Assembly: GCF_902498785.1 (NCBI RefSeq)
Contig: NZ_LR701494.1
Span: 743,022-807,021 of the forward strand
Direction: 5' to 3'
Source: Sphingomonas sp. EC-HK361
GTDB lineage: Bacteria; Pseudomonadota; Alphaproteobacteria; Sphingomonadales; Sphingomonadaceae
Length of the DNA: 64,000 nt
A program made the position numbers and the translations under genes. This document shows positions 1 to 64,000 of this stretch, one piece after another (within the stretch, counting starts at the first letter, position 1; each line of letters starts with the position of its first letter). The notes below the pieces were generated by a model. It had not been told where the DNA came from, made no database searches, and saw nothing but the letters and a program-made list of their open reading frames with translations.

Positions 1-304
1 GGCGATCGGGCACGCTCAGCCCCGCCTTGTGTGCCGGCTTCGGCACCGCCGCCCGGCTGATGCGCGAGCGGGCGGAGGCGGATGCGGCGCATGTCGCACG
101 CCTCTGGCAGATCGCGGCGGAACGGTTCGGAGTTGCGCCTCCCCTCCCTGCGTGCAGGGAGGGGAGGCGCAACTCCGAACCGTTCCGCCGCGATCTGCCA
201 GAGGCGTGCGACATGCGCCGCATCCGCCTCCGCCCGCTCGCGCATCAGCCGGGCGGCGGTGCCGAAGCCGGCACACAAGGCGGGGCTGAGCGTGCCCGAT
301 CGCC
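1..304. repeat. Perfect 304-base palindrome at window edge
   Basis: Bases 1-151 are the reverse complement of 154-304, with a two-base centre (GT at 152-153). I checked both ends, the centre and several interior stretches and found no mismatch. The right arm is cysteine desulfurase coding sequence read on the minus strand, and the left arm repeats the same codons on the plus strand. The centre is a short natural GC-rich hairpin (CCCTCCCTGC/GCAGGGAGGG) like the intergenic repeats elsewhere in the window. This is typical of an assembly fold-back at a hairpin or contig end. A real inverted duplication cannot be excluded. Confidence 0.95.
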
Positions 305-1034
305 CGCCCTCCTGATCGCCGCCGTGCAGCAACGGATCGAGCGCGACGCCGTCGCGTATCCACAGCGCACCCACGCCCTTCGGCCCGTGAATCTTGTGCG
401 CCGAGATCGCGACGAGATCGCAGTTCTCGGGAATCGTCACGCGGCCATAGCCCTGCACCGCATCGCACAGGAACAGAGCGCCCGCCGCGTGCGCCTGATC
501 GGCGAGCGCGGCGATGGGCTGGAGCACGCCAATCTCGTTGTTGATCAGCATCGCGGCGACAATTCCCCTCGTCACCCCGGACCCTTCGGCGAAGCTCAGG
601 ACAGGCTTGATCCGGGATCCCGCTACTGTTGGCGGAGAAGAAGAAGCTGGACCCCGGATCAAGTCCGGGGTGACGAGGGGCAGGAGGCCATCGGTATCTA
701 CAGGCACTACCGTCACCTCACAGCCACGCCTCGCCTCCGCTGCGACGGTGTCCAGCACCGCAGCGTGCTCCGTCGCCAGCGTCACGATCGGCCCGCTCGT
801 ACCCTTGATCGCCCAGTTCAGCGCCTCGGTCGCGCCGCTGGTGAAGACGACGCGACCGCCCTTCGGCAGCAGCGCCGCGATCTCGTCGCGCGCGACCTCG
901 ACCGCCGCCTTCGCCGCGCGGCCGGCGCTGTGGGCACTATGCGGGTTGGCGTGGCCGTCCTTGAGCCAGGGCAGCATCGCCTCGAGCGCCTCGGGCGCGA
1001 GCGGGGTCGTTGCCTGATAGTCGAGATAGATCAT
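1..1034 (-). CDS. Cysteine desulfurase family protein (first of tandem pair), C-terminus lost in edge palindrome
   Basis: This is a class-V aminotransferase fold, PLP-dependent cysteine desulfurase, which takes sulfur from cysteine for Fe-S cluster assembly. Translation from the ATG at 1034 begins MIYLDYQATTPL. The PLP lysine is K214 in SAHKIHGPKG, and LINNEIG precedes it. The ATG overlaps the upstream gene's TGA by four bases, so the two are translationally coupled. Two oddities stand out. Codons about 119-156 are encoded by a palindromic repeat (565-680) that keeps the frame but replaces a normally short segment. Beyond base 153 the sequence is the exact reverse complement of 154-304, so the frame stays open to the window edge but no longer encodes this family. 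The active-site cysteine loop is therefore absent. In alphaproteobacteria such genes often precede the suf operon, which would lie off the left edge. Confidence 0.8.
   Translation of the reverse strand, partial: MIYLDYQATTPLAPEALEAMLPWLKDGHANPHSAHSAGRAAKAAVEVARDEIAALLPKGGRVVFTSGATEALNWAIKGTSGPIVTLATEHAAVLDTVAAEARRGCEVTVVPVDTDGLLPLVTPDLIRGPASSSPPTVAGSRIKPVLSFAEGSGVTRGIVAAMLINNEIGVLQPIAALADQAHAAGALFLCDAVQGYGRVTIPENCDLVAISAHKIHGPKGVGALWIRDGVALDPLLHGGDQEGGRSGTLSPALCAGFGTAARLMRERAEADAAHVARLWQIAAERFGVAPPLPARREGRRNSEPFRRDLPEACDMRRIRLRPLAHQPGGGAEAGTQGGAERARS
565..680. repeat. Palindromic repeat inside a cysteine desulfurase gene
   Basis: The ends CCCCTCGTCACCCCGGA (565-581) and TCCGGGGTGACGAGGGG (664-680) are exact inverted repeats. 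The same GTCACCCCGG...CCGGGGTGAC element occurs between genes at 7147-7233 and 56359-56442. The interior also carries a piece of the second repeat type (CTTCGGCGAAGCTCAGGACAGG), so it is a mosaic. It is read through in frame as part of the protein. Confidence 0.9.
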
Positions 1035-2095
1035 GCCGCCGCCCGCTCGCGCGCGATCGCCGTCCACGCGGCGACGAAGGCATGGATCTCGGCCTCGGTA
1101 GTCGTCCGCCCGAAACTGACCCGCACGACCTCGCGGCTGGCCTGTTCGTCCCAGCCCATCGCGGCGAGCACATGGCTCGGGCGCATGCTTCCCGACGCGC
1201 AGGCGCTGCCCGCCGACACCGCGAACCCACCCAGGTCGAAGCGGATGAGCTGCGCCGCAGCGGCCATGCCGGGCATCCGGTAAGCGCCGATCGCCGGATG
1301 CCGCCGCGCGCCTTCCGCGGCCACCACGCCGCCAGCACCGCGAATCGCCTCCTCCAGCCGCGCCCTAAGCGTAGACAGCCGCGCGAGATCCTCCGGCTCG
1401 GCAAGCGCCGCTGCATAGCCGAGCACGCCGGGCACATTCTCGGTCCCCGGCCGATAGCCGCGCTCCTGCCCCCCGGTCGGCAGCAACACCGAAAGGTCGC
1501 GCACCAGCAGCGCACCAACCCCGATCGGCCCCCCGCGCTTGTGCGCCGACAGCGCGACGAGATCGGCATGGCGCGCGACGTCGGGGTCGGCGCCTGCGGG
1601 CATCTGCGCGGCATCGACCAGCATCCAACCGTCGCGCTCGTGCACCACTTCCGCAACCGCCGCGATCGGCTGACGGACGCCGGTTTCGCTGTTTGCCCAC
1701 TGCACCGCGACCAGCGTGCGCGGCGTCACCGCCTCGCGCAGCGCATCGAGGTCGATCACGCCGTCCGCGCCAACCGGCAGCATCGGCGCAGGGCCGGCGG
1801 CGCGCAGCACCGCATCGTGCTCGACCGCGCTGATGACGATTCGCTCCGCCATCGACCGGCCGAGCGCGATGCCGAGCGATTCGCTCGCGCCGCTCGTCAG
1901 CAGCGTCTCGTGCCGCCAGCCATAGGCGCTGGCGATGGCGCCGCGCGCATCCTCCAGCGCCCGCCGCGTCGCGCGCCCCTCGGCGTGCGGCGATGACGGG
2001 TTCGCCCACGCCGCCATCGCTCCCGTCATCGCGGCGCGTGCGGCTGCCGTCATCGGGGTAGTCGCGGCGTGATCCAGATAGATACGGTTTGGCAA
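1031..2095 (-). CDS. Cysteine desulfurase (second of tandem pair)
   Basis: This complete 354-residue PLP-dependent cysteine desulfurase provides persulfide sulfur for Fe-S clusters. The N-terminal strand is RIYLDHAATTP. The PLP lysine is K186 in LSAHKRGGP, and the RGYRPGTENV substrate loop is present. The catalytic cysteine is C299 in SAGSACASGS, followed by MRPSHVL. I chose a TTG start at 2095 because it has AAGGA five bases upstream and falls just before the conserved first strand. The nearest upstream in-frame ATG would add a long tail lacking family features. Its TGA overlaps the ATG of the next cysteine desulfurase. It is divergent from the hydrolase at 2198. IscS-type and NifS-type assignments are both possible, and I would not give a symbol. 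Confidence 0.88.
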   Translation of the reverse strand: MPNRIYLDHAATTPMTAAARAAMTGAMAAWANPSSPHAEGRATRRALEDARGAIASAYGWRHETLLTSGASESLGIALGRSMAERIVISAVEHDAVLRAAGPAPMLPVGADGVIDLDALREAVTPRTLVAVQWANSETGVRQPIAAVAEVVHERDGWMLVDAAQMPAGADPDVARHADLVALSAHKRGGPIGVGALLVRDLSVLLPTGGQERGYRPGTENVPGVLGYAAALAEPEDLARLSTLRARLEEAIRGAGGVVAAEGARRHPAIGAYRMPGMAAAAQLIRFDLGGFAVSAGSACASGSMRPSHVLAAMGWDEQASREVVRVSFGRTTTEAEIHAFVAAWTAIARERAAA

Positions 2096-2197
2096 AGTCG
2101 TCCTTGGGTCGTTCCAATTGCGAAAGATCGCGCGCTTTCTATATAGCGATGCAATTCGGGGGCGCGAGCGTCCCCCCATCCCTTGCCGGCGAGATCC

Positions 2198-2854
2198 ATG
2201 CCAGAAGTCATTTTTCCCGGCCCCGAAGGCCGTCTCGAGGGGCGTTTCGCTCCTGCTCCCAAGCCCCGCGCGCCCGTCGCGATGATCCTGCATCCGCACC
2301 CGGCATCGGGCGGCACGATGAACAACCGGATGGTGCAGGAGATCTACAAGACCTTCCAGCGCCGCGGCTTCGCGACGCTCCGCTTCAATTTCCGCGGGGT
2401 GGGAAAGAGCCAGGGGACGTTCGACAACGGCATCGGCGAGCTGTCCGATGCCGCCGCCGCGCTCGACTGGGTCCAGAGCTTTCATCCGGAGGCGCAGACG
2501 ACATGGATCGCGGGCGTCAGCTTCGGCGCGTGGATCGGGATGCAGCTGCTGATGCGCCGCCCGGAAATCCGCGGCTTCATCTCGGTCGCGCCGCCGGCGA
2601 ACATGTACGACTTCACCTTCCTGGCGCCGTGCCCTGCGAGCGGCATAATCATTCAGGGCGAGGCCGACGAGGTCGTCACCCCGCTCGCCACGCAGAAGCT
2701 GGTCGACAAGCTGCGCACGCAAAAGCACATCACGATCCACCACGACGTGATCCCGCGGGCGAATCATTTCTTCGAGCACGAGATGCCGGATCTGATGCGA
2801 GCGGTGGATACGTATCTGGATATGCGCCTGCACCCGGATTGTCCTATTCGGTGA
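2198..2854 (+). CDS. Alpha/beta hydrolase (dienelactone-hydrolase-like)
   Basis: This 218-residue cytoplasmic serine hydrolase has no signal peptide. The likely catalytic triad is S108 in GVSFGAW, D157 in GEADEVV and H190 in RANHFF. An HPHPASGGTMNN loop near residue 32 matches the family usually found in alphaproteobacteria next to Fe-S cluster genes. The start at 2198 fits the family N-terminus (PEVIFPGPEG). An ATG 15 bases earlier adds only five residues. It is divergent from the cysteine desulfurase pair and followed by a good terminator hairpin. The substrate is unknown. The link to Fe-S assembly is suggested only by position. Confidence 0.85.
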   Translation: MPEVIFPGPEGRLEGRFAPAPKPRAPVAMILHPHPASGGTMNNRMVQEIYKTFQRRGFATLRFNFRGVGKSQGTFDNGIGELSDAAAALDWVQSFHPEAQTTWIAGVSFGAWIGMQLLMRRPEIRGFISVAPPANMYDFTFLAPCPASGIIIQGEADEVVTPLATQKLVDKLRTQKHITIHHDVIPRANHFFEHEMPDLMRAVDTYLDMRLHPDCPIR

Positions 2855-2859
2855 GCGGA

Positions 2860-2887
2860 GCGGATTAGCGAAGCTAATCCGCGTTTT
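2860..2887 (+). terminator. Rho-independent terminator after the alpha/beta hydrolase
   Basis: A perfect 10-bp stem (GCGGATTAGC / GCTAATCCGC) with a GAA loop is followed by GTTTT, a few bases after the hydrolase stop codon. Confidence 0.7.
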
Positions 2888-2960
2888 GCCGCGAACTGCG
2901 GCCGGCGGCGCGATCAGCGCCGACCGACGGCATGGGCTTTGCCCATGTCGCGCCCCTACG

Positions 2961-3347
2961 TCACTTCACGCACGCCGCCGCCGCCGCCGCCGCCGCCGCG
3001 CGAACCAACGCCACGAACGCCGCTTCGTCGATCGTGTCACCCTCATGCAGATCAAGCGCGCGGCGCACATTGCCGTCGAGGCTTGCGTTGAACAGCCCCG
3101 CCGGATCGGGGAGCGACGCGCCTTTCGCGAAAGTCAGCTTCACCGCATTCTTGTAGCTCTCGCCCGTGCAGATCATGCCGCCGCGATACCATGTCGGCAC
3201 GCCGCGCCACTTCCATTCCTCGACCACGTCCGGAACCGCCTCCCGTATCAGCGCGCGCACCTTTGCGAGCGTCTCCCCGCGCCAGTCGCCCAACTCGCGT
3301 ATCCGCGCGTCGATCAGCGACGCTGGGCGGGTTTCTTCGTGGGCCAT
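2961..3347 (-). CDS. DUF1801 domain protein
   Basis: This 128-residue small cytoplasmic protein is of the DUF1801 (YdhG/YdeI-like) fold. The family core runs from about residue 20 to 112, with WKWRGVPTWYRGG and KNAVKLTFAKGASLPDP as recognisable stretches. The biochemical role of the family is not established. The C-terminus is an alanine run encoded by nine or so tandem GCG/CCG triplets (about 2974-3000), a slippage-prone tract that would change length but not frame. ATG 3347 is preceded by GGAACC. The next gene upstream on this strand (3358-3537) ends 10 bases away, so the two are probably co-transcribed. Confidence 0.8.
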   Translation of the reverse strand: MAHEETRPASLIDARIRELGDWRGETLAKVRALIREAVPDVVEEWKWRGVPTWYRGGMICTGESYKNAVKLTFAKGASLPDPAGLFNASLDGNVRRALDLHEGDTIDEAAFVALVRAAAAAAAAACVK

Positions 3348-3357
3348 CCCGGTTCCT

Positions 3358-3537
3358 TCACAAAGTCCAGATCATCACATTGCCCACGAGCACGGCCGCC
3401 ATCACCAGCATCAGCGCGCCCTTCTTTACGTCGCGCTTCGTCGCCAGCAGGTAACCGCCGCCGATCGCGCAGGCGAAGGCCGCGAGCATCGCGATCGCGG
3501 GAGCGGCGTTGGCGATGCTTCCCAAGGCGCCGTTCAT
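3358..3537 (-). CDS. Small two-helix membrane protein
   Basis: This hypothetical protein has 59 residues. Two hydrophobic stretches are separated by a charged turn (ATKRDVKKGA): residues about 12-31 (AIAMLAAFACAIGGGYLLAT) and 40-58 (LMLVMAAVLVGNVMIWTL). It is therefore probably a hairpin in the inner membrane. The ATG overlaps the TGA of the dehydratase-like gene by four bases (TCAT at 3534-3537), which supports this start over one 63 bases upstream that would read through a repeat. No function can be assigned. Confidence 0.7.
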   Translation of the reverse strand: MNGALGSIANAAPAIAMLAAFACAIGGGYLLATKRDVKKGALMLVMAAVLVGNVMIWTL

Positions 3538-4565
3538 GCCTCGATGTGTTCCCGCGAAGGCGGGAACCCAGGCTGGGCCCCCGCCTGCGCGGGGGCACAT
3601 TGCTCTTCTGCCAAGGCGCGAGCATAGGCTTCGATGTCCACGTTACCGCCTGACAGGAGCACCAGCACTCCCGGCTCCGGCGCGACCTTGCCCGCAAGCA
3701 GCGCGGCGAGCGCGACTGCGCCGCCAGGTTCCACCACGAGCCGCAGATGTGTCGCCGCCCAGCGCTGTGCCGCCGCGGTTTCCGCCTCGCTCACCGCGTG
3801 GCCGGTCGCATCCCGCCGCGACAACACGTCGAACGTCAGCGGTGACACCCGCATCGTCTGGAGCGCATCGCACGCCGTCGGCGGAGGGTTGTCGCCGACC
3901 GGTTCGATCCACGACGCCTCCAGGCTGCGGCGCATGTCGTCCCAGCCTTCGGGCTCGACGACGCTGATCCGCGCCTCGGGTAGCGCAAGCGCGAGGCCAG
4001 CGGCGAGGCCGCCGCCGCCGCACGGGGTCACGACGTGCGCCACCGACCCCAGCCCGGCCGCCTCCATCTGCGCAGCCGCTTCGATGCCGGCGCTCCCCTG
4101 CCCCTCGATCACCCAGGGATCGTCGAAGCTCGGCACCAGCGTCGCGCCTCGCGCCTCGGCGAGTCGCCCGGCGATCTGTTCGCGGCTTTCGGTGGCGCGG
4201 TCGTAGGTGACGATCTCGGCGCCCAGCGCCAGCGTGCCCTCGCGCTTCGCCGCGGGGGCGTCCGCGGGCATGACGATCGTCGCCGCGATTCCCAGCCGTT
4301 TCGCCGCCCAGGCGATTCCCTGGGCGTGATTGCCGCTGGAGAAGGCGACGACGCCCTTTCGGCGCGCGTCCTCGTCCAGCGCGGTCAGCCGGTGCCACGC
4401 GCCGCGCAGCTTGAAGGCGCCCATCGGCTGCAGCGACTCGGCCTTGAAAGCGACTGCCACGCCCTTGATTTCGTGGACGAAGAGCGGACTCAGCGGGAGC
4501 ACCCGCGCGATCTTTTCCGCTGCGTCGCGGACCCCCGCCCGTGTCGGCTGTCGTAAAATCGTCAC
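3534..4565 (-). CDS. Threonine/serine dehydratase-like PLP enzyme
   Basis: This is a 343-residue fold-type-II PLP enzyme related to threonine ammonia-lyase and serine racemase. PLP lysine K52 lies in MGAFKLRGA, SSGNHAQG (77-84) is the substrate loop, and PCGGGGLAAG (181-190) is the phosphate-binding loop. A second glycine-rich stretch (VLLSGGNVD) follows near the C-terminus. There is no ACT regulatory domain, so it resembles the catabolic or short form. GTG 4565 is chosen because GGAG lies seven bases upstream. An upstream ATG would give a long non-family tail. The last 20 or so residues are encoded by a palindromic repeat (3546-3598), and the stop codon overlaps the next gene's ATG. The exact substrate (Thr, Ser or hydroxyaspartate) cannot be told. 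Confidence 0.82.
   Translation of the reverse strand: MTILRQPTRAGVRDAAEKIARVLPLSPLFVHEIKGVAVAFKAESLQPMGAFKLRGAWHRLTALDEDARRKGVVAFSSGNHAQGIAWAAKRLGIAATIVMPADAPAAKREGTLALGAEIVTYDRATESREQIAGRLAEARGATLVPSFDDPWVIEGQGSAGIEAAAQMEAAGLGSVAHVVTPCGGGGLAAGLALALPEARISVVEPEGWDDMRRSLEASWIEPVGDNPPPTACDALQTMRVSPLTFDVLSRRDATGHAVSEAETAAAQRWAATHLRLVVEPGGAVALAALLAGKVAPEPGVLVLLSGGNVDIEAYARALAEEQCAPAQAGAQPGFPPSREHIEA
3546..3598. repeat. Palindromic repeat forming the 3' end of the dehydratase gene
   Basis: Two adjacent hairpins are present: GTTCCCGCGAAGGCGGGAAC and CCCCCGCCTGCGCGGGGG. They are joined by CCAGGCTGG. The element is related to the one at 13043-13108. It lies wholly within the coding frame of the upstream dehydratase. 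Confidence 0.85.
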
Positions 4566-4703
4566 ATGCCGTCTCCGTTTACTGAGACCCGCTTTACACA
4601 GGGGATCGAGGGTCTTATGTGCCCGCTTCCCGCTGCCCCATGGGACTTCCAACCGCAAGGCAGCATTTCGTCGTCGGCGTCAGCCACTTGGAGGTCCCTT
4701 GAG

Positions 4704-5939
4704 TTGCACAAGCATCATAGCGCGCTGGGGCTAGCGAAAGCCCAATCGACCGTCGTCTCCGATTCCGTCGCAGGCGCCATCGACATTGCGAAGCGTAATC
4801 CGGTCCAGCCGGTGACGCTCATTCGTCCCCACGCCGCGGCGCGGGCCGCCCGGTTCTTCGTCGAGAAGTTCCCGGGCCGCTCGATGTATGCGGTGAAGGC
4901 GAACCCCTCGCCGGACCTTTTGGAGGTTCTGTGGGAGAGCGGGATCACGCATTACGACGTCGCCTCGATCGCCGAGGTGCGGCTCGTCGCGCGCACGCTG
5001 CCCGACGCCACCTTGTGCTTCATGCACCCGGTGAAGGCCGAGGAAGCGATTCGCGAGGCCTATGCCACCCACGGCGTGCGCGTGTTCAGCCTCGATTCGA
5101 TCGAGGAACTGGACAAGATTCTACGCGCCACGAACGACGCGGCGGACCTGACGCTGTGCGTGCGGTTGCGCGTCTCGTCGGAGCATTCGAAGCTCAGCCT
5201 TGCGTCGAAGTTCGGCGTCGCCCCGCATGAGGCGAAGGACCTGCTGTTCCGGGCGCGCCAGGCGGCCGATGCGCTCGGCATCTGCTTCCATGTCGGTAGC
5301 CAGGCGATGACCCCGCAGGCCTATGCCGAGGCGATGGAGCGGGTGCGCCAGGCGATCGTCGAGGCGGCCGTCACGGTCGATGTCGTGGATGTGGGCGGCG
5401 GTTTCCCGTCCGCTTATCCCGGCATGGAGCCGCCCGCCCTCGAGAATTACTTCGAGACGATCCACCGCGCGTTCGAATCGCTGCCGATCAGCTATTCGGC
5501 GGAGCTGTGGGCCGAACCGGGCCGTGCGCTGTGCGCGGAATATTCGTCGGTCGTGGTGCGTGTGGAGAAGCGGCGCGGGAACGAGCTGTTCATCAACGAC
5601 GGCGCGTATGGCGCGCTGTTCGATGCGGCGCATATCGGCTGGCGTTTTCCAGTGGCGCTGCTGCGCGAGCCGGAATCGACGGTGCGCGACCATCCCTTCT
5701 CGTTCTACGGCCCGACCTGCGACGATCTTGACCATATGGCGGGACCGTTCCTGCTGCCGGCGGACGTCCAGGCGGGCGATTATATCGAGATCGGGATGCT
5801 CGGCGCCTACGGCTCGGCGATGCGCACCGCGTTCAACGGCTTCGGATCGGACGAGACGGTGATCGTCGAGGATGAGCCGATGGTGTCGTTGTATGTCGAG
5901 GCGCCCGCGCGGGTCGCGTCGAACGTCGTCACGCTGTAA
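4704..5939 (+). CDS. Ornithine/lysine-type decarboxylase (group IV, alanine racemase fold)
   Basis: This 411-residue PLP decarboxylase most likely converts ornithine to putrescine. The TIM-barrel domain carries PLP lysine K65 in MYAVKANPSP, followed by FHVGSQ, the glycine loop VDVGGGFP and AEPGRALCA. The C-terminal domain has the CDDLDHM motif that supplies the active-site Cys/Asp across the dimer. I chose TTG at 4704 (GGAGG nine bases upstream), which places the conserved HKHHSAL start correctly. An in-frame ATG at 4566 would add 46 residues overlapping the divergent gene's start. It sits just upstream of a deoxyhypusine-synthase-like gene in the same direction, which supports a polyamine role. 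Lysine or arginine decarboxylation is less likely. Confidence 0.88.
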   Translation: MHKHHSALGLAKAQSTVVSDSVAGAIDIAKRNPVQPVTLIRPHAAARAARFFVEKFPGRSMYAVKANPSPDLLEVLWESGITHYDVASIAEVRLVARTLPDATLCFMHPVKAEEAIREAYATHGVRVFSLDSIEELDKILRATNDAADLTLCVRLRVSSEHSKLSLASKFGVAPHEAKDLLFRARQAADALGICFHVGSQAMTPQAYAEAMERVRQAIVEAAVTVDVVDVGGGFPSAYPGMEPPALENYFETIHRAFESLPISYSAELWAEPGRALCAEYSSVVVRVEKRRGNELFINDGAYGALFDAAHIGWRFPVALLREPESTVRDHPFSFYGPTCDDLDHMAGPFLLPADVQAGDYIEIGMLGAYGSAMRTAFNGFGSDETVIVEDEPMVSLYVEAPARVASNVVTL

Positions 5940-5956
5940 CGGCAATCACGTTTAAC

Positions 5957-6038
5957 CGTCATCCCGGCGAAGGCCGGGATCCAGAGTCGCGAGCGTCGTC
6001 TCTTGTGGCTCTGGACCCCGGCCTTCGCCGGGGTGACG
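5957..6038. repeat. Intergenic palindromic repeat
   Basis: The arms CGTCATCCCGGCGAAGGCCG (from 5957) and its near-complement ending CCGGGGTGACG at 6038 enclose about 22 unpaired bases. It lies between the decarboxylase and the deoxyhypusine-synthase-like gene and ends 16 bases before the latter's start, so it will be folded into their shared leader or mRNA. Confidence 0.85.
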
Positions 6039-6054
6039 GCGTATGGAGAAGATC

Positions 6055-7134
6055 ATGACCGACACCCTGACCAAGACAGCCTCGGCGAGCGCGCCGATCA
6101 ACGACACCCGCAAGGCGGAGCTGCTCTCCACCACGGTCGAGCATATCGACATCAGGAGCTTCGACGCGCGCCCCATCGTCGATGCGATGAAGAAGATGTC
6201 GTTCACCAGCCGCGATCTCGGCCGCGCGACCGACATCTACAACCAGATGCTCGCCGACAAGGACTGCACTGTGGTGCTTGTCATCGCTGGCAGCACCTCC
6301 GCGGGTGGGTGCATGGACCTGTATGCCGAGCTGGTGCGGTCGAACATGGTCGATGTGATCGTCGCGACGGGGGCGTCGATCGTCGACATGGATTTCTTCG
6401 AAGGACTTGGCCACAAGCATTACCAAGCGCTTGAGATTCCTGACGATGACACGCTGCGCTCGCTCTATATCGACCGCATCTACGACACCTATATCGACGA
6501 GGAGCAGCTTCAGGACTGCGACCACACGATCCTGAAGATCGCGGATTCGCTGGAGGCGAAGCCCTATTCGAGCCGCGCGTTCATTCGCGAGATGGGGAAA
6601 TATCTCGTCGAGCACGGCAAAAAGGAGAACAGCCTCGTCAAGCTCGCTTACGAGCATGACGTGCCGATCTTCTGCCCGGCGTTCGTCGATTCCTCGGCCG
6701 GCTTCGGGCTGGTGAAGCATCAGGTCGATCGCGCGAAGGCGGGCAAGCCCTATATGGTGCTCGACGCGATCGCCGATTTTCGTGAACTGACCGAGATCAA
6801 GATCGCTGGCGGCACCACCGGCCTGCTGATGATCGGCGGCGGTGTGCCGAAGAACTTCATCCAGGACACGGTCGTGTGCGCGGAGATCCTCGGCCACGAG
6901 GATGTCGAGGTCCATAAATACGCGGTGCAGATCACCGTCGCCGACGTGCGTGACGGGGCGTGCTCGTCCTCGACGCTCCAGGAAGCGGCGAGCTGGGGCA
7001 AGGTGAATACGGGCATCGAGCAGATGGTGTTCGCGGAAGCCGGATCGGTGGTGCCGCTGCTCGCGTCCGATGCCTATCACCGCGGCCTGTGGAAGGATCG
7101 CCCCGTCCGCAAGTGGGCGAAGCTTTTCCAGTAA
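6055..7134 (+). CDS. Deoxyhypusine synthase-like protein (probable homospermidine synthase)
   Basis: This 359-residue NAD-dependent Rossmann-like enzyme is of the deoxyhypusine synthase family. The catalytic lysine corresponds to K316 in EAASWGKVNTG. NAD-binding stretches TSAGGCMD (81-88) and IGGGVPKNF (261-269) are visible. Bacteria have no eIF5A substrate, and relatives encoded beside ornithine decarboxylase are thought to transfer the aminobutyl group of putrescine to another putrescine, giving sym-homospermidine, a major polyamine in Sphingomonas. This substrate is inferred from context. The start at 6055 has GGAG six bases upstream. An ATG 12 bases earlier has none. The upstream neighbour is the decarboxylase that would supply putrescine. 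Confidence 0.85.
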   Translation: MTDTLTKTASASAPINDTRKAELLSTTVEHIDIRSFDARPIVDAMKKMSFTSRDLGRATDIYNQMLADKDCTVVLVIAGSTSAGGCMDLYAELVRSNMVDVIVATGASIVDMDFFEGLGHKHYQALEIPDDDTLRSLYIDRIYDTYIDEEQLQDCDHTILKIADSLEAKPYSSRAFIREMGKYLVEHGKKENSLVKLAYEHDVPIFCPAFVDSSAGFGLVKHQVDRAKAGKPYMVLDAIADFRELTEIKIAGGTTGLLMIGGGVPKNFIQDTVVCAEILGHEDVEVHKYAVQITVADVRDGACSSSTLQEAASWGKVNTGIEQMVFAEAGSVVPLLASDAYHRGLWKDRPVRKWAKLFQ

Positions 7135-7146
7135 GGCTGACCACAT

Positions 7147-7233
7147 CGTCACCCCGGCCTCCGAGCCGGGGTCCCGCTTCTGTCGGTCACGGCGGTTGTG
7201 ACAGCGGGACCCCGGACCAAGTCCGGGGTGACG
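7147..7233. repeat. Intergenic palindromic repeat
   Basis: CGTCACCCCGG at the left end is mirrored by CCGGGGTGACG at the right end, with further pairing of GGGGTCCCGCT against AGCGGGACCCC in the arms. It shares its ends with 565-680 and 56359-56442. Confidence 0.85.
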
Positions 7234-7289
7234 ACGGAGTTCTACCACCGCAGTCGCAAATCCGTTGCGGAACCGAACTGATTGAGGCA

Positions 7290-7323
7290 GCCTCCCACGG
7301 CAATATTCCGGGAGAGGCTTTTT
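7290..7323 (+). terminator. Hairpin with U-tract directly before the MAPEG gene
   Basis: GCCTCCCACGG and CCGGGAGAGGC form an imperfect stem with a CAATATT loop, followed by TTTTT. It may terminate the upstream gene. The GGGAGAGG in the 3' arm is also the only ribosome-binding sequence for ATG 7325, so the fold could instead hide that site. Confidence 0.4.
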
Positions 7324-7324
7324 C

Positions 7325-7750
7325 ATGCACAGCGAGATTCTGAAGCCCGTCGTCGTCCTGATCGCGTGGACGCTGGTCATGCTCGTCTGGCTGGTGGCGA
7401 CACGTCTTCCCGCGATGAAGGCCGCGGGCGTCGATCTGGGCCGGCTGGTCGGCGGCAAGGGCACCGACGCCGACGGCGTGCTGCCCGACAAGACGCAGTG
7501 GATCGCGCACAACTACAACCACCTGCTCGAACAACCGGTGCTCTTCTACGCGGTGTGCCTGGTGATCGCGTTCAGCGGAACCGGTGACGGCGTGAATGCC
7601 TATATCGCCTGGACCTATGTCGCGTTCCGCATCGCCCACAGCGTCTGGCAGGCGACGGTCAACAAGGTGTCGATCCGCTTTGCGCTCTTCCTGATCGCAA
7701 CGCTCTGCCTCGTCGCGCTGACGCTGCACGCGGCGATGGCGGTGTTCTGA
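7325..7750 (+). CDS. MAPEG family membrane protein
   Basis: This 141-residue integral membrane protein belongs to the MAPEG superfamily (membrane-associated eicosanoid/glutathione metabolism). It has four predicted transmembrane segments, about residues 8-27, 69-85, 90-108 and 117-138. The family signature lies around HNYNHLLEQPVLFYA (61-75), followed by AYIAWTYVAFRIAHSVWQA in the third helix region. Bacterial members are often glutathione-transferase-like, but most have no known substrate. Its ribosome-binding site lies in a hairpin (7290-7323). No neighbour suggests a pathway. Confidence 0.85.
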   Translation: MHSEILKPVVVLIAWTLVMLVWLVATRLPAMKAAGVDLGRLVGGKGTDADGVLPDKTQWIAHNYNHLLEQPVLFYAVCLVIAFSGTGDGVNAYIAWTYVAFRIAHSVWQATVNKVSIRFALFLIATLCLVALTLHAAMAVF

Positions 7751-7766
7751 ACTCCTCGCCTTCCAT

Positions 7767-7853
7767 CCGTTTGCACTGAGCTTGTCGAAGTGCTGCCCTT
7801 GTCCTGTTTGCGCGAAAAGAGGAACGGGGCTTCGACAGGCTCAGCCCGAACGG
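7767..7853. repeat. Intergenic inverted repeat, second repeat type
   Basis: CCGTTTGCACTGAGCTTGTC at the left end is imperfectly mirrored by GACAGGCTCAGCCCGAACGG at the right. It belongs to the CTTCGAC...GCTCAG class also seen at 20215-20280 and 59714-59784. It separates convergent genes and could act as a bidirectional terminator. Confidence 0.8.
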
Positions 7854-7874
7854 AAGTGGGAAGGCCGATCCGAA

Positions 7875-9359
7875 CTACTCAACCTCCACGCGCAGCGTCG
7901 CGAGCGCGGCAATCAGCATAACACCCGCGGCAAACGCCATCGTCCACACCGGTTCGGTCGGGAAAAAGTGACGGACGATCGTCCCCATGACGGTTGCGAC
8001 CAAAAGCTGCGGAATGACGACAAAGACGTTGAACAACCCCATGTAAATACCGAGCTTTGCCTGCGGCAGGTTCGACGCGAGGATCGCATAGGGCATGGCG
8101 AGGATGGACGCCCAGGCGATGCCGATGCCGATTTCCGACAAGATAAGCAGGTTCGCATCGCGGACGAAGAGAAACGAAAGATACCCCAGCGCGCCGAGCG
8201 TCAGCGCTAGCGCATGCGTCCTGATCTGCCCCAGCCGGCGCGCGATCGGGCGGAGGAAAAACGCCGCGAAGATCGCCGCGACGCCGTTATATGCCGCGAA
8301 CAGGATGCCGACCCAGTTGCCGCCCTGGTTATAGGCCTCGCTCGCCGGGTCGCTCGAACCGAACACATACTGGGCGACGACGGGCGTGGTGTAGATCCAC
8401 ATGATGAACAGCGCCGACCAGGTGAAGAACTGGACGAGCGCAAGCCGCTTCATGATCGGCGGCATCCCGGCGAAATCGCCGACGATGTGGGTCAGGAGAT
8501 TGTCGTGGCGCCCGCGGGCATGGAGCGCCGCGGCGGCCAGGCGGGCGATCCCGTAGCCCGCGACAAGGCCAGCGAGGAGATAGAGCTCCTTCTCCAGCCC
8601 GGCGAACGCGACCAGCAGCGCGATCAGCAGTCCGCCGCCGATCCACGGCCACGCGCCGATGCTCGAAGCGGGCGGTGGTGGCGGAGAAAGCGCGTCGGCA
8701 GGCTCGCGCCCGTCGAACGCCGCGAGTTGCGCGGGGCTGTATTCCTTCGTCGTCAGCACGGTCCACATGACCGCCAGAAACAGCGCCGCGCCGCCGAAAT
8801 AGAAGCTGTAGCGGACAGTATCGGGGATACCGCCCCCGGGGGCCGCGTTCGCCACGCCGAGATGATCGAGGATGAACGGCGTGGCAGAGCCGATGACCGC
8901 CCCCGCGCCGATGAACGCGGTCTGGATCGCATAGCCCGCCGTGTGCTGATCCTTGTCGAGCATGTCGCCCACGAATGCGCGGAACGGCTCCATCGAGATG
9001 TTGAGCGACGCGTCGAGCATCCACAGCAGCAGCGCCGCCGCCAGCAGCGCGGGCGCATTGGGCATCCCGAACAGCGCGAGCGTCGCGAGGATCGCGCCCG
9101 CGACGAAATAGGGGCGCCGCCGCCCGAACCGCCCCCAGGTCCGGTCGCTGTAATGGCCGATGATCGGCTGGATGAGCAGCCCGGTCAGCGGCGCCGCGAT
9201 CCAGAGGATGGCGAGATTGTCGAGGCTTTCGCCGAGCGACTGGAAGATGCGGCTCATATTCGCGTTCTGCAGCGCGAAGCCGATCTGGATGCCGAAGAAC
9301 CCGAAGCTGATGTTCCACAGCCCGGCGAACCCCTGCCGCGGCCGACGCAATGCGGTCAT
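7875..9359 (-). CDS. MFS sugar transporter (sucrose/maltose type)
   Basis: This 494-residue major facilitator protein has 12 predicted helices. The cytoplasmic loop between helices 2 and 3 carries GHYSDRTWGRFGRRRPYF, the charged RxGRRRP pattern typical of the GPH/SUC-type sugar porters. GIYMGLFNVFVVIPQLL lies late in the C-terminal half. It probably moves maltose, maltodextrin or glucose across the inner membrane. It is the last gene of the minus-strand starch operon. Its ATG overlaps the stop of the sister transporter by four bases (TCAT at 9356-9359). A proline-rich loop (ALSPPPPPASS, about residue 225) separates the halves. Substrate choice between the two paralogues cannot be read from sequence. 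Confidence 0.85.
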   Translation of the reverse strand: MTALRRPRQGFAGLWNISFGFFGIQIGFALQNANMSRIFQSLGESLDNLAILWIAAPLTGLLIQPIIGHYSDRTWGRFGRRRPYFVAGAILATLALFGMPNAPALLAAALLLWMLDASLNISMEPFRAFVGDMLDKDQHTAGYAIQTAFIGAGAVIGSATPFILDHLGVANAAPGGGIPDTVRYSFYFGGAALFLAVMWTVLTTKEYSPAQLAAFDGREPADALSPPPPPASSIGAWPWIGGGLLIALLVAFAGLEKELYLLAGLVAGYGIARLAAAALHARGRHDNLLTHIVGDFAGMPPIMKRLALVQFFTWSALFIMWIYTTPVVAQYVFGSSDPASEAYNQGGNWVGILFAAYNGVAAIFAAFFLRPIARRLGQIRTHALALTLGALGYLSFLFVRDANLLILSEIGIGIAWASILAMPYAILASNLPQAKLGIYMGLFNVFVVIPQLLVATVMGTIVRHFFPTEPVWTMAFAAGVMLIAALATLRVEVE

Positions 9360-10678
9360 GCACCCTCCCCTGCGGCGTCTGCGCGCCGTGTCGTTCCTAC
9401 CAAGATGGTCGCCACCGCCGCGCAGAGCATGAGTACGCCCGCGAGCATCAGGACGTGGCGCGGATCGCCGCCCAGGACCGGATGATAGGCGAGATACATC
9501 ACGACCGTCTCGATCATCATAGGTATCACGATGAACATGTTGAAAATGCCCATATACACCCCCGTCCGCTCGGGCGGGATCGCGTTTGCGAGCATGATAT
9601 ACGGGCAGCCCATGAGGCTCGCCCAGCCGAGCCCGATGCCGATCATCGCGACGAACAGCGTCGTCTGATCGGCGATGTGGGGAATCGCCAGCATCGCTGC
9701 GCCTGAGGCGGTGACGGACACCGCATGTACCCCGCGCGCGCCGTAGCGCTTCGCGAGCGGCACCATCGCGAAGGCGGCGAGGAAGGCGACGAAATTGTAG
9801 AAGGCGCCGACCTGCCCGTTGACGAGCGTGGCCGCGCGAACGCTCGCGGCGTCGCCGCTGCCGAAGAGCGTGCGGGCGATGGCGAAGACGATGAACTGCC
9901 AATAGGCGAACATCGCGAACCACTGGCACAGCATCGCGATGGCGAGCCTGCGCATCGCGACCGGCATCTCGCGGATGGCATCGCCGATGTCGCGCAGCGT
10001 CGAGCCCGCCGAGAGTGGACGGGAGCGCATCGCCGCGATCTCACCCTCGCTCATCGGCAATTCGGGGACGCTCAGCACCGACCAAAGGATCGACCCCAGC
10101 GACAGCACCGCACCGATCAGGAACGCCGCGCGGGTGATGTGGGGAATGCCGTTGGCGTCGATCGCGTCCGCATCCATCCCCCACCAGACGAGGATCGAAG
10201 GCGCGAGATAGGAGAGCGTCTGCGCAAGGCCCGTAAACGCCGCCTGGGTCAGGAAGCCGAACGGGCGCTGATCCTCATCCAGCCGATCGCCGACATAGGC
10301 GCGGTAAGGCTCCATCGTGATGTTGTTGGCAGCGTCGAGAATCCACAGCAGCGACGCCGCGACCCAGAGCGCGGGGCTGTACGGCATCGCGAGCAAGCCG
10401 AGCGAGGCGATGACCGCGCCGATCAGGAAATAGGGCGTGCGGCGGCCGAAACGCGTGACCGTCCGGTCGCTGAGCGCGCCGATGATCGGCTGCACGAGCA
10501 GCCCGGTCATCGGCCCGGCGAGCCAGAGCAGCGTATTGCCCTCATCCGCGCCCAGATAATTGTAGATCGGCCCCATGTTCGATTGCTGGAGCCCGAAAGA
10601 GAATTGCAGGCCGAAAAAGCCGATGTTCATCTGCACGATGCGGGCGAGACTGAGGTGCGGCTTGCGGAGCCTGGTCAT
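9356..10678 (-). CDS. MFS sugar transporter (sucrose/maltose type), paralogue
   Basis: This 440-residue 12-helix major facilitator protein is related to its downstream neighbour. It starts near [19 protein letters not shown] and carries [18 protein letters not shown] in the helix 2-3 loop and [19 protein letters not shown] late in the second half. It lacks the extra central loop of the downstream paralogue, which accounts for the shorter length. ATG 10678 overlaps the halogenase stop by four bases, and its own stop overlaps the next transporter's ATG, so three genes are translationally chained. The expected role is inner-membrane uptake of maltose or maltodextrin products. Tandem paralogues may split substrates or work as a pair. 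Confidence 0.85.
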
Positions 10679-12153
10679 GCGGCCAGCGCCTCAAGCGCTT
10701 TCGCGTGTGATGGGAAGTTCAACGCACAACGCGTTAGAAAGTCGTCCAATCCGTCATCGCGTGTCGGCACAGCGGTGAGCTTTGCAGCGTCCGGAAACGT
10801 GCCGTAACCGGCGAAGATGCAGCCCCAGCTCAGCGGTGCGTAATGGCGCGCGATGTCCTGTTCCGCGATCTCCGTAAGCAGATCGCCGCCGGTGAACCAG
10901 CAGGTGAAGAGGCGTTTCAGCGAATCCGACAGGCGATCGTTCGCCGCACAATCGCGCCAATACTCGGTGTCGCCGCGCCGGTTCAGCCGGTAGTGCGCGA
11001 AGATATAGTCACGGATGCCGTCATAGCGCCGCGCGATCGTCCGGTTGAACGTGTCGCGGTGCTTCGGGGTGAAGCCGCCATCGGTGAACGCCTGGACAAA
11101 TCCCTCGACCGTTGCCTGGACGATGTGGAGCGCGGTCGCCTCGAGCGGTTCGATGAAGCCCTGGGCTAGCCCGACCGCAAGACAATTGCCCTTCCAGCTT
11201 TCCGCGACACGCCCGACCTTCATCGTCAGGTGCCGTGCGGTCGCATTGGTGTCGCCCAGATTCGCGCGCAGTTCCGCCTCCGCAGCGTCGGCGTCGATAT
11301 AGCGGCTGGAATAGACATAGCCGTTTCCGGTCCGCGTGATGAGCGGGATGTCCCACGCCCAGCCCGCCGACAGTGCGGTGGAGGTCGTGTAGGGTCGCGG
11401 TCCGGCATCGGTCAGCGGCGTGGGCATCACCACCGCGCGGTCGTTGAACAGCGTGTCGGCATAGCTCACGAACGGAACGCCGAGCGCGCCCTGCGCAATG
11501 ACCGAACCAAAGCCCGAGCAATCGACGAACAGGTCGCCGGCGAGCGTCTCGCCGCCGTCGAGGACGAGGTGGGTGACTGCGCCTTCCGCGCCGATCACCA
11601 CCTCGTCCACGCGGCGCGGCAAATGGGTAACGCCGCGCCCGACCGCATGATCGCGCAGCACCTGCCCGACCAGCGTGGCGTCGAAATGATAGCCGTAGGT
11701 CGCGTCGAAGGGGAAACTCTCCGACGGCAGCGGCGCGAGCGATCCTTCCGCGAGGCGGCTGTTGAGGAAGAAGCGATCCGGATGCGCGGGCACGTCGCGC
11801 CCGGTGCGGCGCGCCAGATGCGCGGCGTGGAAGGCCGGCTCGGTGTGCAGATCGACTGCGCTGGCGAAAGGGTGAAAATACGCCTCATATCCCGGCTCAC
11901 GCGACCAGCCGCGAAACGCGATGCCGACCTTGTAGGTCGCGTGCGCGGCCGGCATCCAATCGCGCTCGTCGATACCGAGGGTTCGGAAGAAATGACGGAG
12001 TTGCGGGGTCGATCCCTCACCGACTCCGACGATGCCGATCTCCGGGCTTTCGACCAAGGTTACCGATGCATCAGGCCAAGCCTTGGCAATCAGGCACGCC
12101 GTCATCCATCCGGCGGTGCCGCCGCCGAGGATGACGACGCTGGGCGGCGTCAT
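10675..12153 (-). CDS. Flavin-dependent tryptophan halogenase family protein (1)
   Basis: This 492-residue FAD enzyme belongs to the PrnA-like family. It has the dinucleotide-binding motif GGGTAGWM (10-17), the catalytic lysine K75 in TYKVGIAF, the family hallmark WxWxIP as GWAWDIP, and the conserved EPLEAT stretch. All elements for flavin-dependent halogenation are present, so it should be active on an electron-rich aromatic, with a separate flavin reductase supplying FADH2. No reductase gene is nearby. Homologues in Xanthomonas, Caulobacter and Brevundimonas also sit in TonB-receptor carbohydrate loci, and their physiological substrate is not settled. The start overlaps the esterase stop by four bases. 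It is clearly different in sequence from the second halogenase at 18654-20174. Confidence 0.88.
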   Translation of the reverse strand: MTPPSVVILGGGTAGWMTACLIAKAWPDASVTLVESPEIGIVGVGEGSTPQLRHFFRTLGIDERDWMPAAHATYKVGIAFRGWSREPGYEAYFHPFASAVDLHTEPAFHAAHLARRTGRDVPAHPDRFFLNSRLAEGSLAPLPSESFPFDATYGYHFDATLVGQVLRDHAVGRGVTHLPRRVDEVVIGAEGAVTHLVLDGGETLAGDLFVDCSGFGSVIAQGALGVPFVSYADTLFNDRAVVMPTPLTDAGPRPYTTSTALSAGWAWDIPLITRTGNGYVYSSRYIDADAAEAELRANLGDTNATARHLTMKVGRVAESWKGNCLAVGLAQGFIEPLEATALHIVQATVEGFVQAFTDGGFTPKHRDTFNRTIARRYDGIRDYIFAHYRLNRRGDTEYWRDCAANDRLSDSLKRLFTCWFTGGDLLTEIAEQDIARHYAPLSWGCIFAGYGTFPDAAKLTAVPTRDDGLDDFLTRCALNFPSHAKALEALAA

Positions 12154-13136
12154 CGCTTGCCCAGCAGGAAGCCGAAAATGTCGTCCATACGCGCCGCCCA
12201 GGCGTTTTCCTCATGCGCGGCGCCGGGATATTCGCGGGATTGGAAATCACGGCCGCGCTTCCAGCCGAGCGCAATCAGATCGGCATCGATCGCCTGCTGA
12301 TACGGGCGATAGTTGGCGTCGAGCGTTTCGGTGCCGTGATCCATCCACAGACGCCGGCCGTTCGGCTTGCCGAGCGATTTCGTGAGATATGCCTTCCAGA
12401 TGGCGGTGATCTCCGGATTGAACGGGCCGACATCGGACGGATCGGCGAGCGGCCAATGCGTCGAGACGCAAGCGGCGCGGCCGAAGACGCTGGGCTTTTC
12501 GACAAAGGCATAGCACGAGATGAGGCCGCCCATGCTGGACCCGATGACCGCAGTGTGCTTCGGATCGGGCGAGGTGCGGAACTCGCGGTCGATCATCGGC
12601 TTCAGATCGTCGGTGAGAAAGCGCAGATAAGCATCTCCGGTTATTGGGCCTTTGGCGAGGCGATCGAAGCCGGCGCGCACCTTGGGAGAGGCCATCGCAT
12701 AGAGCTTCTGCGGAAAATACTGACGGTAACGCGCCTCGCCCGGCTGATCGACGCCGACGATGATGAACGGATCGACCCGCTTTGCGGCGATGAGGCGGAG
12801 CGCGGATTTGTCCGCGGCCCAGACCTTGTTGAAGTTTGATCGCGCGAGGAAGAACAGGTTCTGCCCGTCGTGCATATAGACAACGCCGTAGCGGCGTTTG
12901 GCGGCGTCATAGCCGGGCGGGAGCCAGACGACGACGTGCGGCGGCGTGATGTTGGTCGTCGGGACGGCGGCGATTTCGACGAAGCGGCCGGTGTCCTGCG
13001 CAGCGGCTGGCAGGGTGAAGAGCGCGAACACCAATGTCGCCAGTATTCCCGCGAAGGCGGGAATCCAGACTCTTCTTGCGGGCCGGATCCCCGCCTTCGC
13101 GGGGATACGCTTAAGCGGGGTAAAGAGCCCACTCAC
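12150..13136 (-). CDS. Exported esterase (esterase D / enterochelin-esterase-like family)
   Basis: This 328-residue alpha/beta hydrolase has an N-terminal signal peptide. The hydrophobic core is LATLVFALFTLPAAAQ, with likely cleavage after AAAQ near residue 47. The mature protein has YMHDGQN, the nucleophile motif GSSMGG and a C-terminal AAHEENAW histidine, as in the PF00756 esterase family. GTG 13136 overlaps the GH97 stop (GTGA), which supports this start even though the first 30 or so residues are encoded by a palindromic repeat (13043-13108). Within a starch operon it could remove acyl groups from oligosaccharides in the periplasm. That is inference. The order GH97, esterase, halogenase is translationally coupled. 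Confidence 0.8.
   Translation of the reverse strand: MSGLFTPLKRIPAKAGIRPARRVWIPAFAGILATLVFALFTLPAAAQDTGRFVEIAAVPTTNITPPHVVVWLPPGYDAAKRRYGVVYMHDGQNLFFLARSNFNKVWAADKSALRLIAAKRVDPFIIVGVDQPGEARYRQYFPQKLYAMASPKVRAGFDRLAKGPITGDAYLRFLTDDLKPMIDREFRTSPDPKHTAVIGSSMGGLISCYAFVEKPSVFGRAACVSTHWPLADPSDVGPFNPEITAIWKAYLTKSLGKPNGRRLWMDHGTETLDANYRPYQQAIDADLIALGWKRGRDFQSREYPGAAHEENAWAARMDDIFGFLLGKR
13043..13108. repeat. Palindromic repeat encoding the signal-peptide n-region of the esterase
   Basis: GTATTCCCGCGAAGGCGGGA and its partner ending CGCGGGGATAC form two hairpins around an AGACTCTTCTTGCGGGCC spacer. It is read in frame as the basic start of the esterase signal peptide (KAGIRPARRVW and neighbours). Confidence 0.85.
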
Positions 13137-15193
13137 TTCCGCTTCTTCCCCGGCTTGCCCTTCTTGCCCGCGACGAAGCGGATCGCCTCGCCGCCGCCGG
13201 GAGCCAGCGCTACCGTGATCGTCTGCCCTTGCGCGACCTCCATCTTCTCGATCGTGATCGAATGCCGCGCCTCGGTGCGGTAATTGGCGCCGGGGCCATC
13301 ACGATAGATTTCAGCGGTATAGCTGCGGTTCCTGTCGAGGAAATCGAGCTTCACCTGGCTGGTGCGCGGCTGCTCGTCGCCGACCGCGCCCAAATACCAG
13401 TCGTCCGAATTCTTGTCTTTGCGCGCGAAGGTCACATAGTCGCCGACTTCACCGTTGAGCACGCGGGTGTCGGACCAGTCGGCGGGCACGTCCTTGATGA
13501 ACTGGAAGGCCTCCGGATATTTCGCGTAATTCTCGGGCAGGTCGGCGGCCATCTGCACCGGCGAATAGAGGACGACATAGAGCGCGAGTTGCTTTGCGAT
13601 CGTCGACTGGATCGGGGTGCCGCCCTTCCCCGTCAGGCTGAGCACGCCCGGCGTGAAGTCCATCGGCCCTGACAGCATCCGCGTGAAGACGAGGTTCGCC
13701 TCATGCTCGGGCGGGTTCTTGGGCACGCCCCAGGCATTGTATTCCATGCCGCGCGCACCTTCGCGGCTGACCCAGTTCGGGTAGGTCCGGCGCAAGCCGG
13801 TGTCCTTGATCGGCTCATGCGTGTCGACCGCGACATGGTATTTCGCCGCGGTCTCGATGACGCGCAGGTGGTGGTTCGACGACCACTGGCCGTCATGCCA
13901 TTCGCGGTAGTGGGTGCCGTCGGGATCGACACGTTCCATCTGCCCGGCATCGGCGACATAGCCGGTCTTCACGACCTGCTCGCCGTTGGAGGCGGCATAG
14001 GCATAGGCGCGGTCGAGCTGGCTTTCATAGTGGCTCGCCGAGCCGCCGGTTTCGTGGTGGCCGATCAGGTGGACGCCCTTGGCCGAGGCGTAGGCGGAGA
14101 GCGTCGGCATGTCGAACTTGGCCTGCGGGGTCGCGAAGTCGAACGCGTTGCCGTTGCCGAACCAGTCGGAGTCCCAACCGACATTCCACCCCTCGACCAG
14201 CACCCCGGGGAAGCCATTGGCGGCGGCGAAATCGATATATTTCTTCACATTGTCGGTTGTCGCGCCGACGTTCGGCCCGCCCCAGCCCGACTTGTCGATG
14301 TGCATTTCCCACCACACGCCGACATATTTGGATGGCTTGAACCAGCTGACGTCGCCGAGCTTGTTGGGCTCGTTCAGATTGAGCTCGATATGGCTCATAT
14401 AGAGGCCGGGCGCGTCGTCGGAGAGGATCATCGTGCGCCACGGCGTCGTGAACGCGCCGGCCTTCGTGACCTTCGCCGCGGTCGCGCCGGGGGCGAGCGT
14501 CGCCTTGAATTTCGTGCCCTCGACATGGCGGAGCCACATCGAGGAATAGTCAACGAGCGCCGCCTCGTGGAACGCGATATAGGTGCCGTCGGCGAGCTTC
14601 ATCGTAACCGGCGTGTGCGCCTGGCCGACGCTGGTGATCGGCGTCTTGTTGTAGAGATATTCGTAGCGGTTCCACTCGCCCGCCGGGATCCACCAGGCGG
14701 TGCCGTCCTGCGCCAGCGCGAACTCGGTCAGCTCGTCGGCGATATGCGCGGTCTTCAGGTTCGGCTGGTCGGGCATTTCGTAGCGGAAGCCGATACCGTC
14801 GTCGAAGAGGCGGAAGGTGACGTCCATCTCGCGCTTCAGGTCCTTAGCCTCCTTCAGGCGGACCTTCAGCTCGACATGATTGTCGCGGATCTGCGACCAT
14901 TCGCCCCATGGCTGCTTCCACGTCTGGTCGAACTTCGCCGTTTTCGCATCGAGGAACGTCATGTTGCGCTCGATCTTGGGCGCATCGGTAAACAGGAAAC
15001 CGAGCCGGCTGTCATTGATGACGGGCTTGCCGTTGCGGGTCACCGCATAGGTCGCGTGGCCTTCGGGATCGAGGCTGACGCTTACCGCGATCTTGCCGTT
15101 CGGCGACTTGGCGCTCGCGACCACATCGGCGAGCGCCGGCGTGGCAGTGATGAGCGCGATCAGCGACAAGACGGTGCGACCCGACAATTTCAT
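13133..15193 (-). CDS. Glycoside hydrolase family 97 (SusB-like alpha-glucosidase)
   Basis: This 686-residue exported enzyme has a signal peptide ending near TPALADV (residues 1-23). The N-terminal beta-super-sandwich, about 25-280, is followed by the catalytic (beta/alpha)8 barrel, about 300-560. Recognisable motifs are LVEGWNVGWDSDWFG, HLIGHHETGG, VDTHEPIKDTGLRRTYPN, and REGARGMEYNAWG, which holds a conserved catalytic glutamate. A small C-terminal beta domain ends in a lysine-rich tail (GKKGKPGKKRK). GH97 enzymes release glucose from maltodextrins, and some members act on alpha-galactosides. The amylase neighbours favour maltodextrin. It starts three bases after the GH13 stop and overlaps the esterase start. 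Confidence 0.9.
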   Translation of the reverse strand: MKLSGRTVLSLIALITATPALADVVASAKSPNGKIAVSVSLDPEGHATYAVTRNGKPVINDSRLGFLFTDAPKIERNMTFLDAKTAKFDQTWKQPWGEWSQIRDNHVELKVRLKEAKDLKREMDVTFRLFDDGIGFRYEMPDQPNLKTAHIADELTEFALAQDGTAWWIPAGEWNRYEYLYNKTPITSVGQAHTPVTMKLADGTYIAFHEAALVDYSSMWLRHVEGTKFKATLAPGATAAKVTKAGAFTTPWRTMILSDDAPGLYMSHIELNLNEPNKLGDVSWFKPSKYVGVWWEMHIDKSGWGGPNVGATTDNVKKYIDFAAANGFPGVLVEGWNVGWDSDWFGNGNAFDFATPQAKFDMPTLSAYASAKGVHLIGHHETGGSASHYESQLDRAYAYAASNGEQVVKTGYVADAGQMERVDPDGTHYREWHDGQWSSNHHLRVIETAAKYHVAVDTHEPIKDTGLRRTYPNWVSREGARGMEYNAWGVPKNPPEHEANLVFTRMLSGPMDFTPGVLSLTGKGGTPIQSTIAKQLALYVVLYSPVQMAADLPENYAKYPEAFQFIKDVPADWSDTRVLNGEVGDYVTFARKDKNSDDWYLGAVGDEQPRTSQVKLDFLDRNRSYTAEIYRDGPGANYRTEARHSITIEKMEVAQGQTITVALAPGGGEAIRFVAGKKGKPGKKRK

Positions 15194-15196
15194 GGC

Positions 15197-16837
15197 TTAC
15201 TCCCGACCAACAAGACTGGCGACATAGCCCGCATACGGGCCGAGCGCACCGTTATCGCAGACACCCGTCGATGCAATGATATGCCATTCGGGCTGAGGGC
15301 TATGCGCCGTGGTTTGCGCCGAAAGGTTGAAGACGCAGCGCAGACGCTCTCCGTTCAGCCGCCGCTCGAACACGAGCAGCGCCGCCTCGGCCTCCACCAG
15401 ATGCATGTCGCCCCACAGCAGCGCGGGCTGGTCGTTGCGCAACCGGAGCACGCCGCGGGTGAAGGCGAGGAGCGACTGCGGATCATCCGCCTGCGCGGAC
15501 ACCGCGATCGCGCGGTGCTCCGGGCCGACGGGCAGCCACGTCCGCGGCGCCGTGCTGAAGCCAAGCTGCGGCGCCTCCGCCTGCCACGGCATCGGCGTGC
15601 GCGCGCCGTCACGCGACAAAGTGAGCGGCCAGTTGGCGATCGCTTCGGGGTCCTGCAGATCCTCGAACGCGATCTCGACCTGCGGCAGGCCGAGCTCCTC
15701 CCCGTAGTAAAGGAAGATATTCCCGCGCAGGCACGCGAGCAGCAGCATCTTCACGCGCGCGAAGGCGTCCCGGTGTTCCGCCGCGACCCAGCGCGAGATC
15801 GCGCGCGGGGCGTCGTGGTTCTCGAACGCCCAGCTCGGCCAGCCGATACTCTCGCCCTCGGGCCAGTTGGCGAGCGCATCGGCGACGACCTTTGGAGTCA
15901 GCGCCGGCGCGTAGAGGAAATCGAAGCCATAGGCGCTGTTGAGGCGGCGCTTTTCGGCGGTGAAGAGCTTCATCTCGCGGTCGCTGTCGGCGCCGCCCAC
16001 CTCGGCAACGGTGAAGCGGTCGCCATAGCTGTCGAGCAGCGCCCGAACGCGTTCGAGGAACGCGGGGATTGCGGCATGGCTCTGGTTGTAGCGGTGGAGC
16101 TGGAAGTCGAACGGGCGGGTCCGGACCGTCCCGTCTTCCGGCGCGGGCGGATTATCGGTGAGCGCCGGATCGTGCATCGCGAAGTTGATTGCATCGAGCC
16201 GGAAGCCATCGACGCCCCGGTCGAGCCAGAAGCGGGCGGTGTCGAGCAGTTCGTCCTGCACCGCAGGCAGATGGACATGGAGCTGCGGCTGCGCGGCGAG
16301 GAAATTGTGGCAATAATATTGCCCACGCCGCGCATCCCACGTCCAGGCGGGGCCGCCGAAGACCGACTGCCAGTTGTTGGGCGGGCTGCCATCGGGCTTG
16401 GCGTCGGCCCAGACGTACCAGTCGGCCTTGGGATTTTCGCGGCTCGACCGGCTCTCGACGAACCACGCGTGCTGATCTGAGGTGTGCGACCAGACCATAT
16501 CGACGAGGACGCGCAGGCCCAGCGCGTGGGCGCGGGCGATCAGCGCATCGAAATCGGCAAGCGTGCCGTAGATCGGATCGACATCGCGGTAATCGGCGAC
16601 GTCGTAACCGAAGTCCGCCTGCGGACTGGTGAAGAAAGGCGAGATCCAGATCGCATCGACGCCAAGGTCGGCGACGTAATCGAGATGCGCGGTGATGCCA
16701 GCAAGATCACCGATCCCGTCGCCGTTCGAATCGGCGAAGCTGCGCGGGTATATCTGGTAGATCGCGGCACCGCGCCACCATTCATGGTCGGACGCGGTTT
16801 CGGGCTTTCGCGCCATGACGTTCATCGGGACGTTCAC
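15197..16837 (-). CDS. GH13 alpha-glucosidase / oligo-1,6-glucosidase-like
   Basis: This 546-residue GH13 enzyme has no signal peptide and is presumably cytoplasmic. It has the (beta/alpha)8 barrel with WWRGAAIYQIYPRSF near the N-terminus. The nucleophile is D215 in GFRLDAINF, the acid/base is E279 in TVAEVGG and the third carboxylate is D342 in FENHDAPR. The insert NGDGIGDLAGI is typical of the alpha-glucosidase subfamilies. GTG 16837 is chosen because it overlaps the amylase stop (GTGA) and has GGAG eight bases upstream. ATG codons 12 and 21 bases later are alternatives. It would hydrolyse imported maltose or maltodextrin to glucose. Confidence 0.87.
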   Translation of the reverse strand: MNVPMNVMARKPETASDHEWWRGAAIYQIYPRSFADSNGDGIGDLAGITAHLDYVADLGVDAIWISPFFTSPQADFGYDVADYRDVDPIYGTLADFDALIARAHALGLRVLVDMVWSHTSDQHAWFVESRSSRENPKADWYVWADAKPDGSPPNNWQSVFGGPAWTWDARRGQYYCHNFLAAQPQLHVHLPAVQDELLDTARFWLDRGVDGFRLDAINFAMHDPALTDNPPAPEDGTVRTRPFDFQLHRYNQSHAAIPAFLERVRALLDSYGDRFTVAEVGGADSDREMKLFTAEKRRLNSAYGFDFLYAPALTPKVVADALANWPEGESIGWPSWAFENHDAPRAISRWVAAEHRDAFARVKMLLLACLRGNIFLYYGEELGLPQVEIAFEDLQDPEAIANWPLTLSRDGARTPMPWQAEAPQLGFSTAPRTWLPVGPEHRAIAVSAQADDPQSLLAFTRGVLRLRNDQPALLWGDMHLVEAEAALLVFERRLNGERLRCVFNLSAQTTAHSPQPEWHIIASTGVCDNGALGPYAGYVASLVGRE

Positions 16838-18657
16838 TGGCCGGACTCCGCAGCGCACACCGCATAGCCGAGCGGCGGCAGCGTCACCGTGACGCTTCCG
16901 GGCGCGCTCGCGGTCGGCACGCAGGTGCCGGCGAGCGTCGTAAAGCGGGTCGAGCCGACATTCACCTCGACCTGCCGGGTGATCGGCGCGGTCGAGGTGT
17001 TGAAGGCGAGGAGGATTTCCGCGCCCGTCGCCGGATCGAGGCGTGACGCGGCAAAGAGCCCCGGCTTCTCCTCGACCCAGCGGATGACGGTCTTGCCGCG
17101 GGTGAGCGCCGGATGGCTGGTACGCACTTTCGCAAGTGCTGAAATCTCGCGGTAAAGCGGGTGATCGGGGTTGAAATTCGCGACTGCGTTGGTCGATTTG
17201 CTGCCGATCAGCGTGTTGTCGTTATAGACCGCGACCTTCGATGCGAACATGTCCTCGCGCGCGTCCTGATCGCCGCCGTCGCCGGCGAACCCCTGCTCGT
17301 CGCCCGAATAGATGGTCGGCACGCCGCGCAACGTCAGCAGCATCGCGTGCGCGAGCATGTCGCGCTTCAGCACCTCGGCATCGTCGGCTTTGGGCTTGGC
17401 CTTGCGGATGAACCAGCCGACGCGGCCCTGATCGTGATTGCCGAGGAAGGTCGGCAGCTGCTCGGCTGCCTCCGCGCCGCCTTCGTAGAGCGAATCGCCC
17501 ATGAAGAGCTTCGCGAGCTCGCTTGTCGGCGCATCGGCCTCGACCACGTCGTTCACCGCGCGGTCGAAGGCGAAGTCGAGCACTGCGGGCAGCTTGTCGA
17601 CGCGGGTGTGTGCCGCGAGCCGCGCCGGGTCCATGTCGCCGGTCGCGACCTCGCCGAAGATGTGGAAGTTGGCGATGCCCTTGGCCGCGGCGCGTGCCTT
17701 CATGGCGGGCACGAACGCCTGCCAGAATTCCGGGTTCACATGCTGCGCCGTATCGATGCGGAAGCCGTCGACGCCATACCGGTCGATCCAGCCGCCGAAG
17801 ATATCGATCATGCCGGCGATGACCTTCGGGTTTTCGGTCATCAGGTCGTCGAGGCCGGAGAAGTCGCCCATCGTCGAGCTTTCGCCGGCGAAGGTGGAAT
17901 TGCCCCGGTTGTGGTATAGCGTCACGTCGTTCAGCCACGCGGGCGTCTTCGCCTTTTCCAAATCCTTCGGGATGTAAGGCGTGTAGGCGTAGCTCGGATC
18001 GGCGAGCTTCGCGAAATTCTCGGGCGTCTGCACCGCGTCTCCCGCAAAACCGGCGTTGATCGCCTTGCCAGTCACCCCGCCCTTGCGCTGATAGGGGTAG
18101 GTCGCGCGGTCGCGATAGTCACACTTCGATCCTTCACCGCATTCGCGGTACTGGATCACGTCGGCGGTGTGGTTGACGATGATGTCCATATAGACCTTCA
18201 TCCCCCGCGCATGCGCCGCATCGACGAGCGCGCGGAAATCGGCCTCGGTGCCGAGGTGCGGATCGACTTTGGTGAAATCGGTGATCCAGTAGCCGTGATA
18301 GCCGGCCGATTCCTGACCCTTCGCGCCCTGCACCGCCTTGTTCTTGAAAATGGGGCCGACCCACAGCGCGGTCACGCCGAGCCCCTGGATGTAATCGAGC
18401 CGCTTGACGAGGCCCTTCAGGTCGCCGCCGTGGTAGAAGCCCTTGTGGGTGGGATCGAACCCGGTCGTCAGCGGTCCGCCCTTTAGCCCGCCGCGATCGT
18501 TCGACGGGTCGGCGTTCTCGAACCGGTCGGGCAGGACGAAATAGATCACCTCGTCCTGCGGCAGACGGTCGCGGAAAGACGCCGGTGCTGCGGCCTGCGC
18601 GAGCGCAGGCGCGGGAAGTGCGGTTGCGAGAAAGAGTGCGAGCAGAGGAAGTTTCAT
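16834..18657 (-). CDS. Exported alpha-amylase (GH13)
   Basis: This 607-residue exported or periplasmic alpha-amylase has a signal peptide, about residues 1-20, ending ALPAPALAQ. The GH13 barrel has the nucleophile D302 in GFRIDTAQH, the acid/base E336 in FGEVATG and the stabilising D409 in LGNHDQGR. VMDIIVNHTADV-like region II is visible as MDIIVNHTAD. The C-terminal beta domain is about 520-607. The ATG overlaps the upstream halogenase stop by four bases, and the stop overlaps the GH13 glucosidase GTG. It is probably the first enzyme to cut dextrins brought in by the TonB-dependent receptor encoded upstream. Confidence 0.9.
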   Translation of the reverse strand: MKLPLLALFLATALPAPALAQAAAPASFRDRLPQDEVIYFVLPDRFENADPSNDRGGLKGGPLTTGFDPTHKGFYHGGDLKGLVKRLDYIQGLGVTALWVGPIFKNKAVQGAKGQESAGYHGYWITDFTKVDPHLGTEADFRALVDAAHARGMKVYMDIIVNHTADVIQYRECGEGSKCDYRDRATYPYQRKGGVTGKAINAGFAGDAVQTPENFAKLADPSYAYTPYIPKDLEKAKTPAWLNDVTLYHNRGNSTFAGESSTMGDFSGLDDLMTENPKVIAGMIDIFGGWIDRYGVDGFRIDTAQHVNPEFWQAFVPAMKARAAAKGIANFHIFGEVATGDMDPARLAAHTRVDKLPAVLDFAFDRAVNDVVEADAPTSELAKLFMGDSLYEGGAEAAEQLPTFLGNHDQGRVGWFIRKAKPKADDAEVLKRDMLAHAMLLTLRGVPTIYSGDEQGFAGDGGDQDAREDMFASKVAVYNDNTLIGSKSTNAVANFNPDHPLYREISALAKVRTSHPALTRGKTVIRWVEEKPGLFAASRLDPATGAEILLAFNTSTAPITRQVEVNVGSTRFTTLAGTCVPTASAPGSVTVTLPPLGYAVCAAESGQ

Positions 18658-20174
18658 GCGGCCACCGTGGTTGGGGCGGCCGCTGCATGGGCCGCGATGA
18701 AGGCGTCGTGGGTCGGCATCCGCGCGGCGACGCCTTGGGCGTGGCGGCGGGCGAGCGCGAGATATTCGGCGAGTTCTGCGGCCGAGAGATCGTCGGCGAG
18801 CGGATGATAGGCTTGCGGACGGATGCCCTGCCCGGTCATCACCTGGAGCCATGCGACCTCGGTGAACAGCTCGTGACTTTCGTGGACGATCCGGCCGCTT
18901 TCGCGGAACAACGCGATCCGCGCGGCGAGGCTGTCCGGAATCGCAGCCTCGCGGCAGGCGCGCCAGAACGGCTCGTCGCGGCCGTTGGCGTGATAGTGGA
19001 AGATCAGGAAATCACGGATCGCTTCCCATTCGCGCGCGGTCTGGCGATTGAACTCGGCCGCACTCGCGGGGCTGTCGCCTGCCGGCAGCAGCTGGAGCAG
19101 TCGCGCGATGCCCGACTGGACGAGGTGGATGCTCGTCGATTCGAGCGGCTCCATGAACCCAGCCGCCAGCCCGAGCGCGATGCAGTTGCCGACCCACGCC
19201 CGCTTGCGCCGCCCTGCACGGAAGCGTAGCGGGCGTGGATCGGCGAGCGGCGCGCCATCCAGCCCCGCAAGCAGGATGTCGGCCGCGCGATCGTCCGACA
19301 GATGCGCGCTGGAATAGACGATGCCGTTGCCACAGCGATGCTGGAGCGGGATGCGCCACTGCCACCCCGCCTCCTTCGCAGTCGCGCGGGTATAGGGCGT
19401 CAGCGCGCCAGCATTGGCGGACGGCACCGCGAGCGCACGGTCGCACGGCAGCAGGTGCGTCCAGTCCTCATAGCCGGCGTGGAGAGCCTCCTCGATCAGC
19501 AGACCCCGAAAGCCCGAGCAGTCGATGAAGAGATCGCCGGCGACCTTGCGATCGCCTTCAAGCGTGATCGAAGCAATGTTGCCGTCATCGACCGCGACAT
19601 GGACGACCTGGCCCTCGATCCGCTCGACCCCGCGCGCCTCGGCGTAGCGGCGCAGGAAAGCGGCGTAGAGCGCGGCGTCGAACTGGAACGCCCAGGCGAC
19701 CCCGCTCGGCAATTCGGTACGGCCGAGATCGCGCGCGAAACGGTTGCCGCGCGCGGCGATCGCGGTCGGGGAATAGTCCCACAGATCGCCTGCCGCCTCG
19801 CCGCCGCGCAGCCAGTAATGATGGAACGGCACGAGCCCCATGCCGCGGCCGATCGTGCCGAAGGCGTGGAGGTAGCGACTGTCGCCGCTCGATTTCGGGC
19901 CAGACCAGCCGACGAACTCGATCCCCAGCTTGAACGTGCCTAGCGTCGCGCGGACAAACGCATCCTCGTCGATGCCGAGATGCGCGTTGAAGAGGCGCAG
20001 CTGCGGGATCGTCGCCTCGCCCACCCCGACCGTGCCGATCGCATCGGATTCGATCAGCCGCACCGTCCAGCCCGCGGGCAGGAAGCGCGCAAAGGCCGCC
20101 GCCGCCATCCAGCCGGCGGTTCCCCCGCCGACGATGACAACGTTTGGAGAGGGCGTGGTTTTCGTCTTGTCCAT
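18654..20174 (-). CDS. Flavin-dependent tryptophan halogenase family protein (2)
   Basis: This 506-residue PrnA-like FAD halogenase homologue has GGGTAGWM (16-23), the catalytic lysine K82 in TFKLGIEF, the signature WQWRIP, and the EPLEST segment. All key residues are present. It differs from the first halogenase in having a longer insert after GWSGPKSSGDSRYLHAF and an arginine-rich stretch (RAGRRKRAWVGN). It follows the TonB-dependent receptor gene after a 160-base gap containing a repeat and overlaps the amylase start by four bases. It is therefore the second gene of the starch operon. The halogenation substrate, if any, is unknown. Confidence 0.88.
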   Translation of the reverse strand: MDKTKTTPSPNVVIVGGGTAGWMAAAAFARFLPAGWTVRLIESDAIGTVGVGEATIPQLRLFNAHLGIDEDAFVRATLGTFKLGIEFVGWSGPKSSGDSRYLHAFGTIGRGMGLVPFHHYWLRGGEAAGDLWDYSPTAIAARGNRFARDLGRTELPSGVAWAFQFDAALYAAFLRRYAEARGVERIEGQVVHVAVDDGNIASITLEGDRKVAGDLFIDCSGFRGLLIEEALHAGYEDWTHLLPCDRALAVPSANAGALTPYTRATAKEAGWQWRIPLQHRCGNGIVYSSAHLSDDRAADILLAGLDGAPLADPRPLRFRAGRRKRAWVGNCIALGLAAGFMEPLESTSIHLVQSGIARLLQLLPAGDSPASAAEFNRQTAREWEAIRDFLIFHYHANGRDEPFWRACREAAIPDSLAARIALFRESGRIVHESHELFTEVAWLQVMTGQGIRPQAYHPLADDLSAAELAEYLALARRHAQGVAARMPTHDAFIAAHAAAAPTTVAA

Positions 20175-20214
20175 GCCTCGCCTCCCTGTTCCGCTTCGGT
20201 CCTGGAGTCCGTCC

Positions 20215-20280
20215 GTCCGGCCTGCGCGAAGTCGAAGGCCATGCTTGGCGCAAAGTGCTTCGACTTCGCTCAGTACGAAC
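20215..20280. repeat. Inverted repeat between TonB receptor and halogenase genes
   Basis: GCGAAGTCGAAGGCC is mirrored by GTGCTTCGACTTCGC, with outer CCTG/CAGT and GTACGAAC parts. It is the same class as 59714-59784. Its place between the receptor and the enzyme genes suggests partial termination or mRNA stabilisation that would lower expression of the downstream genes. Confidence 0.8.
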
Positions 20281-20334
20281 GAGTCTGGTTGACGCTCGAT
20301 GCTCTAGCGGAGAACCGAGCAAGACGTCACCGCA

Positions 20335-23139
20335 TCAGAACTTGAAGGTGAACCCCGCCAGATAGCGACGCCCATAGGTCTGATAATCGATGATCTGGAG
20401 CGGCTGCCCCGGATTCTGGGTCGCGAACCGCTCGTTGGTCAGGTTCTGCGCCTGGATATACACCGACAGGCCGTTCAGGAACCCGCGCGAGAAATCATAG
20501 CCGATCTGTGCATCGATGATCGTCTCGGGCAGCGCGCGCCGCTGGACGCGGTTGGCGCCGAAGCCAGAGAGCTCGCCGATGAAGCTCGACCGGTAACGGA
20601 CCGAACCGCGCGCCGAGAAGCCCCATTTCTCGAAATAGCCAGTGCCGTTGGCGACCCATTTGGAGTAGCCGGGAATGTCCGACGGATCGGATGTCGGCGA
20701 GGTGCGGATCTTCGATTCCGTATAGGATGCGCCGCCCGTCACGCCAAAGCCGTCAAGCGCGCTAACGATCTCGCCAAAGGGCAACGTGCCGGCAAGCTCG
20801 ACACCGTAGAGCTCGCCACCACTGATGTTGTATGGCGTTGTAATGACCCCGATCGGCGAGACATAGAGCGGACCGCCGGGATTCGTCGTCTGATAGCCGC
20901 CCGACAGCGGCAGACCCGAATAGTCATAGGCGGTTTCGGGAATGCTCTGGTCGATGACGTAGCTGACGAGCTTCTTGTAGAAGAACTGTGCTGCCAGATA
21001 CCCCTTGTTGCCGAAATACTTCTCGAACGACAGGTCGGCCGCGTTAGCGCGGAACGGACGCAGATACGGGTTGCCGCTGCTTCCCGCGATCAGCTGGCGC
21101 TGTTGATCCACGCCGTAGGCGACAGCGAGGCGCATATCGTCCATGCGCGGACGCATGACTTCGCGCGCCAGCCCCGCGCGGATCACGAAGTCGCTGGGGA
21201 ACCGCAGCGACAGGTTCAGGCTCGGCATGACGTCCCAATAGTCCGCGCCCTTGCGGTTCGCGACCAGCGCATTATTCACGACATAATAGCCGTCGGTATG
21301 CTGCGAGGTGTTGATCGCCTGCAGGCCGATATTGCCGGTCAGTTCGCTGGCGCCGAGCTGCGTCTTGATGTTCGCCTGGGCATATAGCGTCATCAGGTCC
21401 TCATGGACCTGATAGGCCTTGGCCGGGACATCGAGCGACGTGTTCGGCGTCAGCTTGTAGATGCCGCCGTCCAGCAGGGCGAGCGGATCGTAGCTGACGA
21501 TCGGGCCGAGTCCGAGATAGGCCTGCTGCGTCGGCTTGAGCAGATAGTTGCTCGGAATCGCCTTGAATACCGATCCGTCGGCGATCTGCAGCAGCGCCTC
21601 GTCCGGCGTCAGCGACTTATCGTGATTGGTGTAGTTCCACCCGGCCTTGATGCTGGAGAGGAAGCCGCCGTCCATCTCCTTTTCGACCTCGACGCGGTAC
21701 TGCCAGATCCGGTCCTTCACGATCCGGTTGTTGTAATAACCCGCCTGGATGTTGCTGCCGCCCCAGCCGAGCGGATCGGTCAGCCCGATCAGGTTCGGAT
21801 CGGAATAGTCGAGCTGGTGGCTGTAGAACGAACCGGTCTCGCTGGTGGTGAAGCCGATCGTGTCGGTCGCGCCGACGCCGCGGCGAAAGCCGGTGCCCGA
21901 ATAACTTTCGAGGACGAGTTCGTTGCGGTCGGTGCGCGAATGGCTGACATCGACCATCGCGTTCCAGCCGTCATCCCCTTCCCACTTGTTGTTCCAGCCG
22001 AAGGAATAGAGCTTGGCGTGCCGCTGGAACGCATCGTTGCGAACCACGCCTTCGACGTTGGTGAACGTGCCGTTGGTGTAGGTGCCGTTCGTCGCCGTCG
22101 CGGTCGCGGGATTGAAGCGCGCGCCGTTGTTGGTCGGGTCGGTGACCGACTTGTTGTCCTGCCCGTCATAGGCAAGCGGCAGCTCGATGCCGCGCTTGAT
22201 CTGGTCGTCCTTGAAGTCCGAATAAAAGCCGTCGAAGGTCGAGGTGAAGTTGTCGACGGGCTTGAACTCCACCGTCCCCGTCACGCCGAAGCGCTTCAGG
22301 TCGGTCGAGGTGACGTAGGACTTCGACCCGCCGATCAGCGCGTTGCCGTTGATCGTGTTGTAGCCCCAGGAGTTGAACTCCTGAATCTGATAAGGCTCGT
22401 CGGTATAGCTCGCAGCGAGCGCGACACCGATCTTGCCGTCCGCGAACTGGTCGACATAGGTGCCGTTGACGCGGTAGCCATATTGCTTCGACCCCGAATT
22501 GAGCTTGCCCAGATCGGCATCGACGCCGCGCGCGCCGATCGAGATCACGCGCTTGCCATATTCGATCGGACGGATCGTGCGCAGGTCGACGGTGCCCGAC
22601 AGGCCCTGACCGACGATGCTCGCCATCGGCGTCTTGTAGACGAGGACCTGGTTGACGACCTCGGACGGATACTGATCGTATTCCACCGCGCGGTTGTCGC
22701 CGGTCGAGGTCTGTTCGCGACCGTTCAGCAGCGTCGTCGAGAAGTCGGGCGAGAAGCCGCGGATCGAGATGACGTTGGAGCGGCCCGATACGCGCTGCGA
22801 GGTCAGGCCCGGCAGGCGCGCGATCGATTCCGCGATCGAAGCGTCGGGCAGCTTGCCGATATCTTCCGACGACACCGATTCGACGATCTGGTCGCGGTTC
22901 TTCTTCTCGGCGACCGCGGATTCGAGGCTGGCACGAAAGCCGGTGACGACGATGTCCTGATCGTCGGTCGCCGTCTGATCGTCAGTGGTCTGCGCTGGGG
23001 TCTGCGCGGGCGCGGGCGTCGTCTGGGCGAGGGCCGGCGTCGCGGTCAGCACCATGGCCGCGCCGAGTGCGCCGAGGCTTGCGCCGAACGTCAGATGAGC
23101 ACGAAAGCGCGCGGTCGCCGCGCGAGAAAAGTCTGTCAT
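20335..23139 (-). CDS. TonB-dependent outer-membrane receptor (maltodextrin type)
   Basis: This 934-residue receptor has a signal peptide ending near TATPALAQ (about residue 39) and a Thr/Gln/Asp-rich linker. The TonB box DIVVTG lies near residue 63. The plug domain holds SIARLPGLTSQRVSGRSNV and SIRGFSPDFSTTLLNGRE. A long 22-strand barrel ends in the terminal aromatic AGFTFKF. It imports substrates using energy from a TonB-ExbB-ExbD complex, such as the one at 30.5-33 kb. Downstream amylase, GH13 and GH97 genes indicate maltodextrins. The start at 23139 has GGAGGGG seven bases upstream. An ATG 12 bases earlier lacks this. It is probably repressed by the divergent LacI-type regulator through the site near 23233. 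Confidence 0.92.
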   Translation of the reverse strand: MTDFSRAATARFRAHLTFGASLGALGAAMVLTATPALAQTTPAPAQTPAQTTDDQTATDDQDIVVTGFRASLESAVAEKKNRDQIVESVSSEDIGKLPDASIAESIARLPGLTSQRVSGRSNVISIRGFSPDFSTTLLNGREQTSTGDNRAVEYDQYPSEVVNQVLVYKTPMASIVGQGLSGTVDLRTIRPIEYGKRVISIGARGVDADLGKLNSGSKQYGYRVNGTYVDQFADGKIGVALAASYTDEPYQIQEFNSWGYNTINGNALIGGSKSYVTSTDLKRFGVTGTVEFKPVDNFTSTFDGFYSDFKDDQIKRGIELPLAYDGQDNKSVTDPTNNGARFNPATATATNGTYTNGTFTNVEGVVRNDAFQRHAKLYSFGWNNKWEGDDGWNAMVDVSHSRTDRNELVLESYSGTGFRRGVGATDTIGFTTSETGSFYSHQLDYSDPNLIGLTDPLGWGGSNIQAGYYNNRIVKDRIWQYRVEVEKEMDGGFLSSIKAGWNYTNHDKSLTPDEALLQIADGSVFKAIPSNYLLKPTQQAYLGLGPIVSYDPLALLDGGIYKLTPNTSLDVPAKAYQVHEDLMTLYAQANIKTQLGASELTGNIGLQAINTSQHTDGYYVVNNALVANRKGADYWDVMPSLNLSLRFPSDFVIRAGLAREVMRPRMDDMRLAVAYGVDQQRQLIAGSSGNPYLRPFRANAADLSFEKYFGNKGYLAAQFFYKKLVSYVIDQSIPETAYDYSGLPLSGGYQTTNPGGPLYVSPIGVITTPYNISGGELYGVELAGTLPFGEIVSALDGFGVTGGASYTESKIRTSPTSDPSDIPGYSKWVANGTGYFEKWGFSARGSVRYRSSFIGELSGFGANRVQRRALPETIIDAQIGYDFSRGFLNGLSVYIQAQNLTNERFATQNPGQPLQIIDYQTYGRRYLAGFTFKF

Positions 23140-23228
23140 AGTCCCCTCCACTGATCCTGCGCCGTCTTGCGGACGCTGGGCATTTCACAGGATCGCAATG
23201 ATCCCACTCCGGCCGCAATGGAAGCGGA

Positions 23229-23260
23229 CGACATACGTATTCACGGGCATATTCACGGGC
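23229..23260. promoter_or_regulatory. Candidate LacI-family operator and direct repeats
   Basis: ATACGTAT (23233-23240) is a perfect palindrome centred on CG, as LacI-family operators are, within CGACATACGTATTCACG. ATTCACGGGC is repeated at 23239-23248 and 23251-23260, a 12-base period. The site sits about 90 bases from both divergent start codons (23139 and 23329), so one regulator could control both. No binding evidence exists beyond position and symmetry. Confidence 0.5.
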
Positions 23261-23328
23261 GCTTTGCCTTGGCGCGCCATCGGGCGTAGCAGCGGAGAGC
23301 CAATCAGGAGAGGACGACGCAAAGGCCA

Positions 23329-24351
23329 ATGCCGGTGCAGGACAAACCAACCTCGTTCGACATCGCGGCGCTCGCCGGCGTGTCGCAGCCGACGGTCAGC
23401 CGGGCGCTGCGCGGCGACAAGACGGTCAGCGAGGCGACCCGCCTGCGCATCGAGGCGATCGCCGCGCAGCTGAACTACAAGGTCGACAAGAACGCATCGT
23501 CGCTGCGCCGCGGCCAGACCAATACGCTGGCGCTGCTGTTCTTCGACGAACGCACGCCCGACGGATCGCTCATCAACCCGTTTTTCCTGTCGATGCTGGG
23601 CTCCATCCTGCAAACCTGCGCGCGGCGCGGCTATGATCTGCTGACCTCGTTCCAGCAGCTGTCGTCGGACTGGCACGTCGATTACGAGGACAGCCGCAAG
23701 GCGGACGGGATCATCCTGCTCGGCTATGGCGATTACGAGGTCTACCGCGCGCGCGAGGAACAGCTGGTGCGGCAGGGCACGCATTTCGTGCGCTGGGGGT
23801 CGGTCGATCCGTCGAGCGCGGTCGGCACGATTGGGTGCGACAACCTGCGCGGCGGGCGGGACGCGGGCGAGCATCTGATCGCGCGGGGGCGCCGGTCGAT
23901 CGCGTTCATCGGCGACGCATCGGGCCATTATCCCGAGTTCCAGGCGCGGTTCCACGGGCTGTGCGCCGCGCTTCGCGACGCCGGGCTGACCTTCGACGCG
24001 GCGCTGCAGGTCGATGCGCAATCGGTCGAGGATGACGGCTATGGCGCGATGCGCCAGCTCCTCGCGCGCGGCGTCGCGTTCGATGCGGTGTTCGCCGCGT
24101 CCGATCTCATCGCGATCGGTGCGATGCGCGCGCTGGAAGAGGCCGGCATGCGCGTGCCCGAAGACGTGGCCGTCATCGGCTTCGACGATATTCCCGCCGC
24201 CGTCCTCGCCCACCCGCCGCTGACGACGATCGCGCAGGATTTCCGCCGCGCGGGCGAGATGCTGGTCGATACGCTGATCCGCCGCATCGCCAACCAGCCG
24301 ACCGACGCGACGCTGCTTTCGCCGCGGCTGGTGGAGCGCCGCACGACCTGA
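23329..24351 (+). CDS. LacI-family transcriptional regulator
   Basis: This 340-residue repressor has an N-terminal helix-turn-helix, about residues 8-54 (SFDIAALAGVSQPTVSRALRG), with the usual hinge region ending KNASSLRRGQTN. The periplasmic-binding-protein-like sensor domain is about 65-335 (ALLFFDERTPDG, GCDNLRGGRDAGEHL, VAVIGFDDIPAA). It is divergent from the TonB-receptor starch operon and presumably represses it, with a sugar releasing it. ATG 23329 has only a weak AAAGG upstream. GTG 23335 is a possible alternative. It ends four bases before the convergent histidine kinase gene. Confidence 0.9.
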   Translation: MPVQDKPTSFDIAALAGVSQPTVSRALRGDKTVSEATRLRIEAIAAQLNYKVDKNASSLRRGQTNTLALLFFDERTPDGSLINPFFLSMLGSILQTCARRGYDLLTSFQQLSSDWHVDYEDSRKADGIILLGYGDYEVYRAREEQLVRQGTHFVRWGSVDPSSAVGTIGCDNLRGGRDAGEHLIARGRRSIAFIGDASGHYPEFQARFHGLCAALRDAGLTFDAALQVDAQSVEDDGYGAMRQLLARGVAFDAVFAASDLIAIGAMRALEEAGMRVPEDVAVIGFDDIPAAVLAHPPLTTIAQDFRRAGEMLVDTLIRRIANQPTDATLLSPRLVERRTT

Positions 24352-24355
24352 CGGG

Positions 24356-27295
24356 TCAGCGCGCCGACGGCATGGGCACCTTGTCGATCAGGCGCCGGAG
24401 CGCGCGCGCGACGTCCCCGCTGCGATAGGGTTTCAGGACGACCGCCACATCGTCGAGCGCATCGATAGCGTCACGGTCGGCATAGCCGGTCACGAACAGC
24501 ACCGGCAGCGCGCGGCGTTCACGCGCGCGTCGCGCGAATTCGGCGCCGTTCATTCCCGGCATCGCGAAATCGACGATCGCTGCGGATATGTCGCGGTGCT
24601 CGTCGATCAAACCGAGCGCGGCAGCCCCGCTCGACGCCTCGACGACCGCGAACCCTGCCTGGCGCAGATCGTCGGCGGCAACGGCGCGCACGGCGTCGTC
24701 ATCGTCGAGCAACAGGACTCGCCCTGCCCCATGGCGTGCGCCGGGCTCCTCGGCATCATCACGGATCGTTGCCATGTGCGCGGCATCGGTGCGCGGCAGG
24801 AAAACCGTGACGGTCGTTCCCGCCCCGAAGACCGTGTCGATCCGGACGCCGCCGCCCGACTGCTTGGCGAATCCGAAGACCTGGGCCAGACCAAGGCCCG
24901 ATCCCTTGCCGACCTCCTTGGTGGTGAAGAATGGTTCGAACACGCGCGCACGGACATCCGGCGTCATGCCCGTACCGGTATCGCGGACGGCAACCGCGAC
25001 ATAGTCGCCCGCCGGGGGTTCCTCCGCACTCCGCGGGGCGTCCAGCGTCACGTTGGTCGTGGCAACAGTCAGCGCACCGCCGACCGGCATCGCATCGCGC
25101 GCATTGATCGCAAGATTGAGGATGATGAGCTCGACCTGCGTCGGATCGACGAGCGCCGGCCATAATCCGGGGGCGAGATCGGTCGCGATGGTGATCGATC
25201 CGCCAAGCGAACTTTGCAGCAGCGACTGCATCCGCTGCACGACATCGTTCAGGTCCACTGCCTCGCTGGCAAGCGGCGTGCGCCGCGCAAAGGCGAGGAG
25301 CTGCGCGGTCAGCGAGGCGCCGCGCTCCGCCGCGGTGCGGACGTGGCCAAGCCGCTGCCGGATCTTCGCGTCGATCGCGGTCCCATCCGGCTGGCGCTCC
25401 ACCATCGCGACATTGCCAAGGACGACGGTCAGCAGATTGTTGAAATCATGCGCGACCCCGGCGGTCAGCTGGCCGATCGCCTCCAGCCGCTGCATCTGCT
25501 GGAGCGTGGCCTCGACCCGCTCGCGCTCGGCGATCTGCGTGACGAGCGCGTCATTGGCCGCGGCCAGCTCTGCCGTGCGCGCGTCGATCCTGGCCTCGAG
25601 CGCCTCGGCCGCCTGATGCGCCTCGGTCACATCGACCGCGCAGCCCACATAGCCGATGAATTCGCCCGCGGCGAACCGCGGCTGCCCTTCCGCATGGACC
25701 CAGCGGGTGTTGCCATCCGTATCGACGAGCCGGATGTCGCCACCAAAGGCTTCGTAGTTGGCGATCCGCGCCCTGCGATTCTTGAGCGCGATCGCCCGGT
25801 CGGCGGGATGGATGACGGCCAGCCAGCCTTCCGGCCCGACCAGGCTCGCCGGATCGAAGCCCAGCAGCGTGCGGAACCAGCTGTTCAGAAAGATCGTCGC
25901 GCCGTCGCGATCGGTCATCCAGATGAGCGCCGGCGCGGTATCGGCAAGCGTGCGGAACCGCGCCTCGCTCTCGCGCAGTTCGTCGTCGAGCACGCGGTGC
26001 TGGGTGATGTCGATGACGGTACCCAGCGCCCGGACGCAGCGCCCTTCGTCGAACAGGCCGATGCCGCGCGCCGCGATCCAGCGCACGATGCCGTCCTCGG
26101 CACCGATCGTCCGATAGGCCACATCATAGGGCGCGCGGGTTTCGGGATCGAGCGCGCGGTCGAAGGCGGCACGCGTGCTGTCGATATCGTCGGGATGCAG
26201 ACCCGCATAGAAATCGACGAGGCTGACGGGGACGCGCGGGGAGATGCCGAACATCGCCTTGCACCGATCCGACCAGGTCAGCACGTCGTTCACCAGATCG
26301 AGATCCCACGTCCCGATCCCCGCCGCGTCGGTCGCCAGGCGCAGCGATTCCTCGCTGACGCGCAGCCGTTCCTCCGCCGCCATCCTGTCGGTCACGTCGC
26401 TGCCCTCGACGAACACGCCGGTCACCGTGCCGGCCGCGTCGGTCAGCGGCTGAAAGACGAAATCGACATAGCGCCGCTCCAGCGCCCCGCTCTCGCCCCT
26501 TGCCAGATCCACCGGCGCCGCGAGCGCGCGGTGCGACCGGCCGGTTTCGCGCACCAGTGTCAGGAGATCGGCGAAACCCTGCGCGACCACCTCGGGCAGC
26601 ACCTCGGCGAGCGGCTTGCCAACCACTGCCTCGCGCGGCTTGCCGATCAGTTCGAGATAGGCACTGTTGGCGACTTCATAGACCAGCGCCGGGCCGCGCA
26701 GCAGCGTCATGAAGCTCGGCGCCTCGTCGAACATCTGCGACAGCCGTGCGCGGTCTTCGGCAATGGCGCGCGAGGCCAATACGCGGTCGGTCGTCTCCGA
26801 CACGATGCACAGCACGCCGCCCACGCTGCCGTCGTCCAGCCGGATCGCCGAATAGGAAATGTCGAAATACACCTCCTCGCCCAGCCCGTCATGGCGCTCG
26901 ATGTAAAAGGGGCGGTCCTTCGCTGCGTAGGTCTCGCCCGTCGTCACGACGTGGCGCAGCAGCGGCTCAAGGTCGTCCCACAGCTCCGCCCAGGCCTCCC
27001 GCGCGGGCCGGCCAAGCGCGGCCGGATGCTTGTCGCCGATCGTCGGGGCGTATGCGTCATTATAGAGCGCGACCATGTCATCGCCCCAGAACACGACGAT
27101 TTCCGAACTCGCGGGAAGGATGAGGCTCATCGTGCTGCGCAGCTCGGCCGGCCAGGAGTCCGGCAATCCAATGGGCGAGGACGACCAATCCTTTTCCCGG
27201 ATCAGTCTGCCCATCTCCCCGCCGCCTTCGAAAAGACGGTGTGACGGCAAAGGCTGCGGCGTCGTCATCAGGGTCGCTCTAGCTCCTTCGGCCAT
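24356..27295 (-). CDS. Hybrid sensor histidine kinase with multiple PAS domains and receiver
   Basis: This 979-residue soluble hybrid kinase has no transmembrane segment or signal peptide. A GAF/PAS-like N-terminal region, about 45-175, is followed by PAS domains at about 180-310, 315-440 and 445-560. A coiled coil covers 560-605. The HisKA domain has the phospho-acceptor H616 in GVAHDFNNLL, the HATPase domain is about 700-835 (NARDA, DTGTGM, GSGLGL), and the C-terminal receiver, 858-975, has phospho-acceptor D909 in IVDFAMPG. The HDFNN motif is typical of this PAS-rich soluble subgroup. The signal is unknown and no separate response regulator gene is adjacent. The start is uncertain: ATG 27295 lacks a ribosome-binding site, while ATG 27268 has AGGAG 14 bases upstream. 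It is convergent with the LacI gene and divergent from nadE. Confidence 0.85.
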   Translation of the reverse strand: MAEGARATLMTTPQPLPSHRLFEGGGEMGRLIREKDWSSSPIGLPDSWPAELRSTMSLILPASSEIVVFWGDDMVALYNDAYAPTIGDKHPAALGRPAREAWAELWDDLEPLLRHVVTTGETYAAKDRPFYIERHDGLGEEVYFDISYSAIRLDDGSVGGVLCIVSETTDRVLASRAIAEDRARLSQMFDEAPSFMTLLRGPALVYEVANSAYLELIGKPREAVVGKPLAEVLPEVVAQGFADLLTLVRETGRSHRALAAPVDLARGESGALERRYVDFVFQPLTDAAGTVTGVFVEGSDVTDRMAAEERLRVSEESLRLATDAAGIGTWDLDLVNDVLTWSDRCKAMFGISPRVPVSLVDFYAGLHPDDIDSTRAAFDRALDPETRAPYDVAYRTIGAEDGIVRWIAARGIGLFDEGRCVRALGTVIDITQHRVLDDELRESEARFRTLADTAPALIWMTDRDGATIFLNSWFRTLLGFDPASLVGPEGWLAVIHPADRAIALKNRRARIANYEAFGGDIRLVDTDGNTRWVHAEGQPRFAAGEFIGYVGCAVDVTEAHQAAEALEARIDARTAELAAANDALVTQIAERERVEATLQQMQRLEAIGQLTAGVAHDFNNLLTVVLGNVAMVERQPDGTAIDAKIRQRLGHVRTAAERGASLTAQLLAFARRTPLASEAVDLNDVVQRMQSLLQSSLGGSITIATDLAPGLWPALVDPTQVELIILNLAINARDAMPVGGALTVATTNVTLDAPRSAEEPPAGDYVAVAVRDTGTGMTPDVRARVFEPFFTTKEVGKGSGLGLAQVFGFAKQSGGGVRIDTVFGAGTTVTVFLPRTDAAHMATIRDDAEEPGARHGAGRVLLLDDDDAVRAVAADDLRQAGFAVVEASSGAAALGLIDEHRDISAAIVDFAMPGMNGAEFARRARERRALPVLFVTGYADRDAIDALDDVAVVLKPYRSGDVARALRRLIDKVPMPSAR

Positions 27296-27346
27296 CAGCG
27301 GAAAGCACTAACACCGGCCCTGAAACCCGGCTAAGCGAAGGCCGTC

Positions 27347-29398
<2,052 letters not shown>

Positions 29399-29975
29399 CG
29401 TCTGGCAAAAGTACCGCTTCGCGATCCTCCCCCGCCAGGGGGAGGTGGCAGCGAGGCTGACGGAGGGGGAGGACGCACAAACGATCGTAATCGCATGCCG
29501 CCCCCCCCTCCGAGCCGCTGCACAACCGACCTCGCGTTGGCGGGAGAGGCATCGCCGCCATCGCGCTGAACGGCGATCCGCCCCGGGCCAAGGCGACCAA
29601 AGCAAAGTGGCGATTCCCGACGGACCGTGACTGAGGTCTCGCTCTTCGTCGCGCAGCGGTCTGCCAGATGCGCCGTCACGGGCTGACCTGCCATTTGATC
29701 GACGCGGGACATTGGCCACCGGAACGAGCCCCGCATGACGGTGAAAATGAGGAAATCTAGCCTGGGGTCAATCGCGACGTAACCCTGCGAACGTCGTCCA
29801 TGACCCTGCCGATCTATCCAACATCGCCAAAAAATCGAGGACGGTCCATACCCCGCTGACTTGCCCAGCCGCGCGCCGATCGACCCGTGGCAGAGCGCGG
29901 ACCACCAATATCAGCCCGGTACGCCGTTACTGCGCAGATCAGCCCGCCGGCGGAGAGCCGGCCATCGCTATTATC
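29399..29975. other. Gene-free region with repeat material
   Basis: No convincing coding sequence is present in these 577 bases. The first 80 bases hold a GC-rich repeat (29424-29475). Fragmentary open frames on both strands have no start signals or recognisable family features. The base composition dips slightly (TGAAAATGAGGAAATCTAGC near 29740), which may be decayed intergenic sequence. Confidence 0.6.
29424..29475. repeat. Intergenic CCTCCCC...GGGGAGG repeat
   Basis: TCCTCCCCCGCCAGGGGGAG is a hairpin followed by GTGGCAGCGAGGCTGACGGA and a second GGGGGAGGA. The same hairpin, GTGGCAGCG and GGCGGAGGGG layout occurs at 54312-54359, so this is a dispersed repeat family. Confidence 0.75.
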
Positions 29976-30359
29976 TCAACGCAAAGCGATCGTTTCCGCA
30001 GACAGTCGCGCCAGGCCGGCGCGCGCGATAGCGTGGGAGGAGTAGCTCGCACCGTCCGCCAGAACGAGATCGACCGGCTCCAGCGCCAGCACCTCACGGT
30101 AGAGGTTGCGCGCTGCATCGGCGCGCCCTGTCCGGCCGTAAACCGTCGCCAGGTTCAGCGCGAGTTCGGGCTGGTGCGGAAATATCCGGCGTTCAGCGGT
30201 GATCGTCCGCTCCGCCGCGGCGAGATTACCCGCCGCGATCGCCTGATATCCCATCCGATCGGTATTGCCCGCCAGCGCGGGACCCGCCGTCACGCCGAGC
30301 GCGGCCGAAACCGCCATCGCGGCGCGTCCAAACTTCTGTCCCATCCTTGCAGATGCCAT
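29976..30359 (-). CDS. Exported TPR-repeat protein
   Basis: This 127-residue protein has an N-terminal signal peptide (basic start, then AAMAVSAALGVTAGPALAG, cleavage near residue 30). It is followed by about two tetratricopeptide-like helices pairs: GYQAIAAGNLAAAERTITAE and LALNLATVYGRTGRADAARNLYREVLAL. It is therefore a periplasmic or secreted protein-protein interaction module. ATG 30359 has GGAG seven bases upstream. A start 21 bases earlier lacks it. It lies downstream of the tonB-exbBDD operon but beyond that operon's terminator, so it probably has its own promoter. The function is unknown. Confidence 0.75.
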   Translation of the reverse strand: MASARMGQKFGRAAMAVSAALGVTAGPALAGNTDRMGYQAIAAGNLAAAERTITAERRIFPHQPELALNLATVYGRTGRADAARNLYREVLALEPVDLVLADGASYSSHAIARAGLARLSAETIALR

Positions 30360-30467
30360 TGCCCATCTCCTGCAACGCATGACTGTTGCGTTTCACTTTT
30401 GTGACACTGTTGTGTCACTTTCGTGAAATCAGTGCAAGCGAGATTGAATCGGGGCGACGGCGGCAAC

Positions 30468-30494
30468 AAAAAAGGGCGGCCCGAAGGCCGCCCT
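30468..30494 (-). terminator. Rho-independent terminator of the tonB-exbBDD operon
   Basis: Read on the minus strand, AGGGCGGCC-TTCG-GGCCGCCCT is a perfect 9-bp stem with a stable UUCG tetraloop followed by TTTTT. It lies 27 bases after the last exbD stop codon. Confidence 0.9.
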
Positions 30495-30520
30495 GCTTGC
30501 TCCATCCGTGACGGATGAAA

Positions 30521-30949
30521 TCAGAAGTCGTTGCGATACTGCTCGTTGCCGACGAAGCCAAGCTTCGTGACCGCCGACCGCTTGATGACCGCAAGGGTCC
30601 GGTCGACAACCTCGTAGCGCGCCTGACGATCAGGCGCGAACTGCAGTTCGGGCTCCGGGCTGATCGCCGCCGAGGTATCGAGATACTGGCGCAGCGTCAC
30701 GTCGTTCACCGGCGAACCGTTCCAGGCGACGATGCCCGACGGATCGATCGTGATCTTGTTCTTCTGCGGGTCCACCGGCGGCTTCTGCTGCCGGGGATCG
30801 TTCACCGGCAGGTCGACCTTGACCGCATGGGTCGGCCGGGGGAGCGTGATGATAAACATGATGAGGAGAACGAGCATGACGTCGATCAACGGCGTCGTGT
30901 TCATTTCCATCATCGGCTCGCCGTCGTCGCGGCCGCCACTCATTGCCAT
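30521..30949 (-). CDS. exbD: ExbD/TolR family biopolymer transport protein (second)
   Basis: This 142-residue inner-membrane protein has one transmembrane helix, about residues 20-38 (PLIDVMLVLLIMFIITLP). The essential proton-pathway aspartate is D24 in NTTPLIDVMLVLLI. The periplasmic domain follows and ends LGFVGNEQYRNDF. It forms the TonB motor with ExbB. GGAG nine bases before ATG 30949 supports the start. It is the last gene of tonB-exbB-exbD-exbD and is followed by a strong terminator. The proline/lysine-rich linker DPRQQKPPVDPQKNK distinguishes it from the first ExbD. Confidence 0.9.
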   Translation of the reverse strand: MAMSGGRDDGEPMMEMNTTPLIDVMLVLLIMFIITLPRPTHAVKVDLPVNDPRQQKPPVDPQKNKITIDPSGIVAWNGSPVNDVTLRQYLDTSAAISPEPELQFAPDRQARYEVVDRTLAVIKRSAVTKLGFVGNEQYRNDF

Positions 30950-30974
30950 GTCAAACTACTCCTGAGTTCGGCGG

Positions 30975-31454
30975 TTACAGACGCGCGATCGTATCGCCGG
31001 GGGGCGGGCGCGAAATGAACCCGACCTTGGCGAAACCGGCCATCTGCATCGTGTAGATCGCGCCGCCGATGCAGCGGTAGGGTGTTTCCACGTCTCCGCG
31101 GATATGCACTTCCGGCAGCTCCAGCCCAGGCGCGGTCGGGCCACCCTGACGGGCGATCTCATATTTCAGCTTCGCAACCGCACGATCGAGCAGCTCGGCA
31201 TGGGTCACCGGGGTCACCCCCCAATAGACCTGGCACTGCCCATCGGTGCCGGTGATCGCCAGAAGGACGTTCTCCGGCTTCGTCGTCGTCGGGTCGAACC
31301 GCACGTTCGGCAGGTTGACCTTCTTCGCCTGGATCGCGACCGGGACCGCAATCAGGAAGATGATGAGGAGCACCAGCATGACGTCCACGAGGGGCGTCGT
31401 GTTGATGTCCGACATCGGTGTATCGGTGGAGTCCCCACCAACGCTCATCGCCAT
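30975..31454 (-). CDS. exbD: ExbD/TolR family biopolymer transport protein (first)
   Basis: This 159-residue single-pass inner-membrane protein has DINTTPLVDVMLVLLIIFLI carrying the conserved aspartate at about residue 24. The longer periplasmic domain contains two cysteines (GQCQVYWG and YRCIGGAIY) that could form a disulfide. The second ExbD lacks them. It works with ExbB and TonB to energise outer-membrane receptors. It sits between exbB and the second exbD, all on one strand with short gaps. Two ExbD paralogues per TonB complex are common in sphingomonads and xanthomonads. In Xanthomonas the extra ExbD has a specialised role. Confidence 0.9.
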   Translation of the reverse strand: MAMSVGGDSTDTPMSDINTTPLVDVMLVLLIIFLIAVPVAIQAKKVNLPNVRFDPTTTKPENVLLAITGTDGQCQVYWGVTPVTHAELLDRAVAKLKYEIARQGGPTAPGLELPEVHIRGDVETPYRCIGGAIYTMQMAGFAKVGFISRPPPGDTIARL

Positions 31455-31555
31455 GTGAGAGCTATCCTATCCGTTACTTCATGCCGTCCCGGCGCGAACA
31501 CCGGGATCGGGGGGACGGCCGGGCGCCCGATGCGGGCGACCCGGCCGACCGTCAC

Positions 31556-32356
31556 TTATGCGCGCGGCGGAACGCCACCGGTCTGGCCGGCAGTCGTCGT
31601 GGCGGCGGGCTTGACCGCAGCGGGCTTCACGCCACCGACCGATGCCGGACGAACCGAACCGTTCGACGCGAGGTAGCCGAGCACGTCGTTCGAGAAGGCC
31701 GAGAGGTTCTCCGCGATCGACTTGTTGCGGCGCTGCAGCCAGTTGTAGGCAAGCACCGCAGGCACGGCGACCGCCAGACCGAGCGCGGTCATGATGAGCG
31801 CCTCACCGACCGGGCCGGCGACCTTGTCGATCGACGGATCGCCCGACGCGCCGATCTTGATCAGCGCGCGGTAGATGCCGATAACCGTCCCGAACAGACC
31901 GATGAACGGTGCGGTCGCACCCACGGTCGCCAGGAAGGCGAGACCGCCACCCAGCTTCGAGTTGATCGCCGCTTCCGAACGCGCCAGCGAGCCGTGCAGC
32001 CAGTCATGCGCCTCGACCGGGTCGGTCAGCGACTTGTGCTGATCCTGCGCCGCCAGGCCGTCATCGACGATCTGCTTGTAAGCCGAGTTCTTCTCGAGCT
32101 TGGCCGAACCGTCGCGCAGGTTGTTGGCGGTCCAGAAGCCGGCACGCACCCGCTTGGACTGGTTGATGATCTTCTGCTGCTCGAACAGCTTGGTGAACAT
32201 GATGTAGAACGACACGATCGACATCAGCACCAGGATGCCGAACACGGACTGGGCGATGATACCGCCCTGCTCGAGTGCGGCGATCAAGCCGTACGGGTTT
32301 TCCCCCTGGGGGGCGGCCGCGCCGGTCGAGGCGGCGGCAAGAACAGTGGTGAACAT
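31556..32356 (-). CDS. exbB: ExbB/MotA/TolQ family proton channel protein
   Basis: This 266-residue inner-membrane protein has three predicted transmembrane helices, about 32-54, 145-167 and 188-210. The conserved segment GGLAFLATVGATAPFIGLFGTVIGIYRAL and ALGLAVAVPAVLAYNWLQRR identify ExbB. The N-terminal part (MFTTVLAAASTGAAAPQ) may be a short signal or periplasmic leader. The alanine/proline/threonine-rich C-terminal tail (VKPAAVKPAATTTAGQTGG) extends into the cytoplasm and is unusual. It is the second gene of the operon after tonB. With the two ExbD proteins it converts proton flow into TonB movement. Confidence 0.92.
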   Translation of the reverse strand: MFTTVLAAASTGAAAPQGENPYGLIAALEQGGIIAQSVFGILVLMSIVSFYIMFTKLFEQQKIINQSKRVRAGFWTANNLRDGSAKLEKNSAYKQIVDDGLAAQDQHKSLTDPVEAHDWLHGSLARSEAAINSKLGGGLAFLATVGATAPFIGLFGTVIGIYRALIKIGASGDPSIDKVAGPVGEALIMTALGLAVAVPAVLAYNWLQRRNKSIAENLSAFSNDVLGYLASNGSVRPASVGGVKPAAVKPAATTTAGQTGGVPPRA

Positions 32357-32403
32357 TCAGTTATTCCCTCTAACTAGCTGATTTCTTGCGGACTTTCGCC
32401 CCA

Positions 32404-32997
32404 TTAACGGTCTTCAGGCAATTTCCATACCACTCGTCGGGACGACGTCGTGGCAATCGGATTGCCGGCAGCATCGGTCGCAGCCGTATATCTGCCACGG
32501 CGTGTCAACGCGCGGCAGGCTGCCTGATCCAGCGCCGATGAGCCGCTCGACTGGGTGACGCGACAATTCTCGACCCTGCCTGCAGTACTGATCGTCCAGG
32601 CAATCACCGATGTCCCCTGCTCCTCCGCACGGATCGAGCTGGGCGGATAATCATCGTTGGTGATCCAATCGGCCGGATTACCCTTGGCACCAGCCGCCTT
32701 GCTGACGACCGGCGGCGCGGGCGGCGCAGGCGGTGCCGGGGGCGCGACGATCGGCGTCGGCACATAGGCCGGCGGCGGAGTCGGCACCGTGGCAATCGTC
32801 ACGGGCGGCGGATTCGGATTCTGCACGATCGGCGGCGGCTCCTCGACGTCGAACGTATTCAGCTTCTCCGACACCTTCTTGGCGTACTGGTACGCAAGGC
32901 CGGTGACGAAGGCATAGCCGAGGGCAAGATGGATCAGCGCGACGATAACGATCGCCCCGATCTTGCCTCCGCTCATCTTCTGGTCAGCATAGGCCAT
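32404..32997 (-). CDS. tonB: TonB energy-transducing protein
   Basis: This 197-residue protein has a single N-terminal transmembrane anchor, about residues 12-35 (IGAIVIVALIHLALGYAFVTG), whose HLALG histidine matches the critical TonB histidine. A proline-rich periplasmic spacer follows, about 53-95 (EEPPPIV, PPPAYVPTP, PPAPPAPPAPP). The C-terminal TonB domain, about 110-197, contains YPPSSIRAEEQGTSVIAW and CRVTQSSGSSALDQAACRAL. It contacts TonB boxes of outer-membrane receptors such as the one at 20335-23139. It is the first gene of tonB-exbB-exbD-exbD. The spacer is short, which suggests a shorter reach than E. coli TonB. Confidence 0.92.
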   Translation of the reverse strand: MAYADQKMSGGKIGAIVIVALIHLALGYAFVTGLAYQYAKKVSEKLNTFDVEEPPPIVQNPNPPPVTIATVPTPPPAYVPTPIVAPPAPPAPPAPPVVSKAAGAKGNPADWITNDDYPPSSIRAEEQGTSVIAWTISTAGRVENCRVTQSSGSSALDQAACRALTRRGRYTAATDAAGNPIATTSSRRVVWKLPEDR

Positions 32998-33195
32998 TCA
33001 GCAACGAAACTCCCTCTTCCCAATGGCCGGACGACAATCGGGCACGCGATCCGCGAAAACCGGACCCCGCGCCCACCGCCCGTGGGCTAATGTATCCTCG
33101 GACAGAGCGCGAGTCCTAACCGCACGTCAACGAACGCGCAAACGCTTTGTCTCACGCAACAAACGTACAAGCGCTCCGTGGCAGAATTATTTCTG

Positions 33196-33201
33196 TATAA
33201 T
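33196..33201 (+). promoter_or_regulatory. Candidate -10 element
   Basis: TATAAT lies in the AT-rich stretch 33181-33202, 28 bases before ATG 33230, in the divergent gap with tonB. No clear -35 box is visible at the usual spacing, so it is only a candidate. Confidence 0.35.
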
Positions 33202-33229
33202 CCGCGGGGCTTCGCGTAACGGAAATGCC

Positions 33230-34120
33230 ATGCTTCGCCTCCCCCGTTTTTCCCAAGTCGTCGCGATTGCGGCACTTTCCGTCTCCTCCGCAGCAATCTC
33301 TCAGGCCACAGCGCCTGGAAACGGTTCCGGTTCCGCCCCTGCCGCCACGTCACCCTATGGGTATGCCGACACCGCCGATCTCGTGCTCGCCGCCCCGCTC
33401 GTCGTCGATGCGGCGATTCGCTCGGCCACCCGAATCAAGGGGCCGGAGGCGGCGAATGTCGCCGCGGGCTCGGCGCGATTTTATGTCGAGGCCGATGTGA
33501 CGGCGCTGATCCGCGGCGCCAGCGCGATCCCGCCGCGCATCGGCTATCTCGTCGATCTTCCCCTCGATCCGCGCGGACGCGCGCCCAAACTGAAGAAATT
33601 GCGTGTGCTGCTCTTCGCACGCACCGTCGACGGCCGTCCCGATCAGGTCCAGCTTGTGAAGCCGGATGCCCAGCGCGACTGGACGCCGGCTGCGGAGGCG
33701 CAGGTGCGCGGCATCGTCCAGGCAACGCTCGCCAGCGACGCGCCGCCGGTCGTGACCGGCATCGGCAACGCCTTCCACGTCGCCGGATCGCTGCCGGGCG
33801 AAGGCGAGACGCAGATTTTCCTGACCACTGCGGACAACCGCCCGGTCTCGCTCTCGATCCTGCGCCGCCCCGGCGAGCAGCCGCGCTGGGCGGTCGCGCT
33901 GTCGGAGATCGTCGACGATGCCGCCGCCCCGCCCGCGCGCGACACGCTGCTGTGGTATCGCCTCGCGTGCACATTGCCGCCCGCGCTTCCCGATCGCAGC
34001 ACCGCATCCCTGGCGCCGGGCGACGCGAGCGCCGCGCAGGACGACTATCGATTCGTCCTCGACCGGCTCGGTCCGTGCGGGCGCACGACCGGCGCGCCCG
34101 CGGTCAGCCCCGCGCGCTGA
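33230..34120 (+). CDS. Exported hypothetical protein
   Basis: This 296-residue protein has a signal peptide, about residues 1-26 (VVAIAALSVSSAAISQATA). The mature part has no catalytic motif I recognise. It contains GYADTADLVLAAPLVVDAAI, ADVTALIRGASAIPPRIGYL and LRVLLFARTVDGRPDQVQLV, suggesting a compact periplasmic beta-rich domain of a family seen in sphingomonads. ATG 33230 follows a TATAAT box (33196) and starts just before the signal peptide. An open frame from 33023 has no support for its first 69 codons. It is divergent from tonB. Its 3' end overlaps the convergent gene at 34104 by 17 bases. Confidence 0.7.
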   Translation: MLRLPRFSQVVAIAALSVSSAAISQATAPGNGSGSAPAATSPYGYADTADLVLAAPLVVDAAIRSATRIKGPEAANVAAGSARFYVEADVTALIRGASAIPPRIGYLVDLPLDPRGRAPKLKKLRVLLFARTVDGRPDQVQLVKPDAQRDWTPAAEAQVRGIVQATLASDAPPVVTGIGNAFHVAGSLPGEGETQIFLTTADNRPVSLSILRRPGEQPRWAVALSEIVDDAAAPPARDTLLWYRLACTLPPALPDRSTASLAPGDASAAQDDYRFVLDRLGPCGRTTGAPAVSPAR

Positions 34121-34391
34121 TCTCGATCACCTGCCCCGTCGTCGATGTCGCGTCGGCGAGCCATGCGCACGCTGCGGCAACGTCGTCGGGGTGAGCGCCC
34201 GTATCGGCGGCCACGGCGTTGATCCGGCGCGTCGGCGCCTGTTCCACCGCGAGCGGGCCGATGGCGGCGCGCATTGCGGCGAGCGGGACCGGCGGCAGCG
34301 CCGAATCGAGCAGGACCGTCACATCTCCGCCAGCGCTCGCGACACCAGCTTCCAGCGAGGCTAGGTCGCGCGGCGTGATCGTCGCCACCAT
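34104..34391 (-). CDS. Short Rossmann-fold-like protein after folB
   Basis: This 95-residue protein of unknown function has a C-terminal stretch (RINAVAADTGAHPDDVAAACAWLAD and TTGQVIEI) that closely follows the end of short-chain dehydrogenases. The NAD-binding GxxxGxG and the YxxxK catalytic pair are missing, so it looks like a reduced, non-catalytic remnant or binding domain. The ATG overlaps the folB stop by four bases, so the two are coupled. A FolM-like dihydropteridine reductase ancestor would fit the folate context, but this is inference. Confidence 0.6.
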   Translation of the reverse strand: MVATITPRDLASLEAGVASAGGDVTVLLDSALPPVPLAAMRAAIGPLAVEQAPTRRINAVAADTGAHPDDVAAACAWLADATSTTGQVIEISARG

Positions 34392-34762
34392 CAGCGGCGG
34401 TGCCGCACGAGCGTGATGCCGATCGATTCGCCCCCCTCGGCGATGGCAAGCTTCACGATCCGGATCATCACCCGTCGCACGCGCTTGTCCTGCAGGAACA
34501 GCGTGTCGCAGATATGATCCGCAACCCCCTCGATCAGCGTGAAATGCACGCCTTGGGGCAGCGCGGTCGTCGCGGCGTGCTTCAGGTCCATATAGTTTTT
34601 CGACCCCGACAGCGGCGTATCGGGCGCGAAGTGATCGGGACAATCCAGGTCCACCGTCATCGAGATGCGCAGCGGTTGCGGCAAATGCGTCTCTTCGGAG
34701 TAGATGCCGGTCAGGACCGGCACTTCGAGATCGTGGACCTCGAGCTGGAGGCTGTCGTTCAT
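34391..34762 (-). CDS. folB: Dihydroneopterin aldolase
   Basis: This 123-residue enzyme of the tunnelling fold cleaves 7,8-dihydroneopterin in folate synthesis. It shows the family order EVHDLEVPVLTGIYSEE near the N-terminus, KNYMDLKHAA in the middle, FTLIEGVADHICDTLF with the catalytic-region glutamate, and the C-terminal RRVMIRIVKLAIAEGGESIGI. The length is normal. ATG 34762 lacks a strong ribosome-binding site. Longer upstream frames have no family similarity. The downstream coupled gene is the short Rossmann-like protein. No other folate genes are in the window. Confidence 0.85.
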   Translation of the reverse strand: MNDSLQLEVHDLEVPVLTGIYSEETHLPQPLRISMTVDLDCPDHFAPDTPLSGSKNYMDLKHAATTALPQGVHFTLIEGVADHICDTLFLQDKRVRRVMIRIVKLAIAEGGESIGITLVRHRR

Positions 34763-34901
34763 GCGCCGCGCCTGTAGCAGGTTCGCGCGCCTTGGCGAGT
34801 CGCGGGCGGCGGCCCCCGCATTCCGCTTGCGTTCACCAGCGCTCCAGCTAAAGCGCCGCGCCTCCGACGCGGCATGCGTCTTCAACGCCGTCTGGATTGC
34901 C

Positions 34902-35414
34902 GTGATCGAACTTGCGCCGCTGGAGACGATCGATGCCGCCGCTGTCGAGCAGTTGCTCGACCGCGCGTTCGGCGCCGATCGCCATGCGCGCACCGCGTAT
35001 CGGCTGCGGGAAGAAACGCGGGCGCTGAGCGGCCTCAGCCTTGCCGCAGTCGATGGGGACACGCTTGTCGGCTCGATCCAGTGCTGGCCGGTCCGGCACA
35101 TCGGCGACGACGGCGCGTGCACGTCTCTCGTCTTGGTCGGCCCGGTCGCGGTCGATCCGGCGCATCAGCAGGCCGGAATCGGCCGCATGCTGATGGGGGC
35201 AAGCCTGATCGCCGCTGGCGCGCAAGGGCTGGACGGCGCGCTCATGCTCGTCGGCGATCCCGATTATTACGAGCGTTTCTTCGGCTTCACCGCCGACGCG
35301 ACCGCCAGGTGGCGCCTCCCCGGCCCGGTCGAGCGCCACCGCCTGCTGGCGCGCGGCGCGCTGGTGCCGCGCGGCCCCGGAGAGATCGCCCCGCGGGTCG
35401 CGGTCATCGCCTGA
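34902..35414 (+). CDS. GNAT family N-acetyltransferase
   Basis: This 170-residue acetyltransferase is of the YhbS-like group. The acetyl-CoA-binding motif VAVDPAHQQAGIGRMLM lies near residues 83-99, and VGDPDYYERFFGF (about 118-130) is the typical late segment. The GTG at 34902 is chosen because it starts the conserved IELAPLE strand. No ATG is close. The acceptor substrate is unknown. It precedes DUF1285 and Nudix genes on the same strand with short spacing, though these share no obvious pathway. Confidence 0.82.
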   Translation: MIELAPLETIDAAAVEQLLDRAFGADRHARTAYRLREETRALSGLSLAAVDGDTLVGSIQCWPVRHIGDDGACTSLVLVGPVAVDPAHQQAGIGRMLMGASLIAAGAQGLDGALMLVGDPDYYERFFGFTADATARWRLPGPVERHRLLARGALVPRGPGEIAPRVAVIA

Positions 35415-35453
35415 CTCTTTACCGCGCAGCGACGCGCGCCTACCTCGCAGGCC

Positions 35454-36026
35454 ATGCCGATGGCGCCGCCCCCCAATTTCGATACGCTGACGATCGCCGA
35501 TATCGCGCGGCTTGCTGCCGACGACCGGCTGCCCCCCGTCGAGCAATGGCACCCCACGCATTGCGGCGACAGCGAGATGCGGATCGCACGCGACGGCACC
35601 TGGTATCACCAGGGATCGCCGATCGGCCGCACCGCGATGGTCCGCGCATTCAGCCGAATCCTGCGGCGTGAGGAGGATAGCGGCTATGTCCTCGTCACGC
35701 CGGTCGAGAAGCTCGACATCGCGGTCGAGGACGCACCGTTCGTCGCCGTCGAACTGAAGGCCGAGGGCACGGGCCGCGACGCGCGCCTCGCCTTCCGGCT
35801 CAACACCGGCGACATGGTCACCGCGTCCGCCGAGCACCCGCTTCGCTTCGAGGAACGGGACGACGGCCCCCACCCCTATCTCCACGTCCGCGGCGGGCTG
35901 GAGGCGCTCGTTGCACGCAGCCTCTATTACGAGCTCGCCGAGTTCGCGCTGGCGGGCCCCGACGAACCGCCGGGCGTGTGGAGCGCGGGCGCCTTCTTCG
36001 CGTTGCAGCCGCCGGCTTCGCAATGA
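35454..36026 (+). CDS. DUF1285 domain protein
   Basis: This 190-residue cytoplasmic protein matches the DUF1285 family throughout. Characteristic stretches are VEQWHPTHCGDSEMRIARDGTWYH near residues 29-52, RILRREEDSGYVLVTPVEK and HPYLHVRGGLEALVARSLYYEL. The function of the family is unproven. Structures show a two-domain fold suspected of ligand sensing. Its TGA overlaps the Nudix ATG by four bases, so the DUF1285-Nudix-CCA genes are a coupled run. The same neighbourhood is common in alphaproteobacteria. Confidence 0.87.
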   Translation: MPMAPPPNFDTLTIADIARLAADDRLPPVEQWHPTHCGDSEMRIARDGTWYHQGSPIGRTAMVRAFSRILRREEDSGYVLVTPVEKLDIAVEDAPFVAVELKAEGTGRDARLAFRLNTGDMVTASAEHPLRFEERDDGPHPYLHVRGGLEALVARSLYYELAEFALAGPDEPPGVWSAGAFFALQPPASQ

Positions 36027-36604
36027 CGCTGGCCGAGCGGCTCGCCGCCGCGCTGGTCGCCGCTCCGGCGCGCGACCTGATGAGCGGCGACCATCCCGAC
36101 ATCGCCGACCACGGCGCGCTTGCCCAGGCGGCCGTGCTCGTCCCTGTCACCGACCGCGTGCGGCCGGGTGTCATCCTCACCCAGCGCACCGAAACGCTGC
36201 GCCGCCATGCCGGCCAGGTCGCCTTTCCCGGCGGACGGATCGACGCGGGCGAGGACGCGGTCGCCGCCGCACTGCGCGAGGCGGACGAGGAGATCGCGCT
36301 CGATCCCTCCGCCGTCGCGGTCGTTGGCACCGCCGATCGCTACCGCACCGGCACCGGGTTCAGCATCACGCCGGTCATCGGCGTCGTGCCCCCCGACCTG
36401 TCGCTCGTGCCGAGCGAGGCGGAGGTGGCGGCGGTCTTCGAGGTGCCACTGGATTTCCTGCTCGATCCCGCCAATCACCGCGCGGCGAGCGCGCACTGGC
36501 AGGGTCGCGAACGCCATTTTTACGAGATATTGTGGCAGGATCGACGGATTTGGGGGGCAACGGCCGGGATGATCGTGAACCTGTCGCGGCGGCTGCAATG
36601 GTGA
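36023..36604 (+). CDS. Nudix hydrolase, CoA pyrophosphatase-like
   Basis: This 193-residue Nudix enzyme probably cleaves coenzyme A or related pyrophosphates. The Nudix box GGRIDAGEDAV...LREADEEI occupies about residues 70-91 with the metal-binding READEE. The preceding RTETLRRHAGQVAFPGG is the extended UPF0035/CoA signature. The start at 36023 overlaps the DUF1285 stop. A start 45 bases earlier would add residues outside the family. The stop overlaps the start of the CCA-adding enzyme gene. Confidence 0.88.
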   Translation: MTLAERLAAALVAAPARDLMSGDHPDIADHGALAQAAVLVPVTDRVRPGVILTQRTETLRRHAGQVAFPGGRIDAGEDAVAAALREADEEIALDPSAVAVVGTADRYRTGTGFSITPVIGVVPPDLSLVPSEAEVAAVFEVPLDFLLDPANHRAASAHWQGRERHFYEILWQDRRIWGATAGMIVNLSRRLQW

Positions 36605-37788
36605 CGCTGCCCGACGCCCCATGGCTCGGTCGCCCGGGACTCGCCGAGCTGACCCGCGCGCTCGGCGGCGATGCTGGCGAGGCGCGGTATGTCGGCGGCG
36701 CGGTGCGCGACACGCTTCTCGGCCTCGATGTGTCCGATATCGACATCGCGACCGTGCACGCGCCCGAGACGGTGATCGACCGGCTGGAGGCGGCGCGGAT
36801 CAAGGCGATCCCGACCGGCATCGCGCACGGCACGATCACCGCGGTGTCGCAAGGCACCGTCGTCGAGGTGACGACGCTGCGCCGCGATCTCGAAACCGAC
36901 GGACGGCACGCGACCGTCGCCTTCACCGACGACTGGCGCGAGGATGCGGCGCGGCGCGACTTCACGATGAACGCGCTGTCGTCCGATCCGGTCACGACCG
37001 AAATCCACGATTATTTCGACGGCCTGGCCGATCTGGAAGCCGGGCGCGTGCGCTTCATCGGCGATCCGTTCCAGCGCATCGCGGAGGATCACCTGCGCAT
37101 CCTGCGCTTCTTCCGCTTCCACGCACGGTTCGGTGACGCGGTCGATGAGGGCGGTCTGGCGGCCTGCGTCGCGCGCGCGAACGACCTGATGGCGCTGTCA
37201 CGCGAGCGGATCGCGGCCGAGTTGCTGAAGCTGCTCGTCGCGAGCGGCGCGGTCGAGACCCTGGCGCTCATGGTCGATCGCGGTATCCTGAGGCCGGTGC
37301 TGCCGGAGATCGACGCCGCCGCGGTCGATCGTCTGACCCGGCTGGCTGGGGCAGAAGGCGCCAATGGCATTGCGCCCGACGCGATCCGCCGCCTCGCCGT
37401 CCTCGTCCCGCGCGAGGCGGCCGACGATATCGGCGCGCGGCTGAAACTGTCCAATGCCCAGCGCAAGCGGCTGATCGCAGCGAGCGGCGGCCCCGGCGAC
37501 GAGGGGGCACGTGCGCTCGCCTACCGCGTCGGCGTCGAGCAGGCGACCGATCGGCTCCTTATTGCGGGGGCCGATGTGAACGCGCTGCAAGGCTTCACGC
37601 CGCCGCGCCTGCCGCTGTCGGGCGGAGCGCTCGTCGCGCGCGGGCTTGCGAAGGGACCGGACGTCGCACGCGCGCTACGCGGGATCGAAACGCAGTGGAT
37701 CGCGGAAGGCTTTCCCGACGAGGCGCGCGTCTCGGCCCTCGCCGATGCCGCGGTCGATCAGATGTTGCGGGCGAGCAGCAGCCGGTAG
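36598..37788 (+). CDS. CCA tRNA nucleotidyltransferase (class II)
   Basis: This 396-residue enzyme adds or repairs the 3'-CCA end of tRNAs. The head domain has the polymerase-beta motif YVGGAVRDTLLG with the metal aspartates in VSDIDIATV. EVTTLRRD, RRDFTMNALS and the motif DHLRILRFFRFHARFG follow. The alpha-helical tail lacks any HD phosphohydrolase domain. ATG 36598 or GTG 36601 both overlap the Nudix stop. The 3' end overlaps the convergent GGDEF/EAL gene by 31 bases. Whether it adds CCA or only A cannot be told from these motifs. Confidence 0.9.
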   Translation: MVTLPDAPWLGRPGLAELTRALGGDAGEARYVGGAVRDTLLGLDVSDIDIATVHAPETVIDRLEAARIKAIPTGIAHGTITAVSQGTVVEVTTLRRDLETDGRHATVAFTDDWREDAARRDFTMNALSSDPVTTEIHDYFDGLADLEAGRVRFIGDPFQRIAEDHLRILRFFRFHARFGDAVDEGGLAACVARANDLMALSRERIAAELLKLLVASGAVETLALMVDRGILRPVLPEIDAAAVDRLTRLAGAEGANGIAPDAIRRLAVLVPREAADDIGARLKLSNAQRKRLIAASGGPGDEGARALAYRVGVEQATDRLLIAGADVNALQGFTPPRLPLSGGALVARGLAKGPDVARALRGIETQWIAEGFPDEARVSALADAAVDQMLRASSSR

Positions 37789-39446
37789 GCTTCCTCGGCT
37801 TCCAGCGGCCGCGCGAAGACATAACCCTGACCGTGCGTGCAGCCGAGCGCGGACAGCGTCTGCGCCAGTTCCTGCGTCTCGATCCCCTCGGCAACCGTTG
37901 TCATGCCGAGAGTCTGCGCAAGGCTCAGGATCGCGCGCACGATCGCGATCTTGTCCCGGTCGGCCAGCATCCCGGTCACGAAGCTCCGGTCGATCTTCAA
38001 GATGTCGATCGGCAGCTTCTGGAGGGAGGCGAGGTTCGAATAGCCGGTGCCGAAATCGTCCATCGCCAGCGTCGTGCCGAGCGCCTTAAGCGCATGCAGC
38101 GTGTCGGCGATCCGGTCCGGATCGGTGACGAGCGCGCTCTCGGTGAGTTCGAGCTTCAGCCGCGTGCCGTCGACCCCGTGGGCGGCGAGCGCGGCCGCCA
38201 CCACCGGCGCGATCTCGTCGCGGTGGAGCTGGATCGCCGACAGGTTGACCGCAAGCTTGACCCCGCAATCGCCGCCATAGCGCCGATCCCAACGGGCCAG
38301 CGTCGCGACGACCTCGTCGATGGCCCACCGGCCCAGCGGCATGATGAGCCCGGTATTCTCGGCCAGCGCGATGAACTCGTCGGGCGGATGACTGCGGCCG
38401 CACTCGTCGGTCCAGCGCGCCAGCCCCTCGAACGCGGCGATCCGCCCGGTCGAAAGGTCGCAGATCGGCTGATAGTGGAGCCGCAGCGCGCGGCTGTCGA
38501 TCGCGCGGCGAAGTGCCGCCTCGACCGCGAACTCCTCGCGCGCAATCGCAAAGGCGCGCTTCTGATAGACCTCGTCGCGCCCGCTCTTCTTCGACCGGTT
38601 GACCGCGAACTGCGCGTGGCGGATGACCGCGCCGACATCCTCGTCCTGCACCTCGTCGCCGTGCGCGATGCCGATCGAGCAGGAGATGCGCACCTCGGTT
38701 TCGCTGAGGCGGAACGGCGCCGCAAGCACCGCGCGCAGGCGGGCGGCGACCCGGAGCGCCTCGTCCGCGTCTTCGTCGATCGCGAGAAGGATCGCGAATT
38801 CGTCACCGCCGGTGCGCGCCAGGATATCGCAAGTCCTGAGCGCGGCCTTCAACCGCCGCGCGACCGTGATCAGCAGTTCGTCCCCCGCAAGCGAGCCGAG
38901 GCACGCGTTCACGCGGCTGAACCGTTCGAGATCGACGACGAGCACCGCGAAGGGCTGCTGCTGCCCCGCCACAAGCGCTTCGAGGCGCTCGTTGAACCCC
39001 GCCCGGTTGGCGAGGCCGGTGAGGCTGTCGGTCAGCATTTCGCGCCGCAGATTGCGCTCGGTCCGCATCTCGCCGGTCTGGTCGACCAGCGTGACCAGCG
39101 CGCGCGGCTCGCAGCGCGAGGCAATCCGCGCGATGGTCACCCGGTAATGCCGGATTTCGACGGAGTCCCCGGTTTCCCAGATGAATTCGTCGCGCGTCGC
39201 GCCGTCGAGAAGGAAGTGCATCAACCGCTCGCCGAGCTGACGCACGAGGATCGAGCGATCGGGCGAGTGGCCAAGCCCGGCGTGGCGGAAGGCCTTGTTG
39301 TGCGCCTCGAAAAACAGACCCGTGTCACAGGGTCCGACGATGACGGCCGGAATCGGCAACAGCTCGAGCGCGCCGTCGGCGGCGGTCAGCCCCGGCGGTA
39401 TCAGCCCCATGCCCTGGAGCGCCAAGCTCTCATATTGCGACGCCAT
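37758..39446 (-). CDS. PAS-GGDEF-EAL cyclic-di-GMP protein
   Basis: This 562-residue soluble regulator of cyclic-di-GMP has a PAS-like N-terminal domain, about 20-130. The GGDEF domain, about 130-290, has an intact ARTGGDEFAIL active site. In the EAL domain, about 305-555, the signature reads EGL (AFEGLARW), an accepted active variant, and downstream catalytic motifs NLSAIQL, LELTESAL, MDDFGTGYSNL, KIDRSFV and EGIET are all present. It could therefore make and break c-di-GMP, and often only one activity dominates. No transmembrane helix is seen, so sensing is cytoplasmic. Its 3' end overlaps the CCA enzyme gene. Confidence 0.9.
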   Translation of the reverse strand: MASQYESLALQGMGLIPPGLTAADGALELLPIPAVIVGPCDTGLFFEAHNKAFRHAGLGHSPDRSILVRQLGERLMHFLLDGATRDEFIWETGDSVEIRHYRVTIARIASRCEPRALVTLVDQTGEMRTERNLRREMLTDSLTGLANRAGFNERLEALVAGQQQPFAVLVVDLERFSRVNACLGSLAGDELLITVARRLKAALRTCDILARTGGDEFAILLAIDEDADEALRVAARLRAVLAAPFRLSETEVRISCSIGIAHGDEVQDEDVGAVIRHAQFAVNRSKKSGRDEVYQKRAFAIAREEFAVEAALRRAIDSRALRLHYQPICDLSTGRIAAFEGLARWTDECGRSHPPDEFIALAENTGLIMPLGRWAIDEVVATLARWDRRYGGDCGVKLAVNLSAIQLHRDEIAPVVAAALAAHGVDGTRLKLELTESALVTDPDRIADTLHALKALGTTLAMDDFGTGYSNLASLQKLPIDILKIDRSFVTGMLADRDKIAIVRAILSLAQTLGMTTVAEGIETQELAQTLSALGCTHGQGYVFARPLEAEEAYRLLLARNI

Positions 39447-39522
39447 TGGCGCCGGCCTACGCGGTCACCCGTTAAGAGCGGCTAAAGAAAATTCCAACCG
39501 AAACGGCCGCATAACGCTGGAA

Positions 39523-41775
39523 TCAGAAGCGGTTTTCGCGCGGGAAGCCGTTGGGCGGCATCCGCCCCGCCGCACCCCGCGCGGCACGCCAGGGGTTCAT
39601 GTCCGACTCGGTTCGCGTCCGTCCGCTCTCGCCTCCCATCGCCCAGCTCAACCCTTGCGCGAAGACGAAGGTAGTCGCGTCCGCCAGCCCGCCGTCGCGA
39701 TACCGCTGCAGCTGCACGCCTTGCCCGCGCGTCATTTCGGCGAGCTCGTTCATCGGAAAGACGACGAGCTTGCGATTCTCGCCGATCGCCGCGACGTAAT
39801 CCGCCCCGGGCGCAACCGGGCGGACGACCAGCAGCCGCGCCCCCGCCCGCGGGGTGACGATCGTCTTCCCCTTGCGCGTTTCCGCGACAACATCCGCCGC
39901 CGGCACCAGGAAGCCGCGGCCATCGGTCGCCGCCACCAGCAGCTTCTCGGCCGCGCGCGCGGGGAGAAACGCGACGATCCCGACGCTGCCGTCGAGGTCG
40001 ATCATCGCGCGCACCGGCTCGCCGAAGCCGCGCCCGCCGGGCAGCTTGTCCGCGCCCAGCGTGTAGAAGCGGCCGTTCTCCGCCGCGAGCAGCAGCTTGT
40101 CGGTGGTTTGCGCGTGGAAGGCGAAGGCCGGGCCGTCGCCCTCCTTGAACTTCGCGGTTTCCGCCGAAGCCAGCTCGGCATGCCCCTTCAGCGCGCGGAT
40201 CCAGCCGCGCTGGGAGAGGATGACGGTGATCGGCTCGCGCTCGATCATCGCTTCCAGCGGGATATCGCGCGCGGGCGCAGCTTCCTCGATCGTGGTGCGC
40301 CGCTTGCCGAGCGGGGTCTGCGGGCCGTAGCGGTCGCGCAGCTTGCCGAGATCGCGCTTCAGCCGCGTCCGCTGGCGCGCCTCCGACGACAGCAGCAGCG
40401 TCAGCCCCTCCTGCTCCTTCTCTAGCATCTCGCGCTCGCGGCGCAGCTCCATCTCCTCCAGCTTGCGCAAGGATCGCAGCCGCATGTTGAGGATCGCCTC
40501 GGCCTGGCGGTCGGTCAGCTGAAACTCGGCGATCATCACCGCCTTCGGCTCGTCCTCGGTGCGGATGATCTCGATCACGCGGTCGAGGTTTAGAAAGGCG
40601 ACGATATAGCCGCCGACGAGCTCCAGCCTGTCGGCGATCTTGTCGAGCCGATGCTGCGAGCGCCGGCGCAGCACGACGAACTGATGCTCGACCCAGGCCG
40701 ACAGCGCCTCGTGCAGCGACATGACGCGCGGCGTGCGGCGCGCATCGAGGACGTTGAGGTTCAGCGAGAAGCGGCTTTCGAGATCGGAGAGCCGGAACAG
40801 CCCGTCCATCAGCACCTGCGGATCGACGGTGCGGCTGCGTGGCTCCAGCACCAGCCGCACCTCGGCATCGCTCTCGTCGCGCACGTCGGCAAGGATCGGC
40901 AGCCGCTTGGCGTTGATGAGCTCGGCGATCTGCTCGATCAGCTTGCCCTTCTGGACGCCGTAGGGAATTTCGCCGACGACGATCTGCCAGCCGCCGCCCT
41001 TCTCGCGCTCGATCTGCCAGCGCGCACGCACGCGAAAGCCGCCGCGCCCGGTCGCATAGGCCTCGCGGATCGTGGCCTCGCTGTCGACCACGAGCCCGCC
41101 GGTGGGAAAGTCCGGACCCTTCACATGATTGAGCGGATCGGCGGCAGGGTTGTCGATCAGCGCGATCGCCGCCGCGAACAGCTCGGCGGCGTTGTGCGGC
41201 GGGATGCTCGTCGCCATGCCCACCGCGATCCCGCTCGCGCCGTTGGCCAGCAGGTTCGGGAACATCCCCGGAAACAGCTCGGGCTCGTGATCCTCGCCAT
41301 TATAGGTCGGGCGATATTCGACCGCGTCCTCGTCCAGCCCGTCCATCAGGTCGATCGCGACCTGGGTCAGCCGCGCCTCGGTGTAGCGGTAGGCCGCGGC
41401 GTTATCGCCGTCGATATTGCCGAAATTGCCCTGCCCGTCGACGAGCGGATAGCGCAGCGCGAAATCCTGCGCGAGCCGGACCATCGCGTCATAGACCGAC
41501 TGGTCGCCATGCGGGTGGTATTTGCCGATCACGTCGCCGACGACGCGCGCGCACTTCTTGTAGCCCGAGGCGGGATCGAGCCGAAGCAGCCGCATCGCCC
41601 AGAGCAGGCGCCGGTGCACCGGCTTCAGCCCGTCGCGCACATCGGGGAGCGACCGCGCGGTGATCGTCGACAGCGCATAGACCAGATACCGCTCGCTCAG
41701 CGCGCTGTCGAACGGCGCATCGAGGATGCCGACGGCTGGGTTTTCGGGAATGTCGGGAAGGTCGGTGGTGGCCAT
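39523..41775 (-). CDS. parC: DNA topoisomerase IV subunit A
   Basis: This 750-residue subunit cuts and rejoins DNA to decatenate chromosomes with ParE. The winged-helix core has the catalytic tyrosine Y131 in [11 protein letters not shown]. The quinolone region is [14 protein letters not shown], with glutamine Q92 at the place of E. coli Ser80. GlyArg-rich tower and coiled-coil segments lie around 400-480. The C-terminal beta-pinwheel, about 500-740, has degenerate blades. [20 protein letters not shown] is a typical alphaproteobacterial ParC start, and the length separates it from the longer GyrA. No parE is in the window. Confidence 0.93.
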
Positions 41776-41811
41776 AGAGCGCCACGACCTAGCAGCGCTT
41801 GCCGCCCCGCG

Positions 41812-42708
41812 CTACGGGATCGCCCGGTCCAGCGCGATCTCGCCGATCAGCCACTCGCGGAACTGCCGCACCTTCGGCACGCGCCGCCGATGCTCCGGAC
41901 AGACGAACCAATAGCCGTAGCCGCGTGTCGAAACCTGCGCGAAGGGCTGGACGAGGCGGCCCTCCGAAATATCGCCTCGCCAGAAGAACGGGGTGAGCAT
42001 CGCGATCCCCTGGCCCGCCATCGCCGCATGCCCCTCGTGCGCCTGCGAATCGAGCCGGACTCCGGGCCGTGTCTTCCCCTCGGTCGCATCGACACCCGCC
42101 TCCCGCAGCCAGTGCGCCCACCACGGATCATGCGGGCTGATGAGCGGCAGGGTCATGAGGTCCGCCGCCGCGATCGCCCCCCCATGCCGCGCCAGGAAAT
42201 CGGGGCTGCACATCGGCGTGAAGTCGATCGGGATCAGCAGGTCGGCGGCAAGCCCCGGCCAGTCGCCCAGCCCCGACCGGATCGCGCAATCGACATCGGA
42301 GCTCGCGAAATCGGCGACCTCGTCGCTGGTCAGCATCCGCACCGCCATTTCGGGATGCGCCATCTGGAACGCGCCGACCCGCCACGCGAGCCAGGTGTTC
42401 GCAAAGGTGTTCGAGGTCGAAACCGTCAGCAGCGCCTCGTCCTCGCTGCGCAGCCCCGCAAACGCCGCATCGAGGGTGTCGAACGCCGCGGCCACCTGCG
42501 GCGCGACCCGCCTCCCGGCTTCGGTCAGGATCACCCGCCGCCGCTCGCGCCGGAACAACTGCGTGCCCAGCCGTTCCTCGAGCAGCTTGATCTGATAGCT
42601 GACCGCCGCCTGGGTCATCCCCAATTCGCCGGCCGCGACCGTGAAATTCTCGTGACGCGCCGCCGCATCGAAGACCCTTACGGCGGAAAGCGGGGGCAGC
42701 ACGCGCAT
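41812..42708 (-). CDS. LysR-family transcriptional regulator (GcvA-like)
   Basis: This 298-residue regulator has a winged helix-turn-helix, about residues 5-64 (LSAVRVFDAAARHENFTVAAGEL, MTQAAVSYQIKLLEERLG). The effector-binding domain, about 90-290, has STSNTFANTWLAWRVGAF, as in the GcvA/AmpR-like group. ATG 42708 places the family start correctly. Much longer upstream frames lack similarity. It is divergent from the small gene at 42815 and the hydrolase-kynureninase operon, so it may control tryptophan or kynurenine breakdown. That role is inference only. Confidence 0.87.
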   Translation of the reverse strand: MRVLPPLSAVRVFDAAARHENFTVAAGELGMTQAAVSYQIKLLEERLGTQLFRRERRRVILTEAGRRVAPQVAAAFDTLDAAFAGLRSEDEALLTVSTSNTFANTWLAWRVGAFQMAHPEMAVRMLTSDEVADFASSDVDCAIRSGLGDWPGLAADLLIPIDFTPMCSPDFLARHGGAIAAADLMTLPLISPHDPWWAHWLREAGVDATEGKTRPGVRLDSQAHEGHAAMAGQGIAMLTPFFWRGDISEGRLVQPFAQVSTRGYGYWFVCPEHRRRVPKVRQFREWLIGEIALDRAIP

Positions 42709-42814
42709 GGCTTGTCGATAAACACCGCTTATGACCTCCGTGCAACGATTTGTTGGCGAGGCCGCGCGCGACCTTGCATATCGATGGACACCAAGCAGCG
42801 AAGGAGTTCCGACC

Positions 42815-42997
42815 ATGCAGGACGATTTCCAGACCCGCGAATGGGCCGACCACCATGCCGCCTTCAGCGCCGGTGTCGATAAGCTGATCCGCAACGTCGC
42901 GACCGCGTTCGCGTCGCTCAACCGCCAGCAATTCGATGCCCCGTGGAAGCGCGAGCCAACCCGCCGCCCCGCCCGCCCAGGCGTTCGCTGCGGCTGA
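42815..42997 (+). CDS. Small hypothetical protein
   Basis: This 60-residue protein has a helical, charged first half (MQDDFQTREWADHHAAFSAG) and an arginine/proline-rich tail. ATG 42815 has AAGGAG about seven bases upstream, a strong site. The open frame could start at 42731 but without one. It lies divergent from the LysR gene and upstream of the hydrolase and kynureninase. No family is recognised. Confidence 0.6.
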   Translation: MQDDFQTREWADHHAAFSAGVDKLIRNVATAFASLNRQQFDAPWKREPTRRPARPGVRCG

Positions 42998-43041
42998 GGT
43001 CTGCGATGGCATCGGCGGTGGACCTGCGCTAGCAGGGCGGG

Positions 43042-43941
43042 ATGTTCCGTCTCGCCCTGCTTCTGGTTGCCGCCGCAATGCCGATCACTGCCTCCACAGC
43101 AACCGATTTCAAGCCGCTGACCTGGCCCGATCTCACCAACCGGGCGCGACCCGCCGCGGATGCGACCATTTCCTACGGCGACGATCCCTTTCAGAAGGTC
43201 GATCTCTGGCTGCCCGCCGGCAAGGGGCCGCACCCCGTCGTGCTGATGGTGCATGGCGGCTGCTGGACCACCGAAATCGCCGATCGCAGCCTGATGAACT
43301 GGATCGCGGACGACCTGCGCAAGAGCGGTATCGCTGTGTGGAACATCGATTACCGCGGCGTGGATCGCCCCGGCGGCGGCTATCCCGGCACCTTCGCAGA
43401 TACCGCGCGCGCCGCCGATCTGCTGGCGGAGAACGCAGCGAAATATCACCTCGAAACCGGCCACGTCGTCGCGGTCGGCCATTCCGCGGGCGGGCATCTC
43501 GCGCTTTGGCTGGCGGCGCGCGCGAAACTTCCGACGAAAAGCCCGCTGCGCACGGTGCATCCGCTGAAGATCGCGCACGTCGTCAGCCTCGGCGGCCTGC
43601 CCGATCTCGAAGCGACCGCGGCAAGCCCCGATAATGGCTGCGGCACCGAGGTCGTCGCGCGGCTCGTCGGGCCAAGGAACGGCGACCGCGCCGATCCTTA
43701 TGCCGACACCTCGGTTCCCCGCCTGCTGCCGATCGGCGTCACGCAGGATCTGGTGAACGGCGAGGAGGACCGCATCATCCCCTTCCGCCTGGCGACCGGC
43801 TATGTGACGAAGGCGAAGGCCGCGGGCGACCCGGTCACCCTCCACACCGTCCCGAACACGGGGCACGTCGAGCTGATCGCGCCCGAAACCCCCGCCTGGG
43901 CGGAGGCGAAGCGGCTCATCGTCGCGGCCTTGCGCAAATGA
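43042..43941 (+). CDS. Exported alpha/beta hydrolase coupled to kynureninase
   Basis: This 299-residue hydrolase of the BD-FAE/esterase-lipase type has a signal peptide, about residues 1-20 (LALLLVAAAMPITASTA). The oxyanion motif is VHGGCW (70-75), the nucleophile is S148 in GHSAGGH, and the histidine lies in NTGHVEL near residue 276. HGG plus GHSAGG is also the pattern of kynurenine formamidases of the eukaryotic type. With the kynureninase ATG overlapping its stop, N-formylkynurenine hydrolysis is a reasonable guess. The signal peptide argues against this, since that pathway is cytoplasmic. Confidence 0.8.
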   Translation: MFRLALLLVAAAMPITASTATDFKPLTWPDLTNRARPAADATISYGDDPFQKVDLWLPAGKGPHPVVLMVHGGCWTTEIADRSLMNWIADDLRKSGIAVWNIDYRGVDRPGGGYPGTFADTARAADLLAENAAKYHLETGHVVAVGHSAGGHLALWLAARAKLPTKSPLRTVHPLKIAHVVSLGGLPDLEATAASPDNGCGTEVVARLVGPRNGDRADPYADTSVPRLLPIGVTQDLVNGEEDRIIPFRLATGYVTKAKAAGDPVTLHTVPNTGHVELIAPETPAWAEAKRLIVAALRK

Positions 43942-45152
43942 CTCTGGACGAGGCCCGTGCGCGCGACGCGGCCGATCCGCTCGCGCCGATGCGGGAGCGT
44001 TTCGCGTTGCCCGAGGGGCTGATCTATCTCGACGGCAATTCGCTCGGCCCGCTGCCGCGCACGACCCGCGCCGCGATCGACCATGTCGTCGACCGGCAAT
44101 GGGGCGAACGGCTGATCCGCAGCTGGAACGAGGGGTGGATCGACGCGCCGGCGCGGATCGGCGCCAAGATCGCGCCGCTCATCGGCGCCGCCGCGGACGA
44201 GATCATCGTTGCCGACTCCACCTCGGCCAATCTCTACAAGCTGCTCGTCGCCGCGCTGCGGCACGACCCGGCGCGCACGACGATCGTCAGCGAGAAGGGC
44301 AATTTCCCGACCGATCTCCACATCGCCGAAGGCGCAGCGGCGGCGGTGCCCGGCGCGCGGCTGCACGCGGTCGATCGCAGCTACCTCGCGGCCGCGATCG
44401 ACGCGCAGACCGCCGTCGTCGTCCTCACCCATGTCCACTACAAGACGGCCGAGCGGTTCGAGATGGCGCAGTGGACCCGCACGATCCACGACGCCGGCGC
44501 GCTGGTCCTCTGGGACCTCAGCCACAGCGTCGGCGCGGTCCCGGTCGATCTTTCGGGCGCGGGCGCCGACCTCGCCGTCGGGTGCACCTACAAATATCTG
44601 AACGGCGGCCCCGGCGCGCCCGCCTTCCTCTATGTCCGCCGCGACCTGCAGGACCGGCTCGCCAACCCTTTGTCGGGATGGATGGGCCACGCCGCGCCCT
44701 TCGCCTTTACCGATGGCTATAAAGCCGCGAGCGGCATGCAGCGCTGGCTCGTCGGCACGCCCCCGATCCTCGCGATGCGCGCGCTCGAGGCCGGCGTCGA
44801 TCTTTGGGCGGACGTCGATCAACAAATGGTCGCCGCGAAGAGCGCCACCCTTTTCGACATCCTCGCGCAAGCGGGCGATGTCCTCGGCCTGGAATGTGTC
44901 TCCCCGCGCGATCCAACCGCGCGCGGCAGCCACATCAGCTTTCGCCACCCCAACGCCTACGCCATCTGCCAGGCGCTGATCGCCCGCGGCGTCATCGGCG
45001 ATTTCCGCGATCCCGATATCCTGCGCCTCGGCCTCACCCCGCTCTATCTCAGTCACGAGGATGTCTGGCGCGCGGGCGAAATCCTGGGCCAGGTTCTGAC
45101 CGACCAGAGCTATACCGATCCCGCCTTCGCCGAGCGGCTCGCCGTCACCTGA
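43938..45152 (+). CDS. kynU: Kynureninase
   Basis: This 404-residue PLP enzyme converts kynurenine (or 3-hydroxykynurenine) to anthranilate (or 3-hydroxyanthranilate) and alanine. PLP lysine K219 lies in the hallmark CTYKYLNGGPG. IYLDGNSLGPLP (29-40), DLSHSVGAVPVDL (193-205) and SGWMGH complete the signature. The length matches the family. The ATG overlaps the upstream hydrolase stop by four bases. No tryptophan dioxygenase gene is in the window, so the pathway is only partly visible here. The divergent LysR gene nearby could regulate it. Confidence 0.94.
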   Translation: MTLDEARARDAADPLAPMRERFALPEGLIYLDGNSLGPLPRTTRAAIDHVVDRQWGERLIRSWNEGWIDAPARIGAKIAPLIGAAADEIIVADSTSANLYKLLVAALRHDPARTTIVSEKGNFPTDLHIAEGAAAAVPGARLHAVDRSYLAAAIDAQTAVVVLTHVHYKTAERFEMAQWTRTIHDAGALVLWDLSHSVGAVPVDLSGAGADLAVGCTYKYLNGGPGAPAFLYVRRDLQDRLANPLSGWMGHAAPFAFTDGYKAASGMQRWLVGTPPILAMRALEAGVDLWADVDQQMVAAKSATLFDILAQAGDVLGLECVSPRDPTARGSHISFRHPNAYAICQALIARGVIGDFRDPDILRLGLTPLYLSHEDVWRAGEILGQVLTDQSYTDPAFAERLAVT

Positions 45153-45251
45153 TTGCACCCCCCGCCCCCCTTCGTTATAGCCGCGGCCCTAACCGCCCCG
45201 GCCGCGTGACCCGTGCGCCGGGGTTGCTCATTTCTACGCTAGGACATGCCG

Positions 45252-46031
45252 ATGGCGCGCCGCCGACAGATCTATGAGGGCAAGGCCAAGATCCTTTACG
45301 AGGGCCCGGAGCCCGGCACGCTCATCCAGTATTTCAAGGATGATGCGACCGCGTTCAACGCCCAGAAGAAGGGCACGATCAACGGCAAGGGCGTCCTCAA
45401 CAACCGCATTTCCGAGCATGTCTTCACGCTGCTCGATCATATCGGCGTGCCGACCCACTTCATCCGCCGCCTGAACATGCGCGAGCAGCTGATCCGCCAG
45501 GTCGAGATCGTTCCGATCGAGGTCGTGGTGCGCAACGTCGCCGCCGGCTCGCTGTCGAAGCGGCTTGGGATCGAGGAGGGGACGAAGCTGCCCCGGACGA
45601 TCATCGAATATTACTACAAGGACGATGCGCTGGGCGACCCGATGGTCACCGACGAGCACATCGCGGCGTTCGGATGGGCGAGCCAGGAGGAGATGCACGA
45701 CATCGCCGATCTCGCGATCCGGGTGAACGATTTCCTGTGCGGGCTCTTTGCCGGCGTCGGCATCCGGCTTGTGGATTTCAAGCTCGAGTTCGGGCGCATC
45801 TGGGACAATGACTACGGCCGAATCATCCTGGCGGACGAGATCAGCCCCGATGGCTGCCGGCTGTGGGACATGGAAACCAACGAGAAGATGGACAAGGACC
45901 GCTTCCGCCGCGATCTCGGCGGCGAGGTGGAAGCCTATCAGGAGGTCGCACGACGGCTCGGCCTGATGCCCGAAGGCGGCGAAACCGAGGTCCTCGATCT
46001 CGACAGCCACCGCAAGCGCCGCGGACGCTAG
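45252..46031 (+). CDS. purC: SAICAR synthetase
   Basis: This 259-residue ATP-dependent ligase joins CAIR and aspartate in purine synthesis. It shows [24 protein letters not shown] at the N-terminus, the nucleotide-binding [22 protein letters not shown] and the SAICAR signature LVDFKLEFG followed by [18 protein letters not shown] 45252 has AGGA seven bases upstream. An ATG six bases earlier is too close to it. It is the first of the local purine cluster with purS, purQ and purL. Its stop codon overlaps the end of a small convergent membrane-protein gene. Confidence 0.94.
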
Positions 46032-46177
46032 CCCTTCGCGCGGTAGCCGCAGACGATCCCGAACACGAAGGTCGCGAACAGCGCGAGCTGAATGTGGCCG
46101 CCGGGATCGTCCCAGCCGAAATACTGGTCGCCGAAGGCGAACAGCGCGATGAACATCACCATTGCAAGGCCAGCCAT
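46028..46177 (-). CDS. Small two-helix membrane protein
   Basis: This 49-residue hypothetical protein has two hydrophobic stretches, [16 protein letters not shown] and [17 protein letters not shown], separated by [12 protein letters not shown], so it is probably a membrane hairpin. ATG 46177 lies behind a GGAGAGGGGGCGGG stretch. It is convergent with and four bases overlapping purC. No function is recognised. Confidence 0.6.
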
Positions 46178-46347
46178 CGCCCGCCCCCTCTCCGCAAAGA
46201 CGCAGCCGACACGTCGCTGCGAAAGGGAGCATCGCACAAGGGGCGTAAAGGAAGCGTGAACTTGCCCCGCCGCGCGCCCCACGGCATAGGGGCGCCCGAA
46301 TCCCTGCGCGCTCCACCGGGGCGCGCCAGCACAGGTGCCCTGCCGCG

Positions 46348-46578
46348 ATGAAACTCAAGATCTTCGTGACATTGAAGCCCGGCGTGCTCGATCCGCAGGG
46401 CAAGGCGATCGAACACGCCCTCGCAGGGCTCGGCTTCACCGGCGTGGCCGAGGCGCGGGTAGGCAAGCTCATCGAACTCGACGTGGCCGACGCCACCAGC
46501 GACGCCGATATCGACGCGATGTGCCGCAGGCTCCTCGCCAACACGGTCATCGAGAATTACCGGATAGAACGGGCATGA
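46348..46578 (+). CDS. purS: FGAM synthase subunit PurS
   Basis: This 76-residue protein is the small structural subunit that bridges PurL and PurQ in the three-part formylglycinamidine ribonucleotide synthase. It matches the family over its whole length: [22 protein letters not shown] at the start, with [18 protein letters not shown] and [17 protein letters not shown] following. Its stop overlaps the purQ ATG by four bases. Its presence fits the short PurL at 49519, as organisms with the fused large PurL lack PurS. Confidence 0.93.
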
Positions 46579-47240
46579 AGACCGCCGTCATCGTCTTCCC
46601 CGGCTCCAATTGCGACCGCGATATCGCGACGGCGCTGGAAGCGGTGACCGGCGTGAAACCGGCGATGGTGTGGCACGGCGAAACGGCCTTGCCCGACGGT
46701 ATCGGCTTCGTCGCGCTGCCCGGCGGCTTCTCCTATGGCGATTACCTCCGCTCCGGCGCGATGGCGGCGCGGTCGCCGATCATGGCGGCGGTCGTCGGGG
46801 CGGCGGGCAAGGGCGTCCCGGTGCTCGGCATCTGCAACGGCTTTCAGGTGCTGACCGAGGCGGGGCTGCTCCCCGGCGCGCTGATGCGCAATGCCGGGCT
46901 GAACTTCGTGTGCCGGGATGCCGCGCTGACGGTCGAGAACGCGCAGAGCCTGTTCACCAGCCGCTATGACGCGGACGAGCGGATCACGATTCCGGTCGCG
47001 CATCACGACGGCAATTATTTCGCCGACGAAGCGACCCTCGACCGCTTGGAAGGCGAAGGCCGCATCGCGTTCCGCTACGCCGACGCGGTCAACGGCAGCG
47101 CGCGCAACATCGCCGGCGTGCTGAACGAAGCTGGCAACGTGCTCGGCATGATGCCGCACCCCGAACGCCGGATCGAGGATGCGCATGGCGGCACCGACGG
47201 CCGGCGCATGTTCGAAGGCCTGCTCGAACGCATCGCCTAG
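46575..47240 (+). CDS. purQ: FGAM synthase glutaminase subunit PurQ
   Basis: This 221-residue class-I glutamine amidotransferase supplies ammonia to PurL. The catalytic cysteine is C87 in VLGICNGFQ. The histidine and glutamate are in MMPHPERR near residue 196. FPGSNCDRD and [12 protein letters not shown] are conserved in PurQ. The ATG overlaps the purS stop. The partner purL is 2.3 kb downstream, separated by a membrane-protein gene and a phospholipase-D-like gene on the same strand, an unusual insertion into the purSQL order. Confidence 0.94.
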
Positions 47241-47290
47241 TCGCGGACGCGCGACGCTGGCATGACGGTGCGCGGGAGGACCGCGCACCC

Positions 47291-47980
47291 ATGTTCATCG
47301 GCCACTACGCCCCCGCATTGCTGCTCGCCACCGATCGGCGCTCGCCCCGGCTCGGGCCGTTGTTCGTCGCGGCGCAACTTGTCGATCTCGCCTTCTTCAC
47401 CTTCGTCCTGCTCGGCATCGAGCACATGCGGATGGTCCCCGGCATCACGACGATGAACGCGATGGACCTTTACGACATGCGCTTCACCCACAGCCTTGTC
47501 GGGACGGCGGCGTTCGCTCTCATCTTCGCCGGCGTCTGGCGCGGGCGCGGCGGCACGTGGATGGCGGCGACGATCGGCGGTGTGGTCGTGGCGTCGCACT
47601 GGCTACTCGACCTCATCGTCCATTCGCCCGACCTCACGATCTTCGGCAGCGGCTATCGCTACGGCCTCGGCCTGTGGAATCTGCCGCAGGTCGAAATGCC
47701 GCTGGAGCTTGCGATCACCGCGATCGCGCTGACCTGGTTCTACAGCGAAACGCAGGCGAAGGGCGTGGCGGGACGCGTGTCGTTCTGGGTGCTTGCGGGC
47801 GTCATGCTGCTTTTTCAGGCGATCAACTGGCTGACCCCGCAACCCGCGACCATCATTGATCCGGTTCCCGCCTCCCAGCCGCTGCTCGCGCTCTTCGCCT
47901 ATGCGGTGATGACCGCGCTCGCCTGGTGGACCGGGGCGACGCGCGAAAGGAACGCTGGACCGGTCGCCCTCGACGTTTAA
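47291..47980 (+). CDS. Multi-pass membrane protein between purQ and purL
   Basis: This 229-residue protein has about six transmembrane segments. FIGHYAPALLLA at the N-terminus and VVVASHWLLDLIVHSPDL near residues 97-115 carry His and Asp residues in a pattern like the membrane-bound metal-dependent hydrolases of the YdjM/DUF457 group. MRFTHSLVGTAAFALI also has a conserved-looking histidine. The start has GGGAGG about 12 bases upstream. It is followed 11 bases later by the phospholipase-D-like gene, so both may act in the membrane. The activity is unproven. Confidence 0.75.
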   Translation: MFIGHYAPALLLATDRRSPRLGPLFVAAQLVDLAFFTFVLLGIEHMRMVPGITTMNAMDLYDMRFTHSLVGTAAFALIFAGVWRGRGGTWMAATIGGVVVASHWLLDLIVHSPDLTIFGSGYRYGLGLWNLPQVEMPLELAITAIALTWFYSETQAKGVAGRVSFWVLAGVMLLFQAINWLTPQPATIIDPVPASQPLLALFAYAVMTALAWWTGATRERNAGPVALDV

Positions 47981-47991
47981 GACGGGCGCCG

Positions 47992-49467
47992 ATGTCGATC
48001 TCCACCGCGCCGGGCCTGCGCCTTCTCGATCCGCCCCGCAACTGCACCGGCATCGCCCGCGCCGACCGGGCGAGCGTCGTCATCGACGCGGACGCCTATT
48101 TCCGCGCGGCCCGCGAGGCGATGCTGAGCGCGAAACATCAGATCCTGCTCGTCGGCTGGGATTTCGACGCGCGCATCCGGCTCGCCTGGGACGACGACCA
48201 TCCGGGGGTGCCTACGACGGTCGGCGAATTCATCACCTGGCTCGTCGATCGCACGCCGACCTTGCAGGTCTACATCCTTCGCTGGGACAAGGGTGCGATC
48301 AAGACGCTGTTTCGCGGCAAGACGCTGTGGACGCTGACCAAATGGCGCTTCACTCATCCGCGCATCCACCTGAAGCTGGACGGTCACCACCCGGTCGCCG
48401 CCTCGCAGCACCAGAAGGTCGTGGTGATCGACGATTGCCTCGCCTTTTGCGGTGGGATCGACATGACCGACGAGCGCTGGGACACCCGCGCGCACGAGGA
48501 CGACCAGCCGCACCGCACTTCGCCCCGCGGCAAGCCCTACAAGCCGTGGCACGATGCGACGACCGCGCTGCAAGGCCCTGTGGCGCAGCTGCTCGGCAAT
48601 ATCTGCCGGGAACGCTGGGCCATCGCGGGCGGCGGCACGATCGCGCCGCCCCCCGAAACGAAGGATTGCTGGCCGGCGAGCCTCGATGCGGACTGGCGCG
48701 ATGTCGATGTCGGAATCGCGCGCACCCAGCCAGAGCATCCCGGGCAGGAAACCGTCCACCAGATCGAGGAGCTATATTGCGACCTCATCGCGGCGGCGAA
48801 GACGCGCATCTATGCCGAAAGCCAGTATTTCGCGTCCCGCAAGGTCGCCGAAGCGATCGCGAAGCGGCTGGACGAGGCGGACGGCCCCGAGATCGTCGTC
48901 ATTAATCCGGTCACCGCGCAAGGCTGGCTCGAGCCGATCGCGATGGACACCGCGCGCGCGCGGCTGTTCCAGAGCCTGAAGCAGCGCGATGGCCATGACC
49001 GACTGCGCATGTATCACCCCTTCACCGCGGGCGGAGAATCGATCTACGTCCATGCCAAGGTGCTGATCGTCGACGACCGGTTCATCCGGGTCGGCTCCTC
49101 CAATTTCAACAATCGCTCGCTGCGGCTCGACACCGAATGCGACATGGTGATCGATGCGGGCGGCGATCCGGCGTTGGCGACTCCCATCGCGGCGATCCGC
49201 GAGGGGCTGCTGGCGGAACATCTGGACTTCGAGCCGGCCGAAATTGCCCGTCGGCTCGCGAACGGCGCGTCGATGATCGCCGCGATCGAGGCGCTGCGCG
49301 GACGGGGCAAGACGCTTAAACCCTATGAAGTTCCCGACCTCAACGAGGTCGAGATATGGCTCGCCGACAACGAGGTGCTCGATCCCGAGGGGCCGGGCGA
49401 CATGATCGAGGGAATGAGCAAGGGCGGCTTGCTGCGCCGTCTGCGAGGGCGGCTGAAGCAGCGGTGA
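47992..49467 (+). CDS. Phospholipase D / cardiolipin synthase-like protein
   Basis: This 491-residue phosphatidyltransferase or phosphodiesterase has two HKD motifs: H140-K142-D147 in HQKVVVIDD, followed by FCGGIDMTDERWDT, and H354-K356-D361 in HAKVLIVDD, followed by VGSSNFNNRSLRLDTE. No N-terminal membrane helices are present, unlike classical bacterial cardiolipin synthases, so a soluble or peripheral phospholipase-D-type enzyme is more likely. The first HKD half has an insert with RAHEDDQPHRTSPRGKPYK. It lies between the YdjM-like membrane gene and purL. The lipid or other substrate is unknown. Confidence 0.85.
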   Translation: MSISTAPGLRLLDPPRNCTGIARADRASVVIDADAYFRAAREAMLSAKHQILLVGWDFDARIRLAWDDDHPGVPTTVGEFITWLVDRTPTLQVYILRWDKGAIKTLFRGKTLWTLTKWRFTHPRIHLKLDGHHPVAASQHQKVVVIDDCLAFCGGIDMTDERWDTRAHEDDQPHRTSPRGKPYKPWHDATTALQGPVAQLLGNICRERWAIAGGGTIAPPPETKDCWPASLDADWRDVDVGIARTQPEHPGQETVHQIEELYCDLIAAAKTRIYAESQYFASRKVAEAIAKRLDEADGPEIVVINPVTAQGWLEPIAMDTARARLFQSLKQRDGHDRLRMYHPFTAGGESIYVHAKVLIVDDRFIRVGSSNFNNRSLRLDTECDMVIDAGGDPALATPIAAIREGLLAEHLDFEPAEIARRLANGASMIAAIEALRGRGKTLKPYEVPDLNEVEIWLADNEVLDPEGPGDMIEGMSKGGLLRRLRGRLKQR

Positions 49468-49518
49468 TCGCAACGCGGTAGCTGACTCGCGGCGAGGCAT
49501 CCGCTATCGGCCACGCGC

Positions 49519-51738
49519 ATGACCGCGATCACGCCCGAAATCGTCGCCGAGCATGGCTTGTCCCCGGAAGAATATGACCGCGTCCTCCACGCGCTGGGGC
49601 GCGAGCCGAACCTGGTCGAGCTCGGCATCTTCTCGGTCATGTGGTCCGAGCATTGCAGCTACAAATCGAGCCGCATCCATTTGAAGAAGCTGCCGACCGA
49701 GGCGCCGTGGGTAATCTGCGGCCCCGGCGAGAATGCGGGCGTCATCGATATCGGGGACGGTCAGGCGGCGATCTTCAAGATGGAGAGCCACAACCATCCG
49801 TCCTATATCGAGCCCTATCAGGGTGCAGCGACCGGCGTGGGCGGCATCCTGCGCGACGTTTTCACGATGGGCGCGCGTCCGATCGCGAACCTCAACGCGC
49901 TCCGCTTCGGATCACCCGATCATCCGAAGATGCGCCACCTGATCGCAGGCGTGGTCCACGGCATCGGCGGTTACGGCAATTGCGTCGGCGTGCCGACGGT
50001 GGGCGGCGAGGTGAACTTCCACCCGGCCTATGACGGCAACATCCTGGTCAACGCGATGACCGTGGGCGTCGCCGACACCGACAAGATCTTCTATTCGGCG
50101 GCGTCGGGCGTCGGCAATCCGATCGTCTATGTCGGCTCCAAGACGGGGCGCGACGGCATCCACGGCGCGACGATGGCCAGCGCCGATTTCGGCGAGGATG
50201 CGGACGCGAAGCGCCCCACGGTGCAGGTTGGCGATCCCTTCACCGAAAAGCTGCTGATCGAGGCGTGTCTCGAGCTCATGGCCTCCGACGCGATCGTCGC
50301 GATCCAGGACATGGGTGCCGCCGGCCTCACCTCGTCCTCGGTCGAGATGGCGTCAAAGGGTGGTGTCGGGATCGAACTCGACATGAACGCGGTGCCGCAG
50401 CGCGAGACGGGCATGACGCCCTATGAGATGATGCTGTCGGAGAGCCAGGAGCGGATGCTCATGGTGCTGAAACCGGGCCGCGAGGACTTTGCGGAAGCCA
50501 TCTTCCGCAAATGGGAACTCGATTTCGCGGTCATCGGCCAAGTCACCGAAACCGGGCGGATGGTGCTGACGTGGAATGGCGAGACTGTCTGCGACATCCC
50601 GCTCGGCCCGCTCGCCGACGACGCCCCGCTCTACGATCGCCCGCACGTCCCGACCCCGCCCGCCAAGGCGCTGGTCGACGTGCCCGAAACCCATGACATC
50701 GCCGCCGATCTGCTCAAGCTGATGGCATCGCCCGACATCGCGAGCCGCCGCTGGATCTGGGAGCAGTATGACACCCAGGTCGGCGCCGACACCGTCCAGC
50801 GCCCCGGCGGCGACGCGGCGGTCGTCCGCGTCCACGGGACGCAGAAGGCGCTGGCGATGACCACCGACTGCACGCCGCGTTACTGCTTTGCCGACCCGGT
50901 CGAGGGCGGCAAGCAGGCCGTCGCCGAGGCTTGGCGCAACCTGACCGCGGTCGGCGCGACCCCGCTCGCGGTCACCAACTGCCTCAACTTCGCCAACCCG
51001 CAGCGGCCCGAGATCATGGGGCAGATCGTCGGCTGCCTGGAAGGCATGAGCGACGCCTGCCGTGCGCTCGACTTCCCGATCGTCAGCGGCAATGTCAGCC
51101 TCTACAACGAGAGCAAGGCTACCGGGGGTGGCAGCGCCATCCTCCCCACGCCTGCAATCGGCGGCGTCGGCCTCCTCAAGGACTGGTCGAAGAGCGCGAC
51201 GATCGCGTTCAAGGGTTCGGGCGACGTCATCCTCGCGGTCGGCACGCGCCGCGGCGATCTCGGCCAGTCGCTCTGGCTGCGCGAATGCCACGGCCGCGAG
51301 GACGGCCCGCCGCCGCGTGTCGATCTGGCGATGGAGCGCAAGGTCGGCGATCTCATCCGCACTGCGATCCTCGACGGGCAACTTTCGGCTGTCCACGACG
51401 TGTCGGACGGCGGCATCGCGGTGACGCTGGCGGAAATGGCACTTGCCGGCGGCATCGGCGCGATGATCGACAAGAAGCAGCCCTTCGACTGTGCGCACAG
51501 CTTCTTCGCCGAGGACCAGGGCGTCTACATCGTCACGGTGCTCGATTCCGCGCTGGTCGATTTTCTGGCGCATGCTCACGCGGCGGGCGTGGAAGCCGAA
51601 CCGCTCGGCCGAACCGGCGGCAAGCGCCTGATCTTCGAACGTCCCGACCGCGATGATGTGGTCACGCTCGAGGCGCTCCGCTCAGCGCATGAAGGCTTCT
51701 TTCCAAAGCTGATGGGCGCGGATGCGGCGCTGGCTTAG
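49519..51738 (+). CDS. purL: FGAM synthase large subunit PurL (short form)
   Basis: This 739-residue ATP-dependent subunit aminates FGAR using ammonia from PurQ. It has [19 protein letters not shown] near residue 41, the ATP-site [38 protein letters not shown] in the first half, and the duplicated second half with [16 protein letters not shown] and [21 protein letters not shown]. The length is the short, PurS-requiring form and lacks the glutaminase domain of the enterobacterial enzyme. It is preceded by the phospholipase-D-like gene 51 bases upstream. Confidence 0.95.
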
Positions 51739-52061
51739 TGGGTCGAAGACAGGGGTTCAGGGAAGACGCAAAGCCACGAAGAAGAAGAAAAAGGTTGTTC
51801 ACGCGGAGGCGCGGAGACGCGGAGGATTAGAAGCGGAGAGGATCGGGTCAGCTCTCGCCCCGGACGTGTTCCGGGTTCCACCTGGCCCAACGAAAAAGGC
51901 TCGAGAGTTTGCGGCGCGGTGGATTCCGGAAGACGCACGACGACTTAAACTCTGGAACGCGTACGCCGAAGCACCTCGAACAAAGCCCCTCCGCGTCCTC
52001 CGCGCCTCCGCGTGAACCAATCTTCTTCACGCTTTCGCGCCTTCCCCGAACACCCTTCTTC
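51739..52061. other. Gene-free region with long inverted repeat
   Basis: Between purL and modC there is no credible gene. The short open frames on both strands are rich in Arg/Glu/Ala only because they run through the CGCGGAGG repeats. The region is bounded by the inverted repeat described separately and contains a moderately AT-richer core. Confidence 0.65.
51797..52017. repeat. Inverted CGCGGAGG-type repeat pair
   Basis: GTTCACGCGGAGGCGCGGAG (from 51797) is mirrored, with small differences, by CTCCGCGCCTCCGCGTGAAC (ending 52015). The arms are about 30 bases each and about 160 bases apart. Each arm holds tandem GCGGAG units. It could fold into a long terminator-like structure between purL and the convergent modC. 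Confidence 0.75.
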
Positions 52062-52664
52062 CTACATCCGCACGATCGCCCCGCCCAACCGCTCGGCCTC
52101 CTCCGGATCATGGGTGACGATCAGCATCGGCAGCCGCGTCTCATCGCGCACCCGCTCGATCAGCCGCATCGCCTCCTCGCGCCGCGTGCGATCGAGCGAG
52201 GCCAGCGGCTCGTCGAGCAGGAGGAAGTGCGGGTCGGCGAGCAGCGCACGGCCGATCGCGACCCGCCGCGCCTCGCCGCCCGACAGTGTCCGCGGCCAGC
52301 GATCGAGCAGATGCGCGATGTCGAGCGTCGCCGCGACCTCCCCAAGCCGCGTTTCATTCCGCGCACCGTAGAGCAGATTGGCGCGCACCCGCTTGTGCGG
52401 GAATAGCCGCGGGTCCTGAAACACCACACCGGCGTGCCGATGCTGTGGCGACAGATCGATTCCGCGCTCGCTATCGAAGAGCGCCTGCCCGCCAACACGC
52501 ACATGTCCCCGATCCGGGCGCAGCAACCCCGCGACCATCGCAAGTACACTTGTCTTGCCGACTCCGGACGGCCCGAACAGCACGGTCGCACGCGCCTCAG
52601 TCGCAAAAGTTGCGCCCACCAACGCTTCGCCGCGGCGCACCGTCACGTCGATATCAAAGGACAT
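52062..52664 (-). CDS. modC: Molybdate ABC transporter ATP-binding protein, short form
   Basis: This 200-residue ABC ATPase drives molybdate import with ModB. It has Walker A GPSGVGKT (31-38), a Q-loop in VFQDPRLFPH, signature LSGGE, Walker B LLLDEPLAS and the H-loop in IVTHDPEEAE. At 200 residues it lacks the C-terminal molybdate-binding MOP/TOBE regulatory domain of the usual ~350-residue ModC. ATG 52664 overlaps the modB 3' end by 11 bases, and its sequence context as third gene of modABC supports the assignment. Sulfate/tungstate transport is possible but less likely. Confidence 0.87.
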   Translation of the reverse strand: MSFDIDVTVRRGEALVGATFATEARATVLFGPSGVGKTSVLAMVAGLLRPDRGHVRVGGQALFDSERGIDLSPQHRHAGVVFQDPRLFPHKRVRANLLYGARNETRLGEVAATLDIAHLLDRWPRTLSGGEARRVAIGRALLADPHFLLLDEPLASLDRTRREEAMRLIERVRDETRLPMLIVTHDPEEAERLGGAIVRM

Positions 52665-53343
52665 GCATGCCCCGCCCGCTCCGCCGCGCCAGCCATTCGG
52701 ACGCGACGAGCGCCACGATCGACAGCGCGACCGAAATCGCCGCCAGGCGCCAGACCATCGCATCGCCGTCGGGTCGTTGCAGCGCGGAATAGATGGCGAG
52801 CGGAAGCGTCTCGGTCTGGCCCGGCACGTTCGACACGAAGGTGATCGTCGCGCCGAACTCGCCGATCGCGCGAGCGAAACCAAGAACGGTGCCGGCGAGC
52901 AGCCCCGGCATCGCGAGCGGCAAGGTAATGGTGGCGAAGACGCGCCACCGTCCCGCGCCGAGCGTCTGCGCGGCCTGTTCCAGCCGGCGATCGACGCCCT
53001 CGATCGCGAGCCGCACCGCGCGCACCATCAGCGGCAACGCCATGACGCCGGCGGCGATCGCGGCGCCCGTCCAGCGGAAGAGCACGCTCACCCCGAACCA
53101 GCGCTCCAGCGGCGCGCCGATCGGACCTGCCGGCGCAAACGCCAGCAGCAGCATCCACCCGGTCACGACCGGCGGCAGCACCAGCGGCAGATGGACGACC
53201 GCGTCGAGCAGCACCTTCCCCGGAAACCGCCACCGCGCAAGCACCCAGCCAAGCGCGACCGCGACCGGCAGCGTGCCCGCGCAGGCGACCCCGCCGACCA
53301 GCAGCGACAGCCGCACGATCTGCCATTCTTCCCCCGTCAACAT
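52654..53343 (-). CDS. modB: Molybdate ABC transporter permease
   Basis: This 229-residue inner-membrane permease has five or six helices. The cytoplasmic coupling loop has the EAA-like motif EQAAQTLGAGRWRVFATITLP (about 130-150), the usual contact for the ABC ATPase. HLPLVLPPVVTGWMLLLAF (about 49-67) is the ModB signature, and FARAIGEFGATITFVSN (about 165-180) is the second. The start has only a weak ribosome-binding site, and it begins 14 bases after the modA stop. It forms the membrane channel for molybdate with ModC. Confidence 0.92.
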   Translation of the reverse strand: MLTGEEWQIVRLSLLVGGVACAGTLPVAVALGWVLARWRFPGKVLLDAVVHLPLVLPPVVTGWMLLLAFAPAGPIGAPLERWFGVSVLFRWTGAAIAAGVMALPLMVRAVRLAIEGVDRRLEQAAQTLGAGRWRVFATITLPLAMPGLLAGTVLGFARAIGEFGATITFVSNVPGQTETLPLAIYSALQRPDGDAMVWRLAAISVALSIVALVASEWLARRSGRGMHVL

Positions 53344-53356
53344 CCCGGCAATCGGA

Positions 53357-54118
53357 TCATCGCGACTGGAACCCGCGGCGTTTCAGGATCGCCTGGCCGG
53401 CATGCGACAGCAGGAACCGGCGGAACCCTTCGGCATCCGCGCTCGTCCCGGCCTTCAGCCGCGCGACGGGGTATACGATCGGCGCATGCGACCGGGTCGG
53501 GAAGATGCCCGCCACGCGGACCTTGGGCGACGCCAGCGCATCGGTCGCGTATACGACACCGAACGGCGCCGCGCCCCGCTCGACCAGCGCCAGCGCGGCG
53601 CGGACATTCTCTGCGCGAACGACATGGGGGGCGACGATCGGCCACGCGCCGAGCCTGCGCAGCGCCGCCTCCCCATATTTGCCGGCCGGCACCGACGCGG
53701 GATCGGCCATCGCGAGCGGCCCGGCCGACAACGCACGACCGAGCGCGACGCCGCTCGCGGGCACGCGAACCTTGCGACCCGCGGCGCTGACGATGACGAG
53801 CCGGTTGCGCGCCAGCGTCGCGCGCGTCCCCGGCACGATCCGGCCCTTCGCCGCCACCGCGTTCATCCAGTCCTCGTCCGCGGACACGAACAGATCGGCC
53901 GCGCCGCCCGCCATGATCTGCCGTGCGAGTGCCGAAGATGCGGCGAACGACAGCGTCGGGCGCGGATGGCCGGTTTTCGCCCAGGCATCTGCCGCATCGT
54001 TTAGCGATTCCTGCATGCTTGCCGCCGCCAGCACCAGCGGCGGACGCGGCTTGGCGGAGGCCGCTCCGGCGGTCAGGATCGTGAAGGCAAGGATAATCGA
54101 TCGGATCAGGCGGCGCAT
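53357..54118 (-). CDS. modA: Molybdate-binding periplasmic protein
   Basis: This 253-residue periplasmic binding protein has a signal peptide, about residues 1-22 (SIILAFTILTAGAASAK). The first lobe has LAAASMQESLNDAADAW and SFAASSALARQI, whose serines bind the oxyanion. AGGAADLFVSADEDWMN follows. The second lobe has PASVPAGKYGEAAL and VRAENVRAALALV, and the protein ends in FLLSHAGQAILKRRGF, all typical of ModA. ATG 54118 has GGAG eight bases upstream. It is the first gene of modABC, oriented away from the tRNA-Leu gene. Confidence 0.93.
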   Translation of the reverse strand: MRRLIRSIILAFTILTAGAASAKPRPPLVLAAASMQESLNDAADAWAKTGHPRPTLSFAASSALARQIMAGGAADLFVSADEDWMNAVAAKGRIVPGTRATLARNRLVIVSAAGRKVRVPASGVALGRALSAGPLAMADPASVPAGKYGEAALRRLGAWPIVAPHVVRAENVRAALALVERGAAPFGVVYATDALASPKVRVAGIFPTRSHAPIVYPVARLKAGTSADAEGFRRFLLSHAGQAILKRRGFQSR

Positions 54119-54216
54119 CGGGTCGTCTCCGGCAAGGGGCGGTCTTACCCAGCGCGTGCCGTCCGCGCCACTCCCGCTTGCTCGCACGCGCAAGCCGCCC
54201 TACGCCCTCGCCCGGC

Positions 54217-54301
54217 GCGGACGTGGCGGAATGGTAGACGCTGGAGACTTAAAATCTTCTGCCCAATAGGCGTGCGGGTTCGAGTCCCGCCGTCCGCACC
54301 A
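54217..54301 (+). tRNA. tRNA-Leu (anticodon TAA)
   Basis: This is a class-II tRNA. The 7-bp acceptor stem is GCGGACG/CGTCCGC, with discriminator A and encoded CCA (54299-54301). The D-arm lies around TGGCGGAATGGTAGACGC. The anticodon stem GGAGA/TCTTC holds the loop CTTAAAA with TAA at 54250-54252. The long variable arm and TTCGAGTCC T-loop are as expected for leucine. It reads UUA and UUG codons, which are rare in this GC-rich genome. Confidence 0.95.
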
Positions 54302-54311
54302 CAGCCCCCAA

Positions 54312-54359
54312 GTCCTCCCCGCAAAGGGAGGTGGCAGCGCGCAGCGCTGGCGGAGGGGT
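54312..54359. repeat. Intergenic repeat after tRNA-Leu
   Basis: TCCTCCCCGCAAAGGGAGGT is a hairpin followed by GGCAGCGCGCAGCGCTGGCG and GAGGGG. It is the same family as 29424-29475. It lies ten bases after the tRNA. Confidence 0.75.
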
Positions 54360-54443
54360 ATCGCCCGTTCGTTGACGCGACGACCCTGCACCTGCCTCGC
54401 CGGGGTTGGCGCGCGCCGCACCCGCGTGGCAAGGGTGAACGCG

Positions 54444-55910
54444 ATGCCGATCGCCCCAGCCCGCTACGCCGTCGTCGCGCTTGCTCTGACTCTGTCGCTC
54501 GCCAGCTGCGGACGCCGGGCGGATGTGGGTCCGGTGGTTGTCAGCGGGATCGGCGAGGCACCGACACTCGGTGATTCAAGCGTCGGCGCCCGGTCCCCCA
54601 ATGACCGCCTGCTGGTCGATTCGATCGCGCAGGGCCTCGTCCGCTTCGATGCGGCTGGGCAGATCGAGCCGGGGGTGGCGCAGCGCTGGATCGTGATGGA
54701 CGACGGCATGAGCTACATCTTCCGCCTGCGCGCCGCGCGCTGGCAGGATGGTAGGCCGGTCACTGCCGAGGACGTGGTCGCGATCCTGAAGCGGCAGCTC
54801 GCGCGCAATTCGCGCAATCCGCTCAAACCTTTCCTGACCGCGATCGATTCGATCGTCGAGATGACCCCCGAGGTCATCGAGATCCGCCTCGCCCGCCCGC
54901 GGCCCGATCTGCTCAACCTCTTCGCCCAGCCCGAAATGGCGCTGTTCCGCACCCGCCCGCCGGGGGGTAGCGGCCCGTTTCGCCTGACCCGCAACGACGG
55001 CCGCATCCGTGTGCTGGAGCCCGCCGCCGACCCCGATCGCGATCCCGATCAGGCGGATGACGGGCCGGAACGCAACGTCTGGCTTGTCGCCGAAAAGGCG
55101 TCGCGCGCGATCCTGCGCTTCGCGGCGCGCAAGTCCGACTTGGTAAGCGGCGGCACCTTCCTCGACTGGCCGCTGCTCAGGATCGCAGAGGTCGCCCCGG
55201 TCAATATCAAGGTCGATCCCGCCGCGGGGCTCTTCGGCTTTCGCGTGACCAACCGCAGCGGCCTCTTCGCCAGCAAGGCGAACCGCGCCGCCATCGCCGC
55301 GCTCATCGACCGCGACACCATCACCGCAAATCTCGCGGCGGAGTGGGGCGCGACGATGCAGGTCCTGCCAGCGCAACTCGATTCGGCCGCCCCGCCGGCC
55401 CAGCCGCTTTGGGCGCTGACCCCGGTCGATCAGCGCCGTGCGGCCGCGATCAAGACGATCACCGACTGGCAGGCGCAGCAGAGCGCGCCCGCCACCATCC
55501 GCATCGCGCTGCCCTATGGTCCCGGCGCGACCGCCATCTGGGGGCAGATCGCGCCGATGCTGATCGGCCTCGGTCTGGCGCCGCAGCGCGTCGGGCCGGC
55601 CGCGCCCGCCGAGCTTACGCTCGTCGATGCGGTCGCGCCCTATGACAGCGCGCGCTGGTATCTGGTCAATGCGTGCCAGCCCTGCGCCGAGGACGCCGCG
55701 GCCAAGATCAACGCGGCGCGTCTTGCCGATACCCTCGCGGCGCGGGCGCAGGCGATCGCGGCGGCGGATGTCGCGCTGGCGGACGATTCGGCGTTCATCC
55801 CCATCGCGCGGCCGTTCCGCTGGTCGCTCGTCGCGACACGGCTGCGCGACTGGCAGACGAACCAGCGCGCCTGGCACCCGTTGAACCGGCTGCGCCGCGA
55901 CACCAACTGA
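54444..55910 (+). CDS. Lipoprotein, ABC-type peptide/solute-binding protein (SBP family 5)
   Basis: This 488-residue extracytoplasmic binding protein has a lipoprotein signal. The hydrophobic stretch ALALTLSLAS is followed by lipobox LASC, so it is lipid-anchored at Cys23. The mature protein shows the family-5 start (LLVDSIAQGLVRFDAAGQIEPGVA, MDDGMSYIFRLR, GRPVTAEDVVAILKRQL), then a degenerate C-terminal lobe. It is shorter and less conserved than OppA/DppA, and no permease or ATPase genes are nearby, so it is an orphan. ATG 54444 has AAGGG eight bases upstream. An earlier ATG would destroy the signal peptide. Confidence 0.82.
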   Translation: MPIAPARYAVVALALTLSLASCGRRADVGPVVVSGIGEAPTLGDSSVGARSPNDRLLVDSIAQGLVRFDAAGQIEPGVAQRWIVMDDGMSYIFRLRAARWQDGRPVTAEDVVAILKRQLARNSRNPLKPFLTAIDSIVEMTPEVIEIRLARPRPDLLNLFAQPEMALFRTRPPGGSGPFRLTRNDGRIRVLEPAADPDRDPDQADDGPERNVWLVAEKASRAILRFAARKSDLVSGGTFLDWPLLRIAEVAPVNIKVDPAAGLFGFRVTNRSGLFASKANRAAIAALIDRDTITANLAAEWGATMQVLPAQLDSAAPPAQPLWALTPVDQRRAAAIKTITDWQAQQSAPATIRIALPYGPGATAIWGQIAPMLIGLGLAPQRVGPAAPAELTLVDAVAPYDSARWYLVNACQPCAEDAAAKINAARLADTLAARAQAIAAADVALADDSAFIPIARPFRWSLVATRLRDWQTNQRAWHPLNRLRRDTN

Positions 55911-55915
55911 GCGTG

Positions 55916-56338
55916 ATGACGAACCGCGCCACCCGCATCGACGCCTCGATGTTCGACGCCCTCCCTCTCGGTCGCGATCCGCAATCGGTGCGCAAACGCA
56001 TCGAGGCGATGGAGCAGCTGCTGGAGGGGATGTTCACCGTCCCCGGTCTCAACCGCCGGGTCGGGCTCGACGCGATCCTCGGCCTCGTGCCCGTGGTCGG
56101 CGATATCGCAGCGGCGGCGCTCGGCGCGTGGATCGTTTGGGAAGCCCGCAACATCGGGATGACGAAGTTCCAGCTCGCCCGCATGGGCGGGCGGGTCGGG
56201 TTCGACGCGCTGCTCGGGCTGATCCCGGTGATCGGCGATGCGGCGGACTTCTTCTACCGATCGAACACCCGCAATCTGAAGACGATCAAGCGTCATCTTG
56301 ACCGGCACCACCCGGCGACGGTGACGATCGCGAACTAG
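55916..56338 (+). CDS. DUF4112 membrane protein
   Basis: This 140-residue inner-membrane protein of the DUF4112 family has the repeated core VGLDAILGLVPVVGDIAAAALG and VGFDALLGLIPVIGDAADFFY, two similar hydrophobic GLxPVxGD hairpins around residues 49-78 and 93-116. The RSNTRNLKTIKRHLDRH basic tail follows. The family's role is unknown. The start lies five bases after the preceding lipoprotein gene, so the two may be co-transcribed. Confidence 0.87.
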   Translation: MTNRATRIDASMFDALPLGRDPQSVRKRIEAMEQLLEGMFTVPGLNRRVGLDAILGLVPVVGDIAAAALGAWIVWEARNIGMTKFQLARMGGRVGFDALLGLIPVIGDAADFFYRSNTRNLKTIKRHLDRHHPATVTIAN

Positions 56339-56358
56339 CCTCTCAGTCTCACTCGAAC

Positions 56359-56442
56359 CGTCACCCCGGCCTTGAGCCGGGGTCCCGCTTCTTCTTAACC
56401 GTCCAGCTACTAGCGGGACCCCGGATCAAGTCCGGGGTGACG
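56359..56442. repeat. Intergenic palindromic repeat
   Basis: CGTCACCCCGGCCTTGAGCC at the left is mirrored by GATCAAGTCCGGGGTGACG at the right, enclosing GGGTCCCGCT/AGCGGGACCC. It is the best-preserved copy of the element found inside the cysteine desulfurase gene at 565-680. It lies between convergent genes and could terminate both. Confidence 0.88.
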
Positions 56443-56469
56443 TGATTGGCCAAACCTCGTTATCTTGCG

Positions 56470-56766
56470 TCAGCGCAGCCCACGCGCCAGCGCCTCGACA
56501 TTCGCGTTGGCTGGCACAACATGCCATCGCCCGGGCTCACGCGTGTCGATCATCGTCACCGCATGTTTGGGACAGATGCCGAGGCACCGCGTCTCCACCA
56601 CGCCGAGCCGCGCCTTGCGCCCCTTGCCGAGCGCGAGCGCCTTGCGCAGCGCCTTTGCGAGCGAGGTCTTGCCCTTGCGACCGTAACCGCCGCCAAGCTT
56701 CTTCGAACATTTGCCGCACACGAGGATCGCGCCCTGCCACTCCGCGCGGATCAGCTTGGCCGCCAT
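56470..56766 (-). CDS. [2Fe-2S] ferredoxin-like (thioredoxin-fold) protein
   Basis: This 98-residue protein has four cysteines in the pattern of thioredoxin-like [2Fe-2S] ferredoxins: VCGKCSKK (about 17-23) and RCLGICPKHAV (about 61-69). The family is related to the NuoE C-terminal fold and its partners are unknown. The lysine-rich middle (GYGRKGKTSLAKALRKALALGKGRK) could bind nucleic acid or a partner. The start overlaps the J-domain gene's 3' end by 16 bases, so they are co-expressed. An electron-transfer or repair role is a guess. Confidence 0.8.
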   Translation of the reverse strand: MAAKLIRAEWQGAILVCGKCSKKLGGGYGRKGKTSLAKALRKALALGKGRKARLGVVETRCLGICPKHAVTMIDTREPGRWHVVPANANVEALARGLR

Positions 56767-57287
56767 GTCCGCCGGTCCTCGGCCGCGCGCAGCACCTCAT
56801 AGGCCGCCTGGATCGCCTGGAAACGCACCGCGGCGTCGGCGTCGCCGGGACGGACATCGGGGTGATTCGCCTTGGCCAGCCGCCGCCAGGCCAGCTTCAC
56901 CGCGTCGAAATCGGCATCGCTTTCCAGCTCCAGCACATCGAGCGCGCGCATTTCGTCGCGCGACCGGCTGCCGTCGCCGCTGCCGCCCCAGCCATAATGC
57001 TTCGCCTCGGCATAGCCCGACGTATCGCGCGTCTCCTGCGCCTCGCGCGCGGCGGCATCTTCCGCGCTCAGCCCCTCGAAATAATTCCAGCCGCGATTGT
57101 ATTCGCCGGCATGGGTCGCGCAGAAATACCAGCGTTCCGGGCTGTTGGGCGATTTCGGTGCGGGGCAATCGCCCGGCTCCTCGCAGCCGTGCCGGTCGCA
57201 GATCCGCACCTGCGTCGTCTCGCGGCCGGAGCCGTAGCCGCGCCAGCGGGGAAAGCCCCAGTCGTTCGAACGTGAATAGCGAGCCAT
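56751..57287 (-). CDS. J-domain (DnaJ-like) protein with zinc-finger-like N-terminus
   Basis: This 178-residue co-chaperone-like protein has an N-terminal Cys/His region (RICDRHGCEEPGDCPAP and WYFCATHAGEYNRGWNYFEG, about 28-72) that could hold zinc. A Ser/Gly-rich linker follows. The C-terminal J-domain, about 115-175, has the HPD motif in KANHPDVRPGD, needed to stimulate a DnaK ATPase. This architecture recurs in alphaproteobacteria. ATG 57287 is favoured by the family start MARYSR, with a longer frame unsupported. It is divergent from the SulP gene and upstream of the ferredoxin-like gene. Confidence 0.85.
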   Translation of the reverse strand: MARYSRSNDWGFPRWRGYGSGRETTQVRICDRHGCEEPGDCPAPKSPNSPERWYFCATHAGEYNRGWNYFEGLSAEDAAAREAQETRDTSGYAEAKHYGWGGSGDGSRSRDEMRALDVLELESDADFDAVKLAWRRLAKANHPDVRPGDADAAVRFQAIQAAYEVLRAAEDRRTWRPS

Positions 57288-57352
57288 TGCCGGCACGACA
57301 TAGGCACGCCGCTGCCAAACGCAATCGGATGTCACTTTATCACATTTTGCAG

Positions 57353-57382
57353 TTGCGAACGGATCGCGACTTCGACTATGAA
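57353..57382 (+). promoter_or_regulatory. Candidate sigma70-type promoter of sulP-carbonic anhydrase
   Basis: TTGCGA (57353-57358) and TATGAA (57377-57382) are separated by 18 bases, giving a transcript start near 57389 and a leader of about 105 bases that contains the hairpin at 57427-57463. A TTGACA at 57409 has no matching -10. Confidence 0.4.
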
Positions 57383-57426
57383 CTTCCTGTCATGTTGGCG
57401 TCATCTCGTTGACATGCATTCCCCCC

Positions 57427-57463
57427 GGCCGCGGGGACCTCCCCTCTCCGCGGCCACTTTTTT
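57427..57463 (+). promoter_or_regulatory. Terminator-like hairpin in the sulP leader
   Basis: GGCCGCGG (57427-57434) pairs perfectly with CCGCGGCC (57448-57455) and is followed by AC and six T residues (57458-57463). It sits 29 bases before the GTG start of sulP. The upstream gene is divergent, so it cannot be that gene's terminator. It may be an attenuator. Confidence 0.55.
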
Positions 57464-57492
57464 GAGACCGCCGACCCCCAAGAGGAGCCGAC

Positions 57493-59073
57493 GTGCCTAG
57501 CTTGATCCCCAGTTTCAAAACATGGCGAGCAGACCTGCCCGCCTCCATCGTCGTCGCGCTCGTCGCGCTGCCGCTGTGCCTCGGCATCGCGGTCGCCTCG
57601 GGCGCCCCGCCCCTGTCCGGCCTGATCGCCGGCATCGTCGGTGGCATCGTCGTCGGCCTGCTGTCCAAGTCCTCGCTCTCGGTCGCCGGCCCCGCCGCCG
57701 GCCTCACCGTCATCGTGCTGGCCGGCATCCAGAGCCTGCCCAGCTTCGAGGCGTTCCTGCTCGCGGTCGTGCTCTCGGGCGTATTTCAGCTGCTCTTCGG
57801 CCTCACCCGCTCGGGCGTGCTCTCGGAATTCGTGCCATCCTCGGTCATCACCGGCATGCTCGCCGCGATCGGCCTGATCCTTATCCTGAAGCAAATCCCC
57901 CACGCCATCGGCTTCGATGGCGATTACGAAGGCAGCTTCGAATTCTTCGCCCAGGACGGCCGCAACACGCTGTCCGCCATCTGGTATGCGCTCAACCAGT
58001 CGGTGCTGTGGGGCGCGATCCTGATTTCGGTCGTCAGCCTCGTCTTCCTGTTCTGGTGGGACGCGGCCAAGCCCAAGACCGGCCCGCTGCGCTTCCTGCC
58101 GGGTCCGCTCGTCGTCGTGTTCATCGGTATCGTCGGCAACGGGCTGCTTGGCATCGTCGCGCCGTCGCTGCAATTGCAAGCGTCGCATCTGGTGCAGGTG
58201 CCCGTTGCCAGCGATTTCGGCAGCTTCCTGAGCTTCTTCTCCACCCCCGATTTCTCGCAGATCGGCAACAAGACCGTATGGACGGTGGCGATCACCCTCG
58301 CGATCGTCGCCAGCCTCGAATCGCTGCTCAGCGTCAATGCGGTCGACCAGATCGATCCGCGCCGGCGCACCACGCCCAAGAACTGGGAGCTGTTCGCGCA
58401 AGGCGGCGGCAACATCGCCTCGGGCCTGATCGGCGGCATCCCGGTCACGTCGGTGATCGTCCGCTCCTCCGCGAACGTCGATTCGGGCGCCGAGAGCAAG
58501 CTGTCGGCGATGATGCACGCGTGCTGGCTGCTGCTGAGCGTCGCGCTGATCCCGGTCGCGCTGAACCTGATCCCGCTGTCCGCGCTCGCAGCCGTCCTCA
58601 TCGCGACGGGCTACAAGCTGACCAAGCCGAAGCTCTTCGCCGACCGGCTTAAGCAGGGCTGGACGCAGTTCGTGCCCTTCGTGGTGACGGTCGTCGCGAT
58701 CCTGTTCACCGATCTTCTCGAAGGCATCGTCATCGGGCTCGTCGTCGGGTTCATCTTCGTCGTGGCGCGCAATTTCCGCACCGCAATCACCTATGCCTGC
58801 GACGGCGGCGACTGCCTGATCCGTGCCCGGCGCAACCTGTATTTCATCCATAAATACGAGCTGCGTCGTGAGCTCGGCCGGGTGCCGGACAACGTCAATT
58901 TGCTGATCGACCTGTCATCGACCAGCTATGTCGATCTCGATAACGTCGACATCATCAACGCGTTCATCAAGGGCGCCGAATATCGCGGCATCACCGTCAC
59001 GCTGCGCGGCGATCTCGCCGGCCGCACCGCCGCGATGGTCCACGCCCCGACCAGAGAGGTCCGCTTCGCATGA
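57493..59073 (+). CDS. SulP family anion (bicarbonate/sulfate) transporter
   Basis: This 526-residue inner-membrane transporter has about 12 helices. The N-terminal segment DLPASIVVALVALPLCLGIAVA and the conserved VAGPAAGLTVIVLAGI place it in SulP. GIPVTSVIVRSSANVDSGAESK and ALAAVLIATGYKL mark later helices. The C-terminal STAS domain, about 430-526, is short (NVNLLIDLSSTSYVDLDNVD). The downstream carbonic anhydrase gene overlaps its stop by four bases, which points to bicarbonate rather than sulfate. The start is GTG with GAGGAG nearby, behind a leader hairpin. Confidence 0.9.
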   Translation: MPSLIPSFKTWRADLPASIVVALVALPLCLGIAVASGAPPLSGLIAGIVGGIVVGLLSKSSLSVAGPAAGLTVIVLAGIQSLPSFEAFLLAVVLSGVFQLLFGLTRSGVLSEFVPSSVITGMLAAIGLILILKQIPHAIGFDGDYEGSFEFFAQDGRNTLSAIWYALNQSVLWGAILISVVSLVFLFWWDAAKPKTGPLRFLPGPLVVVFIGIVGNGLLGIVAPSLQLQASHLVQVPVASDFGSFLSFFSTPDFSQIGNKTVWTVAITLAIVASLESLLSVNAVDQIDPRRRTTPKNWELFAQGGGNIASGLIGGIPVTSVIVRSSANVDSGAESKLSAMMHACWLLLSVALIPVALNLIPLSALAAVLIATGYKLTKPKLFADRLKQGWTQFVPFVVTVVAILFTDLLEGIVIGLVVGFIFVVARNFRTAITYACDGGDCLIRARRNLYFIHKYELRRELGRVPDNVNLLIDLSSTSYVDLDNVDIINAFIKGAEYRGITVTLRGDLAGRTAAMVHAPTREVRFA

Positions 59074-59708
59074 AGGAATACAAGCAGTTGCTCCTCGCCA
59101 ACAAGGCGTGGGCGGTCGAGCTGACCGACGAGGACCCCGAGTTCTTCTCGCGTCAGATCGCCGGGCAGAAGCCCGATTTCCTGTGGATCGGCTGTTCCGA
59201 CAGCCGGGTCACGCCCGAACAGATGACGATGACACCGCCGGGCGGCATGTTCCTCCACAGGAACGTCGCCAATCTGGTGCATGAGGACGACCTGAACCTG
59301 CTGTCGGTGCTGCAATATGCGGTCGATGTGCTGCAGGTGCGCCACATCATCCTGTGCGGCCATCACAGCTGCGGCGGGATCAAGGCGACGCTGACCGGCG
59401 GCGTGACCGGGCCGGTGGACAAGTGGCTCGACGTCGCACGCGGCGTGCTTGCCGATCACCGCGATGAGATCGACGCGCAGCCGACCGAGGAGGCGAAGGT
59501 CAACCGGCTGGTCGAGGTGAACGTCAGCGACCAGCTCGTCCGCCTCGCGCGCACCGAAACCGTCCAGGGCGCCTTCGCCCGCGGACAGGACTTGGCGCTC
59601 CACGGCTGGGTGTACGATATCCGCGATGGCCACATCAAACCGATGATGGAGATCGACCGCGATACCGATCTGGAGCGCGTCGAGCGTCCGGAAAAGGTGT
59701 TGGTCTAA
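59070..59708 (+). CDS. Beta-carbonic anhydrase
   Basis: This 212-residue cytoplasmic zinc enzyme interconverts CO2 and bicarbonate. Zinc ligands are C42 (IGCSDSRV, with the D44-R46 dyad), H98 and C101 (CGHHSCGG). MFLHRNVANLV and GWVYDIRDG complete the family signature. The ATG overlaps the sulP stop by four bases, so transporter and enzyme are made together. It would turn imported bicarbonate into CO2 or supply bicarbonate for carboxylases. The length is normal. Confidence 0.94.
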   Translation: MKEYKQLLLANKAWAVELTDEDPEFFSRQIAGQKPDFLWIGCSDSRVTPEQMTMTPPGGMFLHRNVANLVHEDDLNLLSVLQYAVDVLQVRHIILCGHHSCGGIKATLTGGVTGPVDKWLDVARGVLADHRDEIDAQPTEEAKVNRLVEVNVSDQLVRLARTETVQGAFARGQDLALHGWVYDIRDGHIKPMMEIDRDTDLERVERPEKVLV

Positions 59709-59713
59709 CCCTG

Positions 59714-59784
59714 CCCGTTGGTGCTGAGCGAAGTCGAAGCACGCCGCGCAACACGTGGCCTTCGACTTCGCTCAGGCCGAACGG
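59714..59784. repeat. Inverted repeat after carbonic anhydrase
   Basis: CTGAGCGAAGTCGAAGC at 59724-59740 is mirrored by GGCCTTCGACTTCGCTCAG near 59758-59776, with CCCGTTGG and CCGAACGG outside. It lies between convergent genes. It is the same class as 20215-20280. Confidence 0.85.
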
Positions 59785-59812
59785 AGCTGGTGGATCGCCT
59801 CAGGCTGCTCGA

Positions 59813-60634
59813 TCAACCCCGCCGAGCAGCCTCTGCCATCTCACGGTTGCGCCGCGTCGCCGCCTCCAGCGTCTCCGTCAGCAGCCGCACCAGCGCGCCA
59901 TCGCGATCGAGCACGTTCAGCCCCTCGCGCGTCGATCCGCCCTTGCTCGCCACCCGGTCGGCCAGCACCGCCGGCGACGCGTCGGCCGCCTCGGCCATCG
60001 CCGCGCTTCCCGCGACCATCGCCAGCGCCAGTCGTGCGGCCTGATCCGCGGGGATGCCGAGCGCGGCGCCCGCCGCGCCGAGCGCGTCGACGAAGCGGAA
60101 CAGAAAGCCCGGCCCGCTCCCGGCAAGCGCGGTCACGACGTCGAACAGCGCCTCGTCACCGATCCATTCGACATGGCCGAGCGGCGTCACGAGTGCTTCG
60201 GCGAGCGCTCGCCCTTCCGCGTCGCCCTCTCCACCGTGAAGCGCGATCACGCCTCTCCCGATCGCGATCGGCAGATTGGGCATCGCGCGCACGACAGACT
60301 GCGCGGCGCACATCGGCACCAGCGTCGCGATCTCCACCCCGGCCAGCACCGACAGCAGCAGCCGGGGCGCCAGTGCTGCAAACGCAGGGGTGCGCAGCGC
60401 ACCGAGCTGTTGCGGCTTCAGCGCCAGCGCGACCACATCGAACTCGTCGGCACTGTCGGTGGGCAACTCCGCAACGACGCGCACCCCGTCCGGCATCGCG
60501 CGCAGGCTCGGGCTGACCACCGTAATCCGATCCGGCCGCGTTCCCGCCTTCAGCCAGCCGCGCAGCATCGCGCCGCCCATATTGCCCGCCCCGACCAGCA
60601 GGATGCGGGCACCCGCCGGTGGAATAACGCTCAA
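59813..60634 (-). CDS. proC: Pyrroline-5-carboxylate reductase
   Basis: This 273-residue NAD(P)H-dependent reductase carries out the last step of proline synthesis. The N-terminal Rossmann motif is LLVGAGNMGGAM (about 11-22). VALALKPQQL follows at about 67-76, VVRAMPNLPIAIGRGV near 110-125, and the family signature ALAGSGPGFLFRFVDAL with the helical C-terminus containing VASKGGSTREGL. A TTG start at 60634 overlaps the upstream YbjN-like stop (TTGA), with GGGCGAGG just upstream. No ATG is close. It is third of a YbjN-like/ProC pair with coupled translation. Confidence 0.92.
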   Translation of the reverse strand: MSVIPPAGARILLVGAGNMGGAMLRGWLKAGTRPDRITVVSPSLRAMPDGVRVVAELPTDSADEFDVVALALKPQQLGALRTPAFAALAPRLLLSVLAGVEIATLVPMCAAQSVVRAMPNLPIAIGRGVIALHGGEGDAEGRALAEALVTPLGHVEWIGDEALFDVVTALAGSGPGFLFRFVDALGAAGAALGIPADQAARLALAMVAGSAAMAEAADASPAVLADRVASKGGSTREGLNVLDRDGALVRLLTETLEAATRRNREMAEAARRG

Positions 60635-61134
60635 GCCTCGCCCTGCGTCTCGACCATCGCGGCGTCCAGCGCCTCGCGCGGGGTCTTGCCCCCCCACAGG
60701 ACGAACTGGAACACGGGGTAGAAGCGTTCGCATTCGTCGATCGCCGATTCGACGAGCAGTTCGGCCGCGGCGAGCGACATCGTTCCCTGCTCCTCGCCAT
60801 CGACCAGCGCGGCGTGACGATAAAGCAGGATGCCGCTCGACGACCACAGCTCGAAATGCCCGACCCAGAGCTGTTCGTTGACCAGCCCGATCGCCTCGTA
60901 CATCGCCGGGCGGCGCTCTTCCGTCACCTTCACGTCGGGAAAGGCGAGGAACTGCAGGACGCTGTCGTCCTCGCGCCACAGCGCGCGCAGCTCATATTCG
61001 GTCCAGCTGCCCTTCACGGTCGCGACGATCTCGTCGTCGTGCCGCTCATGCGTCCAGCCATGCGCCGCATAATAGGTTTCGAGCATGTCGATCGGCGCTG
61101 AGGCCTCCCGGTCGTAATCGGCTTCGTCGAGCAT
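60631..61134 (-). CDS. YbjN-domain protein
   Basis: This 167-residue cytoplasmic protein of the YbjN family has a type-III-secretion-chaperone-like fold. Segments include MLETYYAAHGWTHERHDDEIVATVKGSW near the start, FLAFPDVKVTEERRPAMYEAI, LWVGHFELWSSSGILLYRH and SAIDECERFYPVFQFVLWGG. The adjacent ATG codons at 61137 and 61134 are both possible. AAGG is better spaced for 61134. Its stop overlaps the proC TTG. The same ybjN-proC-(BMFP) order is common in alphaproteobacteria. The function is unknown. Confidence 0.85.
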   Translation of the reverse strand: MLDEADYDREASAPIDMLETYYAAHGWTHERHDDEIVATVKGSWTEYELRALWREDDSVLQFLAFPDVKVTEERRPAMYEAIGLVNEQLWVGHFELWSSSGILLYRHAALVDGEEQGTMSLAAAELLVESAIDECERFYPVFQFVLWGGKTPREALDAAMVETQGEA

Positions 61135-61231
61135 CATCGCCTTATCGCACGGAAAGCGCCGCGCGTGCAAAGCCCCGCGAGGAAGACCCGCGGGGCATGT
61201 GGATAATCGGTGCAGGAATCTGTGGAAAAAG

Positions 61232-61510
61232 TCAGGCCGCGGACCCGCCCGCGGCCTTGCCCGGCTTCGCGGCCCTGGCCTCCATCGCATCGAGCCGCGC
61301 CTTCAGCGCGTCGTTCTCGTCGCGCGCCGCGACCGCCATCGCCTTCACCGCGTCGAACTCCTCGCGGCTGACGAAATCCATCCCGCCGATCCATTCGCGC
61401 ATACGCTGGCGCATCCCCGATTCGGCTTCGCGCCCCATGCCGGCGACGGTGCCCGCCGCGCCGTTCAGGAACTTGGCGAAATCGTCTAAGATGCGGTTCT
61501 CGGTCTGCAT
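61232..61510 (-). CDS. BMFP/UbiK-like accessory protein
   Basis: This 92-residue protein of the YqiC/UbiK (BMFP) type has QTENRILDDFAKFLNGAAG at the N-terminus, a central helix, then EEFDAVKAMAVAARDENDALKARLDAME, the coiled coil that oligomerises (about 55-80). UbiK assists ubiquinone synthesis and others in the family bind membranes. Which role holds here is not determined. ATG 61510 has AAAGG six bases upstream. An earlier start adds eight unsupported residues. An alanine/glycine-rich tail ends the protein. Confidence 0.82.
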   Translation of the reverse strand: MQTENRILDDFAKFLNGAAGTVAGMGREAESGMRQRMREWIGGMDFVSREEFDAVKAMAVAARDENDALKARLDAMEARAAKPGKAAGGSAA

Positions 61511-61530
61511 GAGGGGCCTTTCAACTCTGC

Positions 61531-62052
61531 TCAAAGGCTGATCTGGAGTTTCGCTGCCCCCGGCACAAGATGCTGCGCGTCAGGATTGAACTGATCGATC
61601 CGCCAGTTGAGCACACCGGCAAAGCTGATCCACACCAGATACGGCACCATCAACCACGCCGCCACACGCCTGATCCGCCCGAACGCGATCGTCGTCGCGG
61701 TGGCCGCGACCAGCATCGCCACGATGATCCAGAGCGCGAGCGAGACCTTGTGCTGGCCGAAGAACACCGGCGTCCAGATGAGATTGAGCACGAACTGCAC
61801 GACAAACAGCGCCAGCGCTCCACCCCGGCCCCGCGCCCCGCGCGCATGCAGGATCACGGCGAGCGCGAGTCCCATCAAGATGTAGAGGATGGTCCAGGCC
61901 ACCGGGAACAGCCATCCCGGCGGGGTCAGCGCCGGCTTCTGGAGCGCGCGATACCATGCGCTGTCCGCGCCATTCGCCACGCTGGTGCCCGACAGGAAGC
62001 CGAGCAGGACGATCGCCGGGACCGCAACAAGCGCCCAGCGCAGGAACGACAT
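61531..62052 (-). CDS. tspO: TspO/MBR family membrane protein
   Basis: This 173-residue inner-membrane protein has five helices. WYRALQKPALTPPGWLFPVAWTILYILMG is the family core (about 33-61), and NLIWTPVFFGQHKVSLALW and VWISFAGVLNWRIDQFN are also typical. TspO binds porphyrins and steroids and in Rhodobacter controls photosynthesis genes. A photosensory or tetrapyrrole role is possible. The start is uncertain: ATG 62052 has AAGGA ten bases upstream. It lies between the UbiK-like gene and tlyA with no overlap. Confidence 0.88.
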   Translation of the reverse strand: MSFLRWALVAVPAIVLLGFLSGTSVANGADSAWYRALQKPALTPPGWLFPVAWTILYILMGLALAVILHARGARGRGGALALFVVQFVLNLIWTPVFFGQHKVSLALWIIVAMLVAATATTIAFGRIRRVAAWLMVPYLVWISFAGVLNWRIDQFNPDAQHLVPGAAKLQISL

Positions 62053-62174
62053 CCGCAACTGGTCCTTCGACGCCAATCCACCCACGCCTGTCCCCTCTCG
62101 ATGTTCAGGCGCGCTTCTGCCCGGAACCGCCACGCGGGTAAACAGCCCGGAACAGCCTGGTGTCCCGCGGCGGA

Positions 62175-62909
62175 TCAGGCTTTCCCGGCGCCGATCAGGA
62201 ATTCGATATTTCCCTCCGGCCCGGTGATCGGGCTCTGCGTGACGCCCTCGACCGTCCAGCCCTCGCCGACGAGCCACGCCGCAACCTCGTCGCAGACACG
62301 TGCGTGGATTGCAGCATCCCGGACGACACCGCCCTTGCCGACCTCGTCGCGCCCCGCCTCGAACTGCGGCTTGATGAGCGCGAGCAGCCGCCCGCCGGGC
62401 TTCACGAAGTCGAGCGGCACGGCGAGCACCTTGGCCAGCCCGATGAAACTCGCATCGCACACGACAAGGTCGATCGGCTCGGGAATGTGCGCCGGTGTGA
62501 GAACCCGCGCGCTCGTCTGTTCGTGGACGACGACGCGCGGATCCTGCCGCAGCTTCCATGCGAGCTGGTTCGTGCCGCTATCGACCGCAAATACCTTCGC
62601 CGCGCCGCGCGTCAGCAGCACATCGGTGAACCCGCCTGTCGAGGACCCCACATCGATCGCGACCGCCCCCGCTACATCCCATCCGAATTGATCGAGCCCG
62701 TGCGCCAGCTTGATTCCCCCGCGCGAAACCCAGGGGTGGTCGCGCCCGCGCACGTCAAGAATCGCGTCTTCGGCGAGCGCCTGCCCCGGCTTCTCGACCT
62801 TGCGCTCGCCCGCGAAAACCAGCCCTGCCATGATGAGCGCCTGCGCCCGCGTGCGCGACTCGGCGAGCCCCCGATCGACGAGCATCTGGTCTGCGCGCTG
62901 CTTGGCCAT
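62175..62909 (-). CDS. TlyA-family rRNA 2'-O-methyltransferase
   Basis: This 244-residue protein has an N-terminal S4 RNA-binding domain, about 1-60 (RADQMLVDRGLAESRTRAQALIMAG), and an FtsJ-type methyltransferase domain, about 65-244. The SAM motif is AIDVGSSTGGFTDVLL. The catalytic K-D-K-E type residues include SRGGIKL, CDASFIG and KPQFEAG. TlyA methylates rRNA cytidines (2'-O) in other bacteria, and some members have haemolysin annotations without support. ATG 62909 begins the S4 domain exactly. An ATG at 62927 lies inside an inverted repeat and adds six residues. Neither has a good ribosome-binding site. Confidence 0.87.
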   Translation of the reverse strand: MAKQRADQMLVDRGLAESRTRAQALIMAGLVFAGERKVEKPGQALAEDAILDVRGRDHPWVSRGGIKLAHGLDQFGWDVAGAVAIDVGSSTGGFTDVLLTRGAAKVFAVDSGTNQLAWKLRQDPRVVVHEQTSARVLTPAHIPEPIDLVVCDASFIGLAKVLAVPLDFVKPGGRLLALIKPQFEAGRDEVGKGGVVRDAAIHARVCDEVAAWLVGEGWTVEGVTQSPITGPEGNIEFLIGAGKA

Positions 62910-62913
62910 CTTA

Positions 62914-63183
62914 GGGTTCAAACTCATTCAGAACGAGGTCGAGACGGAGCCGATTTTGGCACACAGGTAGGAGCAAGGAGGGAGCGATGCCAATGCATCG
63001 TGACCGACGCCGCGACGCCGCTGTGCGCCAAAATCGGCCCGCTTCCGTAGGGGGTCGCCCGTGGAGAGCCGCCGAGCGTCGTCGCTTGCTTGCGCGTAGC
63101 TTCAGCTACGCGACTGCGCGGCGCTTCTTGTCGGCGGCTCTCCACGGGCGATCTCGATCCTCGTTCTGAATGAGTTTGAACCC
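62914..63183. repeat. Nested inverted-repeat element upstream of tlyA
   Basis: An outer pair (62914-62938 / 63159-63183, 25 bases, perfect) encloses two separate hairpins. One is 62949-62966 / 63021-63038 (18 bases, one mismatch), the other 63056-63075 / 63131-63150 (20 bases, perfect). The second encloses a small stem CGCGTAGC-TTCA-GCTACGCG (63093-63112). The whole 270-base unit can fold as a cloverleaf-like structure. No open frame crosses it. It has the shape of a MITE-like or structured-RNA element. Confidence 0.9.
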
Positions 63184-63353
63184 CTCGTCATATCGCGGCA
63201 CTTTCGGATCGTAGCAACCCGCACTCCCCTGGTCGCCAAACCTATTGCCCATCGGAATAGTAGGAATGGCATTTGTGTCGGGGCGAGGCCGCGGCGCACG
63301 TGCCCCCTAGAGCGTCTGGCGCGGCCTCGCTTCATCCTGAACGGAGAGCGATC

Positions 63354-64000
63354 ATGGCGTCCTATCAAGCCGATTTCCACGGCCATGCGACCGTCCTCAC
63401 CATCCCCGGGCTGAACGGCTCCGGGCCGTCGCACTGGCAGTCGCTGTGGGAGGAATCGCGGGTCGATACCACGCGCGTCGATCTCGGCATGTGGACGATG
63501 CCGCACCGCAACGCCTGGGTGACGAAGATCGACCAGGCGGTGCGCTCGACCCGGGCGCCGATCATCCTCGTTGCGCACAGCCTCGGCTGCCTTTCCGTGG
63601 CATGGTGGGCGCAGTTGAGCCCGCAGCCCTATGGCTGGCCGGTCGCCGGTGCGTTGCTGGTCGCGCCCGCCGATGTCGATCGCACCGACGCGCGCGACGA
63701 GCTTCGCGGCTTCGCGCCCGCGCCGCGCACCCCGCTCCCCTTCCCCTCGATCCTGATCGCATCGAACGACGATCCGTGGATCGATATCGATCGTGCGCAC
63801 AGCCTTGCGGTCGATTGGGGGAGCCACTTCGTCGATGCGGGGCCGCAGGGCCATCTCAATGCCGCGAGCGGGATCGGCTGGTGGCCGGAAGGGCAGGAAC
63901 TGCTCGAACGCGTGATCGCCGCGTCAGGCGCCGCGCACGGCCGCAGCATGGCACCGGGCGACGCGCGCGCGATCCTCGCCGTCAACGCGACCGACGCCGC
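63354..64000 (+). CDS. RBBP9/YdeN-type alpha/beta hydrolase (cut by window end)
   Basis: This is a serine hydrolase related to YdeN/RBBP9. The start is MASYQADFHG at 63354 with GGAG seven bases upstream. TVLTIPGLNGSGPSHWQSLWE has the family's opening, and VAHSLGCLSVAWWA holds the nucleophile serine (residues about 76-89). ASNDDPWIDIDRA and AGPQGHLNAASGIGWWPEG carry the expected Asp and His. The frame is open to base 64000, so the C-terminus is missing and residues after about 210 extend past the usual family length. The substrate is unknown. Confidence 0.85.
   Translation, partial: MASYQADFHGHATVLTIPGLNGSGPSHWQSLWEESRVDTTRVDLGMWTMPHRNAWVTKIDQAVRSTRAPIILVAHSLGCLSVAWWAQLSPQPYGWPVAGALLVAPADVDRTDARDELRGFAPAPRTPLPFPSILIASNDDPWIDIDRAHSLAVDWGSHFVDAGPQGHLNAASGIGWWPEGQELLERVIAASGAAHGRSMAPGDARAILAVNATDA

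Follow-up and report, generated by a model that had tools for sequence, protein, structure and literature searches.

Two flavin-dependent halogenases in a Sphingomonas starch-type uptake operon and their apparent coupling to TonB-dependent receptors

The window, a stretch of 64,000 nucleotides from Sphingomonas sp. EC-HK361, carries on its minus strand a nine-gene operon in the order TonB receptor, halA, amylase, GH13, GH97, esterase, halB and two transporters (Table 1). Profile searches and coordinates confirm the genes, order and families given by the first-pass annotation, the span from halA to halB being 10675..20174 with the receptor and transporters just outside it. None of the nine genes contains an internal stop, with the start codons of some chosen by us. 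Adjacent genes overlap by 4 bases at five of the eight junctions, which makes the annotation's "most" a fair description; at two others the genes are separated by 3 and 8 nt, and the receptor and halA are 160 nt apart. The divergent LacI-family regulator was absent from that annotation, and no convincing operator palindrome was found between it and the receptor. A REP-like inverted repeat, also absent from the annotation, lies within the N-terminal coding region at the start of the esterase gene. Profile searches of the window found neither a flavin reductase gene nor other biosynthetic genes in the operon. Its gene content amounts to an uptake and degradation system of the starch/maltodextrin type plus two halogenases whose catalytic residues are intact.

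Table 1 Genes of the operon and its divergent regulator, numbered from the first letter of the window.
Feature	Position	Strand	Basis
LacI-family regulator, divergent from operon	23329..24351	+	PF00356, PF13377
TonB-dependent receptor, TIGR01782 (TonB-Xanth-Caul) subfamily	20335..23151	-	TIGR01782 554 bits (cut-off 310); PF07715, PF00593
halA, flavin-dependent halogenase nearest Xcc4156 and BrvH, 506 aa	18654..20174	-	PF04820, PDB matches, motifs
GH13 alpha-amylase, signal peptide by eye, overlaps halA by 4 bases	16834..18657	-	PF00128
GH13 alpha-glucosidase-like enzyme, without signal peptide by eye	15197..16825	-	PF00128 396 bits; start chosen by analyst
GH97 enzyme, signal peptide by eye	13133..15193	-	PF10566, PF14508, PF14509
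Esterase	12150..13136	-	PF00756
halB, second flavin-dependent halogenase, other clade than halA, 492 aa	10675..12153	-	PF04820, motifs, tree
MFS transporter, sugar-symporter-like	9356..10678	-	PF07690; TIGR01301 match below its cut-off
Second MFS transporter, sugar-symporter-like	7875..9359	-	PF07690; TIGR01301 match below its cut-off

Both halogenases match PF04820 along the whole protein (603.8 bits for halA and 440.9 for halB, cut-off 21), and the alignment shows that both keep the GGGTAG/GxGxxG motif, the catalytic Lys, WxWxIP and EPLE. In halA these include K82, WQWRIP at 271–276 and E345 followed by STS; in halB, K75, WAWDIP at 265–270 and E338 followed by ATA. The two differ from each other, as the first-pass annotation had noted along with the motifs: 170 of 476 aligned residues are identical (36%), and they fall in opposite halves, two deep clades, of a tree of 80 halogenases. 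Neither has a signal peptide by eye, and they are therefore predicted to be cytoplasmic. The catalytic Lys is kept in 116 of 118 aligned halogenase proteins and the Glu in 117 of 118. Nei–Gojobori dN/dS lies between 0.05 and 0.16 for halA in eight of nine locus pairs and between 0.095 and 0.24 for halB in all nine; the one exception, 0.49 for halA in L003/L023, arises because halA was replaced there. The amylase, compared in eight of the nine pairs, gives one high value (0.37, L011/L016). On these alignments the presence of halA and halB is not chance, as both are conserved in relatives and under purifying selection.

The first-pass annotation had asked whether the halogenases track with the amylase genes, and would have counted their absence from most such loci against it. 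In a survey of 69 Sphingomonadaceae genomes a halogenase lies within 15 kb at 24 of the 28 loci of this amylase, which is not such an absence, and 14 of 15 halB orthologues are found no more than 8 kb from the amylase. The starch locus of S. echinoides (L010), for example, carries both halA and halB. One of the four loci lacking a halogenase within 15 kb is at a contig end. Two amylase-bearing genomes have no halogenase at E 1e-60, so that the halogenase is not essential to the locus. By their conservation, the halogenases are not passengers in starch loci, and the annotation's picture of intact halogenases of unexplained function in a starch operon is supported.

The association extends to other loci. 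In five genomes, reached through the halB scan, 24 of 30 halogenases have a TIGR01782 receptor no farther than 5 kb away, compared with 1.11 expected under random placement (calculated with rounded genome sizes and ignoring contig ends), and without the five genes that brought the genomes in the count is 22 of 25. Three of the other six are starch-operon halB genes 5.1–8.8 kb from the receptor, and for the remaining three the neighbouring receptor, 0.2–2.7 kb away, belongs to another family. In a sixth genome, G022, which was drawn once the idea had taken shape, all eight halogenases are within 5 kb of TIGR01782 receptors. SapC, Cupin_8 or DUF6445 genes are frequent companions: within the same 5 kb in the five genomes are 11 of 15 SapC genes, the other four being away from such a receptor, 7 of 9 Cupin_8 and 4 of 6 DUF6445 genes; HxD..H is kept in all nine Cupin_8 proteins, and HxD..H..R in all ten DUF6445 proteins aligned. 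These counts leave out three PF04820 rows of 25–29 bits and three Cupin_8 rows of 33–81 bits in G005, and two receptor places were each joined from two rows.

Among 96 alphaproteobacterial genomes, eight have a halogenase (20 rows), at least seven a TIGR01782 receptor and at least three both, the receptor counts being lower bounds since at most eight candidates per genome were scored. In five single-halogenase genomes (5 of the 20 rows) there was no TIGR01782 receptor among the candidates scored, and none of the module genes lies near the halogenase; the TIGR01782 receptor therefore does not explain all halogenases. The pairing recurs in both alpha- and gammaproteobacteria and involves receptors of several families, and the coupling of halogenases of these clades to TonB-dependent receptors, at loci for different sugars, is well supported by this gene-neighbourhood evidence. 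The halogenases do belong to a starch operon, but what they are associated with is the TonB receptor and not starch itself, because same-clade enzymes adjoin receptors in other loci and receptors of other families.

Co-inheritance was compared over 44 loci, of which 33 (four genes) or 26 (five genes) were usable, the receptor being compared over its last 290 residues. The partial correlation of divergence between receptor and halA is 0.45 (33 loci) or 0.51 (26 loci), with none of 500 label permutations as high, while it is 0.04 for receptor and halB and 0.60 for halB and GH13. In the four-gene set the adjacent pair amylase–GH13 (0.45) and the pair halA–GH13 (0.46) are near the receptor–halA value, and simple linkage may account for some of the history that receptor and halA share, as the two genes lie next to each other. 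A first run over 17 loci gave 0.81 for receptor and halA, but also 0.42 for receptor and GH13. Loci L003 and L023 share 48% identity in the receptor and 53% in halA, and 91, 90, 95 and 88% in the amylase, GH13, GH97 and halB, with the break point just inside the amylase gene; on this alignment receptor and halA were swapped together once, the remaining genes staying 88–95% identical. At three loci (L013, L171 and L174) the amylase is on one strand and the receptor, with halA beside it, on the other. At the last of these halB lies with the receptor and apart from the amylase, which speaks against a two-unit picture. Overall, the comparison suggests that halA is inherited with the receptor and halB with GH13.

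A column scan of 27 halogenase-linked and 32 unlinked receptors drew attention to Tyr718 of the window's receptor, which is Tyr in 20 of the 27 linked versus 1 of the 32 unlinked proteins. In held-out receptors the position is Tyr in 2 of 5 linked versus 1 of 9 unlinked (Fisher 0.51), and Tyr or Phe in 4 of 5 versus 1 of 9 (Fisher 0.023). Having failed the held-out test, Tyr718 was rejected as a halogenation target; it is at most a clade marker, because the linked and unlinked labels follow clades. The labels came from a nearest-receptor rule, which called two receptors unlinked despite a nearby halogenase (G008:C24:245105, within 1 kb, and G008:C2:211548, at about 8 kb). Neither the scan nor the held-out set pointed to any receptor residue as the target. 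At L168, which is without halA, the receptor retains all the columns that are conserved across 35 halogenase-linked starch receptors, which counts against a receptor target, though its genome has six halogenase rows elsewhere; at L170, in a genome without halogenase rows, the receptor differs at 36 such columns but is outside the starch clade, so that neither locus decides the receptor-target question.

Our preferred explanation, put forward tentatively as plausible but short of probable, is that these are cytoplasmic open-pocket halogenases coupled to nutrient receptors and acting on a non-sugar aromatic, perhaps a protein-borne one. By analogy with its homologues, each enzyme would draw FADH2 from a reductase whose gene lies elsewhere and, with O2 and halide, likely bromide for halA as in BrvH, would halogenate this aromatic substrate through the open pocket. 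For halA we hypothesize that the substrate is most likely carried on a protein or peptide, as an aromatic side chain in the receptor or its partner that is modified before export, and Cupin_8 and DUF6445 proteins, which are 2OG-Fe(II)-oxygenase-like, may do related oxidations in the same module. The sugar-linked aromatic offered by the first-pass annotation, if linked to starch, is less likely for halA because halA follows the receptor. It would be unusual for an outer-membrane protein exported through Sec to be modified in the cytoplasm, which counts against the receptor as target, and for halB the lack of tracking with the receptor (partial correlation 0.04) goes against receptor coupling. 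A bolder version, which we regard as unlikely, is a receptor-associated oxidative module in Proteobacteria, comprising halogenases, JmjC-like Cupin_8, DUF6445 and SapC proteins, whose targets for halogenation or hydroxylation before export would be the TonB-dependent receptor itself or a protein that partners it, and which would so make protein halogenation part of primary nutrient uptake.

It is also possible, if doubtful, that the substrate is an aromatic small molecule which the receptor takes up along with the nutrient, for example a phenol from plants or algae or a glycoside of phenolic or indolic type, and which is tailored or detoxified in the cytoplasm. Co-evolution of receptor and halA would follow if both recognise the ligand, and BrvH (PMC5945002) and three Xanthomonas enzymes (PMC7336383) convert indole or its derivatives but leave free Trp untouched; starch, however, has no aromatic group, and same-clade enzymes occur in other sugar loci. 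We consider it quite unlikely that the product is a halogenated (or hypohalite-type) signal or antibiotic made when sugar is plentiful, regulating uptake or repelling competitors. Halogenases sharing one operon with a feeding system, and several of them per genome, would fit such a role, as would the suggestion of a 2024 paper (PMC11337851) that halogenase transcripts, which it attributes to Colwellia and phages, have a role in competition, but the operon holds no other biosynthetic gene and a diffusible product would not require halA to follow its receptor. That no halogenation takes place in the cell, the flavin serving another oxidation or the proteins being structural pseudo-enzymes, seems improbable: two receptor-adjoining paralogues, in G002 and G022, no longer have the catalytic Lys and the operon is without a flavin reductase, but halA and halB keep Lys, Glu and WxWxIP, the first two residues are near-invariant in the family alignment, and BrvH is inactive once its Lys is replaced (PMC5945002, available text). 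The annotation's alternative of other FAD enzymes accordingly finds no support in the residues. Hitch-hiking beside receptors, without function there, is scarcely credible, for although adjacency accounts for part of the shared history and four amylase loci are without a nearby halogenase, the genes are under purifying selection and recur in two proteobacterial classes beside several receptor families.

The new element is that halogenases of this kind are tied more closely to TonB receptors than to starch. BrvH- and Xanthomonas-type brominating enzymes have been characterised without a known native substrate (available text of PMC5945002 and PMC7336383), that of Xcc4156 being stated as unknown (PMC7336383). 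Our comparisons tie such enzymes to nutrient receptors and point to halA with the receptor and halB with the hydrolases. Were the substrate a protein, a basic uptake system would prove to involve a novel type of protein modification in bacteria; were it an imported aromatic, these biocatalysts would gain a physiological role.

TonB-dependent carbohydrate uptake (CUT) loci are defined by a receptor, hydrolases, inner-membrane transporters and a regulator, all of which occur together at this locus of the window, the receptor being of the TIGR01782 type. The word "halogenase" is absent from the CUT-locus paper (Blanvillain 2007, PMC1790865), and a literature search with subscription journals largely outside its scope found no paper linking such halogenases to TonB receptors, nor confirmation of the annotation's remark that homologues in such loci had been reported. 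The best PDB matches of halA are 9luq, 6y1w and 6frl, the closest being 9luq and 6y1w (Xcc4156 of Xanthomonas campestris, PMC7336383) at 493 and 488 bits; the available text of the Xcc4156 paper has no "operon", "gene cluster" or "TonB". BrvH (PDB 6frl; PMC5945002) follows at 461 bits, shares with halA a short lid and STS after the catalytic Glu, and aligns with it through the substrate lid without a gap, features that group halA with the BrvH-type open-pocket halogenases. BrvH likewise comes with a second halogenase gene, which lies upstream and is 42.7% identical, and the word "TonB" is absent from its paper (PMC5945002). halB differs from BrvH in clade and in having ATA where BrvH has STS; its residues 5–456 align with 13–463 of BrvH at nearly equal length, its lid being judged by length only, and its best solved matches are Trp 5- and 6-halogenases (330 and 325 bits). 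The free-Trp halogenases (PrnA, RebH and others) have the family and catalytic motifs in common with halA and halB, but the long lid that in RebH holds the amino and carboxyl groups of Trp is replaced in halA by the short BrvH-type lid. MibH, which we take to be PDB 5uao, is distant, at 193 bits to halA and 214 to halB. It is nonetheless the enzyme to which the authors of BrvH, in the available text, likened their open pocket, one common to both proteins and used by MibH to halogenate Trp within a peptide (PMC5945002).

The starch-type uptake operon lies on the minus strand, with a LacI regulator divergent from it, and two of its nine genes encode flavin-dependent halogenases (HalA and HalB). 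Five of its eight junctions are four-base overlaps and the remaining three are gaps of 3, 8 and 160 nt, in agreement with the first-pass annotation of two halogenases in such an operon with mostly four-base overlaps. By eye, the amylase and GH97 carry signal peptides, while both halogenases lack one and should be cytoplasmic. No flavin reductase was found among the ten window proteins scanned with Pfam. The loci nearest to this one, as reached by a HalB scan, belong to Sphingomonas and its relatives.

Operon genes and other features noted in the window and in compared loci (L)
Feature	Position	Strand	Remark
HalB	10675-12153	-	
GH13, alpha-glucosidase-like	15197-16825	-	
GH13 alpha-amylase	16834-18657	-	
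HalA	18654-20174	-	
TonB-dependent receptor	20335-23151	-	TIGR01782
REP-like inverted repeat	13048-13103		arms CCCGCGAAGGCGGG; within start of esterase gene, apparently encoding part of its N-terminus
Further REP-like arms	3551-3593		
Orn/Arg-decarboxylase-like gene adjoining deoxyhypusine synthase family gene	4566-7134		PF01916, in a bacterium; possibly polyamine metabolism
TonB, ExbB, two ExbD (Pfam)	30521-32997		~7.4 kb from receptor gene
Kynureninase-like gene	43938-45152		KYNU_C (Trp degradation); same window as halogenases
TonB receptor (CarboxypepD_reg + OMP_b-brl_4)	L061:9312-14869		flanked by halogenase and DUF6445; missed by TIGR01782
Degenerate halogenase (G002)	L059:9576-11060		Lys replaced, motifs altered; flanked by two intact ones
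Degenerate halogenase (G022)	L149:8041-9528		as above

The halogenases are linked to TonB receptors. The positions of 30 halogenases and 55 TIGR01782 receptor places were compared in five genomes reached via the HalB scan (three Sphingomonas, Rheinheimera and Alteromonas): 24 of the halogenases lie within 5 kb of a receptor place, where random placement expects 1.11, and 22 of 25 do so once the five genes through which these genomes were reached are set aside. Of the other six, three are starch-operon halB genes 5.1-8.8 kb from the receptor and three are close to receptors of other families. In a genome drawn later, all 8 halogenases lie within 3.6 kb of a TIGR01782 receptor. Sugar genes vary among these loci (starch; GH1 at L066; GH97 beside L067 and L072). 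Also within 5 kb of TIGR01782 receptors in the five genomes are SapC (11/15), Cupin_8 above 100 bits (7/9) and DUF6445 (4/6), with the order receptor-SapC-cupin-halogenase at L062, L066, L071, L108 and L148. The HxD..H motif is kept in 9/9 aligned Cupin_8 proteins and HxD..H..R in 10/10 aligned DUF6445 proteins, a signature of 2OG-Fe(II) oxygenases. Evidence against universality comes from a class-level sample of 96 alphaproteobacterial genomes, five of which have a single halogenase and no TIGR01782-type receptor. These halogenases (L154-L158, ~395-461 bits) have no module gene nearby either.

The first-pass annotation had proposed surveying whether the halogenase pair tracks with the amylase. 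The single HalB-query scan gave 27 loci, 17 of which also contain HalA. Among 69 Sphingomonadaceae genomes, 28 have an amylase orthologue, and a halogenase lies within 15 kb of it in 24 and on the same strand within 500 nt upstream in 19 (one further case at 602 nt); HalB occurs in 14 of the 28, and both halogenases, by the 500-nt rule, in 12. Of 15 HalB orthologues, 14 are found at 1.7-7.9 kb from the amylase. Four amylase loci have no nearby halogenase: one sits at the end of its contig, and two belong to genomes without any halogenase row at E 1e-60. Such rows occur in 26/28 genomes with this amylase versus 16/41 without, and both halA and halB are under purifying selection.

Within starch loci, the genes divide into two evolutionary units. 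Receptor and halA divergence show a partial correlation of 0.45 over 33 loci with amylase and GH13 removed, and 0.51 over 26 with halB removed too, each matched by 0 of 500 permutations. The partial correlation of the receptor is then 0.12 with amylase, -0.05 with GH13 and 0.04 with halB; halB gives 0.60 with GH13 and 0.39 with amylase. Adjacent genes share history by linkage, and the receptor-halA value is not to be over-read, as the four-gene set also gives 0.46 for halA-GH13 and 0.45 for amylase-GH13. Between L003 and L023, identity is 48% for the receptor and 53% for halA versus 91, 90, 95 and 88% for amylase, GH13, GH97 and halB, with the break just within the amylase gene, which reads plainly as a replacement event. 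At L013, L171 and L174, receptor and halA lie side by side on the other strand from the amylase, and at L174 halB is on their side as well. In the starch-receptor clade, 36 of 37 receptors are halogenase-linked. L004, whose record bears the title Arthrobacter sp. TPD3018, encodes starch locus proteins 90-98% identical to those of Sphingomonas aquatilis L005; the record is probably mislabelled or contaminated.

The two enzymes differ from each other, as originally annotated: they share 36% identity, and a tree built from 80 halogenases places them in opposite halves, so they do not stem from a recent duplication. HalA best matches 9luq, Xcc4156 (6y1w) and BrvH (6frl) in the PDB at 461-493 bits, with PrnA next at 284 bits, while HalB matches Trp halogenases at up to 330 bits and BrvH at 296 bits. 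Among 118 aligned halogenases, the catalytic Lys is kept in 116 and the Glu in 117; the two lacking Lys are middle genes of receptor-adjacent triplets and are perhaps a conserved pseudo-enzyme. After the catalytic Glu, HalA has S-T-S, as does BrvH, and HalB has A-T-A. The HalA lid region aligns with that of BrvH without gaps, and by this analogy its pocket should be open. In the BrvH report, free Trp is not accepted, indole is brominated slowly, and the authors liken the pocket to the one in MibH, a peptide halogenase (PMC5945002).

One idea is that the receptor itself is the halogenase substrate. A receptor Tyr was a promising target in a residue search and failed on held-out receptors, and at L168, which lacks halA, no conserved receptor column is changed (its genome carries other halogenases), so what supports this idea is genetic coupling together with the shape of the pocket. 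Nearly as likely, the substrate is an aromatic compound imported through the receptor.

Judged by titles and the starts of abstracts, in a search whose coverage excludes most subscription journals, no paper was about a link of halogenases to TonB receptors or sugar-uptake loci. Halogenases of this family, loci of this type and halogenase pairs are already known, the last from BrvH and its neighbour gene (PMC5945002); the present comparisons add the quantified receptor linkage, the split into two units and the oxygenase-like genes that accompany the halogenases.
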